From: Opitutia bacterium
GTDB lineage: Bacteria; Verrucomicrobiota; Verrucomicrobiia; Opitutales; UBA953
DNA: 43,601 nucleotides
Direction of reading: 5' to 3'
Assembly: GCA_947377865.1 (NCBI GenBank)
Contig: CANCHK010000016.1
Location: 1-43,601 of the forward strand
The notes under the pieces were generated by a model. The model had not been told where the DNA came from. It saw only the letters and a program-made list of their open reading frames with translations, and did not search any database. The stretch's first letter is position 1, and the number at the start of each line of letters is the position of its first letter. This document shows, piece after piece, positions 1 through 43,601 of the stretch. The position numbers and the translations under genes were made by a program.

Positions 1-2
1 CC

Positions 3-1136
3 ATGGACACCGAGTCCTTCTCGGAAGTCATGCTGGCCTCCCGCAACGAGAACAAGTGCAAGGCGATCGCCGCCGACGTCAAGGCCGCCACGGGCCGCAC
101 GGTCCGCACCGCCGCCGTCGACGCGGACGACGTCAAGGCCACGGTCGCCTTGATCAAGTCCTTCGGCGCCGACCTGCTCATCAATGTCGCCCTTCCCTAC
201 CAGGACCTCAACCTGATGGACGCCTGCCTCCACGCCGGCATCCACTACGTCGACACGGCCAACTACGAGCCGCCCCACCTCGCTAAGTTCGAGTACTCCT
301 GGCAGTGGGCCTACCGCCAACGCTTCGAGAAGGCCGGCCTCACCGCCCTCCTCGGCTCGGGCTTCGACCCCGGCGTGACCAACGTCTTCTGTGCCTACGC
401 CCAGAAGCACCTCTTCGACACGATCGAGACGATTGATATCATGGACGCCAACGCCGGCGACCACGGCTACAAGTTCGCCACGAACTTCAACCCGGAGATC
501 AACATCCGCGAGATCACCCAGCGCGGCCGCTTCTGGGAAAAGGGCGAGTGGAAGGAAACCGACCCGCTCTCCGTCAAGTGGGTGTACGACTACCCGGTCG
601 TCGGACCGAAGGATAGCTACCTGCTCTACCACGAGGAACTCGAATCCCTCGCCATTAATATCAAAGGCCTGAAGCGCATCCGCTTCTTCATGACCTTCTC
701 CGAAAACTACCTCACGCACCTCCGCGTGCTCGAGAACGTCGGCCTGACCCGCATCGACCCGATCGACTTCCAGGGCCATCAAATCGTGCCGATCCAGTTC
801 TTGAAGGCGCTCCTCCCCGACCCAGCTTCCCTCGGCCCCCGCACCAAGGGCAAGACCTGCATCGGCTGCGAAATCACGGGCATGAAGGACGGCAAGCCCC
901 GCAAGGTCTTCATCTACAACGTCTGCGACCACCAGGAATGCTTCGCCGAAGTGAAGTCCCAGGCGATTAGCTACACGACCGGCGTTCCGGCCGCTATCGG
1001 CGGCGCGATGCTCGCCGGAGGCAACTGGCTCAAGCCCGGCGTCTGGAATATGGAAGAGATGAACCCGGATCCGTTCATGGACGAGCTCAACAAGCGCGGC
1101 CTACCCTGGCACGTGAAGGAACTCCCGGTCGCCTGA
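3..1136 (+). CDS. Carboxynorspermidine synthase (saccharopine dehydrogenase family), 5'-truncated by window edge
   Basis: The protein reductively condenses aspartate semialdehyde with putrescine or diaminopropane to carboxyspermidine or carboxynorspermidine, in the alternative polyamine pathway. Visible family signatures include DANAGDHGYKFATNF, FDPGVTNVF, KALLPDPASLGP, KTCIGCEITG, SYTTGVPAAI and a C-terminal NMEEMNPDPF followed by LPWHVKEL. The frame is open to the window edge and the N-terminal Rossmann GxGGVG segment is absent, so about 20 residues lie upstream. The ATG at position 3 is therefore probably an internal Met, not the start. It is followed by a strong terminator and then by the decarboxylase that uses its product. 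Assignment is from recalled family sequence patterns and is confident; whether spermidine or norspermidine is the final product cannot be read here. Confidence 0.9.
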   Translation: MDTESFSEVMLASRNENKCKAIAADVKAATGRTVRTAAVDADDVKATVALIKSFGADLLINVALPYQDLNLMDACLHAGIHYVDTANYEPPHLAKFEYSWQWAYRQRFEKAGLTALLGSGFDPGVTNVFCAYAQKHLFDTIETIDIMDANAGDHGYKFATNFNPEINIREITQRGRFWEKGEWKETDPLSVKWVYDYPVVGPKDSYLLYHEELESLAINIKGLKRIRFFMTFSENYLTHLRVLENVGLTRIDPIDFQGHQIVPIQFLKALLPDPASLGPRTKGKTCIGCEITGMKDGKPRKVFIYNVCDHQECFAEVKSQAISYTTGVPAAIGGAMLAGGNWLKPGVWNMEEMNPDPFMDELNKRGLPWHVKELPVA

Positions 1137-1149
1137 ATGGCAGCCAAAG

Positions 1150-1177
1150 AAGCCCGCCGATAAGGCGGGCTTTTCGT
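1150..1177 (+). terminator. Rho-independent terminator after carboxynorspermidine synthase
   Basis: A 9-bp stem (aagcccgcc at 1150-1158 pairing with ggcgggctt at 1164-1172) has a 5-nt loop gataa and is followed by a short T-rich run. It sits 13 nt after the stop codon and before the GTG start of the decarboxylase. The two polyamine genes may therefore be only partly co-transcribed. Confidence 0.85.
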
Positions 1178-1212
1178 TTGCACCGCCCCCCGTCGCTCCC
1201 AATTTCAACGCC

Positions 1213-2388
1213 GTGTCCGACGCCCTCACCGAAGCTTTCCGGAAGGTCGACCTAAGCCAGGTCCCTAGCCCCTGCCACGTCCTCCATCGCGGCCTGCTGG
1301 AGCAGAACCTCCGCATCCTGCGGTCCGTGATGGATCGCTCGGGCGCCAAGATCCTCCTCGCGCTCAAGGGCTTCGCCCAATTCAGCGAAGCGAAGCTCAT
1401 CTCGAAGTATCTCGTGGGCACCACGGCCAGCGGCATCAACGAGGCGCTCCTCGGTCGCGAGGAATTCGGCGGCGAAGTCCACGCCTACTCACCGGCCTTC
1501 AAGGACGAGGAGTTCGCCCATCTGCTCCGCGTCGCCGACCACATCTCTTTCAATTCGCCCACGCAGTGGAAGCGCCATAAGGCCGCCGCCCTCGCCTCCG
1601 GCCGCAAGCTCTCCTTCGGACTCCGCGTCAACCCGGAGCACGCCGAGGTCGACGTCGAACTCTACAACCCCTGCGCCGCCGGCTCCCGTCTCGGCACGCT
1701 CCGCTCCGAGATTAAGTCGGCCGCCGACCTCGAGGGCCTCGAAGGGCTCCACTTCCATACGATGTGCCAGCAGGGCTCCGACGTCCTAGAGCGCACCGTC
1801 GCGGCCTTCGAAGCGAAGTTTGGGGAGTTCATCCCGCAGCTGAAGTGGGTCAATTTCGGCGGCGGTCACCACATTACCCGCGAAGGCTACGACTTGGAAC
1901 GCCTGGTTCGCGTCATCACGGGCTTTCGCCAGCGCTGGGGCCAGCACATCCAGGTCTACCTCGAGCCCGGCGAAGCCATCGGCATCGGCACCGGCGTCCT
2001 CGTGGGCACCGTCCTCGACCTGGTCCACAACGGAGTCGACATCGCCATCATCGACATCTCGGCGACCAACCACATGCCGGATACCCTCGAGATGCCCTAC
2101 CGCGCCGACATCATGGACGCGGACCTCCCGGGTAAGCTGCCGCACACCTACCGGCTGGGCAGCGTCACCTGCCTCGCTGGGGACGTCATCGGCGACTACT
2201 CCTTCCCTGCCCCGCTCAAGATTGGCCAGCGCCTCGTCTTCATGGACATGTCGCATTACACGTTTGTAAAGAACACGACCTTCAACGGCGTGCCCCTCCC
2301 GGCGATTGCCAGCTTCGACCCTGCCACCGGCCTGACTCAAGTCGTGCGCCGCTTCGGTTACGCGGACTATAAGAATCGTCTTTCGTAA
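1213..2388 (+). CDS. nspC: Carboxynorspermidine decarboxylase
   Basis: This PLP-dependent decarboxylase of the alanine-racemase-fold (group IV) family converts carboxyspermidine or carboxynorspermidine to spermidine or norspermidine. The 391-residue length fits the family. The PLP lysine is likely K52 in ILLALKGF. A phosphate-binding glycine stretch (NFGGGHH), the EPGEAIG motif and the C-terminal CLAGDVIGDY motif, with the active-site Cys/Asp, are all present. The start is GTG, which places the conserved SPCHVLHRG near residue 20; no better ATG is available upstream in frame. It follows the synthase after 76 bp that include a terminator, so the pathway pair is adjacent but possibly separately controlled. 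Confidence 0.9.
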   Translation: MSDALTEAFRKVDLSQVPSPCHVLHRGLLEQNLRILRSVMDRSGAKILLALKGFAQFSEAKLISKYLVGTTASGINEALLGREEFGGEVHAYSPAFKDEEFAHLLRVADHISFNSPTQWKRHKAAALASGRKLSFGLRVNPEHAEVDVELYNPCAAGSRLGTLRSEIKSAADLEGLEGLHFHTMCQQGSDVLERTVAAFEAKFGEFIPQLKWVNFGGGHHITREGYDLERLVRVITGFRQRWGQHIQVYLEPGEAIGIGTGVLVGTVLDLVHNGVDIAIIDISATNHMPDTLEMPYRADIMDADLPGKLPHTYRLGSVTCLAGDVIGDYSFPAPLKIGQRLVFMDMSHYTFVKNTTFNGVPLPAIASFDPATGLTQVVRRFGYADYKNRLS

Positions 2389-2449
2389 GCAGGGGTAGGC
2401 TCTTGACCCACAGGTGGGGGCCGACAAGGATGCGGCCAATCAAACATTC

Positions 2450-3052
2450 ATGAAGACTCGCGAAATCATCCTCATCCTCATCGCCGCCGCCTTCGGTGGC
2501 GTGGCCATCGTCACCTGGAGCGGCGAAGAAGCCGCCAACGAGCGTGCCGCCAAAATCAGCAAGGAAGCCAACGAAGCCCGCCTGAAGAGCGTGGCCGACA
2601 TCAAGGCCATGAACGACAAGGCCGCTAAGGATGCCGCCGCCTTCAAGAAGGCGACCGACGAAGCCGCAGCCGCCGCCAACGCCAAGCTCGCCGAAGGAGA
2701 TGCCGCAAAGAAGAAACTGGAGTCTGATCTCGCCAAGGCCAAGGAAGACGCCGGCAAGGCCGCCATGAAGGCCACTGAGCTCGAGAAGGCTAAGGCCGAC
2801 GCCGCCAATCGCGTCAACGAACTCACCGCCGAACTCGCCCGACTCCGCGACGGCTCCGAATTGAAGGAAGCCATCGCCAAACAGAAGAAGGCCGAAGCCG
2901 ATCTCGAAGCCGCTTCCACCGCCCTCCGCGAAGCTAACGCCAAGGCCGCCGCCGCCACTGCACGACTCGCTGAAGTCGAAGAAGAGAATCGCCGCCTACG
3001 CGAACAGACCAAGGGCACCGACAACGTCTCGCCCAACTACCGCGCGCTCTGA
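2450..3052 (+). CDS. Membrane-anchored coiled-coil protein of unknown function
   Basis: I do not recognise a characterised family. The protein has about 200 residues. Its N-terminal hydrophobic segment (about residues 5-23, IILILIAAAFGGVAIV) reads as a signal anchor. An almost uninterrupted Ala/Lys/Glu-rich heptad pattern from about residue 28 to 190 predicts a long coiled coil, probably in the periplasm. The ATG at 2450 is preferred over an in-frame GTG at 2414, because it puts the hydrophobic segment at the N-terminus. It ends 22 nt before a strong terminator. Low-complexity Ala/Lys composition makes similarity-based naming (TolA-like, for example) unreliable. Confidence 0.7.
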   Translation: MKTREIILILIAAAFGGVAIVTWSGEEAANERAAKISKEANEARLKSVADIKAMNDKAAKDAAAFKKATDEAAAAANAKLAEGDAAKKKLESDLAKAKEDAGKAAMKATELEKAKADAANRVNELTAELARLRDGSELKEAIAKQKKAEADLEAASTALREANAKAAAATARLAEVEEENRRLREQTKGTDNVSPNYRAL

Positions 3053-3074
3053 TTTCCCCAGGAACTCCCCAATC

Positions 3075-3101
3075 AGCCCGACCTTCCAGTCGGGCTTTTT
3101 T
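3075..3101 (+). terminator. Rho-independent terminator after the coiled-coil gene
   Basis: An 8-bp stem (agcccgac at 3075-3082 with gtcgggct at 3089-3096) encloses a 6-nt loop and is followed by a run of T (3096-3101). It closes the plus-strand polyamine/coiled-coil block. Confidence 0.88.
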
Positions 3102-3306
3102 GTGCCTGCGCAAAGAGGCTATGGAGCCTGACCAGCCCTGAGCCCTGAGCACGGCCGCCAAGTCGCCGTCAGTGGTAGCGCTACCCCGCCCGCTCACCCA
3201 GGCCAGCCGGGCGCTGCGCTGGGCGCGGGTGATGATGGCCGCCATGTCGTGTCATGAATACGAAACAGCCCGGGCAACAAGGCCCGGGCTGGTCGGCGAC
3301 TCCGCC
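3102..3306. other. Intergenic stretch between convergent genes, with one GC-rich hairpin
   Basis: No credible gene is seen between the coiled-coil gene (stop 3052) and the porin stop at 3367. Short open frames here lack family features. A perfect inverted repeat at 3267-3290 (agcccgggc / gcccgggct, 6-nt loop) sits about 20 nt beyond the porin terminator hairpin. It may be a back-up terminator or transcript-end structure. Confidence 0.55.
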
Positions 3307-3339
3307 AAAGAAAGAGGGCCGGCATCCCTGCCGGCCCTC
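3307..3339 (-). terminator. Terminator of the porin gene
   Basis: Read on the minus strand, a 10-bp perfect stem (3314-3323 with 3330-3339, gagggccggc / gccggccctc) with a 6-nt loop is followed by a broken T-rich tract (3307-3313). It lies 27 nt past the porin stop codon. Confidence 0.8.
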
Positions 3340-3366
3340 GTTGCTATGAAGCTAACCGGTCAGGCC

Positions 3367-4794
3367 TTAGAAGGCGACCTGAGCCTGGAGGCGGATCGCG
3401 TCAACCGTGGCCTTGGAGCCATCGATCGAGCGGGTGTTGGCAGCCGTAGGCGCGGTTACCGTGTTGACGGTGTCGGAGATCTTGCCGTTGAAGTTCGCGC
3501 GTTCGAAGCCGAACTGGATCTTGGCGTTGTAACCATTCACCTGCTGGCCGAGGGCCTCGAGGTTGAAGTAGTAGTTCAGACCAAGGTAGACAGCATCCGA
3601 CTTATTGTAAACCGAACCCGCGTTGCCGGCAGCGACACCAAAACCGCGTTCGCCGTCAGAGATCTTCTGGCCGCGACCATCGGTGTTCAAACTCGTGTAG
3701 CGAGCGACGCCTTCCCAGTTGTCGTTGATCTTGTAAACGACCATGGCGTTGTAGCCGGTGGGCTTACGATCAATGTCGTCAACGTTGTTGGCGGCATCAA
3801 GCGAGTTGGTCACCTTGGTGCTCATGTACTCACCCTGGAAGGTCCAGTTGAAGTACTTGGCCATCAGGAAGGGGTTGTAGCCTTCCATGCTGGCGAGGGT
3901 GTTCACGACGCCGGTCGAGTTGAAGTAGCGGGAGTTGCCGTAGTTGACACCGACCGAGTAGGCTTCGTTGTCGGAGACCTTATTGTTCCAGGCGATATTC
4001 GCGTAGTAGGCCAGATCGTTGGTGTTCGTGCCTTCAGTGAAGCGACCCTGGGCAGCATTCACGACGGAGGCGCCGAACTCGAAGCCCTGGGGATTCGGAA
4101 CGCTATTGTAGTGAAGGCCGGTATGGTGGGCACCAAAACCGAGACGACGACCATCGGAACCGGCCTTATCCCAAGCGGTGGCGGTCGACTGGCTGCTACG
4201 ATTTTCGCCTTCGTTCCAGTAGCGATTAGTGATACCGCGCTCGACGGTGGAGAGCTTGCCGGAGGAAGCCTTGAAGAGCGAGGTCAGGGTGCTTTCTTCA
4301 TAACCCCAAGCCACCTTGCGGTAACCGAGATCGAAGCTGCCGATTTCGCTGGTGTGAGTGACCATCGCGCGGTCGAGCCAGGAAGTTGCGCTGGAGGAGG
4401 TGTTACCCGAGGTGTCGAGGACGATGTTGCCCGAGATGCCATTGCCGACGTCGGCGAGGATTTCGAGGTAAAGACGGCGCATCAGGAAGCCGTTCTGGAT
4501 CGGAGCAGTGACAGCGGAAGCCGCACCACCCTGAGAGTAGTCAAAGCTCTGGTACTGAGCCTGGAAGTAGCCGCCGATGGTCAGGCGCTTGGTAGCGTCT
4601 TCCTTGGCGAACACCTTGTTCACGCCGGCAGCGGAACGAGCCTTGGCGGCTTCGTCCAACGTCTTGGCGCGCTCTTCGGCGGTGATGAGGCCCTTCTTCA
4701 CGAGAAGATCGAGCGTGGCTTTGTCTTGGGCGAAGGCCGAGACCGACGTAATGGCGGCAGCGGCGATCAGCATGGACTTGAGGGTGCTATTCAT
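3367..4794 (-). CDS. Outer-membrane beta-barrel porin (phosphate-selective porin O/P-like)
   Basis: The 475-residue precursor has a clear Sec signal peptide (about 1-22, cut after SAFA). A short charged helix follows (about 28-55, a likely periplasmic coiled coil). The rest is alternating aromatic/polar beta-strand sequence ending in a terminal Phe (IRLQAQVAF), the usual outer-membrane assembly signal. Strand patterns such as GGYFQAQYQSF, RRLYLEILADVG and DLGYRKVAWGYEE match the OprO/OprP-like porin group common in Verrucomicrobia. Ion selectivity cannot be inferred. The gene is monocistronic by appearance, with its own terminator and a 110-bp upstream region carrying a hairpin. The large plus-strand frame opposite it is a shadow. 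Confidence 0.8.
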   Translation of the reverse strand: MNSTLKSMLIAAAAITSVSAFAQDKATLDLLVKKGLITAEERAKTLDEAAKARSAAGVNKVFAKEDATKRLTIGGYFQAQYQSFDYSQGGAASAVTAPIQNGFLMRRLYLEILADVGNGISGNIVLDTSGNTSSSATSWLDRAMVTHTSEIGSFDLGYRKVAWGYEESTLTSLFKASSGKLSTVERGITNRYWNEGENRSSQSTATAWDKAGSDGRRLGFGAHHTGLHYNSVPNPQGFEFGASVVNAAQGRFTEGTNTNDLAYYANIAWNNKVSDNEAYSVGVNYGNSRYFNSTGVVNTLASMEGYNPFLMAKYFNWTFQGEYMSTKVTNSLDAANNVDDIDRKPTGYNAMVVYKINDNWEGVARYTSLNTDGRGQKISDGERGFGVAAGNAGSVYNKSDAVYLGLNYYFNLEALGQQVNGYNAKIQFGFERANFNGKISDTVNTVTAPTAANTRSIDGSKATVDAIRLQAQVAF

Positions 4795-4826
4795 GGGTGT
4801 TGGTGCGGTTATGCGAGCGGACTATC

Positions 4827-4848
4827 TCATCCTATTGTTACAGGATGA
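4827..4848 (-). promoter_or_regulatory. Inverted repeat in the porin upstream region
   Basis: A 7-bp inverted repeat (tcatcct / aggatga) with an 8-nt spacer lies 33-54 nt upstream of the porin ATG. It could be an operator half-site pair or a 5'-leader hairpin. No convincing Pho-box spacing is visible, so phosphate control is not claimed. Confidence 0.35.
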
Positions 4849-4904
4849 AGACGGTCCGGTGAAGAAACTGCCTTAAAGCCAGCACCCCTAGACAGCTACG
4901 CCCG

Positions 4905-5771
4905 TCAGAAAAGCTCAGTCAGACCCGCAAAAACGTCGGAAAAACGAGCATTCCAGGATAATTCAGCCCTAATCAAGCCGATTGCCACGATGCGATTCGG
5001 CTGGGTCCGGCCACCTTTTGCCACCCTCGGGCCTGCTGGAGCCGACGGATCGAACACTGGGGCCGTCACGCCAAGCCGTGCGGCGATCCACTTCGCAAGC
5101 GCTTCCTTTGTCACGGGATTCCCGTCACCGACATTGTAGACACGCGCACCAACCGGCCCGCCGACGATTGACGCGAGGATCGACGACGCGGCATCATCGC
5201 GATGCAGGTAGTTAATGAAGTGATCCACACGCCCACCGATGACGTTGTCGCCGCGCCGCAGCTGATCGACGAGATGATGGCGGCCTGGTCCATACAATCC
5301 GCCGAAGCGCAGCACGCGGGCCTTCGCGAAACCGCTTGAGAGCACGGCGCGCTCGCCGCCAAGGATTGCATCCGCCGTCGGCGCACCGCCGACCGAAGAC
5401 GACTCATCCACGACGCCACCATCATCCTGACGATAGACGCCCGTAGAACTGGTGAAGACGAAACTTTGCGCTCCGACCTCATGAGCCCAGGCGAGCGCGC
5501 GCTTCACACCGACATCGTAAGCCAACGCATACGCGTCGGGCCCACCGCCGCCCGTACTAGCCGCATAGACGACGGCATCGAAATGCTTTGGCAAGGCCGA
5601 CCAATCGCCAGTCTGGAGATCGAACGCTTCGGCGGCAAGCCCTTCGGATAGCAGCTTATCGCGCGATGCCTCCGAACGGACGACGCCAAGGACGTCATGT
5701 CCGGCCGCACTTGCCTGACGGGCGAACTCCGCTCCGACATAGCCGCAACCGAGCACGGCGATCTTCAACAT
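4905..5771 (-). CDS. NAD(P)-dependent epimerase/dehydratase (extended SDR)
   Basis: The 288-residue protein opens with the Rossmann fingerprint VLGCGYVGAEFA (residues about 6-17). It keeps the SDR layout: FTSSTGVY near residue 125-132, GGERAV, a LRFGGLYGPGRH segment and a VYNVGDG motif near the C-terminus. The classic YxxxK is not obvious, as in YeeZ-like SDRs. The start at 5771 is chosen because MLKIAVLG begins the nucleotide fold; a longer frame upstream would run into lpxB. It starts 5 nt after the lpxB stop and is the last gene of the clpB-lpxB run. The substrate is unknown; a sugar nucleotide is a reasonable guess from context. Confidence 0.8.
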   Translation of the reverse strand: MLKIAVLGCGYVGAEFARQASAAGHDVLGVVRSEASRDKLLSEGLAAEAFDLQTGDWSALPKHFDAVVYAASTGGGGPDAYALAYDVGVKRALAWAHEVGAQSFVFTSSTGVYRQDDGGVVDESSSVGGAPTADAILGGERAVLSSGFAKARVLRFGGLYGPGRHHLVDQLRRGDNVIGGRVDHFINYLHRDDAASSILASIVGGPVGARVYNVGDGNPVTKEALAKWIAARLGVTAPVFDPSAPAGPRVAKGGRTQPNRIVAIGLIRAELSWNARFSDVFAGLTELF

Positions 5772-5776
5772 GGTGC

Positions 5777-6964
5777 TCACTTGGGCAGAAAGGAGGCGAC
5801 CCATTCGGCCGGCGTAGAGCCAGACTGAGCGGATAGCATGCGCAGGAGTTCGCCGGCATCCGCCACGGCCTGCGCACGGGGGCCCGGGGTTTCGACGCAC
5901 TCGCGCAGGCGGGCGGCTAAGGGCGCGGGCTCGCAGGCTCCTTGGAGATATTCAGGCCACGCCTGTCGCTTCAGGAGGATGTTCGCGATACCGAGATTAT
6001 CGACGCGGCCAGCAATCAGGCGACGGCCAACAATCCAGGTGAGCGGATTGGCCCGGTAGACCACGGCGCCGGGAATTCCCGCGAGCGCGACGGTCAGCGA
6101 CATCGTGCCGGAACTGACGAGCGCGGCGCAACCGACGGCCGGGCCTTCGGAGACCGGGCGCAGGTCGATGCCCTTGGCCTGGTCGCCGTATTCGGCCAGC
6201 AGGCGATAGAGTTCCGCATGCACTTCGCCGCCGGTATGCAGCACCAGGGCACGACGCTTGGGATGATCCTTACGGAAGAGCGCGAATGCCTCGACCAGCG
6301 CGGGGAAGATCTTACGAACCGGCTTCGGTCGGCTGCCCGGCAACAGCAGCACCGGACCATCGGGGTCGTACTTCAAGCCGTGCTGATGGTCGGACTCCGC
6401 GAACGGGTGACCGACGAAACGGGCGTCCAGCTTGGTGTCGGCGTACACCGCCGGCTCGAACGGGAAGATCGTGCCGACGCTGTCTAGGTCGCGCGCCATG
6501 GTGAAACGGCGCTTAGGTTTCCAAGCCCAGAGCTGCGGGCTAACGTATTGGATGACGGCGGTCTCGCCGAAACCGGCACGCGACAGGCCAGCCTTGCGCA
6601 GTTCATTCGCGAGGCGGAGATTGAGCCCGGGGTAGTCGACAAGCACCACGACTTTAGGCTTCCACCGCGTGGTCCAAGAGACCATGCGGGCGAACAACCG
6701 ACGATAGAAAGGATAGGCTGAGAGGATTTCCACGATACCCACGGCAGAGAACGTGGTCATATCCATGAGCAGCTGAGCGCCGGCGGCGCGCAACTGGGGC
6801 CCGCCGAACGCGGCGATGCGCAGCCCGGGTCGGGCCTGGAGTAGTTCAGCAACGACCTTGGCGGCATGCTGGTCGCCCGAATGCTCGCCGGCCACCACGA
6901 GGACATCGACCTCGCCCGCGCGGGGTCGGTCGAAGCTTGCTGGGATGGTCGGGAAGGCACTCAT
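5777..6964 (-). CDS. lpxB: Lipid-A-disaccharide synthase
   Basis: This family-19 glycosyltransferase joins UDP-2,3-diacylglucosamine to lipid X, forming the beta-1,6 disaccharide of lipid A at the inner face of the inner membrane. The 395-residue protein shows VVAGEHSGDQHA near the N-terminus, the LVDYPGLNLRLA segment, QYVSPQLWAWKPKR, FPFEPAVY, FVGHPFAE and LLLPGSRPKPV. All are conserved LpxB blocks. Its ATG overlaps the TGA of the upstream oxidoreductase (ATGA), indicating translational coupling. The other Raetz-pathway genes are not in this window. Confidence 0.93.
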   Translation of the reverse strand: MSAFPTIPASFDRPRAGEVDVLVVAGEHSGDQHAAKVVAELLQARPGLRIAAFGGPQLRAAGAQLLMDMTTFSAVGIVEILSAYPFYRRLFARMVSWTTRWKPKVVVLVDYPGLNLRLANELRKAGLSRAGFGETAVIQYVSPQLWAWKPKRRFTMARDLDSVGTIFPFEPAVYADTKLDARFVGHPFAESDHQHGLKYDPDGPVLLLPGSRPKPVRKIFPALVEAFALFRKDHPKRRALVLHTGGEVHAELYRLLAEYGDQAKGIDLRPVSEGPAVGCAALVSSGTMSLTVALAGIPGAVVYRANPLTWIVGRRLIAGRVDNLGIANILLKRQAWPEYLQGACEPAPLAARLRECVETPGPRAQAVADAGELLRMLSAQSGSTPAEWVASFLPK

Positions 6965-7905
6965 TTGCGCGTCATGCCGGCGCGGATCTGTTCGGTGATT
7001 TGGATGGCAACTTGCAAGGCAGTCCGGCCGAGCTCACCGCTGACCTTCGGGCTCTTACGTTCGCGGACGCAAGCGGTGAACGAAGCGAGCTCGATGGCGA
7101 GAGGCTCTCCCTTCTCAATCGGAATCTCTTCCTTGGCGAAGCCACCCTCGGCGGTCGGGTCGACGCGCACGGTGTGTCCCTTCTGGCCCATGAAGTCGAT
7201 GGAGAGGTAGCCGCCGGTCTGAAAGACGCGGATCTCACGGTTCTTCTTTAGCGAGACGCGGCTGGCGCTCAGGTTGGCGACGCAACCGTTCTTGAAGGCG
7301 ATGCGGGCGTTGGCGATGTCCTCGGTCTTGGTCACGACCGAGACCCCAACGGCATCGATGCGCTCGACCGGCGAGTTAGCAAGCTGCAGGACGATACCGA
7401 TATCATGAATCATCAGGTCGAGCACCACGCCGACCTCGGTACCACGTGGGGTGAAAGGCGCCAGCCGCTCGGCGGTGATGTAGCGCGCGTCGGTGACGGC
7501 CTTCTCGAGGTATGACATCACGGGGTTATAATGTTCGATATGACCCACCTGGACGATGCGATCGGCCTTGGCGGCAGCATCCAGGATCTGGGCGGCCTCC
7601 TCAAGGGTGACGCAGATGGGCTTCTCGATCAGGAGATGCACACCCTTGGCGAGCAGCGGCAACGCCACGGCGGCGTGATGGTTGGTCGGGACGACGACGC
7701 TCACGGCGTCGCAACCGGCGGCCATCTCGTCGAGGGTGGCGAAGCGATGGCAGTTATGCTTGGCGCAAATCTCGGCCGCACGGGCGTCGTTCGGTTCAAA
7801 GATACCAGCGAGTTCGGCGCCGGGTAGGGTCGAGTAGATGCGGGCGTGGTGCTGGCCGAGCGAACCCGTGCCGGCCACCCCGCAGCGGATGCGCGTAGCG
7901 GTCAT
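6961..7905 (-). CDS. Gfo/Idh/MocA oxidoreductase coupled to lpxB (GnnA-like candidate)
   Basis: The 314-residue NAD(P)-dependent sugar oxidoreductase has the Rossmann motif GVAGTGSLGQHH (about 9-20), the EKP signature (94-96, LLIEKPICVT), GHIEHYNP and DLMIHDIGI with the likely catalytic His. The start at 7905 gives the fold at the N-terminus; longer in-frame extension would overlap clpB. It begins 31 bp after the clpB stop and overlaps lpxB by 4 bp. UDP-GlcNAc 3-dehydrogenases (GnnA) of this family sit beside lpx genes in bacteria making GlcN3N-type lipid A, so a lipid A role is inferred. The partner aminotransferase GnnB is not in this window, and the exact substrate is unproven. Confidence 0.82.
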   Translation of the reverse strand: MTATRIRCGVAGTGSLGQHHARIYSTLPGAELAGIFEPNDARAAEICAKHNCHRFATLDEMAAGCDAVSVVVPTNHHAAVALPLLAKGVHLLIEKPICVTLEEAAQILDAAAKADRIVQVGHIEHYNPVMSYLEKAVTDARYITAERLAPFTPRGTEVGVVLDLMIHDIGIVLQLANSPVERIDAVGVSVVTKTEDIANARIAFKNGCVANLSASRVSLKKNREIRVFQTGGYLSIDFMGQKGHTVRVDPTAEGGFAKEEIPIEKGEPLAIELASFTACVRERKSPKVSGELGRTALQVAIQITEQIRAGMTRK

Positions 7906-7936
7906 GGCCCCAGACTCCCTCGGGCTACGGCTTCCT

Positions 7937-10534
7937 TCAATCCGAAAACCCGCCGGGCTTGACCTCGAAGCCGAGGCTGTCCTTCGCCCGCTTGACGCGG
8001 ACGAGGCTGCCTTCGGGGATTTCGCCTGCCAGCATGGCTTGGGCGAGCGAGGTCTCAACTTCACGCTGTAGGTAGCGACGCAGGGGGCGCGCGCCATAGA
8101 CAGGATCGAAGCCCTTCTCGGCGATGAGGGCCAAGGCGGTCTTGTCGAAGTCGAGGCGGATGCGCTTGACCGCAAGACGCTCGTTGAGGCCGCGGAGCAT
8201 AATGCCCGCGATGGCGGCGACCTGCTCGTGCCCGAGCGGCTGGAACAGCGCGATGTCATCAATGCGGTTCAGGAACTCCGGACGGAAGTGGGCGCGGAGG
8301 TCCGCCATAACGGATTCGCGGACGCTGTCCGTGAGTCCGAAGCCAGCATGCTCGGCGATATGCCGGCTGCCGATATTCGAAGTCATGATGAAGATCGCAT
8401 TCCGGCAATCTACGGTGCGACCCTGCGAATCGGTCAGGCGACCGTCGTCCAAGACCTGGAGCAGGATATTGAATACTTCCGGATGCGCCTTCTCGACTTC
8501 ATCGAGAAGCACGACGGCGTAAGGATGGCGACGGAGGGCCTCGGTTAGCTGGCCGCCTTCCTCGTGTCCGACGTAGCCGGGAGGCGCGCCGACGAGACGG
8601 GACACGGCATGCTTCTCCATGTATTCCGACATATCGATACGGATCATCGACTTCTCGCTGTCGAAGAGTTCGGTCGCCAGCGCCTTGGCGAGCTCGGTCT
8701 TGCCGACACCGGTGGGGCCGAGGAAGAGGAACGAGCCCACGGGACGACGCGGATCCTGGACGCCAGCGCGCGAACGCTGCACCGCTTCGGCAACGACGCG
8801 CACAGCCTCTTCTTGCCCGACCACGCGGGCCTTAAGGTTGTCAGCCAGGCGCAGAATCTTCTGGCGCTCGCCTTCGAGCAGCTTGCTCACGGGCACGCCA
8901 GTCCAGCGCGCAACCACTTCGGCGATTTCTTCGGGCGTGACGGTCTCACGGAAGAGGCCGGTTGCCGACTTTGCGGTGCCCTCGAGTTTGGCGACCTCCT
9001 TCTCAAGGTCGGGAATGGTGCCGTAGCGGAGCTTAGCGACTTCCTCCAGCTTGCCGGCGCGCTCGGCCTTGACCATCGCGGCCTTGGCGTCCTCGAGCTG
9101 AGCACGGGAGGCACGGACCTTCGTGACCGCTTCCTTGTCCGCCGTCCAGCGGGCACGGAAAGCGGTCTGCTCCTCGCGCCCAGCGCCGAGTTCCTTGCGG
9201 AGCACGCCGAGGCGAACCTTGGAGGCATCGTCCTTCTCGTTCTTGAGGGCGGATTCCTCGACCTCGAGCTGGAGCACACGGCGATTCAAGGCGTCGAGTT
9301 CGGAAGGCACGCTGTCAATCTCCGTGCGGATCTGGGCGCAGGCCTCGTCGATGAGGTCGATGGCCTTGTCCGGCAAGAAGCGGGCGGTGATGTAACGGTC
9401 GGAAAGCGTGGCGGCCTCGACGAGCGCGGCATCTTCGATGCGCACGCCATGGTGGACTTCGAATCTTTCCTTGAGGCCGCGGAGGATCGACACCGTATCA
9501 GGCACGCTCGGGGGCTCGACCAGGACCTGCTGGAAGCGACGCTCGAGCGCCGGATCCTTCTCCACGTGTTCGCGAAATTCCTTCAGCGTAGTGGTGCCGA
9601 TGCAATGCAGCTCGCCGCGGGCCAGCATGGGCTTGAGGAGATTGGCAGCGTCCATCGCGCCGTCGGCCTTACCAGCGCCGACGAGCGTGTGCATCTCGTC
9701 GATGAAGAGAAGGATGCCGCCCTCGGCAGACTTAATCTCATTAAGAACGGCCTTGAGGCGTTCCTCGAACTCACCGCGATACTTGGCCCCAGCCACGAGA
9801 GCACCCATGTCCAGGGAGAAGAGCGTCTTGTCGCGTAGGCTTTCCGGCACGTCTCCATTGACGATGCGCTGGGCGAGACCTTCGACGACGGCGGTCTTAC
9901 CGACGCCGGGTTCACCGATGAGCACAGGGTTATTCTTTGTGCGGCGGGAAAGAATGCGGATGACACGACGGATCTCCTCATCGCGACCAATGACAGGGTC
10001 CATCTTCCCGGTGCGGGCAAGCGCGGTCAGGTCCTGGCCATACTTGGCAAGAGCCTCGTAGGTAGCCTCGGGGTTAGCCGAGGTGACGCGCTGAGATCCG
10101 CGCACGGCCTGGAGCGCGGCGAGGATTGCCTTACGATCGAAGGCGACGGCAGCGAAAGCGGGACGGAGCGAAGGTGTCTCAGCGAGGGCGAGCAAAACAT
10201 GCTCGGCCGACACGAAATCATCCTTCATGGATTCGGCTTCGTCCTTGGCCTTGAGCAGGAGCGCATGTGTCTCCGACGATAGACCGGGCTGTCCCGTGGA
10301 CTGGGCGAGCTTAGGAAGACGCGCCAGCTGGCCGGCGACAGCGGACGCGAGCGCCGCCTCGTCCTTGCCGGCGCGACGGAAGAGCGAGGAGGTCACGCCG
10401 CCCTCCTGGGTCAGGAGGCCGTGGAGGATGTGCGCCGGCTCCAGCGAAGGATTGCGGCGCTGCATCGCCTCGCTCTGCGCCTGCTGGAGGGCTTCGGAGG
10501 TCTTTTCGGTAAGGTTGCCGTAGGGGGAGGACAT
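7937..10534 (-). CDS. clpB: ATP-dependent disaggregase ClpB
   Basis: ClpB is a hexameric AAA+ chaperone that extracts polypeptides from aggregates together with DnaK. The 865-residue protein has the Clp N-domain repeats (about 1-145), a first AAA+ module with Walker A GEPGVGKT (207-214) and Walker B LLFIDEMH, and a coiled-coil middle domain (about 405-525, Glu/Lys/Ala-rich). The second AAA+ module has GPTGVGKT (606-613), the pore loop GAPPGYVG and [11 protein letters not shown]. The C-terminal D2-small domain has [12 protein letters not shown]. The middle domain and length distinguish it from ClpC and ClpA. I see no CIRCE element or convincing heat-shock promoter in the 214-bp divergent upstream region. 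It leads the run into the oxidoreductase, lpxB and epimerase. Confidence 0.95.
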
Positions 10535-10748
10535 GCCTTCATAGATGCACCAATCGTTCCAAGCCGCAGGGCGGATTCAGGCCTCAAACCGAAGCCTATC
10601 GAAGGCAAAGCGAGACATCCCAGCGACAATGCGTCCCTTGGGCGACGAGTTGTCGCTTTCCTTCCCGCCAGTCCGTCAACCCCTAAAAGACTCGGCCCGC
10701 CGGACTCCCTTGTTGCCGTAACCCTCTCGCCATCGGTAGAAAAGCCGC

Positions 10749-11594
10749 ATGACGCATGTAGCGGAGCTGGCGAGCTTGGAGCGCTTACTCGATGACCCCT
10801 CCCCGGTCGTCCGCCTCGCCGTGCTCAGCAGGATCAAGGCCGCTGGACTACCGGGAGTCCTTTGGCTCGAAGGCCTAACGAAAGACGAGAACCTCGCGAC
10901 CCATGCCCGGGTCTTGCTGGCCGACCTACGCACTCCCGAGACCGCCACTCACTCCTTCCTCGCCCACATCCGTGACCCGCACTGCGACCTAGAGGAAGCC
11001 TGTCTCCTACTCGAACGGGCCACCGAGCCATCCTTAGCCGACGACGCCTACTCCACGGAACTGGACCGGATTGCCGAGCGTACCCGCGAACTCATCGCCG
11101 AACCGCTCGACGTCCGTGGGAAGTGCCGCCTGCTCTGCCGTGTAATCTTCGGCGAAGAAGGCTACCGTGGCGCCCAGGAAAGCTTCGCCGTCCCGTCCTC
11201 CTCCCTTCTTTCGCATGTCATCCGCAGCCGACGCGGCATCCCGATTTCGCTCTGTCTGATTTTCCTCCTCGTGGCCCGCAGGCTCGGCCTGCCCGTCGAG
11301 CCCGTCGGCCTGCCCGGAAGATTCATGGTTGGCATCTTCCGTGGACGAGAGCCGCTCTACATCGATTGCTACGAAGGGGGCGCCTTCCGCACCCGCGCGG
11401 AAGTCCAACTCCTGCTGCTCGACAACCAACTGCCCGCGGACGAAGCCTTTCTATTACCAGTGACCACACACCAGACGCTTGCGCGCTGCTGCCGTAACCT
11501 GGTCTCGCAATTCGAAGCCCAAGGCGACGACCGCAGCAGCCGCCTGTTCCTGACTTTTGTCCACGCCTTAGAAAAGACCGATGAGCGCGCCTGA
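10749..11594 (+). CDS. SirB1/YchA-like transglutaminase-fold protein
   Basis: The 281-residue protein has the SirB1-type core: SLLSHVIRSRRGIPISLCLIFLLVARRLGL followed by VGLPGRFMVG and YIDCYEGG. This resembles the transglutaminase-like superfamily found near prmC and in stress loci. The N-terminal 90 residues are helical and HEAT-like (LASLERLLDDPSPVVRLAV). The C-terminal LARCCRNLVSQFEAQGD segment resembles the helical tail of the family. The biochemical role is not established. The gene is divergent from clpB and overlaps aroE by 14 bp, so it is likely co-transcribed with aroE and the prepilin peptidase. Confidence 0.75.
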   Translation: MTHVAELASLERLLDDPSPVVRLAVLSRIKAAGLPGVLWLEGLTKDENLATHARVLLADLRTPETATHSFLAHIRDPHCDLEEACLLLERATEPSLADDAYSTELDRIAERTRELIAEPLDVRGKCRLLCRVIFGEEGYRGAQESFAVPSSSLLSHVIRSRRGIPISLCLIFLLVARRLGLPVEPVGLPGRFMVGIFRGREPLYIDCYEGGAFRTRAEVQLLLLDNQLPADEAFLLPVTTHQTLARCCRNLVSQFEAQGDDRSSRLFLTFVHALEKTDERA

Positions 11595-12468
11595 AACCAT
11601 TACACTGGCATCCCTACGGGCGACCGACTTCGCACCCAGCCAGCTTGGTGTGCTCGGCGATCCCATCGCTCATTCGCTCAGCCCAGCGATGCATAACGCT
11701 GCACTCGCGAAGCTCGTCGGCACGAACCCGCGCCTCGCCGGCGTGCGCTACCATCGCCTGCACATCACCTCAGCAGAACTACCGGAAGCCCTCTTACTCC
11801 TGCATGCCAAAGGGTTCGCCGGCGTGAACCTCACGGTACCTCACAAGATTCAGGCGCTTACGCTCGTCGAATCCCTTTCACCCGAGGCCCGTCGGGCCGA
11901 ATCCGTCAATACACTCGTGCGCACTGCGTCTGGCTGGGCCGGCCACACCACCGACGGCCAAGGCTTCCTCGAAGCGCTGCGCGAACGTACCGGCCGCACG
12001 ACCAAGGGCCGCCCGGTAATTCTGCTCGGCTCCGGCGGCGCCGCCCGCGCGGTCGCCGCAACCTGCCTCGACGATGGCTGCTTATCACTGCGCCTGCATA
12101 ACCGCGACGCGGGGAAGGCGGCCCACCTCGCCGCCGCGCTCACCGACCCCAGGGCCCAAGCCGCCGGTCTCTCCGAGATCAAGTCCTCACCTGACGCCGT
12201 CATCGTGAACTGCACGACGCTCGGCCTCAATCCGGCCGACGCCTCGCCCTTCCCCGCTACACTACTCGCCCCCGGACAATTCATCTTCGACACCACCTAC
12301 GGCAGCGAACCCTCGCGACTACTCCTGGACGCCCGTGACCGCAGCATCGCCTGCTGCGACGGCCGTTCGATGCTCCGCTGGCAGGGAGCGCTCGCCTTTC
12401 GCCTTTGGAACGGCATCCTTCCTCCGGACGCCCCGATGCGCGACGCGCTCGGCGAAACCGCCCTTTGA
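11581..12468 (+). CDS. aroE: Shikimate dehydrogenase
   Basis: The enzyme reduces 3-dehydroshikimate to shikimate with NADPH in chorismate synthesis. The 295-residue protein has the substrate-binding Ser pair in GDPIAHSLSPAMHNA (S32, S34), the catalytic Lys in VNLTVPHK (K89), the catalytic Asp in HTTDGQGF (D125) and the NADPH loop GSGGAARAV (about 150-158). The NCTTLGLNP and DTTYG blocks are also present. The start overlaps the preceding gene by 14 bp, and 2 bp separate its stop from the prepilin peptidase start. No other aro gene is in the window. Confidence 0.93.
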   Translation: MSAPETITLASLRATDFAPSQLGVLGDPIAHSLSPAMHNAALAKLVGTNPRLAGVRYHRLHITSAELPEALLLLHAKGFAGVNLTVPHKIQALTLVESLSPEARRAESVNTLVRTASGWAGHTTDGQGFLEALRERTGRTTKGRPVILLGSGGAARAVAATCLDDGCLSLRLHNRDAGKAAHLAAALTDPRAQAAGLSEIKSSPDAVIVNCTTLGLNPADASPFPATLLAPGQFIFDTTYGSEPSRLLLDARDRSIACCDGRSMLRWQGALAFRLWNGILPPDAPMRDALGETAL

Positions 12469-12470
12469 CC

Positions 12471-13328
12471 ATGACGATTGTCGACCTGCAGAACTTCGCC
12501 AAGCTCCACCCAAGCCTGGCCGCCCTCAGCACTGGAGCCTTCGGCGCCTGCGTCGGCAGCTTCCTCAACGTCTGTATCCATCGCCTGCCCAAAGGGGAGT
12601 CGATCGTCACGCCGGGGTCGCACTGCGCCTGCGGCCAGCCGATTCCCTTCTGGTATAACATCCCGCTCTTCGGCTGGCTGTTCCTGCGCGGGCGCGCGAA
12701 GTGCTGCGGTGCGAGTATCTCGGTACGCTACCCGCTCATCGAACTCGCCACCGCCCTACTCTTCGTGGCGGCCTGGTCTTTCCTTCCTCCAGCGAAAGCC
12801 GCGGTCGCCTGCGTCTACCTGCCATTGCTCGTGCTCCTCGCCGGCTGTGACCTCGATGACATGATGGTGCCCGATGCGCCGAACTTTGCGTTGGTCGGAT
12901 CCGGCATCATCCTCGCGATGCTCGTGCCTTCGATTCACGGCGAGACCTTGCACTCACTAGAAGCCGTCAACCGCTTCCGTGCCCTGATGGACGCACTTCT
13001 CGGAATCGCCGCGGGCACAGCCTTGGTCTGGTGGATTCGGACCATCGGCACGGTCATGGCCGGTCGGGAGGCCATGGGCGAAGCCGATATCATCCTTTGC
13101 GCTGGGGTCGGAGCCTACTGCGGCTGGCAGGGTGCTGTTTTTTGTCTCTTCGGGGGGTCGATCATCGGTGTGATTACCGCCCTTCCAGGCCTGATTCAGG
13201 CTAAAATCAAGGGGGAGGAATACGCCGGAGTGGTGCCGTTTGTCCCCAGCATGGCTATCGCCGGGGCGATTTGGTTCTTCCGAGGTCCAGAATTAATCGC
13301 GCTTTGGCGAGGCTGGGCCGCATCGTGA
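12471..13328 (+). CDS. Prepilin peptidase (A24 family, GspO/PilD-like)
   Basis: This integral-membrane aspartyl protease cleaves type IV pilin or type II secretion pseudopilin leaders and N-methylates the product. The 285-residue protein has GSFLNVCIHRLP (28-40), the NIPLFGWLFLRGR segment, ISVRYPLIEL and several hydrophobic helices. The catalytic Asps are likely D127 (DLDDMMVPD) and D206. The second motif is GEAD rather than the usual GxGD, and the zinc-binding cysteines are arranged as CAC (52-54) and CC (78-79) instead of two CxxC pairs. The ATG at 12471 fits; a longer frame would run far into aroE. No pilus genes are adjacent, so it serves machinery encoded elsewhere. Confidence 0.87.
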   Translation: MTIVDLQNFAKLHPSLAALSTGAFGACVGSFLNVCIHRLPKGESIVTPGSHCACGQPIPFWYNIPLFGWLFLRGRAKCCGASISVRYPLIELATALLFVAAWSFLPPAKAAVACVYLPLLVLLAGCDLDDMMVPDAPNFALVGSGIILAMLVPSIHGETLHSLEAVNRFRALMDALLGIAAGTALVWWIRTIGTVMAGREAMGEADIILCAGVGAYCGWQGAVFCLFGGSIIGVITALPGLIQAKIKGEEYAGVVPFVPSMAIAGAIWFFRGPELIALWRGWAAS

Positions 13329-13384
13329 ATGGTTCTGACTTGTCAGCCCCCACCCCCCTTCCAATCATCCTAACTCACCCCACT

Positions 13385-13648
13385 ATGAAGCAGCTCGCCC
13401 TTGCTACCTTGATCGCTTCCGCCGCCCTCGTCGGTTGCACCACTTACGACACGCCTAACCACGGCAAGAATGTCTCCATGGAGCCCGCCCATAACTTCCT
13501 TGGCATCATCAAGGTCGAGTCCGGCTCCTACGCTCCGAACGAGAAGCCGACCATCGGCCTCAACATGAGGGAACTCTACGGTCACCGCGCGACCTCAGGA
13601 GACCGCATCACCCTGCTTTGGGGCGCCGTCACCCTGACCGACTATTAA
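13385..13648 (+). CDS. Small putative lipoprotein of unknown function
   Basis: The 87-residue protein starts with a lipoprotein signal peptide (MKQLALATLIASAALVGC), with the lipobox LVGC placing the lipidated Cys at 18. The mature part of about 70 residues has no motif I recognise. The ATG at 13385 is chosen because it puts the signal at the N-terminus; the longer open frame overlaps the prepilin peptidase. It is closed by a near-perfect terminator 20 nt downstream. Confidence 0.75.
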   Translation: MKQLALATLIASAALVGCTTYDTPNHGKNVSMEPAHNFLGIIKVESGSYAPNEKPTIGLNMRELYGHRATSGDRITLLWGAVTLTDY

Positions 13649-13668
13649 TCCCACAAGTAGCCCTTGCA

Positions 13669-13697
13669 GAAGCCCCGAATTCGGGGCTTCTTCATTT
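13669..13697 (+). terminator. Palindromic terminator after the lipoprotein gene
   Basis: A 22-bp perfect palindrome (13669-13690, gaagccccgaa then ttcggggcttc) folds into a long stem, followed by the T-rich run ttcattt. It lies only 15 nt before the OleC ATG, so it isolates the lipoprotein transcript from the ole genes, or partly attenuates entry into them. Confidence 0.8.
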
Positions 13698-13704
13698 GTA
13701 GGCC

Positions 13705-15348
13705 ATGAATGACCCCGGAAGCAATGTCGCCCGCCATCTTCGGACCGCGGCAGCCGAGCATCCGGACGGCGTCGCGACAAAGTCGCCGATCCAAGTCAGC
13801 GGGGACGGTAAAGTCATGCATGAGGTCCGCACCTTCCGCGAGCTCGACCAAGCGAGTGATGCCGCGGCCGAACATTTCGCCCGGTCCGGCCTAGCCGCCG
13901 GTGACCGCGTCCTGCTCGCGGTACGCCCTGGACATAATCTGATCGTGGGGATGTTCGGCCTGCTCAAATTGGGTGCGGTGCCGGTCGCCATCGACCCGGG
14001 CATGGGATGGTTAACTTTTCTTGATTGCGTCACCCGGTCGCGCCCAAAGGCCCTCGTCGGCGTCCGCTCGGCCTCACTACTCAGCCACCTGCCGCTCGCG
14101 GCCTTCCGCACGATTCGCCATCGCGTGACGGTCGACAATAAGGCCTGGCGCGAAGCAATGACCGCGGCCTCTCCTGAACCCCGCCCTATCGCGAACGTCG
14201 CCCCCGACACTCTCGCGGCCATCCTCTTCACCTCGGGTTCGACCGGCACACCCAAAGGCGTCTGCTACACCCACGGAATGTTTGATGCGCAGATCGAGCT
14301 GATCCGATCGACCTACTGCATCTGCCCCGGCGAGACCGACATGGCAATGCTGCCCCTCTTCGCACTTTTTAATCCGGCCTTCGGTACGACGACCGTCACG
14401 CCGCTCCTCGACCCATCCCGACCACTTGCCGCCGACCCGGCTCCACTCGTAGCCGCCCTGGTTTCGGAGAAAGTCACCTGCTCCTTCGGCTCCCCAGCCA
14501 TCTGGAGTAAGGTCGCGGATCACTGCAATTCCCACGGAATCAAACTGACCGACCTCCGCCGCTTACTCATCGCCGGCGCACCCGTCTCCGGCGAACTCTT
14601 GGCCAAGCTCCGCCTCATCGCCCCGCACTGCGTGACACACACGCCTTACGGCGCGACGGAGTGCCTGCCGGTGACGACAATCGCCGCCGACGAACTCCTC
14701 GGCGAGGCCCGCCAATCGGCTCTCCGCGGCCACGGTACCTGCGTCGGCCGCCCTGTCAGCGGCGTCGAGATCCGCGTCATCCGCGAGACCGACGGTCCGA
14801 TTGCGAAGCTCTCCGACACCATCGCGTGCGCTCCCTGCGAAATCGGCGAGATCATCGCGACAGGGCCGAGCGTGACCCGAGAATACGATGGCCTGCCGGA
14901 AGCTACGCGACTCGCGAAGATCACCGATGGAGGCCGCGTCTGGCATCGCATGGGCGACCTGGGGTCGCTGGATGCTTCAGGCCGCCTTTTCTTCTTCGGC
15001 CGACGGGTGGAAAAAATCCGGGCCGGGGACGGCGACCTCCCGACGGAATCCGTCGAGCCCGCTTTCCGCCAGCACCCGAAGGTCTTCCGTTGTGCTCTGA
15101 TCGGCCTCGGCTCCGCGCCTCACCAGAGACCTGCGCTTGTCGTGGAGCCGCGTGCCGGAAATTTCCCAGAAACCGAAGACGCCCGAGCCCGCTTCGTCGC
15201 CGAGCTGCGCGAGATTGCCCAAATCAACCCGCAGGCTGGGCGCATAAGACAGATAGTCTTCCAACGAGCTTTGCCCGTCGACGTCCGCCATAACGCCAAG
15301 ATTCACCGTCTCCAACTGGCCAAGGAATGGACCAGCCGCCTTGCCTGA
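13705..15348 (+). CDS. oleC: OleC-type beta-lactone synthetase (AMP-binding family)
   Basis: OleC uses ATP to close a beta-hydroxy acid, made by head-to-head condensation of two fatty acyl chains, into a beta-lactone on the way to long-chain olefins. The 547-residue protein has the adenylate-forming motif LFTSGSTGTPKG (175-186), PYGATECLP, GDLGSLDASGRLFFFGR and KVFRCALIG. The near C-terminal VDVRHNAKIHR (about 525-535) is the hallmark that separates OleC from ordinary acyl-CoA ligases. Its TGA overlaps the oleD ATG (TGATG). OleA and OleB are not in the window. An alternative reading as a generic fatty acid-CoA ligase is less likely given the oleD partner. Confidence 0.85.
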   Translation: MNDPGSNVARHLRTAAAEHPDGVATKSPIQVSGDGKVMHEVRTFRELDQASDAAAEHFARSGLAAGDRVLLAVRPGHNLIVGMFGLLKLGAVPVAIDPGMGWLTFLDCVTRSRPKALVGVRSASLLSHLPLAAFRTIRHRVTVDNKAWREAMTAASPEPRPIANVAPDTLAAILFTSGSTGTPKGVCYTHGMFDAQIELIRSTYCICPGETDMAMLPLFALFNPAFGTTTVTPLLDPSRPLAADPAPLVAALVSEKVTCSFGSPAIWSKVADHCNSHGIKLTDLRRLLIAGAPVSGELLAKLRLIAPHCVTHTPYGATECLPVTTIAADELLGEARQSALRGHGTCVGRPVSGVEIRVIRETDGPIAKLSDTIACAPCEIGEIIATGPSVTREYDGLPEATRLAKITDGGRVWHRMGDLGSLDASGRLFFFGRRVEKIRAGDGDLPTESVEPAFRQHPKVFRCALIGLGSAPHQRPALVVEPRAGNFPETEDARARFVAELREIAQINPQAGRIRQIVFQRALPVDVRHNAKIHRLQLAKEWTSRLA

Positions 15349-16343
15349 TGAACTCGCCCCTCGTCCTCGTCACCGGCGGTGCCGGCTTCCTCGGCCAGAC
15401 CATCGTGCGACGCTGCCTGGCCCGTAGTTATCGCGTCCGCGTGCTGGGCCGCACGCCGCTGACCGGCGAAATTGCCGGCAAGGTCGACTTCATCCGTGGT
15501 GATATCGCCGACCGCGCGACGGTCGATTTGGCGGTCAAAGACTGTGACTACGTCTTCCATGTGGCCGCCAAGGCCGGCGTCTGGGGCCCTTGGGAAGAAT
15601 ACCTGCGCATCAATATCGACGGCACTTTGAACGTCGTCGAAGCCTGCAAGGTCCATGGCGTCCGGGCCCTAGTCTATACCAGCACACCGAGCGTAGTCTT
15701 CAATGGCGAGGCCTTCCGCGGCGCCGACGAATCCCTGCCCTACGGCGACAACTGGCTCTGCGCGTACGCCGAAACGAAGGCCATTGCCGAGGAAGTCGCC
15801 CTCAAGGCCGCTTCGGACAAGCTCAAGGTCTGCGCGCTGCGTCCGCACCTGATCTGGGGTCCCGGCGACAATCATCTTTTCCCGCGCGTCCTCGCCCGCG
15901 CCCGCGCCGGCAAGCTGCGCATCGTCGGCGACGGCCAGAACCGTGTCGACGTCACGCACGTCGACACGGCGGCTGAGGCGCACCTCGGCGCACTGGATGC
16001 GCTTCTCGCCGGCCGCGCCAACGGCAAGGCCTACTTCCTCTCGCAAGGCGAACCGGTGAAACTCTGGGAGTTCATCAATCGCCTGCTCGTGGGCGCCGGC
16101 GAAAAACCTGTCACGCGCCGCATCAGCCAGCGCTCCGCCTACTGGCTCGGCGCTCTCCTCGAAGGCGTCTGGACGCTCTTCCGCCTCAAGGGCGAACCGC
16201 CCATGACCCGCTTCGTCGCGGTCGAGCTGGCTAAGGACCATTGGTTCGATGTCTCCGCCGCCCGTCGCGATCTCGGCCTCAAGCCTGCCGTCGAAACCTG
16301 GACCGAACTCGACCGCCTGGCCGCAACCCTGCGCACGAAGTAA
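15348..16343 (+). CDS. oleD: OleD-type NAD(P)H-dependent 2-alkyl-3-ketoacid reductase
   Basis: OleD reduces the OleA condensation product to the 2-alkyl-3-hydroxy acid that OleC then uses. The 331-residue extended SDR starts with VLVTGGAGFLGQTIV (GGAGFLG, 10-16). It has the Ser of YTSTPSVVF (S112-S115), the catalytic pair Y140 and K144 in YAETK, ALRPHLIWGPGD and VDVTHVDTAA. The sequence resembles 3-beta-HSD-like OleD proteins. The start at 15348 forms a TGATG junction with oleC, indicating coupled translation. A hot-dog thioesterase follows after 44 bp. Assignment rests on family pattern plus pairing with OleC. Confidence 0.83.
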   Translation: MNSPLVLVTGGAGFLGQTIVRRCLARSYRVRVLGRTPLTGEIAGKVDFIRGDIADRATVDLAVKDCDYVFHVAAKAGVWGPWEEYLRINIDGTLNVVEACKVHGVRALVYTSTPSVVFNGEAFRGADESLPYGDNWLCAYAETKAIAEEVALKAASDKLKVCALRPHLIWGPGDNHLFPRVLARARAGKLRIVGDGQNRVDVTHVDTAAEAHLGALDALLAGRANGKAYFLSQGEPVKLWEFINRLLVGAGEKPVTRRISQRSAYWLGALLEGVWTLFRLKGEPPMTRFVAVELAKDHWFDVSAARRDLGLKPAVETWTELDRLAATLRTK

Positions 16344-16387
16344 CGCCTACGCTTGCGCAGGAACGTTTTCATCTCATCCCTTTTACC

Positions 16388-16828
16388 ATGCCCGCCGACG
16401 GACTCCAGCCCGACAAGACCTTCGTCGTCACGATGAAGACCTGGTTCGACCAAACCGACGGACTCGGCATCCTGCATCATTCGCATTATGTGCTGCTGAT
16501 GGAGCGCGCCCAAAAGGCGATGTTCGTGGCAATGATGGGCAAGGATACCTTGGATCCGTCGATTGCTCCTGACGTCTACGTCGTCGTCCGTGACATCGAC
16601 CTGCACTACCACGCGCCGATCCGGCCTGAATGCGACGTGAAGCTCATCCTCAGTGTCCGCAAGGTCCGCGCAGCCGGCCTGACGGTCGACTTCGAATTCC
16701 GTAGCGCCGATTTCTCCCTCCTGCACGCCAAAGCTAGTCGAACTGTCTGCCGCATGGATGGCACGACGCACCAGCCCGCCTCCTGGACTGACGAATTCCG
16801 GGCGAAGCATGAGGCGCTGGTGAAGTAA
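16388..16828 (+). CDS. Hot-dog acyl-CoA thioesterase (4HBT/YbgC type)
   Basis: The 146-residue single hot-dog domain shows TWFDQTDGLGILHHSHYV, in which the Asp of TDGLG corresponds to the catalytic Asp of 4-hydroxybenzoyl-CoA thioesterase-like enzymes. Strands VYVVVRDIDLHYHAPI and LTVDFEFRS follow. It hydrolyses an acyl-CoA or acyl-ACP thioester; the chain preference is unknown. The ATG at 16388 is chosen because it starts the fold; the open frame upstream overlaps oleD. It may be an accessory to oleCD (supply or recycling of acyl groups), but only position supports this. Confidence 0.75.
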   Translation: MPADGLQPDKTFVVTMKTWFDQTDGLGILHHSHYVLLMERAQKAMFVAMMGKDTLDPSIAPDVYVVVRDIDLHYHAPIRPECDVKLILSVRKVRAAGLTVDFEFRSADFSLLHAKASRTVCRMDGTTHQPASWTDEFRAKHEALVK

Positions 16829-16850
16829 GAATCGAGTGCTGAGTCGAGTT

Positions 16851-16995
16851 CAGATGACAGAGGTCTGAATCGATGAAGACAGACGATGCAGGCGAACGGC
16901 GTCCGCAGTCTTATATCTTCATACCATCATCGATTCAGCCATCCGTCATCTGTCATCGATTCAGTCATCCGTCATCTGTCATCGATTCAGTCATC
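16851..16995. repeat. 26-nt repeat family: one inverted copy and 2.6 direct tandem copies
   Basis: Direct copies begin at 16927, 16953 and 16979 (the last one partial); each starts tcatcgattcag and ends catctg in the complete copies. The segment 16851-16876 is the reverse complement of the unit starting at 16953, with 23 of 26 positions identical by my alignment. Together they can fold into a stem of about 26 bp with a loop of roughly 50-75 nt. It lies between the thioesterase stop and the nth stop (convergent genes). No protein-coding frame here is convincing. Confidence 0.85.
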
Positions 16996-17618
16996 TACGC
17001 TGCGCGTAGCGCCGCGCAAATCCCGCATGTCTTGCCATCGCAGCCCCGCGCGGTGCAGTATTCCCGCCCGTAGAAGATAATGCGGAGGTGAAGTTTATTC
17101 CAACTGGCCTCCGGGAAGAGTCGCTTGAGGTCTTTCTCGACCTGCTCGACGGACTTGCCCGGGCTGAGTTTCCATCGCTTGGCAAGACGATGAATATGGG
17201 TATCCACCGGGAAAGCCGGCACGCCGAACGCCTGCGCCATGACGACGGAAGCGGTCTTATGCCCGACGCCGGGAAGCTCCTCGAGTTCCTCGAACGTGCA
17301 GGGCACCTGGCCACCATGTTTCGCCATGAGCATCTTACCCAAGCCGACGAGGGCCTTGGATTTCTGCGGAGCGAGCCCCAGCTGGCGGATCAAAGTCAGC
17401 ACCCTTGCCTCGCTCATCGCGGCCATCTTGGCCGGAGTCCCCGCCTCGGCGAATAGCGCCGGGGTGATCTCGTTGACCTTCTTGTCGGTGCATTGGGCCG
17501 AAAGCACCACCGCGACCAGCAGCGTGAAGGCGTCCGTATGGTCCAAAGGAATCGGCGTCGTCGGGTAGAGCTTCGCCAGCTCCTTGCCCACGTAATCGGC
17601 ACGTTCCTGCTTGGTCAT
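16995..17618 (-). CDS. nth: Endonuclease III (DNA glycosylase/AP lyase), variant Fe-S loop
   Basis: The enzyme removes oxidised pyrimidines and nicks AP sites in base excision repair. The 207-residue protein has LSAQCTDKKVN (39-49), the helix-hairpin-helix ELPGVGHKTAS with catalytic K121 and the catalytic D139 in FPVDTHIHRLAKR. The C-terminal [4Fe-4S] loop is unusual. Cysteines at 188, 193, 198 and 201 give C-x4-C-x4-C-x2-C, and the chain ends six residues later. The usual pattern is C-x6-C-x2-C-x5-C. The start at 17618 is preferred over a GTG- or ATG-led extension, since family proteins begin near this point. It is transcribed convergently with the thioesterase and divergently from gcvP. Confidence 0.9.
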   Translation of the reverse strand: MTKQERADYVGKELAKLYPTTPIPLDHTDAFTLLVAVVLSAQCTDKKVNEITPALFAEAGTPAKMAAMSEARVLTLIRQLGLAPQKSKALVGLGKMLMAKHGGQVPCTFEELEELPGVGHKTASVVMAQAFGVPAFPVDTHIHRLAKRWKLSPGKSVEQVEKDLKRLFPEASWNKLHLRIIFYGREYCTARGCDGKTCGICAALRAA

Positions 17619-17733
17619 GGCCCGACGATGGGAGGCACCCGGAAGATGGCAACGCACCACGGGCCTATGACTTATTCACAAGGCCTCGAATGGGTTGCCA
17701 AACCTTATGCCGAAACCGTGATTCTCTTATACC

Positions 17734-17752
17734 CCCACCCGCTCTTGGTGGG
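17734..17752 (+). promoter_or_regulatory. Hairpin in the gcvP leader
   Basis: A 6-bp GC-rich stem (cccacc / ggtggg, 7-nt loop) lies 44 nt before the gcvP ATG. It has no T-run. I could not recognise the tandem glycine-riboswitch consensus around it, so its role is open. Confidence 0.3.
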
Positions 17753-17796
17753 CGGTTGCGAGACCCGTTTACTCCTTCAAAACCAATCCCACTTCC

Positions 17797-20778
17797 ATGG
17801 CTCAACTGCCCTACGATCCGTCCAAGATTTCCCGCGAACTCGCCCGACATTACATCCCGGCGACCGAGGCCGACATCCGCGCGATGTTCGCCACAATCGG
17901 CTCCAAGGATTTCGCGGACATGTACTCCCACATCGACGCCGCGGTGAAGTTCCCCGGCACGCAGGATCTCCCCGAGGAACTCGAATACCAGGCCCTCGCG
18001 GACCGCATGGAGTCCCTCTCGAAGAAGAATTCCGTGAAGACTCCGTTCCTCGGCGACGGCCTGCAGGTCTACCGTACCAACGAGATGGTCGGCCACGTCT
18101 GCTCGATCCGTAACCTGACGACTTCTTACACGCCTTACCAGCCTGAGCGCTCTCAGGGCACACTGATCACCCACTGGATCTACCAGTCTACCCTCGCCCA
18201 GCTCACCGGCTTTGAAGCGGTGAACTCCTCGCTCTACGATCGCGCGAGCGCGCTCTTCGAGGCCGCCGTCTGCGCCGTCCGCATGGGCGACGCCGAGGCC
18301 AACACGGTGCTCGTCGCCGCCAACCTGCTACCGACCGACCTCGAAGTCCTCCGCACACACGTTGCCGACACGTCGGTGAAGTTGGAATTCCTCGCGCCGG
18401 ACGAAGATACCGGCCGCCTGACCGCCGCCAGCATCGCCGCGGCCTCCGCGCGCCTCGGCAAGCAGCTCGCCGCCGTCATCTTCCCGCAGGTCAACGCCCT
18501 CGGCCTCCTCGAGGACGTCGACGCGCTCACCGACGCTTGCGCCGACGCGGGCGTGAAGTCCGTCGCGGTCATCGACCCGATGCTCCTCGCCACCGGCGGC
18601 CTGAAGGCTCCCGCCCAATACGGTCGTAGCGGCGCTGACATCCTCGTCGGCGAAGGCCAACACCTCGCCATTGGCGCCAACTTCGGCGGCCCCGGCCTCG
18701 GCATCTTCGCCGTCCGCCACAACGCCGACAAGAAGAACGAAGTCCGCGAGACCCCCGGACGCTTCGTCGGCAAGGCTAAGGACAACGCCGGCCGCGATTG
18801 CATCGTGATGGTGATGTCCACCCGCGAGCAGCACATCCGCAAGGACAAGGCCACGTCCAACATTTGCTCCAACCAAGCGTTCATCGCCACGATCGCCGGC
18901 GCCTCCATCCTCGCCCGCGGCGAAGCCGGCATGACTGCCAGCTGCGTCGCCGGTCGCGACCAGGCACACCGCGCCGCCGCGCGACTGCATAATGTCCCTG
19001 GACTCAAGGTCTGCTACGCCAACCAGGCCTTCTGGAACGAGTTCAGCCTGATGCTGCCCGAGCCTGCCGCGGCCGTCATCGCCAAGGGCCGCGCCGCCGG
19101 CCTGCACGTGGGCGTGGACATCACGGGCCGCACACCCTGCAAATGCTCGTTGCTGAAGATCTCCTTCAGTGACCTTCAGAGCACTGCCGACACCGACAGA
19201 CTGATCTCCTTCTTCGAAGGCCTCTACGGCAAGTCCGCCGGCACGAAGACGCTCGCCGAGATTCCGGCCAAGCTGCTCCGTCAAGGCGCCGTCGGCCTGC
19301 CCTCCTTCCCACTCGCCGAACTGAAGGCTTACTACTCGAAGCTCGGTGAATTGAACGTATCGCCGGACACGGGCTGCTTCCCTCTCGGTTCGTGCACGAT
19401 GAAGTATAACCCGCACATCAACGACTGGGCCGCCGGTCTGCCGGGCTTCACCGGCCTGCACCCGCAGGCTCCGGCCGAAGACGCGCAGGGCTCGCTCGAA
19501 CTCCTCTGGCAGACGCAGGAGTGGTTTCGAAAGATCACCGGACTCGCCGGCCTGACCACCCAGCCCGTCGCTGGCGCCCAAGGTGAGCTCGTCGGCCTCA
19601 AACTCTTTCAGGCCTACCACCGCCACCACGGCCAGCACCGCGATATCATCCTGATCCCGTCGACGGCGCACGGCACGAACTTCGCCACGGCCACCACCGC
19701 CGGATATGCGACCAAGCGCAACCCCGACGGCTCGCCCTCGGGCATCGTGATCCTGAAGTCCGCCCCTGACGGGCGTGTCGACCAGGCCGACTTCGCCGCG
19801 AAAATCGCCGAGTTCGGCCCGCGTATCGCCGGCATGATGGTGACCAATCCGAACACCTCCGGCGTCTTCGAGACCGACTTCCAGAAGATGGCCTCAGAGA
19901 TCCACCGCATCGGCGGCCTCGTCTACATGGACGGCGCCAACATGAACGCCATCGCGGGCTGGGTGAACCTCGGCGCCCTGGGCGTCGATGCGGTGCACAA
20001 CAACCTGCATAAGACCTGGACCGTGCCGCATGGCGGCGGCGGTCCTGGCGACGGCATCGTGGCCGTCTCCGAACGTCTCGTGGATTTCCTGCCTGGATTT
20101 CAAATTGCGAAACAGGGCGACGTCTACGTGCCGGTCAAACCGAAGCACAGCATCGGCTCGTTCCATCGCCACTGGGGCAACTTCGCCCACAAGGTGCGCG
20201 TCTACACCTACCTGCAGCGCCTCGGCAAGGATGGCGTGCGCCGCATGGCGGCGATGTCTGTACTCTCCAGCCGCTACCTGTTCGCCACCCTCGGCAAAGC
20301 TTTCCCCTCCCTCCCTGCGGCCGCCGATGGCGTGCCCCGTATGCATGAATTCATCCTCACGCTCGCAGAGGAGGATTTTAAACGCATCGAGGTGTCCGGC
20401 ATTCCGCGTGCGAGCATCATCGCCCGCGTCGGCAAGCTGTTCCTTGATTTCGGCTTCCACGCCCCGACCGTCGCCTTCCCGGAAGTCTTCGGGCTGATGA
20501 TCGAGCCGACCGAATCCTACACGAAGGATGAGCTCGACCGCTTCACTCAGGTCGTCTTGGCCATCGGAGAACTCATTCGCGAGCACCCCGAGGTGCTCAA
20601 GTCGACCCCGCGCTTCACGCCGGTCGACCGCGTCGATGAGGTCGCCGCGAATCGAAACCTCGTCCTCAGCGAACGCCTCACGGAACTCCCGCTAATCAAC
20701 GAGAACCGCCTGTCCCCCGTCCTACTCAACGCGATGTCCATCGCGGAGATCAAGCAGCGCGTACTCGCGACGATTTAA
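17797..20778 (+). CDS. gcvP: Glycine dehydrogenase (decarboxylating), P protein, fused A and B halves
   Basis: This PLP enzyme of the glycine cleavage system decarboxylates glycine and transfers aminomethyl to the lipoyl H protein. The 993-residue chain has an N-terminal half like GcvPA (AMFATIGSKDFADMY near 30; GEGQHLAIGANFGGPGLG around 290). The C-terminal half has FPLGSCTMKYNP, typical of GcvPB, and the PLP lysine K739 in NNLHKTWTVPHGGGGPGD. The linker around 480-505 joins the halves in frame. E. coli-type single chains have different junction and N-terminal sequence, so this may be a fusion of the two-subunit form. The gcvT and gcvH genes are not in the window. Its stop abuts that of the convergent histidine kinase with no gap. 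Confidence 0.92.
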   Translation: MAQLPYDPSKISRELARHYIPATEADIRAMFATIGSKDFADMYSHIDAAVKFPGTQDLPEELEYQALADRMESLSKKNSVKTPFLGDGLQVYRTNEMVGHVCSIRNLTTSYTPYQPERSQGTLITHWIYQSTLAQLTGFEAVNSSLYDRASALFEAAVCAVRMGDAEANTVLVAANLLPTDLEVLRTHVADTSVKLEFLAPDEDTGRLTAASIAAASARLGKQLAAVIFPQVNALGLLEDVDALTDACADAGVKSVAVIDPMLLATGGLKAPAQYGRSGADILVGEGQHLAIGANFGGPGLGIFAVRHNADKKNEVRETPGRFVGKAKDNAGRDCIVMVMSTREQHIRKDKATSNICSNQAFIATIAGASILARGEAGMTASCVAGRDQAHRAAARLHNVPGLKVCYANQAFWNEFSLMLPEPAAAVIAKGRAAGLHVGVDITGRTPCKCSLLKISFSDLQSTADTDRLISFFEGLYGKSAGTKTLAEIPAKLLRQGAVGLPSFPLAELKAYYSKLGELNVSPDTGCFPLGSCTMKYNPHINDWAAGLPGFTGLHPQAPAEDAQGSLELLWQTQEWFRKITGLAGLTTQPVAGAQGELVGLKLFQAYHRHHGQHRDIILIPSTAHGTNFATATTAGYATKRNPDGSPSGIVILKSAPDGRVDQADFAAKIAEFGPRIAGMMVTNPNTSGVFETDFQKMASEIHRIGGLVYMDGANMNAIAGWVNLGALGVDAVHNNLHKTWTVPHGGGGPGDGIVAVSERLVDFLPGFQIAKQGDVYVPVKPKHSIGSFHRHWGNFAHKVRVYTYLQRLGKDGVRRMAAMSVLSSRYLFATLGKAFPSLPAAADGVPRMHEFILTLAEEDFKRIEVSGIPRASIIARVGKLFLDFGFHAPTVAFPEVFGLMIEPTESYTKDELDRFTQVVLAIGELIREHPEVLKSTPRFTPVDRVDEVAANRNLVLSERLTELPLINENRLSPVLLNAMSIAEIKQRVLATI

Positions 20779-22236
20779 TTAGGCCTTCGGCAGGCGAACG
20801 ACAAAGACGGTGCCTTTGCCAACCTCGCTGGTCACGGCAATCGTGCCACCATGGGCTTCGACGGTCTGCTTGACGATCGCGAGGCCGAGTCCAGCGCCGC
20901 CGGTATGCCGGGAGCGCGAGGCGTCGATCCGGCGGAAGCGCTCGAAGATACGATCCAGGTTCTCCGGTGCAATGCCACGGCCATCATCGGCCACGCGTAG
21001 CTCCGAGAAGCCTTCGTGCACGCCGGTCGTCACGGTGACGGTCACCCCCGCTTCGTTATGCAGGATGGCGTTGATGGAGAGGTTGAGGATGACCCGGCCT
21101 AGGCGGCCGGCGTCGCCCATGACGGGCGCGCCTTCGAGTTGCGGGACGAGCTTGGCGCCGTGCTCGCGGGCGACGCGGCCAAGCAAGGCCACGGATTCGT
21201 CAGCGAGGTCAGCAAGGTCGCAGGCATCCTGCACGACGGGCCGGCCGGCATCGCCCTGAGCGAGCTCAAGCAAGGCGTCGGAAATCGATTTCATGCGGAG
21301 AGCTGACTGCTTGATAGTCTCGAGCGTGGCGCGGTATTCCTCGGGAGTGCGCTCCTGCCGCAAGGCGCCTTGGCTGTCGGAAAGGATTACCGTGAGCGGC
21401 GTGCGCAGCTCATGGGAGGCATCGGCGGTAAACTGAGCCATGTGCTCGCGGGCAGCGTTCATCTTGCCGAACGTATCGTTGAGAACCACGGCGAGACGAC
21501 CCAACTCGCTCTCGGTATCCTCGACGTCGATCTTTCGGCCGAAATCGCCCGCGGCGACACCCTCGGCGTCGGCCGCGATGCGGTCGATGGGCCTGAGCGA
21601 ACGACCAGCTAGAATCCAGCCGATACCGCAGCCGACGAAGACGACGGCAAGGCCAGCGAGCAGTAGACTCCGAGCGAGCGAGGCAAGGGATGCATCCAGC
21701 TGTGCCGTCGCAACTCCGAAGATGACAAGGTTGCGACCAGGAGGGCGGTGCAGGAGTGCGCGATGACCGGTCAAGGTTACCATCAGGTCCTGCGGGCGAG
21801 CGGGACCATCGTCGGGCGGCACCTCAAGATCAGCCAATGCCTGGGCGACCACGGATGGGTCGGTCGGCGCGTTGGCCGAACGGTAAAGGGATTTGGCCTG
21901 AAGGTCGACGACCTGAACCCAGACACCGGTACCGATAATCTCCGTCAAGGCCTGCTTAGCTTTGGTGGCCCGCTGCTCCGGACTATCTCCGCGCGGCGCG
22001 GCCTTGCCGTTCGCACGCACAGCTGGCGCCGGACTACGCGGACCGCCGACCCCTGGCACGACCTCACTGACAGCACCCATACCACGGGTCATCTCCTGAC
22101 GGAGCCGCAAATCCATCTCCTGCAGCCGCGCCTGCTTCTCGTGGCGATAGAAAGCAACGAGCAGCACCGAGGCGGTGGCGGCGAGCAGGCCGAAGTTCCA
22201 GGCCAGGATGCGCCAGCGGATGGAATGGAAGATCAT
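20779..22236 (-). CDS. Sensor histidine kinase
   Basis: The 485-residue membrane kinase has TM1 at about 8-29, a periplasmic sensor region (about 30-185) with a low-complexity Pro/Ala/Gly stretch, TM2 at about 190-212 and a HAMP domain (about 213-263). The HisKA phosphoacceptor is H276 in FTADASHELRTPLTV. The N box (LNLSINAILHNEAG), G1 (VADDGRGIAPENLDRIFERFRR) and G2 (HTGGAGLGLAIV) form the ATPase domain. The ATG at 22236 starts 4 nt past the response regulator stop, so the pair is one operon. The sensed signal is unknown; the architecture is that of CusS/PcoS- or PhoR-like sensors, but no metal-handling gene is adjacent. Confidence 0.9.
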   Translation of the reverse strand: MIFHSIRWRILAWNFGLLAATASVLLVAFYRHEKQARLQEMDLRLRQEMTRGMGAVSEVVPGVGGPRSPAPAVRANGKAAPRGDSPEQRATKAKQALTEIIGTGVWVQVVDLQAKSLYRSANAPTDPSVVAQALADLEVPPDDGPARPQDLMVTLTGHRALLHRPPGRNLVIFGVATAQLDASLASLARSLLLAGLAVVFVGCGIGWILAGRSLRPIDRIAADAEGVAAGDFGRKIDVEDTESELGRLAVVLNDTFGKMNAAREHMAQFTADASHELRTPLTVILSDSQGALRQERTPEEYRATLETIKQSALRMKSISDALLELAQGDAGRPVVQDACDLADLADESVALLGRVAREHGAKLVPQLEGAPVMGDAGRLGRVILNLSINAILHNEAGVTVTVTTGVHEGFSELRVADDGRGIAPENLDRIFERFRRIDASRSRHTGGAGLGLAIVKQTVEAHGGTIAVTSEVGKGTVFVVRLPKA

Positions 22237-22240
22237 GACC

Positions 22241-22909
22241 TCAGGGCGCCTTCGGGGCCGCCTCGATGACGTAGCCCAATCCACGGCGCGTCTTGATGAG
22301 CTCCGCGCCCAACTTGCGGCGCAGATTGCAAACGTGCACCTCTAGCAGGTTGGAAAGCGTGTCCTCATTCTCATCGAAGAGGTGCTCATAAAGTTCGGCC
22401 CGCGGCACCACGGCACCGCGGCGATGGGCGAGGTATTCCAGGAGGCCGTATTCACGCCCGGTGACAGGCTCATCCTTCCCGTCTTTGGTTACGCGCCGCG
22501 CGGTCGTGTCGATGACGACCCCCCCCAAGGAGATCACCGCCGCAGCGGAGCTGTGATTGCGACGCACCAGTGCACGAAGACGGGCGAGCAACTCCTGCTG
22601 GACGAAAGGCTTCGAGACGTAATCGTCGGCACCGAGGTCCAAGCCGGCGACCCTATCGTCGACCGAATTGCGGGCCGTGAGCATCATGACGGGCGTACGT
22701 TTGGTGTGGCGGAGGCGGCGGAGCATTTCACGTCCGTCCATCACCGGCATAAGGTAGTCGAGCACGATGGCGTCGTAATCGCACTCCATCGCCTTATGAA
22801 GGCCTTCCTCGCCGTTGGCGGCAGCGTCGGCGGCGTAGCCTTCCTCGCGGAGCAGCTTCAGGAGGCCGTTACGCAAAGGGGCTTCGTCTTCTACGATAAG
22901 GATGCGCAT
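22241..22909 (-). CDS. OmpR/PhoB-family response regulator
   Basis: The 222-residue protein has a receiver domain with acidic pocket E7/D8, phosphoacceptor D51 in IVLDYLMPVMDG, T78 and K100 (DYVSKPF). The C-terminal winged-helix DNA-binding domain (about 125-220) contains GREYGLLEYLAHRRGAVV and LEVHVCNLRRKL. It is the partner of the kinase directly downstream. No target operator can be deduced; a 62-bp gap separates it from the upstream transporter gene, so it may be read from that transcript or from its own promoter. Confidence 0.92.
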   Translation of the reverse strand: MRILIVEDEAPLRNGLLKLLREEGYAADAAANGEEGLHKAMECDYDAIVLDYLMPVMDGREMLRRLRHTKRTPVMMLTARNSVDDRVAGLDLGADDYVSKPFVQQELLARLRALVRRNHSSAAAVISLGGVVIDTTARRVTKDGKDEPVTGREYGLLEYLAHRRGAVVPRAELYEHLFDENEDTLSNLLEVHVCNLRRKLGAELIKTRRGLGYVIEAAPKAP

Positions 22910-22971
22910 CGGGAACTGGTCCTATATTCTACACAAACCGCCCTTAATCCAAGATTAAGAAGCGGTCCGAC

Positions 22972-24210
22972 CTACTCGGCCTTGATGAACCTGCCCCGGG
23001 AAATCGCTGAATAGGCGCCGCACAGCAGGGCGCACGCCCCGCAGACCCAGAATACCTGCCCCGGGGAGAGGTTGAGCGTCTGAAAGGAGATCCACTGCAC
23101 GCCCGAGGCGGCCAAGATACCGACAAAGCTCAGAACATTTGCAGCCCCCTGAACGGCCCCTTTGTCTTCCGGTGCCGGACGGTGCTGCAGCACGGCCGCA
23201 ATTGGCACGATAAAGAGGCCGGCGGAGAAACCGAGGCCAATCAGACAAAATACGAAGGTCGTAAAGCCTACGCCAGATATACCCATCGGGACAGAACAGA
23301 GCGACAGACCCACGGCGCCGACCGCGACGAGCCGGTATTCGATACGCCCTCTCGAAGAGTAACCAGCAGCAACGCTGCCGAACCCGATACCCAAGGCGAG
23401 CGCGAGGTTGAGGGTGGCGTTCTGCGACTTACCAAGGTGGAGCACATCCTGTGCGTAGATCATCAGGTTCATCTGCACTAAGGCCGCCACAAAGAAGAAG
23501 CCCGCGTTACCCCAGCTAGCCCGCCAAAGATCACGATCCTGCTTCATCAGCCTAAGTCGCGCCCAAAGGTCGGTCACGGGGTTAATCCGCCTCTCGCAGG
23601 TTGGGTTTGCAGCCGGCACGGGTGTGACGCGCCGACTCAGCCACCATCCGAACAAAGCAAGCAATGCAAGCAGTAGACCCGAACGCCCCTGCCCCCCCGC
23701 AAACGTCTCGGCAAGGAAGCCAGAAGCTGCGATACCAAAAATAATACCAAGGAACGTCAAAAGTTCGAGGATGCCGTTACCCCATGAGAGCCGCTCGTGC
23801 GGCAGCAGCTCCGGCAGGATGCCGTACTTCGAAGGCGCGAAAATCGCGCTATGACAACCCATCAGGAAAACCGCCGCAAGCTCGAGGCGAATATCGCCGA
23901 CGGCCAAGGCGACGGCGGCGAAGAGCATGATGCCGATCTCGGCCACCTTGATGGAAGATATCACCCGCTGCTTACTGAAACGGTCGGCCAACCAGCCGCC
24001 GAGCATTGAGAAGAGGATGAACGGCGCGGCGAACAGCGCGCCAGCCAAGCTGACATATGTATTCCGCTCCTCAAGCGGCATGGCACTTCCTAGCACGAGC
24101 AGGATGATAAGGTTCTTTAGGGCGTTATCACTGAAGGCTGTCTGGAACTGGGTCGCCATAAGGCTCCAGAATCCGCGCTGCCAGCCTTTGGGAATCGAGG
24201 CGCTACCCAT
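22972..24210 (-). CDS. Major facilitator transporter, LplT-like
   Basis: The 412-residue membrane protein has about 12 hydrophobic helices. The N-terminal FWSLMATQFQTAFSDNALKN, GGWLADRFSKQRV and IFAPSKYGILPELLP match the lysophospholipid transporter (LplT/Aas) subgroup of the MFS. If correct, it flips lysophospholipids across the inner membrane for re-acylation. The matching acyltransferase/ligase domain is not fused and not adjacent. The ATG at 24210 is preferred over an in-frame GTG at 24231. It follows metF by 48 bp on the same strand, with no functional link evident. Confidence 0.72.
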   Translation of the reverse strand: MGSASIPKGWQRGFWSLMATQFQTAFSDNALKNLIILLVLGSAMPLEERNTYVSLAGALFAAPFILFSMLGGWLADRFSKQRVISSIKVAEIGIMLFAAVALAVGDIRLELAAVFLMGCHSAIFAPSKYGILPELLPHERLSWGNGILELLTFLGIIFGIAASGFLAETFAGGQGRSGLLLALLALFGWWLSRRVTPVPAANPTCERRINPVTDLWARLRLMKQDRDLWRASWGNAGFFFVAALVQMNLMIYAQDVLHLGKSQNATLNLALALGIGFGSVAAGYSSRGRIEYRLVAVGAVGLSLCSVPMGISGVGFTTFVFCLIGLGFSAGLFIVPIAAVLQHRPAPEDKGAVQGAANVLSFVGILAASGVQWISFQTLNLSPGQVFWVCGACALLCGAYSAISRGRFIKAE

Positions 24211-24258
24211 GCCGTAATGACACCCGGCCACCGAGCTTACGGCAAACCTATACGCCTC

Positions 24259-25137
24259 TCAACCGCGGAGTGCCGCGAAAAGATCCACGGCCGACTCGGC
24301 CTTGTTGAGGATATACACGTGGTAACCGGGCGCACCGCGAGCAACCAGACCCCGCACCTGACGTACGGCCCAAGAGACGCCAACCTTGCGCTGGGCCTCC
24401 TCGTCCGGCCCGCACGCCTCGAGCTCTCGGACCAAGGCTTCCGGAATGCGGGCCTTGCAGAAGCCGCAGAAGTTCCGGGCCTGCTTCAAGGAGAGGACGG
24501 GCATGATGCCTGGCAGGATCGGCACCACGACGCCAGCGGCACGAGCCCGCGCGACGAAACGAAAGTAGTCCTCGTTATCGAGGAAGAGCTGCGTGGTCAC
24601 GAAATCCGCTCCAGCCGCGACCTTGCCCGCAAGGAAACGGATGTCGGATAGGTCGTCGACGGCGTCCGGATGGCGCTCAGGGAAGCCGGCGACGCCGATT
24701 GCGAAACGAGCAGGCTGCTCCGCGGCGATTTGCCGGACGAGCCCCTGCGCTTGGGCGAAGCCCTCCGGATGGGCGACGAAATCCTTCTGCCCCTTGGGCG
24801 GATCGCCACGCAACGCGAGGATACCCGAGAAACCAGCTCGATCGTATTCCGCGATGATGCCCGAGAGTTCGGCGCGAGAATGCCCGACACAGGTCAGGTG
24901 GCCGATCAGGGGAATGCCCATCTTCACGAGCTCTGCCCCGTAGGTAATCGTCGTATCGCGGGAAGTGCCCCCGGCACCGTATGTCAGGGAAGCGAAATCG
25001 ATCCCCAGCGGCTTAAGCGTCGCGGCGACCTTGAGCATGCGCGCCCCTCCCTCCGCGTCCTTTGGCGGAAAGAACTCCACGGAAACCGTGGGTCGCACGG
25101 GACTGCGGAGCGCATCGATGAGCTGCTGGCGGGACAT
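24259..25137 (-). CDS. metF: 5,10-Methylenetetrahydrofolate reductase
   Basis: This FAD enzyme makes 5-methyl-THF for methionine synthesis. The 292-residue TIM-barrel protein has SVEFFPPKD with the catalytic Glu at about residue 21, SLTYGAGGTSRDTT, GHLTCVGHSR, ILALRGDPPKG, ADFVTTQLFLDN and PILPGIMPVLS. Length and motifs fit the short bacterial form. A 51-bp upstream gap holds a candidate promoter and a palindrome. Glycine cleavage (gcvP) in the same window feeds one-carbon units to the same folate pool, but the genes are about 3.5 kb apart and on opposite strands. Confidence 0.93.
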   Translation of the reverse strand: MSRQQLIDALRSPVRPTVSVEFFPPKDAEGGARMLKVAATLKPLGIDFASLTYGAGGTSRDTTITYGAELVKMGIPLIGHLTCVGHSRAELSGIIAEYDRAGFSGILALRGDPPKGQKDFVAHPEGFAQAQGLVRQIAAEQPARFAIGVAGFPERHPDAVDDLSDIRFLAGKVAAGADFVTTQLFLDNEDYFRFVARARAAGVVVPILPGIMPVLSLKQARNFCGFCKARIPEALVRELEACGPDEEAQRKVGVSWAVRQVRGLVARGAPGYHVYILNKAESAVDLFAALRG

Positions 25138-25148
25138 CTAAGTATCCT

Positions 25149-25176
25149 CTTATCTAGATATGAAGATGTAAGTCAA
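25149..25176 (-). promoter_or_regulatory. Candidate metF promoter overlapped by a 10-bp palindrome
   Basis: On the minus strand TTGACT (25171-25176) is followed 16 bp later by GATAAG (25149-25154). The perfect palindrome tatctagata (25151-25160) overlaps the -10-like element and could be an operator. The element is so close to the ATG that the transcript would be almost leaderless and would overlap an AGGA ribosome-binding-like sequence, which weakens the promoter call. Confidence 0.4.
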
Positions 25177-25188
25177 GGCACGATGCGG

Positions 25189-25593
25189 TCACTCGTCACG
25201 TCCTTCGCGGCCGCCGTTGGCGGGTAGCTCTGTCGGCAAGGCCACGTGATAGGCCATCACCATCCAGCAGAGCATGACGGGGTAGACCAGCACGATGAAG
25301 CCGAAGGAGCCGAAGATGCCGAGCAAGACACCGGCTGTCACGGACAGCACCTTGAAGGCCACAAGGAAGCATACAGGGACGATGACGAAGACGATGGAGG
25401 CAACGTAGCCGATCGAAGTCGTCCCGGAATAGATGCCGGCCGAGCGGGCGAGATCCATACCGCAGGACAGGCACGCCTTATTCAGGCGGAACCACGAGGC
25501 CAGCATCCCGCGCTTACCGCAGTTGGGACAATGGCAAAGGAGACCTCGGGCGACGATGTCGCCCCGGGTGATTTTCAGCGCTGGTTCGTCCAT
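25189..25593 (-). CDS. DUF983 family membrane protein
   Basis: The 134-residue protein has two CxxC pairs (C22-C25 in CPNCG and C41-C44 in CLSCG), forming a zinc-ribbon-like N-terminus. Two long hydrophobic helices follow (about 60-85 and 88-115). This is the layout of DUF983, a widespread family without a firm function. The chain ends in a short charged tail. It sits 51 bp upstream of metF on the same strand. Confidence 0.78.
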   Translation of the reverse strand: MDEPALKITRGDIVARGLLCHCPNCGKRGMLASWFRLNKACLSCGMDLARSAGIYSGTTSIGYVASIVFVIVPVCFLVAFKVLSVTAGVLLGIFGSFGFIVLVYPVMLCWMVMAYHVALPTELPANGGREGRDE

Positions 25594-25695
25594 GCAGACA
25601 GCGTCCTCACGCGCGAAGGGAAGACAAGCCCTGCCTTGGGTAGGGTCGGGACCGCGTCACGACATAGCCCACCTATCCCCCCTCGCATCAAACTA

Positions 25696-25716
25696 GGTCA
25701 GCACGCAGTGCTGACC
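25696..25716. repeat. REP-like perfect hairpin
   Basis: A 9-bp perfect stem (ggtcagcac / gtgctgacc) with a gca loop lies between the acyltransferase stop (25739) and the DUF983 start (25593). A second weaker pairing uses gggtagggtc near 25638-25647 with gaccctacct just after the hairpin. It may act as terminator for the acyltransferase or be a dispersed extragenic palindrome; no second copy was spotted in this window. Confidence 0.6.
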
Positions 25717-25738
25717 CTACCTAACACCATGATGCGGA

Positions 25739-26863
25739 TTACACCTTGAGGAAAAGCTTCTGGCGCTTGAGGAACCAGAAGAGCATCCATTCGACAGCGA
25801 AGAAGCCGACGGCGAGGATAAGCGGTCCGATGCCGGCCGGCACTGCCTTGGCCAGGCCACCGAATAAGGCGTTCGCGGTGTATTCGTAATTGATGAACTT
25901 TCCAGAGAGGTAAATCAGCACGGAGTTCATGCCGATAACGGCGAAGAAGGCCCCGAAACCGCGCAGCCAGCCGCGCACGTCGATCGTCCAATAGAAGAAG
26001 GCCAGCAACAGACTGCCCCAACCGCAGGTCCACAGAACAAACGAGCTGGTCCAGAGATTCTTGTTCAAGGGAAAGACGAAGCTCCAGAGTCCGCCGACGG
26101 CAAGCAGTGCGAGGCCGGCGACCGCCAGTCCGGCGGCCTTGCGATTGCCAGAGATTTCCTCCGAGGAGCGTCGTAGCCAAAGGCCGGCCAGGATACCGAG
26201 CAAGGCGTTGCCGATGGCGGGAATCATCGCAAGCAGGCCTTCGGGGTCGTGGATCTTCTTGTGCAGCTTGCCTGGCATGAGCAGGCGATCGATGGTGCTG
26301 GCGAAGTTGCCTTCCATCGAAAGGTCGCCGGCGGCGAAACCAGGGGCATGGCCGAAAGACATCACCGCCCAATAGCCGAGCAGGATGCCGGCCAACCAGT
26401 ACCAGAGGCGCTTCGGGGTCTCGAAATTGAAAGCGAAGATGAGTTGGGCGAACATACCTGCGAGGCCGATGCGGCCGAGTACGCTGCCGAAGCGCATATT
26501 CTCGAGCCCCTTCCACTGGAGGCCGTTGTTATAGATAATGCCGAGCAGGACAAGGATCAGGCCACGCTGGACGATCTTGCGGCAGACTTCGGCACGCGCA
26601 CCTTCCGTTAGGCGGCGGGTCAGCGAGTAAGGGGTCGAGACCCCAGCCATGAAAAGAAAAAGCGGGAAGATGAGGTCGTAGGCCTGGAAGCCATTCCAGT
26701 CGACATGCTTGAGCTGGGCATCGATTGCGCCCAACCAACCCCACTCGGTGAGCTTGAAGAAAGCGGCGAAGATCGCATGTCCGCCGACAATCCAGAAAAG
26801 GTCGAAGCCACGCAGGGCATCGAGCGAGAGCAGGCGTTCGGACTTAGGGGCAGGGGTCTCCAT
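25739..26863 (-). CDS. Heparan-alpha-glucosaminide N-acetyltransferase-like membrane protein (DUF5009/COG4299)
   Basis: The 374-residue polytopic protein has about 10 hydrophobic helices. The family start RLLSLDALRGFDLFWIVGGHA places the likely catalytic His at about residue 28. The block FPLFLFMAGVSTPYSL and a C-terminal GMNSVLIYLSGKF are also characteristic. Bacterial members are thought to acetylate or otherwise acylate sugars across the membrane; the substrate is unknown. Given the carbohydrate genes in the window, a sugar or glycan acceptor is plausible. Confidence 0.82.
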   Translation of the reverse strand: METPAPKSERLLSLDALRGFDLFWIVGGHAIFAAFFKLTEWGWLGAIDAQLKHVDWNGFQAYDLIFPLFLFMAGVSTPYSLTRRLTEGARAEVCRKIVQRGLILVLLGIIYNNGLQWKGLENMRFGSVLGRIGLAGMFAQLIFAFNFETPKRLWYWLAGILLGYWAVMSFGHAPGFAAGDLSMEGNFASTIDRLLMPGKLHKKIHDPEGLLAMIPAIGNALLGILAGLWLRRSSEEISGNRKAAGLAVAGLALLAVGGLWSFVFPLNKNLWTSSFVLWTCGWGSLLLAFFYWTIDVRGWLRGFGAFFAVIGMNSVLIYLSGKFINYEYTANALFGGLAKAVPAGIGPLILAVGFFAVEWMLFWFLKRQKLFLKV

Positions 26864-26899
26864 GGGGTTGAGGCTTTTCTATCGAGCCACCGCCTGAGG

Positions 26900-26928
26900 T
26901 CTATAAGGAATTATAAACTAAGGTGCAA
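26900..26928 (-). promoter_or_regulatory. Candidate promoter of the acyltransferase gene
   Basis: On the minus strand TTGCAC (26923-26928) and TATAGA (26900-26905) are separated by 17 bp, and lie 37 nt before the ATG. The match is moderate (3 and 4 of 6 bases). The surrounding sequence is the most AT-rich in this part of the window. Confidence 0.35.
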
Positions 26929-26984
26929 GGCGACTGCATCACCCCGTGTCCACTTGCCAACGTGCCAACTATCCCCCTCGCTAC

Positions 26985-28763
26985 TCACATCCGCTCCACG
27001 GGCTCTATGCCGAGGAGACGTAGGCCGGTTTCCATGACGGCGCAGGTGCGCGAGCAAAGCATGAGACGACGGGCCTTCACGGCGGGGTCGTCGACAATAA
27101 CGCTGTCCGCGGCGTAGAAAGTACCGTAGGCGGCGGCGAGCTCATGCAGGTAAGTGCACAGGTGGTGCGGACGGAGTTCTTCAAGTGCCTGGTCGAGCGC
27201 GGCGGTGAACGCCAGGAGCTTGCGGGCGAGCGCAATCTCGGCCGGGGTTTCCGGGTCGGTCGCCCCTTCTTCGCCCTGCCCCAGGACCAGGCCGCTCTTG
27301 CGGAAGATCGAACGGACGCGGACGACGGCGTACATGAGGTACGGCGCGGTGTTGCCTTCGAAGGCCAGCAACTTGTCCCACGAAAAGGTGTAATCCATCG
27401 TGCGGTTCGACGACAGGTCTGCGTAACGCATGGCGGCGACGCCGATGGCTTTTCCGATTTCTCGACGCTCCGCTTCCGGGAGTTCCGGGCTCTTGCTCGT
27501 GACGGCGTCGAAGGCGCGCTGCGTCGCCTCATCAATGAGCGCCTGCAGGCGAACAGGGTCGCCAGACTTGGTCTTAATAGCCTTACCGTCCTCGCCGAGG
27601 ATCGTGCCGAACCAGACGTGACGGAGACGCGGGAGCTTACGGCCGGAAGCCTTGAACCACTTATCGCCGGTCACGAAGAGCTGATGGAAGTGGTCCTGCT
27701 GACGGCCGTCGGTGACGTAAACAATCTCGTCGGCCTTGAAGTGCTCGGTGCGGTAAAGCAGCGTGGCGAGATCGGTGGAGGCGTAGTTGGACGAACCATC
27801 CTTCTTACGCACGATGAACGGCATCTTGGTCTCGGCGTCGCGCGAGAAGCGCGGCTCTTCGTCATGCCAGACTACGAGCGCGCCTTCGCTCTCCTCAGCC
27901 AGTTTGTACTTCGCCAGCTCGGCGTAGACCTGGTCGACCTTGTCGCGATAGAAGGACTCACCGAGGATGACGTCGGTCTTGAGGCCGAACTGGTCGTAGA
28001 TGCGCTGGCAGGCGACATTAGAGACCTCGACAATCTCCTTCCAGAGAGCGGTGTTCGCAGGGTCGCCAGATTGAAGCTTCGCGAGTTCGGCGCGGGCGGC
28101 GTCCATGAGCGCGGGGTCGGCCTTGGTGGCGACGCTACCTTCCTTGTAAAGGCGTTCGAGGTCTTCGAGCGCATTCGGGCTCTTGGCGTCCAACTGGAAA
28201 CCGGCGCGACGAATCGCAAGAATGAGGATACCGAAGTTCGTGCCCCAGTCACCGATATGGTTGTCACGGACGAGGTCGGCGCCGCAGAACTCGATGAGGC
28301 GGGCGACGGCCTCGCCGATGACGATCGGGCGCAGGTGGCCGACGTGCATCTGCTTGGCGGTGTTGGGCGACGGGTAATCGATGACGACCTTGCGTCCGCC
28401 CATCAGGCGGGCCGCGCCAGCGCGCCACTTGGATTCGTCGCGATACTCGCGGAGCCAGGCACCGAGGGCGGCGGGCGTGAGCTTGAAATTAATGAAGCCC
28501 GGTCCGGCGACCTCCATTTGAACAATCTTGTCATCGAGCCCGCCTTGGGTGCGCACCGCTTCGACGAGCGCGGTGGCGAGGGCACGCGGATTGGCCTTGG
28601 CCTTCTTGGCGGCGGCGAGGATGCCGTTGGCCTGGAAATCGGCATGGCGGGGATCTGAGGGCTTCAGCTCCGGATTGAAGTCGGCTTCGAGGCCGGGGAC
28701 GGAAGCCGCCGCCTTGCGCAGCAGGGCGTCGATTTCACGGGCAGGATTGAACCAGACGGACAT
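26985..28763 (-). CDS. argS: Arginyl-tRNA synthetase
   Basis: The class I enzyme charges tRNA-Arg. The 592-residue protein has the N-terminal Add1 domain (about 1-110), the HIGH-type motif HVGH (140-143, in AKQMHVGHLRP), IGDWGTNFG, the YASTDLATLLYR segment and the C-terminal anticodon-binding helical domain (about 465-592, ending with LGIEPVERM). No canonical KMSKS is seen, which is common in ArgS; FGTILGEDGKAIKTKSGD occupies that place. The start is the ATG at 28763. A strong hairpin lies 13 nt upstream in the leader. Confidence 0.95.
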   Translation of the reverse strand: MSVWFNPAREIDALLRKAAASVPGLEADFNPELKPSDPRHADFQANGILAAAKKAKANPRALATALVEAVRTQGGLDDKIVQMEVAGPGFINFKLTPAALGAWLREYRDESKWRAGAARLMGGRKVVIDYPSPNTAKQMHVGHLRPIVIGEAVARLIEFCGADLVRDNHIGDWGTNFGILILAIRRAGFQLDAKSPNALEDLERLYKEGSVATKADPALMDAARAELAKLQSGDPANTALWKEIVEVSNVACQRIYDQFGLKTDVILGESFYRDKVDQVYAELAKYKLAEESEGALVVWHDEEPRFSRDAETKMPFIVRKKDGSSNYASTDLATLLYRTEHFKADEIVYVTDGRQQDHFHQLFVTGDKWFKASGRKLPRLRHVWFGTILGEDGKAIKTKSGDPVRLQALIDEATQRAFDAVTSKSPELPEAERREIGKAIGVAAMRYADLSSNRTMDYTFSWDKLLAFEGNTAPYLMYAVVRVRSIFRKSGLVLGQGEEGATDPETPAEIALARKLLAFTAALDQALEELRPHHLCTYLHELAAAYGTFYAADSVIVDDPAVKARRLMLCSRTCAVMETGLRLLGIEPVERM

Positions 28764-28776
28764 GCCTCAAGCCGTA

Positions 28777-28818
28777 AGCCCCTACGCCCCCTCGGCAAGC
28801 GAAGAAGGCGCAGGGGCT
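28777..28818 (-). terminator. Long GC-rich hairpin between the mosaic gene and argS
   Basis: A 12-bp stem (28777-28788 with 28807-28818; one G-T type mismatch) and an 18-nt loop lie between the mosaic stop (28829) and the argS start (28763). There is no clear T-run after it on the minus strand. It could terminate the long mosaic transcript inefficiently or be a structured argS leader. Confidence 0.5.
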
Positions 28819-28828
28819 CAGGCGGGGC

Positions 28829-31800
28829 TTATTTGAGCGTCTTGAGGTAAGCGAAAAGGTCCGTGACCTGTTCGTCCGTGAAGCCGTCGAGCAAGCCTTC
28901 CGGCATGAGCGATCGACGCAGGTATTTGGCCGACGCCACTTCGGCCTTCGGCACGCGACGATCGGCGCCACCGGGCTGACGAAGCACGTAGGCCGTCGCG
29001 TCCTCTGAGACGTAGAACGCCTCGATGACCTCGCCGGCCTTGAGCTTGACCTGGAAGATGCGATAAGCGGCCTCAATTGCAGCGTTCGGGTCGATGATAT
29101 TACGGATGACGGCTTCCATACCCATTGCGCCGGCGCCCGAAAGATTAGGGCCGATGAGGCCGCCCTGGCCGTTGATCATGTGACAGGACTGGCAGAGCGC
29201 GACGACGGCCTTGCCCTTGGTAGGGTCGCCGGTCTTCGACGCGAGCGCAGTGTAGCGGGCGGTCTTCTTCTCGAGGGCAGCGAACTGCTCGCCATTGAGG
29301 AGCGGCGGCGCATCCGTGGTACGCAGGATCTTGGCGCCCTTGCCGAGCTTATCCCAAGCGGTATCGCCGCTGGCCGAAGCAAAGACGAGCGACTCCGGGA
29401 GTTTTTCGCCGGCGAAGGTCCGGGTCATGTTCGTGCGGACTTCCGCTGGCTTGCGCTCAATGTTCCAGATGCGGTATTCAGCGAAAGCGCCCTGAGTTCC
29501 ACCCGACGGCGTCGACCACCCGATTGTCAGTCCCCGAAGGTCGTGGGCTTGGGCTGACTTCGCAGTGCCGGTCAGCTCACCATCCTGGTAGGTGCGCAAG
29601 ATGCCGGCAGCGTCACGCGTCAGGGCGACATGAGTCCAAATGCCAGGTGAGATTGGCTTCGCGGAGACGACCGCATCGCGGATTGTGCCGCCCATGTAGG
29701 CACGGAAGACGCCGCCCGCGAAATTAAGGTCCAGCACGCCCGGGGCGCCGAGGATGCTGTCGTTGTTATCGACCTTGCCGTCCAGGCGCACCCACGTCTC
29801 CACGGTAAAGGCGCCTTTGAGTACGAGGCCGGACTTGGCGACAGCGTCATTGGAGCCATCCAGGGTCAACACGCTGCGGAACACGCCCCCAAGTTGGGCG
29901 GACACATTTGCGAGCTCGGGACTGTCACCCAGGGCGATGGCGAGTTTCTCGGCGACGGGAATTTCGATGTCGGCGAGCGCGACAGACTTGTCAGCCAGGC
30001 CGGAGGCGATGGCCTTGGCGCCGGCCTTGGTACCGCTGATACCGTCGAGGACGACCTTCCGGTCATTCACGGAAAGCGTCGGGTAGAGCTTCATCGCGAG
30101 TGCGGAAGCCTGCGCCGAACGGGAAGCAACCAAGGCGCGCAGGGCAAGGCTCGACACCTCCGACGACGACTTGCCGACAAGTAAGGCGATAGCTTCGGGC
30201 TTGGTCGTACGCAGTTGCTGAAGTCCGGCCAGCGCATCGCGACGGGAATCCTCGAGGGAGAGTAAGGCAAGCAGGTCATCCTCGAGAGAGAGGAGCTGAA
30301 AGCCACCAATAAGCTGGGCGGCCTGGGCGCGTTCGGCGACGCCCTGAGTGAGCAAGGCCTTGGCAGCCTCGGCGACGACGGGGCCGACCTTGGCCGGATC
30401 GAGGTCAGTACGAGTGACGAGCAGGAGCTCCACGACACGGCTGCGGACGGAGGCGTCGGCCAGGAGCTTGCGCAGCACGGCGACACTGGCCGGCTGGTCT
30501 AGGGTCTTGGCGACGGCGAAGAGCTCGTCTGGTCCAGGAGCGCGGTTCAGCTGACCGACCAGTTCGGCAATGAGAGGTGCGCCGACCTTCGGGTCGAGCG
30601 CAAGCGCAGCGAACATGCGTCCTTCGGCGGGTAGCGACTTGGCTTCCGGCGAAGCCAGGAACGTCGCCACGGCCTCGGGCTGACGCTCGAGATACATGCG
30701 GATAAGGAAGCGCTCGAAATCACGCTCATAAGCGACGCCAACCTTGATCGGCTTGCCGCGGCGATCCGGGGCGACGGGACCTTCGAGGGAAGGTCCGGCG
30801 AAGCGCATCAGCACGCCGAGCGCGGCGGGGTGCTTCGCGGAAGCTTCTCCGAGGGCCTTGATGGCGGCGGCGCGGACCTCGGCGTCGGCATCGGCGGAGA
30901 GCGCGGCGAGCGCCTCGAAATGGGGCGACCATACTCCGAAATGGCGCAGGGCGTTCACGGCTTCTCGGCGGACGTTGCGATTTGGATCGGCGAGGAGACG
31001 CATTGCCAGAGGTCCGATCTTGTGACCGTGCTCGGCGAGGACCCAGAGGGCTTGGATGCGGCGGGCGGGCGAAGCGGAAGCGTCGTCCGCGATGATAGTC
31101 AGCGCGCGGGTCGTCGCTTCGTCGGTGTCGCGGCGATCGGCCAACGTCTGCCAGGCGAGGTGAGCATCAGCGGTCACCTTGGAGCCTAGGCGGGCGACGA
31201 GATCAGAGGAGGAGAGCTTGGTGTAATCCGGCACAACCTGCGGAACGAAGCCCTTCGGCTTGATGCGCCAGATGCGGCCGGACTGCTTGTCGCGGTCAGG
31301 GTGGTTGCGGGCGACCTCATTATGGCTGATGATCTTATTATACCAGTCGATGACGTAGAGACAGCCGTCCGGACCCATCGTCATCGCGATTGGACGGAAG
31401 AACGGGTCATCGCAGCTGACGAAGTCATCAAGGTGCTCGAGGCGATAGCCGGAACCTTCGCGATACTGACGGATCGCGTTGACCTTCGAGGTGATTGGGT
31501 TGGCGACATACATCACGCCGTCGTAGCCCTTCGGCCAGACGCTGACATCAGAGAGCGCCAAACCGCTGAGGCCGGTGCCGCCCATCTTGAACTCGGGTGC
31601 CTGGATTGGAAAAGGCGGCTGGTAGGACTTCGCCAGACGATCCGCGCAACCAGGGTAGAGCGCGTATTCATGGAACGGCATCACCGGGTAGCCGAAATCG
31701 TTGGCCTCCTGGATGAAACATTCCCCTTCGCCGGTGAGCACGAGGCCCCAGATGTTGCAGGGGCCGACACTGGTGGGCTCGAAGAAGCTGCCGTCGGGAC

Positions 31801-33085
31801 GGAAGCGAGCCATACGCGTGCTAGGGAAATCGACTTGATCGCCTTTCGTGGTAATAACCGTACCCTTATTGAAGGCCCCTTGCGCGAGCCACATCCAGCC
31901 GAACGGAGCGCGGGTGAACTGGTGCGGAAAGAGGTGCGAATCCTGCACCCCGAAGCCCGTCAAGAGGACCTCGCGCTTGTCCGCCTTGCCAGTACCAGCG
32001 GTGTCACGAAGAAAGACCACGTCGTGTCCGTGCTGCACGATGGCGCCATCCTTGTAAGGCAGGACGCCTTCAGGAATCGCGAGGCCATCGGCGTAGGTGC
32101 GCGGCTGATGCAGTCCGGAGGAAAACGGCTGGTCGAAGACGATGACCTTGTCGCGGGCCTTGGACTTATAGAGCGCCTCGGCGGCGACAGGGTTTTCGTT
32201 GGCGTCGACCGGGTATTCCAGCGCGGTACTGGACCACGCCCTGCCCTGCTGGTCGAAGATCAGCATGATGAACTTGCCAAAGTCGGCGGACTCCTTGGCG
32301 AAGAGCTCGATTTCGAAGCCCTCCGGGAGCTTGAATAACTTCTGCTGGTCTTCGGCGGAACGTCGAACGCCCTGCACGTTGTTGTAGCTTGTGTCCTTCT
32401 TTGCCGGAGCGGCGGCCTTGGTCGGCTCGGCCTTCTTTTCCGTCGGCTTCACCTTATCCCAGGTCAGCGCGCCCGGCGTCGGCGGTAGTTCTTCGATCGT
32501 GATATCCTTGGCCTGAACCTCGGCCATACCTCCGGCGTGAATCTGGATTCCAATCTTACCGTCAGCCGCGATGTTCTCCTCGGCCTCGACATAATCCAAG
32601 GCCGGAACGCCATTGACCCAGCTGCGGATACGATTCCCTTCGGCGAGGATACGGTATTCGTTCCATTCGCCCTCCTTAACCGCGGCAAGCACGGCGGCAG
32701 CGTCCTTCGACTCGGCGACGACCTTATTACGTCGGCTCTCGTCGTAGAGCTTGCCATACCAACCTTTGCCGTAGTCGACCTGATAGCCACTCATCTCCGA
32801 GCTGTTCGGGACGCGCACGCTGCGCATCTGGATGCCACTGTTCACGAAACCTGTTCCGGTCAGCCGTAGTTTGACGCGCAGATCGAAATTCTGATAGGAT
32901 TTCTCGGTCGCGAGGAAGAAGTTCTTCGGCACCTTCTCCTTGAGGGAGCCGCCGCGGATCTCGCCGGCCTCGACGCGCCACCAAGCGGCGTCGCCCTCCC
33001 AGCCGGCAAGGGTCTTCCCGTCGAACAGGGAAACCGGAGCAGCTTGGACGGTCAGGGCGAGGAACAGGGCCAGGAAGCAGCGCAT
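28829..33085 (-). CDS. Exported mosaic: DUF1080 + PVC membrane-bound dehydrogenase propeller + HEAT + LamG-like + cytochrome c
   Basis: The 1418-residue protein starts with a signal peptide (1-16). A DUF1080 domain follows (about 18-200: LFDGKTLAGWEG, NSGIQMRS, YQVDYGKGWYGKLYDE) and then a Lys/Ala/Pro linker (about 210-232). The PVC-type dehydrogenase beta-propeller (about 240-615) contains ADGLAIPEGVLPY, DSHLFPHQF and GPDGCLYVIDWYN. HEAT-like helical repeats (about 640-1010), a LamG/concanavalin jellyroll (about 1069-1220) and a c-type cytochrome complete it, with CQSCH at 1298-1302 and a likely Met ligand at 1394 (SLMPEG). DUF1080 proteins include 3-keto-disaccharide hydrolases; propeller-cytochrome pairs pass electrons from sugars or alcohols to haem. 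Both activities in one chain is my inference. The ATG at 33085 is set by the signal peptide. Confidence 0.85.
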   Translation of the reverse strand: MRCFLALFLALTVQAAPVSLFDGKTLAGWEGDAAWWRVEAGEIRGGSLKEKVPKNFFLATEKSYQNFDLRVKLRLTGTGFVNSGIQMRSVRVPNSSEMSGYQVDYGKGWYGKLYDESRRNKVVAESKDAAAVLAAVKEGEWNEYRILAEGNRIRSWVNGVPALDYVEAEENIAADGKIGIQIHAGGMAEVQAKDITIEELPPTPGALTWDKVKPTEKKAEPTKAAAPAKKDTSYNNVQGVRRSAEDQQKLFKLPEGFEIELFAKESADFGKFIMLIFDQQGRAWSSTALEYPVDANENPVAAEALYKSKARDKVIVFDQPFSSGLHQPRTYADGLAIPEGVLPYKDGAIVQHGHDVVFLRDTAGTGKADKREVLLTGFGVQDSHLFPHQFTRAPFGWMWLAQGAFNKGTVITTKGDQVDFPSTRMARFRPDGSFFEPTSVGPCNIWGLVLTGEGECFIQEANDFGYPVMPFHEYALYPGCADRLAKSYQPPFPIQAPEFKMGGTGLSGLALSDVSVWPKGYDGVMYVANPITSKVNAIRQYREGSGYRLEHLDDFVSCDDPFFRPIAMTMGPDGCLYVIDWYNKIISHNEVARNHPDRDKQSGRIWRIKPKGFVPQVVPDYTKLSSSDLVARLGSKVTADAHLAWQTLADRRDTDEATTRALTIIADDASASPARRIQALWVLAEHGHKIGPLAMRLLADPNRNVRREAVNALRHFGVWSPHFEALAALSADADAEVRAAAIKALGEASAKHPAALGVLMRFAGPSLEGPVAPDRRGKPIKVGVAYERDFERFLIRMYLERQPEAVATFLASPEAKSLPAEGRMFAALALDPKVGAPLIAELVGQLNRAPGPDELFAVAKTLDQPASVAVLRKLLADASVRSRVVELLLVTRTDLDPAKVGPVVAEAAKALLTQGVAERAQAAQLIGGFQLLSLEDDLLALLSLEDSRRDALAGLQQLRTTKPEAIALLVGKSSSEVSSLALRALVASRSAQASALAMKLYPTLSVNDRKVVLDGISGTKAGAKAIASGLADKSVALADIEIPVAEKLAIALGDSPELANVSAQLGGVFRSVLTLDGSNDAVAKSGLVLKGAFTVETWVRLDGKVDNNDSILGAPGVLDLNFAGGVFRAYMGGTIRDAVVSAKPISPGIWTHVALTRDAAGILRTYQDGELTGTAKSAQAHDLRGLTIGWSTPSGGTQGAFAEYRIWNIERKPAEVRTNMTRTFAGEKLPESLVFASASGDTAWDKLGKGAKILRTTDAPPLLNGEQFAALEKKTARYTALASKTGDPTKGKAVVALCQSCHMINGQGGLIGPNLSGAGAMGMEAVIRNIIDPNAAIEAAYRIFQVKLKAGEVIEAFYVSEDATAYVLRQPGGADRRVPKAEVASAKYLRRSLMPEGLLDGFTDEQVTDLFAYLKTLK

Positions 33086-33234
33086 GGGAAGGTGGGGTTG
33101 CGGAGAAGTTAGACGACCTCTGGCCGCCCACAACCCTGCACGTCATCCCATCTTGCAACCTGACCACCGTCAAAAGCACATCGGCGGCACACCCCACGCT
33201 TGCGTCCCCTGCCCGAACCGCCTGTTTTCTCTGC

Positions 33235-33780
33235 ATGTCCTCCGCCCACAAGCTCCTCCGCGACTGCGCCGCGACCCTAATCCCCGCCGGGGATGTCGTG
33301 GTGCTGGAAGCCGGCACGGAAGTCACGGTCACACAGGCCCTCGGCGGCTCGGTCACGGTCCGCACTCCGATGGGCCTCTTCCGCATCGCCCCGGCCGACA
33401 TCGAAGCCCTTGGTCCGGACGCCGTCAGCCAATACGGCAAGAAGGACGAGACGGTCATCAGCGGCCCCGTGAACCAGGAAGCCCTCTGGGAAGCACTCAA
33501 GGGCTGCTTCGACCCAGAGATCCCGGTGAACATCGTAGACCTCGGCCTCATCTATCACCTCGAACTCTCGCCCGGCGAGCGCGGCGGACAGAGGGTCGCC
33601 GCCAAGATGACGCTGACCGCGCAAGGTTGCGGCATGGGTCCCGTCATCGCCGCCGACGCGAAATCGAAGATGGAGGCCCTGCCCGGTGTCGAGTCCGCCG
33701 AAGTCGAGATCGTCTGGGACCCGGTCTGGAATCCGCGGATGATCTCCGAAGCCGGCCGCAAGCAGCTCGGACTCGAGTGA
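33235..33780 (+). CDS. sufT: SufT-like Fe-S assembly protein (MIP18/DUF59 family)
   Basis: The 181-residue protein carries the C-terminal MIP18-like domain (about 82-175: FDPEIPVNIVDLGLIY, MTLTAQGCGMGPVIA, VWDPVWNPRMIS) with the conserved Cys in QGCGMG. The roughly 80-residue N-terminal extension typical of SufT (LIPAGDVVVLEAGTEV) is also present. SufT helps mature Fe-S proteins under high demand. No other suf genes are in the window. Its TGA overlaps the hemW ATG (TGATG), placing it with an Fe-S radical-SAM protein, which fits the role. Confidence 0.88.
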   Translation: MSSAHKLLRDCAATLIPAGDVVVLEAGTEVTVTQALGGSVTVRTPMGLFRIAPADIEALGPDAVSQYGKKDETVISGPVNQEALWEALKGCFDPEIPVNIVDLGLIYHLELSPGERGGQRVAAKMTLTAQGCGMGPVIAADAKSKMEALPGVESAEVEIVWDPVWNPRMISEAGRKQLGLE

Positions 33781-34919
33781 TGTCCACGTCCGTCCAGTCC
33801 GCGACGGCCCTCTACCTGCACGTCCCGTTCTGCGCGTCGTCCTGCGACTTCTGTTCATTCTACCAGGAGCAACCCAAGCGCAGCGAGATCGACCGCTACC
33901 TCTCCGCGATTGAACGGGAGATGGAACTCCACCCGCCTGGTCGCGTCGAAACCGCCTTCTGGGGCGGCGGCACGCCCGGCCTACTGCCGGCGGAAGACCT
34001 ATTGCGACTCGGCAAGGCCATGACCAAGGCCGCCGGCCGCCCGAGCGAATGGTCGGTCGAGCTCGCGCCTTCGTCAGTGCGCGCCGACAAACTCGCCGCA
34101 CTGAAGGAGATCGGCGTCACGCGCGTCTCGATGGGCGTGCAAAGCTTCGATGACGCTACGCTCGACGCGCTCGGCCGCCGTCACTCGCCTAAGCAAATTA
34201 TGGAAGCGTGGGAACTCATCGAGGCCGCCGGCTTTGCTTCGCGCAACCTGGACCTGATCTTCGCGATCCCCGGGCAGGACGAAAAGCGCTGGACCGACGA
34301 CCTGCATCGGGCGATGTCGCTCAAGCCTGACCATCTTTCCACGTACTGCCTGACCTTCGAGGAAGACACCGCGATGTTCGTGAAACTCTCGCAGGGCAAG
34401 GTGAAGATCGACCGCGAACTCGAGGCGCACCTCTATCGACGCACCTGGGAAACCCTCGAAGATGCTGGCTACGCCCAGTATGAGACCTCGAACTTCGCCC
34501 GCGCCGGCCACGCCTGCCGGCACAACCTGATCACTTGGGAGATGGGTGCGTGGATTGGCTACGGTCCTTCCGCGTCATCGCAGTGGGGAGAACGCCGCTG
34601 GACAAATCCCTCGAATCTCGACCAGTGGATCAAGGGCATCGAAGCCGGCCAGCCCGTGCTCGAGCAGGTCAAGGACCTGAGCCCCGCGGACCTGCTCTGC
34701 GACGCGCTCGTCTTCGGGCTGCGCCTCAACGCCGGTGTCGACCCCTTCGCGCTCGCCGCGCGCTTCGAGACGCCCCTGCCGCAAGGCGTCCTCGACCTGT
34801 TCGCGGACCTCGTCGAGGAAGGCCTCATGGAGCTCGCCGGAACGAACTTTCGCCTGACCGGCGAAGGCCGCATGCGGGCCGACGCCGTCGGCGTGGCCGT
34901 AATCGAGAAATTCGACTGA
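33780..34919 (+). CDS. hemW: HemW-type radical SAM haem chaperone
   Basis: The 379-residue protein has the radical SAM CxxxCxxC motif (C18, C22, C25 in PFCASSCDFC), GGGTPGLLP, RVSMGVQSFDDATLDALGRRH, LDLIFAIPGQ and the HemW C-terminal region with YETSNFARAGHACRHN. The CxxxCxxC-only N-terminus and the HNLITWEMGAWIGYGPSA block separate HemW from HemN. HemW binds haem and is thought to deliver it to respiratory proteins, formerly mis-called coproporphyrinogen oxidase. The start is the TGATG junction with sufT; a long upstream open frame is not used. The stop overlaps the next gene in the same way. Confidence 0.88.
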   Translation: MSTSVQSATALYLHVPFCASSCDFCSFYQEQPKRSEIDRYLSAIEREMELHPPGRVETAFWGGGTPGLLPAEDLLRLGKAMTKAAGRPSEWSVELAPSSVRADKLAALKEIGVTRVSMGVQSFDDATLDALGRRHSPKQIMEAWELIEAAGFASRNLDLIFAIPGQDEKRWTDDLHRAMSLKPDHLSTYCLTFEEDTAMFVKLSQGKVKIDRELEAHLYRRTWETLEDAGYAQYETSNFARAGHACRHNLITWEMGAWIGYGPSASSQWGERRWTNPSNLDQWIKGIEAGQPVLEQVKDLSPADLLCDALVFGLRLNAGVDPFALAARFETPLPQGVLDLFADLVEEGLMELAGTNFRLTGEGRMRADAVGVAVIEKFD

Positions 34920-35809
34920 TGGAATACGCCCTCGGAGCCGCCTTCTTCTACGCCTGGTCGGTGACCTGCGCCCGTCGCAGCTCCGCGCACCACGGACCCG
35001 ACCTCGCGAATCTCGGCCGCCTCGTGGTCGCGATCGTCGTCGTCGGACTCTTTGTCGCGTTCAGCGGCCGGCATCCGTTCTGCGCCGGTTGGGGCTGGCT
35101 GATTCTCGGAGGCGTGCTCGGACTCGGCATCGGCGACATCGCCCTCTTCCATGCATTGCCCCGCATCGGCGTCGGCCTGACGATGCTGCTCACCCAGTGC
35201 CTTGCGGCGCCTTTCGCGCTGATCCTCGAATATGAGGCGCTCGGACATGCTCCCAGCGGCGCGCAGATGGTGGCTGCGCTGGTCATCCTGATCGGCGTCG
35301 CCGTCGCGCTCGGCGCGCCCGCCGAAGGCGACCCAGCGGAAAGAAGGACCGGCGTGTGGCTCGGCGTGCTCTCGGCCCTCGGCCAGGCTTGCGGCGCGGT
35401 CAGCACCCCGATGACCGTCCATGCGTGCGAGGCGGCCGGCCAGACGATTCCCGACGGCTTCGCGCAGGCTTTCGTGCGCCTGCTCGGCGGCGTCCCCATC
35501 GTCCTGCTCTTCCTGCTCTGGGCTTCGCGCAAGGACGGCCTGCTCGCGAAGGTGCGCCGGCCTTATGCCTCCGCCTCCGCTCCCTGGTGGATGCTCATGA
35601 ACGGCATCTCCGGTCCGGCGCTCGGCGTGGCCTGCTATCAGTGGGCCCTGACGCGACACCCCGCTGCGCTCGTGCTCAGCGTCGTCGCGCTCACGCCGCT
35701 CATCGGCCTCGTGATGCAATGGGCCGTCGAAGGCCAGCGCCCCTCATGGCGGCTCTGGCTCGGCGGCGCGATCGCCATCGCCGGCGTCATCCTGCTGCGC
35801 AGGTTCTAG
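34919..35809 (+). CDS. EamA/DMT-superfamily transporter
   Basis: The 296-residue protein has about ten hydrophobic helices in two EamA repeats (about 1-132 and 145-295), with GIGDIALFHALPRIGVG and GVACYQWALTRHPAALVLSVVALTPL as repeat signatures. It exports an unknown metabolite. The ATG overlaps the hemW stop (TGATG), so it is translated with sufT-hemW. The function cannot be linked to haem or Fe-S from sequence. It is convergent with the next gene, with only 5 bp between the stops. Confidence 0.8.
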   Translation: MEYALGAAFFYAWSVTCARRSSAHHGPDLANLGRLVVAIVVVGLFVAFSGRHPFCAGWGWLILGGVLGLGIGDIALFHALPRIGVGLTMLLTQCLAAPFALILEYEALGHAPSGAQMVAALVILIGVAVALGAPAEGDPAERRTGVWLGVLSALGQACGAVSTPMTVHACEAAGQTIPDGFAQAFVRLLGGVPIVLLFLLWASRKDGLLAKVRRPYASASAPWWMLMNGISGPALGVACYQWALTRHPAALVLSVVALTPLIGLVMQWAVEGQRPSWRLWLGGAIAIAGVILLRRF

Positions 35810-35814
35810 GATGC

Positions 35815-37407
35815 TTAACGGGTGGCCGCGAGTTCCTGCATGGCACGGACGGCCATCAGCTCGCAATTGAACCACATCGCCCCGGGCGGAAGCATGACCC
35901 ACGTCTGGTAACGTCCGGGTGCCTTCACATGTGACTGCGTCTGCGCCAAGGTGGCGCCCAGCGCCCTGGCCTTCTCGAGATGCAGGCGGTCACCGGTCGC
36001 ACGCCACGCGGCGAGATAGGTACGGATGAGCTTGGCGGAACTGGCGCAGACCGGGGCGTAGCACCGATACTGCTCGAGGACGCAAGGCAGCAGCCATTTC
36101 CTGGCCTTGCCGCCGGCGGCGCCATCAGCGCTCTGGCTGACGGGCGTATCCTTAGGAGGCTGAGCCCAGATCACGAACTGATCTTCGGCGTAACGAAGAA
36201 GCTCCAAGGCCAACGCCAGCTCCTCCGGCTTCCGCTCCTTCTGCTCGAACAGGTGGAGCGCGAAATCACAGGCCTCGTGCTTCGTCATGTTCTCATACGC
36301 AGGCAGAGGCCGGACATCCTCGAACTGGCCCTGCCAGTTCCAGTTCCGCACAGGATTGGCCATGATCCACGCGAGGGCGCGGGTGCGCACCGGCGCGAAA
36401 CGCGGCTCGCCGGTGACGACTTCGAGCTGATCGAGGAAGCCGACGACGCCGGTCGGCACGAGCACGTTGGGCGAGGCGGGCTTGCCGTCCCGGGGATTGA
36501 CGAAGAGCGACCAACTCCCTTCGGGTAGCTGGGTCTTCTCGTAAGTGGCTGCGATGCGGACGGCCGCATCGAGATAACGGCGATCCTTCGTCGCCGCATG
36601 GACATCGAGCAGATAGCGGCCCGTTTCGGCGCCGCAATTCGTCAGGTAGTTGCCGGCCGACATGTGGCCCTTGAGCCGATCACGGTACAGCGTGGGATGG
36701 TAAGTCGGCGGATGACCCGCCCAGACGGCATCATCCGGGAAAGACATCGACAGGAGGTAATCGGCCGCGCGCCGGGCGGCAACCAGCGCCTCGGTGGCGT
36801 CCGCGGGCGCAGGTTGCTGGGCCGCGTAGGTCGCCAAGGCGGAAGCGGCGGCACCGACGATCTTCGAGGGATAGCGATAAAGGATGAACTGCGGCTCAGG
36901 CTGACCGGAGCCGAACCAGCAGCGCAGATCCGGAGAGTGGACCAAGGCGGCGAGCGCCCGGGCGGGACCCGCGGGATCGACCTCACTAGCAACCGGAGAG
37001 GCGAAGGAGGCCGCGCGATGGAATCTACGACTCGAAGGTCCACCGATGACCACGTCAGCGGTATCCACACCTTGGACGACCAAGGACGCCGGCCCGATCG
37101 CCACGGCGGTCCAGATAGGCGTAAGCGGCACCGTCGGCTTAGGGCCGAAAAAAACGTGCTCGCGTCCGGCCGAATCCTTCAACGTGAATCGGTAACGTAC
37201 CGCACCCGCGACTTCCGGCAGATCAAAAGCGGGAGCGAAGAGAAACTGCACCGCATGGCCATTCCACGCCGGCTGACCGCCGGCCACAAAAGGCCTGACC
37301 GGAGTCGCCGTTTCGGCTAGCGCACGCTTCACCAAGTCATCGGGCGCCTCGGCCGCATGGACCATGCCAAGGCAGGGAAACAGTAAAGCGACGAAGAGGG
37401 CTCGCAT
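35815..37407 (-). CDS. Secreted protein of unknown function, helical-barrel-like
   Basis: The 530-residue precursor has a Sec signal peptide (about 1-19, ending in VHA). A beta-rich segment (about 25-130) precedes a long helical region (about 140-520) with repeated aromatic and Ala-rich helices, such as ETGRYLLDVHAATKDRRYLDAAV and LRYAEDQFVIWAQ. This resembles (alpha/alpha) toroid carbohydrate enzymes such as six-hairpin glycosidases or lyases. I cannot place it in a named family and claim no activity. The start is the signal-peptide ATG. It follows the symporter by 5 bp on the same strand. Confidence 0.65.
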   Translation of the reverse strand: MRALFVALLFPCLGMVHAAEAPDDLVKRALAETATPVRPFVAGGQPAWNGHAVQFLFAPAFDLPEVAGAVRYRFTLKDSAGREHVFFGPKPTVPLTPIWTAVAIGPASLVVQGVDTADVVIGGPSSRRFHRAASFASPVASEVDPAGPARALAALVHSPDLRCWFGSGQPEPQFILYRYPSKIVGAAASALATYAAQQPAPADATEALVAARRAADYLLSMSFPDDAVWAGHPPTYHPTLYRDRLKGHMSAGNYLTNCGAETGRYLLDVHAATKDRRYLDAAVRIAATYEKTQLPEGSWSLFVNPRDGKPASPNVLVPTGVVGFLDQLEVVTGEPRFAPVRTRALAWIMANPVRNWNWQGQFEDVRPLPAYENMTKHEACDFALHLFEQKERKPEELALALELLRYAEDQFVIWAQPPKDTPVSQSADGAAGGKARKWLLPCVLEQYRCYAPVCASSAKLIRTYLAAWRATGDRLHLEKARALGATLAQTQSHVKAPGRYQTWVMLPPGAMWFNCELMAVRAMQELAATR

Positions 37408-37412
37408 GTCGC

Positions 37413-38726
37413 TCAGGCCACGTCGGCCTTGCGCTCGTGCGCATCGACGACGACCGTGGTGACGAGGTCTGAGCCGACGTTCGTCATCGAGCGGGCCATG
37501 TCCAGAATCCGATCGACGCCGAGCACGATACCGATGCCTTCCGGCGGAATGCCAAAGGTGACTAGCAGGCCAGCGATGAGCGGCAGGGAGCCACCGGGGA
37601 TACCCGCGACGGCGACGGCGCTGAGCACGGATAGGAACAACAGTGTCAGTTGCTGGGCGATCGTGAGGTCGACGCCGAAGACCTGCGCGACGAAGAGCAC
37701 CACGCAACCCTCATACAAGGCCGTGCCGCTCATGTTCATGGTCGTGCCAAGCGGAAGCACGAAGCCGGCCACGCTCGGCTTGAGGCCGAGCGTGTTCTTG
37801 GAGCACTCCAACGCAGCCGGTAGGGTCGCGTTGCTTGAACTCGTCGAGAAGGCGGTGATCAGCACGCCGCGGATATCGCGAAAGAACTCCAGCGGTTTAC
37901 GATCGGTCCAGAGACGGAGCCAGAGCGACATGGTACCGAAGAGATGGAACAACATGACCGCGAGGCAACCGAGGGCGAAGACGCCGAGGGCGATCAGGAT
38001 ATTCAGGCCGATCTTGACGATGACGCTGTAGATCATCAACGGCACGGCATAAGGGGCGAGCTTCAGGGCGATCTGCACGATGCCGGTCATGAGCTCGGCG
38101 ACCAGGTCGAGCGCGCCCAGCAGCTGTTGCCGTTTCGCTTCGGGCAACTGCGTACCAACGACACCGACGAGCAACGCAAAGAGGATCAGCGGAAGGACAT
38201 CGCCGATCGTGCCATTGGTGTGGCCGACGACGGCTCCGAAGAGATTCTTAGGCATGAACATCTCGACCAACCCGGCGAGATCGACGGACGGGGTGGCCGC
38301 GGAGGTGGCGACGTGCTTCTGGGCGGCGCCACCGAATTCCTGCATCAACATCGTCTTCGCCGCGGGATCCAGATGATCGCCGGGACGAAGGACATTCATC
38401 ATCAATAGGCCAAGGCCTACGGCGATGGCCATGTTGAGGAAGAATAGGGCGAACGTACGGCCGGCGAGCGGCCCGAGGCGATCCAAGCGGCCGAGCTGGG
38501 CGACGCCGGCAGCGAGCGAGGCGAACACCAGCGGGATCACCACGAAGAAGAGGAGACGCAGGAAGACCTGACCGAACGGATCGAAGACATTCGTCGCGAC
38601 CTTGCGCATGAACACGAGGGACGACGGCGAATAGTGGCCGACGGCGAGGGTGAGGAGGCCGGCAAGGACGCCGAAGAGCAATCCGTAGAGGATACGGTTA
38701 GCGAGAGGACGATTAGTTTCGGCCAT
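37413..38726 (-). CDS. Dicarboxylate/amino acid:cation symporter (DAACS)
   Basis: The 437-residue membrane protein has the family re-entrant loop motif SSSNATLPAALECSK, the GTTMNMSGTALYEG motif and a C-terminal VLGVDRILDMARSMTNVGSDLVTT segment. These define the glutamate/aspartate/dicarboxylate:Na+ or H+ symporter family. The solute (glutamate, aspartate, malate or succinate) is not decidable. The ATG at 38726 is preferred to an upstream in-frame GTG. It is divergent from the DUF1080 gene, sharing a 57-bp region that contains an inverted repeat (cataggg / ccctatg). Confidence 0.88.
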   Translation of the reverse strand: MAETNRPLANRILYGLLFGVLAGLLTLAVGHYSPSSLVFMRKVATNVFDPFGQVFLRLLFFVVIPLVFASLAAGVAQLGRLDRLGPLAGRTFALFFLNMAIAVGLGLLMMNVLRPGDHLDPAAKTMLMQEFGGAAQKHVATSAATPSVDLAGLVEMFMPKNLFGAVVGHTNGTIGDVLPLILFALLVGVVGTQLPEAKRQQLLGALDLVAELMTGIVQIALKLAPYAVPLMIYSVIVKIGLNILIALGVFALGCLAVMLFHLFGTMSLWLRLWTDRKPLEFFRDIRGVLITAFSTSSSNATLPAALECSKNTLGLKPSVAGFVLPLGTTMNMSGTALYEGCVVLFVAQVFGVDLTIAQQLTLLFLSVLSAVAVAGIPGGSLPLIAGLLVTFGIPPEGIGIVLGVDRILDMARSMTNVGSDLVTTVVVDAHERKADVA

Positions 38727-38763
38727 AGGGAGGGGTGGCACACTTTTAGGAGCGACCCCTATG
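38724..38763. promoter_or_regulatory. Inverted repeat in the divergent symporter/DUF1080 promoter region
   Basis: Arms cataggg (38724-38730) and ccctatg (38757-38763) are perfect reverse complements 26 nt apart. The left arm contains the symporter start codon. An overlapping pair aggggt / acccct extends the symmetry. It could be a shared operator; no regulator is identified nearby. Confidence 0.3.
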
Positions 38764-38783
38764 GGATTCCACTTTAATCAACC

Positions 38784-39524
38784 ATGCCCCCCATGAAAGC
38801 CCTGCCCTGCCTTCTAATCGCCTGCCTGAGCCTTGGGGCCGCCGAAGTCGGCCCGCCCAAGCCCAAGCAGACCATGCCAGTGCCTTCCGCTGAAGAGACC
38901 CTCGGTTGGAAGCCGATGTTCGACGGCCAGACGCTCAAAGGTTGGACCGGCGACCCGAAGTATTGGCGCTGCGAAGGCGGCATAATCGTCGGCGAGATCA
39001 CGCCTGAGACCATCGTGAAGAACAACACTTTCATCATCTGGGACGGTGCCTTGCCAGGCGACTTCGAGCTCAAGGCGGAGTACCGCATCACGGAACGCGG
39101 TAACAGCGGCATTAACTATCGCAGCACCTACGTCGACGGGTTGCCTTTCGCGTTGACCGGCCCGCAGGCGGATATCGATGGCCAGAACAAGTACACCGGA
39201 CAGAACTACGAAGAACGCGGTCGCACGTTCAACGCGCTCCGCGGACAGATCACGCGCGTGCGTCCCGGACAGAAAGCCGAAGTCATCGGTTCGGTCGGCG
39301 ACCCGAAAGAGCTCGCGGCCTTCATCCGCAACGGCGACTGGAACGAATACCATCTCATCGTCCGAGGCGGCACACAGGTACACATCCTCAACGGCCATGT
39401 CATGAGCGTGGTCATCGATGACGAACCCGCCGCTCGCCACCCCGAAGGCAAGATTGGCGTCCAGGTGCACGTCGGCCCGCCGATGAAGGTCGAATACCGC
39501 AACATGCGCGTCAGGCAGCCCTGA
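38784..39524 (+). CDS. Secreted DUF1080 protein (3-keto-disaccharide hydrolase family candidate)
   Basis: The 246-residue protein has a signal peptide (about 1-20, LLIACLSLGAAE) and one DUF1080 jellyroll with LFDG-like MFDGQTLKGW, the NNTFIIW segment, ERGNSGINYRS, NEYHLIVRGG and EGKIGVQVHVGPPMKVEYRNMRV. DUF1080 proteins include enzymes that cleave 3-keto-glycosides by elimination. The ATG at 38784 or 38793 could be the start. It is the stand-alone counterpart of the DUF1080 domain in the mosaic at 28829-33085, and precedes a secreted nitrilase-like gene by 47 bp. Confidence 0.82.
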   Translation: MPPMKALPCLLIACLSLGAAEVGPPKPKQTMPVPSAEETLGWKPMFDGQTLKGWTGDPKYWRCEGGIIVGEITPETIVKNNTFIIWDGALPGDFELKAEYRITERGNSGINYRSTYVDGLPFALTGPQADIDGQNKYTGQNYEERGRTFNALRGQITRVRPGQKAEVIGSVGDPKELAAFIRNGDWNEYHLIVRGGTQVHILNGHVMSVVIDDEPAARHPEGKIGVQVHVGPPMKVEYRNMRVRQP

Positions 39525-39571
39525 GCCTGATAAGCCGTTGCCCTCTGGCGGGGGTCGGATTGGATAGACCC

Positions 39572-40855
39572 ATGAGCCGCCCCGCCCTTTCCCTGCCAGC
39601 CTTGCTTGCCTTGACGCTGGGGGCCTTCGCTGCGCCCACTGGCGTCTGGACCGAGCAAAGCCCACGGGACGAGATCCGCCCGGCGTTCTCGCGCAGCGGA
39701 GATGCCTTGGTCATCTCGCACGACGCCCGTGAAGGACTCGACGGCTGGTATCAGCAGACCTTCGTCGTGCAAGGTGGAGATTTCATGAAGTTCAGCGCCA
39801 TGCGCATGACCACCAGCGTCGAGAATCCGCGCCACAGCGGATTGGCGCGTATCGTCTGGACCGACGCCAAAGGAAAGCACGTCGTCTCGGCAACGCCGGG
39901 TGCGACGGCTGAGCCCGAGCACCCGCACGACGGACCCTTTGACGCCCAAGGCCGCTCCATTGTTGCTGGCATCTATCAAGTGCCGCCCAAGGCCACGCAG
40001 GCGACCATCGAACTCCATCTCCAGCACGCCCCTAAAGGTCGCGTCGAGTGGAGCGACATCACCTTTGAGAAGTCCTCGGCCCCGTTGTCCCGCATGGTCC
40101 GCCTCGCGACAGTCCAATACATGCCGACCGGTAAGTCGCCGCGACAGAACTGCGAAGAATATGCCCCGATGATTGCCGAGGCCGCCAAGCAAAAGGCCGA
40201 CCTCATCGTCCTCGGCGAGACCGTACCCTACGTGCGCACGAAACTGTCGCCGGCCGAATGCGCGGAGGCGATTCCCGGCCCGACCACCGAATACTTTGGC
40301 GGCATCGCCAAGGCGAACGGGATTCATATAGCCCTCAGCCTCTACGAGCGCGAAGGCCACCTCGTCTATAACACCGCGGTGCTGCTGAGCTCGGAAGGTA
40401 AGCTACTCGGAAAGTACCGTAAGGTCTGCCTGCCGCACGGCGAAGTCGAGAAAGGCGTCGCGCCCGGTGCCGACTACCCGGTCTTCGAAACGAAGTTCGG
40501 TAAGGTCGGATTAATGATCTGCTACGACGGCTTCTATCCCGAAGTCGCCCGGGCCCTAACCGCCAATGGAGCCGAAGTCATCGCTTGGCCGGTCTGGGGC
40601 TGCGACCCTCTGCTCGCCCGCGCCCGCGCCTGCGAGAACCGCATCTACGTCGTAAGTAGCACCTTCAGCGACCCGAAGAGCGAATGGATGGTCTCTGCAG
40701 TTATTGATCCCGCCGGCAAAGTCTTAGCCCAAGCGAAGGAAAGCGGCAGCATCGTCGTCTACGAAGCCGATTTCTCGAAGCCGCTCGTCGGACCTTACAA
40801 CCTCGGCGACTTCCACGACATCGTGCAGCGCCACCGCCCGGCAGCGCAGAAGTAA
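39572..40855 (+). CDS. Exported carbon-nitrogen hydrolase (nitrilase superfamily) with extra N-terminal domain
   Basis: The 427-residue protein has a signal peptide (about 1-20) and a beta-sandwich-like N-terminal region (about 22-165) that is not part of the nitrilase fold. The C-terminal nitrilase domain (about 175-420) keeps the catalytic triad E216 (LIVLGETVPY), K284 (KYRKVCLPHGEVE) and C317 (GLMICYDGFYPEVAR). It probably hydrolyses an amide C-N bond outside the cytoplasm; the substrate is unknown. The ATG at 39572 is chosen over an upstream TTG. It follows the DUF1080 gene on the same strand. Confidence 0.83.
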   Translation: MSRPALSLPALLALTLGAFAAPTGVWTEQSPRDEIRPAFSRSGDALVISHDAREGLDGWYQQTFVVQGGDFMKFSAMRMTTSVENPRHSGLARIVWTDAKGKHVVSATPGATAEPEHPHDGPFDAQGRSIVAGIYQVPPKATQATIELHLQHAPKGRVEWSDITFEKSSAPLSRMVRLATVQYMPTGKSPRQNCEEYAPMIAEAAKQKADLIVLGETVPYVRTKLSPAECAEAIPGPTTEYFGGIAKANGIHIALSLYEREGHLVYNTAVLLSSEGKLLGKYRKVCLPHGEVEKGVAPGADYPVFETKFGKVGLMICYDGFYPEVARALTANGAEVIAWPVWGCDPLLARARACENRIYVVSSTFSDPKSEWMVSAVIDPAGKVLAQAKESGSIVVYEADFSKPLVGPYNLGDFHDIVQRHRPAAQK

Positions 40856-40862
40856 GGCCGAC

Positions 40863-41627
40863 TCAGGCGAGCTCCACCGAGATCGCATCCCAAAGGGCGA
40901 TGCGCGACTCGATGGCGGCGACGGAAGCCTCGGCGGCTTCGGCCCACTTACGATCGTCATCGCCGCAAAGCAGCTCGACCATGCGAAGCGAGATGACTCC
41001 GTGGTGGCCGCCATCGACCTCGATGTGTCGTTCGAGGTAATAGCGGAAGGTGTCGAGCTTGCCCGGGTATTCGCGGCTGAGTCGCGTGACCAGTTCGGTG
41101 AACATGTCGGGAATCAGGTCTTCTCGACCAAAGGTGAAGGCTGCGGCCACTTCGTGCGACTTACCGTTCGTCGCCAGGGCGAAGGTCGAGCCGGAGAAGG
41201 CGGCGGCACCGGACGAGACACCAGCGGAAACGAGAGCGGCGGCGGTCGAGCCGCCCGACCGAACCGAGGAGAGGGCCTTATCGACCGCTGAGGTATCGGC
41301 GCCGGCCTCGTGCATGGCGCGCAGGTAGAGATCGAAGTGAGCGATGCGACCGCCACGCGGATCAACGTCGGACTCCTCGCCACAGACAATTTCATTGATC
41401 AGGAAGCGGACTTCGGCATCGCCGAGCGGCACCCAAGGGACGGTCACGCAGGTGAGGTCGCGCTGCAGGCGCTTCAGCAGCGACATGAAATCCCAGACCG
41501 CAAAGACATGCGAACGCATGAACACGCGGACGTCGTCGAGCGAGGCCATCCTCGCGTAAAGCGGATGCGCGAGTAGCCGCTGGCGGGCGGGCGCGATGCG
41601 GGCACGGACGAGGTCAAGTCGACTCAT
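40863..41627 (-). CDS. DUF3050 family protein, haem-oxygenase-like fold candidate
   Basis: The 254-residue protein matches DUF3050 in its opening FMRSHVFAVWDFMSLLK (about 36-52), NEIVCGEESD (79-87), IAHFDLYLRAMHEAG (95-109) and YYLERHIEVDGGHHG (197-210). The histidine/acid pattern, including H97, E159, H201 and D205 followed by H208/H209, resembles haem-oxygenase-like diiron proteins, so a metal-dependent oxidase is possible. No function is established. The start at 41627 begins the conserved region; the much longer open frame upstream runs through the opposite-strand gene and is rejected. Confidence 0.78.
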   Translation of the reverse strand: MSRLDLVRARIAPARQRLLAHPLYARMASLDDVRVFMRSHVFAVWDFMSLLKRLQRDLTCVTVPWVPLGDAEVRFLINEIVCGEESDVDPRGGRIAHFDLYLRAMHEAGADTSAVDKALSSVRSGGSTAAALVSAGVSSGAAAFSGSTFALATNGKSHEVAAAFTFGREDLIPDMFTELVTRLSREYPGKLDTFRYYLERHIEVDGGHHGVISLRMVELLCGDDDRKWAEAAEASVAAIESRIALWDAISVELA

Positions 41628-41730
41628 GCCAACGAACTTAACAGGTTCCACGTAAAAGCAAGCGGGCGAACTCCGAGCCATCATCCAGACAGTCGAATCT
41701 GAAACATAAGACTTTATAGCGCCGTCAACC

Positions 41731-41742
41731 TGAGTTAACTCA
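41731..41742 (+). promoter_or_regulatory. 12-bp perfect palindrome at the start of the jellyroll gene
   Basis: TGAGTTAACTCA is a perfect palindrome 5 nt upstream of the ATG at 41748, covering the ribosome-binding-site position. It may be an operator or simply a base-pairing hairpin; no clear -35/-10 pair was found around it. Confidence 0.35.
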
Positions 41743-41747
41743 TCGCC

Positions 41748-42452
41748 ATGCCCCGTCTCCTCGCCCTGTTCTGCCTGACCGCCATCACCCTGCCGGCCGA
41801 AGACTCCGGCAAGCTCATCTTCTCTGACGATTTTCAGCGCGCCGAATCGCAGGAAACGAAGGATGAGCCCGGGAACGGCTGGGGCACGAACAGCGCCGGT
41901 CGCGCCAAGAACAACAAGCAGGTCGACCTCCGCGACGGAGCGATGTATATTTATATCCATAAAGAGGCCAACCACGCCGTCTCCGTCACCCACCCTGCCG
42001 TCTTCACCGACGGTGCCGTCGCCATGCGCTTCATGCTCGAAGACGCGAAGGACAGCCTCGGCCTCGATTTCGCTGACATGGAATGCAAGACCGTGCACGC
42101 CGGCCATCTCTTCAAAGCCACCTTCGGAGCCAAGGGCGTAACCCTGGCCGACCTCAAGACCGGCAACATGGACCTGAAGATCCAGGAAGCCCGCCTCGCC
42201 AAGACCTTGACGAAAGAACAGACCGCCGCCCTTAAGGAAAAAGAAAAGTCCTTCTCTTGTCCAATCGAGATCGGCAAGTGGCACGAATTGACCGTCAAAA
42301 TCGTAGGCGATGAAATTTCGGCCGCCGTGGACGGGAAAGACGTCGGGAACCTTAAGTCCCCCGGCATCGCGCACCCGACCAAGCAGATGCTTCGCTTGTC
42401 CGTGCCGCGCAACGCAGTCGTGGATGACGTAAAAATCTGGTGCAGGAAGTAA
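41748..42452 (+). CDS. Secreted jellyroll-like protein (DUF1080/LamG-type fold)
   Basis: The 234-residue protein has a signal peptide (about 1-17, LLALFCLTAITLPAE). Its beta-rich body resembles concanavalin-type jellyrolls: LIFSDDFQRAES at the N-terminus, a GKWHELTVKIVGDEISAAVDGKD segment and a closing VVDDVKIW. These are the edges seen in DUF1080/LamG-like secreted proteins of Verrucomicrobia and Planctomycetes. Activity is unknown; carbohydrate binding is plausible. It is convergent with trmL, with 12 bp between stops. Confidence 0.7.
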   Translation: MPRLLALFCLTAITLPAEDSGKLIFSDDFQRAESQETKDEPGNGWGTNSAGRAKNNKQVDLRDGAMYIYIHKEANHAVSVTHPAVFTDGAVAMRFMLEDAKDSLGLDFADMECKTVHAGHLFKATFGAKGVTLADLKTGNMDLKIQEARLAKTLTKEQTAALKEKEKSFSCPIEIGKWHELTVKIVGDEISAAVDGKDVGNLKSPGIAHPTKQMLRLSVPRNAVVDDVKIWCRK

Positions 42453-42464
42453 GCCGAGGAGTGC

Positions 42465-42941
42465 CTACTGCCCAACCCGCTTAATCTGCCTCAGTGCCTC
42501 GTAGGTAGCGATTCCGCAGGCGGTCGAGAGGTTGAGCGAGCGGGTCTTGTCGTTGAAGTGCGGGATCTTCACTTCGCGGTCCGGACCGAACCACGCGTGG
42601 ATCTCATCGGGCGTGCCGGAGCCTTCGTTGCCGAAGACAAGTCCGTCGCCTTCCTGGAACTGCGCATCCCAGAGGCCGCGCGTCGTCTTGGTGGTGAAGA
42701 GCCAGAGACGCTCAGGGCGGCCGGGGGAGGCGAGGAAGGCTTCCCAGTTGTCGTGATGACGGACGTCGAGCTCGTGCCAGTAATCCATACCCGCCCGGCG
42801 GAGCTTGGCGTCATCGATTTTGAAGCCAAGCGGGTGAACGAGGTGCAGCACGCAACCGGTGACGGCGCACATGCGACCGACATTACCCGTGTTAGGCGGG
42901 ATCTCCGGGCGGAGCAGGACGAGATGGAGCGGCGGCTTCAC
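42465..42941 (-). CDS. trmL: tRNA (cytidine/uridine-2'-O-)-methyltransferase TrmL (SPOUT)
   Basis: The 158-residue SPOUT enzyme methylates the 2'-O of the wobble base of tRNA-Leu isoacceptors. It has LLRPEIPPNTGNVGRMC at the N-terminus, LVHPLGFKIDDAKLRRAGMDYW, LVFGNEGSGTPDE and a C-terminal SLNLSTACGIATYEALRQ. The ATG overlaps the smpB stop (ATGA, 4 bp), so it is translated with smpB. Confidence 0.92.
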   Translation of the reverse strand: MKPPLHLVLLRPEIPPNTGNVGRMCAVTGCVLHLVHPLGFKIDDAKLRRAGMDYWHELDVRHHDNWEAFLASPGRPERLWLFTTKTTRGLWDAQFQEGDGLVFGNEGSGTPDEIHAWFGPDREVKIPHFNDKTRSLNLSTACGIATYEALRQIKRVGQ

Positions 42942-43405
42942 TTCCGTCGGCTCATCGCGCGCGAGATCTCGCGCTTGGCTTCGCGTTCCTTGATATCCTG
43001 ACGCTTGTCATGCATCTTCTTGCCCTTACCCACGGCAAGGAGGCACTTCGCTAGGCCATGCTTGAAGTAGATTTTCAGGGGAATAATCGCGTGGCCGCCG
43101 GACTGGATCTCCGCGGCGATCTTCTCGATCTCCGCCTCCTTCAGCAGCAGTTGGCGCGTGCGGTAGGAGGCGTGGTTGTTGAGATTACCGAAATCGTACT
43201 CCGCGATGTGCGCGTGGTAGAGCATCACGCCCTTCGGGCTGATCTTAATAAACGCGTCGGCGATGTTGGCTCGGCCGGCGCGGAGGGACTTCACCTCGGT
43301 GCCGCGCAGGACGATCCCGGCCTCGAAGGTCGGGCCGATGAAATAGTCACGTCCCGCCTTCGGGTTATTAACCTCAGGTAGAACATGCTCTCGGCGGGCG
43401 GCCAT
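42938..43405 (-). CDS. smpB: SsrA-binding protein SmpB
   Basis: SmpB binds tmRNA and delivers it to stalled ribosomes. The 155-residue protein has DYFIGPTFEAGIVLRGTEVKSLRAGRANIADAFI, HIAEYDFGN, RTRQLLLKEAEIEKIA, KIYFKHGLAKCLLAVGKGKK and the basic tail DKRQDIKEREAKRE. The ssrA gene itself was not found in this window. It is upstream of and overlaps trmL on the minus strand, and follows a small gene whose 3' end is at the window edge. Confidence 0.95.
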   Translation of the reverse strand: MAARREHVLPEVNNPKAGRDYFIGPTFEAGIVLRGTEVKSLRAGRANIADAFIKISPKGVMLYHAHIAEYDFGNLNNHASYRTRQLLLKEAEIEKIAAEIQSGGHAIIPLKIYFKHGLAKCLLAVGKGKKMHDKRQDIKEREAKREISRAMSRRK

Positions 43406-43426
43406 CGGATGACGAAAGGGCTACTC

Positions 43427-43440
43427 GCCGGCAAGCCGGC
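43427..43440 (-). other. Short perfect inverted repeat between smpB and the edge gene
   Basis: gccggc and gccggc separated by aa form a tight hairpin about 20 nt upstream of the smpB ATG. Another palindromic sequence overlaps the stop of the edge gene. There is no T-run, so neither is called as a terminator. Confidence 0.3.
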
Positions 43441-43457
43441 TGTGGCAGGAGGCTGCC

Positions 43458-43601
43458 TTAGGCAGGCAGACGATCCTCAGGACGGAACTCCCAGGAGATA
43501 CGACCTTCGATGACTTCGCGCAGGGCGATGTCTTCAGGGGAAAGCTTTTCGAACACGTCGCCCAGGGTGTGGTTATACTTGGGCGGCTGGACGGAGTAGT
43601 C
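43458..43601 (-). CDS. 3' end of a small gene, possibly RNA polymerase omega (RpoZ)-like
   Basis: Only the last 47 residues are in the window. They include EKLSPEDIALREVIEGRI and end RPEDRLPA before a TAA. The ALREVIEGRI helix resembles the C-terminal part of omega-subunit or Rpb6-type proteins, but the fragment is too short for a firm name. It lies directly upstream of smpB, consistent with a translation/transcription housekeeping cluster. Confidence 0.5.
   Translation of the reverse strand, partial: DYSVQPPKYNHTLGDVFEKLSPEDIALREVIEGRISWEFRPEDRLPA

Follow-up and report, generated by a model that had tools for sequence, protein, structure and literature searches.

Gene, domains and relatives

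The window, meaning the whole stretch of 43,601 nucleotides that was analysed, carries on its minus strand a gene for a single five-domain chain (Table 1). The sequence-only reading had described an exported chain of DUF1080, a PVC-type propeller, HEAT repeats, a jellyroll and a CQSCH cytochrome c with a Met ligand, and every named domain is found by profile, all above the curated cut-offs of their profiles. Two structure models reach pLDDT values of 87.0 and 86.3 and pTM values of 0.66 and 0.73. In the second model, built without haem, the loop after CxxCH (residues 1304-1311) has a pLDDT below 50. The fold match of the LamG domain, 4dqa, is a putative carbohydrate-binding protein. A scan for promoters and terminators gave nothing exceeding shuffled sequence.

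Table 1. Features of the five-domain gene, with positions in the window.
Feature	Residues	Position	Strand	Basis
Whole gene (P0001)	1-1418	28829..33085	-	ATG at 33085, stop at 28829-28831; genus orthologues of equal extent
Signal-peptide-like N-terminus without lipobox	1-16	33038..33085	-	reading by eye
DUF1080 / 3-keto-disaccharide hydrolase domain	18-197	32495..33034	-	PF06439, 1.5e-35, 123.4 bits (cut-off 26.8)
D115-E-S-R-R-N motif		32726..32743	-	D115, E116, R118 and R119 invariant in 60-row alignment; motif also in 4jqt
Linker	198-243	32357..32494	-	residues 214-230 with pLDDT <50; flexible, length varies among relatives
PVC-type propeller	244-611	31253..32356	-	PF23500 DUF7133, 7.3e-58; TIGR02604 (PVC-type haem-binding protein), residues 256-612, 2e-39, 136 bits (cut-off 122.2); most conserved part
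C443	443	31757..31759	-	aligns with Arg of the R-N pair found in some PVC propellers; Cys 38/60, Asn 22/60
HEAT-repeat helical region	612-1060	29906..31252	-	HEAT_2, residues 670-746, 8.7e-10; least conserved domain
LamG / ConA-like jellyroll	1077-1216	29438..29857	-	PF13385 Laminin_G_3, 4.1e-19; fold match 4dqa
c-type haem domain	1286-1416	28838..29230	-	TIGR02603 (haem-binding domain), 9e-34, 116.4 bits (cut-off 68.15); Cytochrom_C, residues 1290-1345, 2.8e-8
Haem attachment motif CQSCH	1298-1302	29180..29194	-	both Cys and His in 60/60
M1394, likely distal haem ligand	1394	28904..28906	-	alignment with 7zs0; Met in 59/60, one gap

Relatives were retrieved with two propeller peptides and the best 80 of 274 were kept, a selection biased towards full-length matches; all five parts lie in one frame in 70 of these 80. 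Eight of the other ten are truncated by contig ends and two are frameshifted. This rules out a chance fusion or an assembly artefact. The gene or a fragment of it is present in 33 of 37 genomes of the genus, and full-length matches beyond the genus share 42-52% identity, ruling out an oddity of one genus. The survey of domain order proposed in the sequence-only reading thus finds the order kept well outside the genus. Columns conserved to at least 95% make up 35% of the propeller, 25% of DUF1080, 24% of the haem domain, 17% of LamG, and 8% of the HEAT region. In one relative (L066, genome G223) the two halves are encoded by two genes. Its interpretation as an ancestral two-gene state was rejected, as each half groups with fused relatives and the second gene begins with a signal-like sequence of its own; the arrangement appears to be a secondary split.

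Haem domain, DUF1080 domain and propeller

The haem domain holds the only CxxCH of the chain (C1298, C1301, H1302). M1394 is aligned to a Met of 7zs0, the residue exchanged in the variant entries 7zs1 and 7zs2, and is on this basis the likely distal ligand. The entry 7zs0 is Kustd1711, whose haems are described as His/Met in the available text of its source (PMC11791136). Large verrucomicrobial c-type haem proteins are also represented by the PSCyt cytochromes with carbohydrate-binding modules, some of which contain Laminin_G_3 (PMC5615132). The PSCyt/PSD proteins otherwise have domains different from those described here, and that text never mentions DUF1080.

The closest solved relative of the DUF1080 domain is 4jqt (BT3469), with 4.3e-41 by profile and the first rank by fold. 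D115, E116, R118, R119, N142, N158, Q181 and H183 are common to both, including the DExRRN and QxH residues of 4jqt. Further fold matches are BT2157 (3osd) and entries titled 3-keto-glycoside eliminase/hydratase (8rr2, 9fbe) or 3-keto-2-hydroxy-glucal hydratase (8tda, 8v31). Judging from these titles, the presumed activity is better put as eliminase/hydratase than as "hydrolase". In contrast to the window protein, these relatives contain DUF1080 singly or in tandem, and their aligned chains lack a propeller or haem. In the available text of PMC9007349, BT2157 is called a 3-ketotrehalose hydrolase, and a Caulobacter DUF1080 protein is proposed as partner of LacABC in lactose use. The same text also contains points against 3-keto chemistry in the window protein, namely the DUF1080 endo-xanthanase/lichenase THTE_1561 and ten Pedobacter DUF1080 genes for which no lactose phenotype was found. 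The fold shared by DUF1080 and CBM66 in the fold search points the same way, and the two designations overlap in the accessible part of PMC5673643.

The propeller retains D382, H384, H388, E460, N462, D463, D580, K584, H588, E590, R598 and D599 in 60/60 relatives. By fold, it matches 5d9b, which we take to be of the SMP-30 type (TM 0.59, E 2.4e-5), ahead of the PQQ sugar dehydrogenase 3a9g (TM 0.62 of target, E 9.3e-5, 14% identity); identities to propeller enzymes amount to 11-14%. Counting against sugar oxidation, a sequence search with the propeller against the PDB gave no match. Up to an E of 1, the profile matches of the window protein included no PQQ sugar dehydrogenase family, and of two paralogues searched against the PDB, L164 matched sGDH weakly (E 0.17 and 0.18), while L169 matched no PQQ enzyme.

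The sGDH enzymes carry an R-N motif. The position aligned with the PQQ-binding Arg of sugar dehydrogenases, mapped through a paralogue alignment and this motif, is Cys or Asn in 60/60 relatives. None of 33 genus genomes gave a match to pqqC, in a search in which no control matched either. Both results weigh against the main reading given below. Across the phylum, pqqC was matched in 8 of 288 genomes at 0.001 and in 6 of 288 above the cut-off, all six belonging to one other family. PQQ may also be taken up from outside the cell. The proposed sugar dehydrogenase function of the propeller is not supported by the PQQ features, and by fold 3a9g and 5d9b match about equally. If the propeller oxidises sugar, it probably does so without classically bound PQQ. 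An instructive comparison is the AA12 pyranose dehydrogenase CcPDH, which likewise joins a propeller, in this case sugar-oxidising, and a haem domain in one chain (PMC6881789). CcPDH differs as a PQQ enzyme with haem b and PQQ-binding arginines, such as Arg430 ahead of the conserved Asn431, and without DUF1080 (PMC6881789).

Repeated fusion and the C8 paralogue

A single ancestral fusion for all DUF1080-propeller proteins is rejected on both domain trees. Placing the fused rows in one clade gives a p-AU of 1.0e-5 on the DUF1080 tree (22 vs 32 rows, 5 changes) and of 2.6e-5 on the propeller tree (21 vs 26 rows, 4 changes), both trees being of the "quick" kind, with the split L066 counted as fused and long branches such as L031 included. 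By these trees, DUF1080 has been united with haem-bearing propellers more than once. ThuA takes part in similar combinations: L069 is ThuA-DUF1080, L074 is propeller-cytochrome-ThuA, and L119 of Haloferula rosea is a six-domain ThuA-DUF1080-propeller-HEAT-LamG-cytochrome protein.

The window's genome encodes a further paralogue, C8, with the order DUF1080-GDSL-propeller-HEAT-cytochrome. Its DUF1080 is placed beside those of the window family with a support of 81, and the two may share an origin. The genome's one Gluconate_2-dh3 match, a protein with a Tat signal, lies between a GMC oxidoreductase and the C8 paralogue, all on the same strand. The dehydrogenase of the LacABC system is a GMC flavoprotein, and LacB is a cytochrome. 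Of the 33 genomes of the genus with a Gluconate_2-dh3 match, 19, this one included, have it less than 1 kb from such a paralogue among the matches listed and compared by eye, and the closeness is not seen in the other 14. LacABC-type GMC and Gluconate_2-dh3 genes are absent beside the window gene itself. The flanks of the 80 five-domain loci (up to 9 kb, often less) yielded no relative of the C8 GMC enzyme, a result against the main reading. For an S9-like gene of the C8 group, 4 of the 80 loci contain a nearby relative with 58-59% identity. In the available text of PMC9007349, LacABC lactose 3-dehydrogenase and DUF1080 combine oxidation and cleavage in one Caulobacter pathway, as proposed here, though from separate genes and without a propeller, whereas the window protein is one chain with a propeller.

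Possible oxidative glycoside cleavage and its alternatives

The window protein is tentatively read as cleaving glycosides oxidatively (via 3-keto forms) in the periplasm, combining C3 oxidation, cleavage by DUF1080 and electron transfer by haem, with a probability of roughly 45%. Following its presumed export, the propeller, perhaps together with the LamG domain, would bind a glycoside, which would then be oxidised at C3, possibly by the propeller itself. DUF1080 on its flexible linker would cleave the 3-keto-glycoside by elimination and hydration, and the C-terminal haem would pass electrons toward the respiratory chain. Through this tether the keto intermediate would be locally more concentrated; the two sites are unlikely to be joined by a fixed channel. 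A role in C3-oxidative cleavage is likely because of the repeated DUF1080-propeller fusions, the ThuA fusions and the LacA/LacC-type genes beside the paralogue, which also strengthen the link to 3-keto-glycosides drawn from sequence alone. The claim of a "self-contained" oxidative glycosidase is supported in part: the domains and the invariant polar residues in both candidate active parts agree with it, while the Cys or Asn at the PQQ Arg position, the failure to find pqqC in the genus, the variable flexible linker and the one two-gene relative do not. The linker and this relative likewise lend no support to propeller and DUF1080 sites that face each other. Among 45 more distant loci, many of which have short flanks, 15 show an AraC-type regulator gene within 3.5 kb, with one representative confirmed; this favours the main reading. 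At the genus loci, ArgS, HemW and MIP18-like neighbours, housekeeping by eye, count against it, as does the 75.66% completeness of the source genome.

E. coli BL21(DE3)pLysS carries lacZ. This strain was the production host of Lac161_ORF7 (AGW45552), a 109 kDa beta-galactosidase of a soil Chthoniobacter-like bacterium with TIGR02604, HEAT_2 and cytochrome c parts; the available text reports that the purified protein releases glucose from lactose with a Km of 1.8 mM, noted by its authors as LacZ-like (PMC5342196). Compared by description rather than alignment, it has the TIGR02604 propeller, HEAT_2 and TIGR02603 haem domain in common with the window protein, and it acts on a disaccharide in vitro, an activity that favours the main reading. 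No DUF1080, LamG or electron acceptor is named in that text, and action without a DUF1080 domain or a named acceptor speaks against the main reading. Paludisphaera borealis is described as having 18 propeller proteins homologous to it (PMC5352709, available text). The activity of Lac161_ORF7 would also suit a reading of low probability in which hydrolysis is done by the propeller (metal-dependent, SMP-30-like or of another kind), with a CBM66-like binder in DUF1080 and haem serving something else. The rank of 5d9b as the best propeller-only match among the best 50 of each fold list and the CBM66 fold agree with this, but the 4jqt polar residues are retained in DUF1080, the haem domain is conserved as much as DUF1080, and the activity of Lac161_ORF7 may stem from contaminating host LacZ.

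Somewhat more plausible, though still doubtful, is an electron relay and cleavage module, in which the 3-keto-glycoside comes from a separate LacA/LacC-type FAD enzyme, the fused haem stands in for LacB, DUF1080 cleaves, and the propeller binds substrate or partner. The C8 gene group, its recurrence in the genus with one Gluconate_2-dh3 match per genome, the S9-like gene and the tie between LacABC and DUF1080 in lactose use all point in this direction. This evidence comes, however, from the paralogue rather than the window family, extends to part of the genus genomes, and finds no GMC counterpart at the five-domain loci; moreover, the propeller is conserved beyond the needs of docking alone. 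The binding character of LamG and HEAT and the weak propeller matches would also suit a scaffold, or a periplasmic redox protein of another kind, whose DUF1080 and LamG merely bind glycans without sugar chemistry. The twelve invariant charged or polar propeller residues argue against this, and it appears about as improbable as a hydrolytic propeller.

A more far-reaching form of the oxidative reading, itself a doubtful one, is a respiratory glycosidase in one exported chain: a non-PQQ propeller wired to its own c-type haem would oxidise C3, followed by elimination in the tethered DUF1080. The numerous PVC propeller-cytochromes would then be variations on it in which ThuA, a GDSL esterase or binding modules take the second place. 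No description of a DUF1080-propeller-cytochrome chain was found in the search listings and main-text passages of openly readable papers.

Propeller-cytochromes are numerous in Verrucomicrobia and form a large group of haem proteins. The loci fetched from the incomplete 2.3 Mb genome contain 26 frames with a match to the propeller profile and 20 with a match to the haem profile, some of these matches being partial, and 28 DUF1080 matches are listed, 22 of them above the cut-off. The repeated unions with DUF1080, together with ThuA and the LacA/LacC-type genes of one gene group, point to a respiration-coupled breakdown of glycans by C3 oxidation. As relatives occur in Chthoniobacter flavus, Haloferula rosea and Brevifollis gellanilyticus, among others, the idea is testable in named isolates. 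If it is true, these bacteria would already gain electrons when a glycan is first cut, and they could degrade more than their glycoside hydrolase counts suggest.

Architecture and spread of the five-domain gene

The window gene is a real and conserved multi-domain fusion. Its frame, with an ATG start, encodes 1418 residues, in which DUF1080, propeller, HEAT, LamG and haem domains all score above curated model cut-offs in profile searches, confirming the domains and the order read from the sequence alone. By eye, the N-terminus resembles a signal peptide but has no lipobox. AlphaFold2 models of residues 17-1216 and 219-1418 reached a mean pLDDT of 87.0 and 86.3 (pTM 0.66 and 0.73), respectively.

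The genome search covered 57 genomes, 37 of them from the genus. The whole gene or a fragment, with at least 66% identity, is present in 33 of these 37, as a full-length single frame in 19; weaker matches only were found in G006, G010, G018 and G030, genomes that are 74-93% complete. Matches at ≤1e-60 occur in 26 of 273 genomes of the order, spanning 7 of 88 genera. Scanning GTDB contigs with two propeller peptides yielded 274 relatives, the best 80 of which were kept. Among these best 80 of 274, 70 have the five parts in a single frame, in a few cases with a shortened end part, eight are cut by contig ends and two are broken by frameshifts. The same order is found as a one-frame chain in relatives, and not as separate domains only. 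Titles among the best 80 include Opitutae, Verrucomicrobiales, Chthoniobacter flavus, Haloferula rosea, Brevifollis gellanilyticus and two Planctomycetota bins.

Fusion copies with internal stops or frameshifts, reflecting either decay or assembly error, were seen in G016:C25, G021:C24, L138 and L149. Over alignment columns 1-200 the orthologues L048 (G002) and L062 (G163) share 99-100% identity, and beyond them 38-91% per block, a sequence mosaic that suggests recombination. In 10 close relatives (best 80 of 274 loci), an opposite-strand DUF1080 frame lies upstream of the fusion.

Features of the window, its genome (G000) and related loci
Location	Strand	Feature	Observation
28829-33085	-	window gene	five-domain chain
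35818-37707	-	630-aa frame	no Pfam match found at 0.001
38784-39524	+	second DUF1080 gene	stand-alone
40866-42374	-	DUF3050 protein	weak, sub-cut-off similarity to haem-oxygenase-like iron enzymes
G000:C8, about 3149-11485 (L030:2150-10486)		S9-like hydrolase, GMC oxidoreductase, Gluconate_2-dh3, DUF1080-GDSL-propeller-HEAT-cytochrome fusion	apparent operon; DUF1080 and propeller both over cut-offs
G000:C5		DUF1080-propeller-cytochrome	TIGR02604 66.7 bits, below cut-off
G000:C73		DUF1080 and propeller, cut by contig end	propeller below cut-offs
L020:1333-3003 (G000:C30)		two adjoining DUF1080 frames	grouped in tree with full support; likely tandem duplicate
L109:2999-8380		five-domain chain	extra C-terminal Mala_s_1-like domain
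L110:8887-14355		five-domain chain	extra C-terminal Mala_s_1-like domain
L119:1614-6956 (Haloferula rosea KCTC 22201)		ThuA-DUF1080-propeller-HEAT-LamG-cytochrome c	six domains, one frame

Other fusions, links to 3-keto-glycoside metabolism and a published activity

The matches listed for the window's own genome comprise 28 for DUF1080 and 39 for TIGR02604; some of these 39 are fragments of a single frame. Apart from the window gene, DUF1080 and propeller are joined in three more frames (C8, C5 and C73). A single clade of all fused rows was rejected on the DUF1080 tree (p-AU 1.0e-5) and on the propeller tree (p-AU 2.6e-5; C73, too short, was left out). These tests were run after inspection of the trees, with the fused group defined by the trait and the split locus L066 counted as fused.

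The C8 fusion is preceded by a GMC gene and a Gluconate_2-dh3 gene with a Tat signal, all on one strand. By analogy, the group looks like a LacABC variant in which cytochrome and keto-glycoside enzyme are fused; an excerpt of PMC9007349 connects LacABC with DUF1080 in lactose utilisation. Gluconate_2-dh3 has one match each in 33 of 41 genus genomes. In 19 of these 33 it lies <1 kb from a DUF1080 of the C8 fusion's kind (lists compared by eye), and in the other 14 no such neighbour was found among the matches listed, several being on another contig. ThuA, known from an operon whose paper title (Ampomah 2013, as cited in an excerpt of PMC6683767) names 3-keto derivatives, is fused with DUF1080 in L069, with propeller-cytochrome in L074 and with the whole chain in L119. 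Neighbours of the five-domain gene in the genus look by eye like housekeeping genes; near 45 more distant ones are genes for AraC-type regulators (15 loci), UPF0261 (8), Dabb (8) and PEP_hydrolase (6), and for every family a single representative was verified.

Lac161_ORF7, likened to the window protein by domain description, shares its propeller, HEAT and cytochrome domains. According to excerpts of PMC5342196, it was produced in E. coli BL21(DE3)pLysS and, given lactose, it freed glucose (Km 1.8 mM, kcat 13.2 per s), and the Lac161 cosmid was functional in S. meliloti, not in E. coli. A requirement for aerobic cytochrome c maturation could explain this host difference. Because BL21(DE3)pLysS carries lacZ, the Lac161_ORF7 activity must be read with possible contamination in mind.

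Predicted functions of the domains and their tethering

The DUF1080 domain has 4jqt (BT3469) as top match in the profile search (4.3e-41). Fold-search matches include 4jqt, 3osd (BT2157), 8tda, 8v31 (titled 3-keto-2-hydroxy-glucal hydratase), 8rr2 and 9fbe (titled 3-keto-glycoside eliminase/hydratase), and likewise CBM66 binding modules. The 60-row alignment shows no variation at D115, E116, R118, R119, W141, N142, N158, Q181 and H183. These residues are not general among 30 aligned own-genome DUF1080 rows, which places the domain by sequence in a 4jqt-like subgroup. Judged by these positions, the domain is not eroded; it likely cleaves 3-keto-glycosides. The protein's single CxxCH is accompanied by M1394. 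This residue lines up with a Met of 7zs0, the entry for the dihaem cytochrome Kustd1711, whose haems have His/Met ligation (excerpt of PMC11791136), and two variant entries carry Cys and His in place of that Met. The haem likely carries electrons.

For the propeller, proposed as the sugar oxidiser, no PDB sequence match was found. Fold matches are weak: the SMP-30-type protein 5d9b (TM 0.59-0.62 of target) and the PQQ sugar dehydrogenase 3a9g (0.62). An R-N pair is kept in some distant PVC propellers of the own genome, one of which has a weak match to soluble glucose dehydrogenase (E 0.17-0.18); at the Arg position of the pair, the 60 rows of the window family show Cys (38) or Asn (22). CcPDH has two arginines, Arg430 and Arg621, that bacterial PQQ glucose dehydrogenases also keep, as stated in an excerpt of PMC6881789. 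A pqqC model matched none of 33 genus genomes, where the control gave no match either; at 0.001 it matched 8 of 288 phylum genomes, with six above the cut-off and all six from one other family. PQQ could be supplied from outside. With the PQQ-type Arg replaced, fold matches weak and pqqC not found, "dehydrogenase" is a name rather than a result. Nevertheless, D382, H384, H388, E460, N462, D463, D580, K584, H588, E590, R598 and D599 are identical in 60/60 rows and therefore look like an active site. It is possible that the propeller makes the keto-sugar, though with no known cofactor.

Columns at least 95% conserved across the 60 sequences make up 35% of the propeller, 25% of DUF1080, 24% of the haem domain, 17% of LamG, 8% of HEAT and 5% (2/41) of the DUF1080-propeller linker. 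This linker is a tether rather than a rigid joint, because the gap between the two matches spans roughly 22-90 residues among relatives and residues 214-230 have pLDDT <50 in the AlphaFold2 model. In G223 (L066) the two halves are adjacent genes: the first stops at TAA, and the second has a GTG start a few bases later and its own signal-like N-terminus. In the trees, the G223 propeller falls beside two of the fused relatives (99, starred) and its DUF1080 joins one of these (81, not starred), suggesting a recent split. The self-contained reading is supported only in part. That no keto intermediate escapes is still conjecture, and a linker that is flexible and has once been split argues for a loose tether between DUF1080 and propeller.
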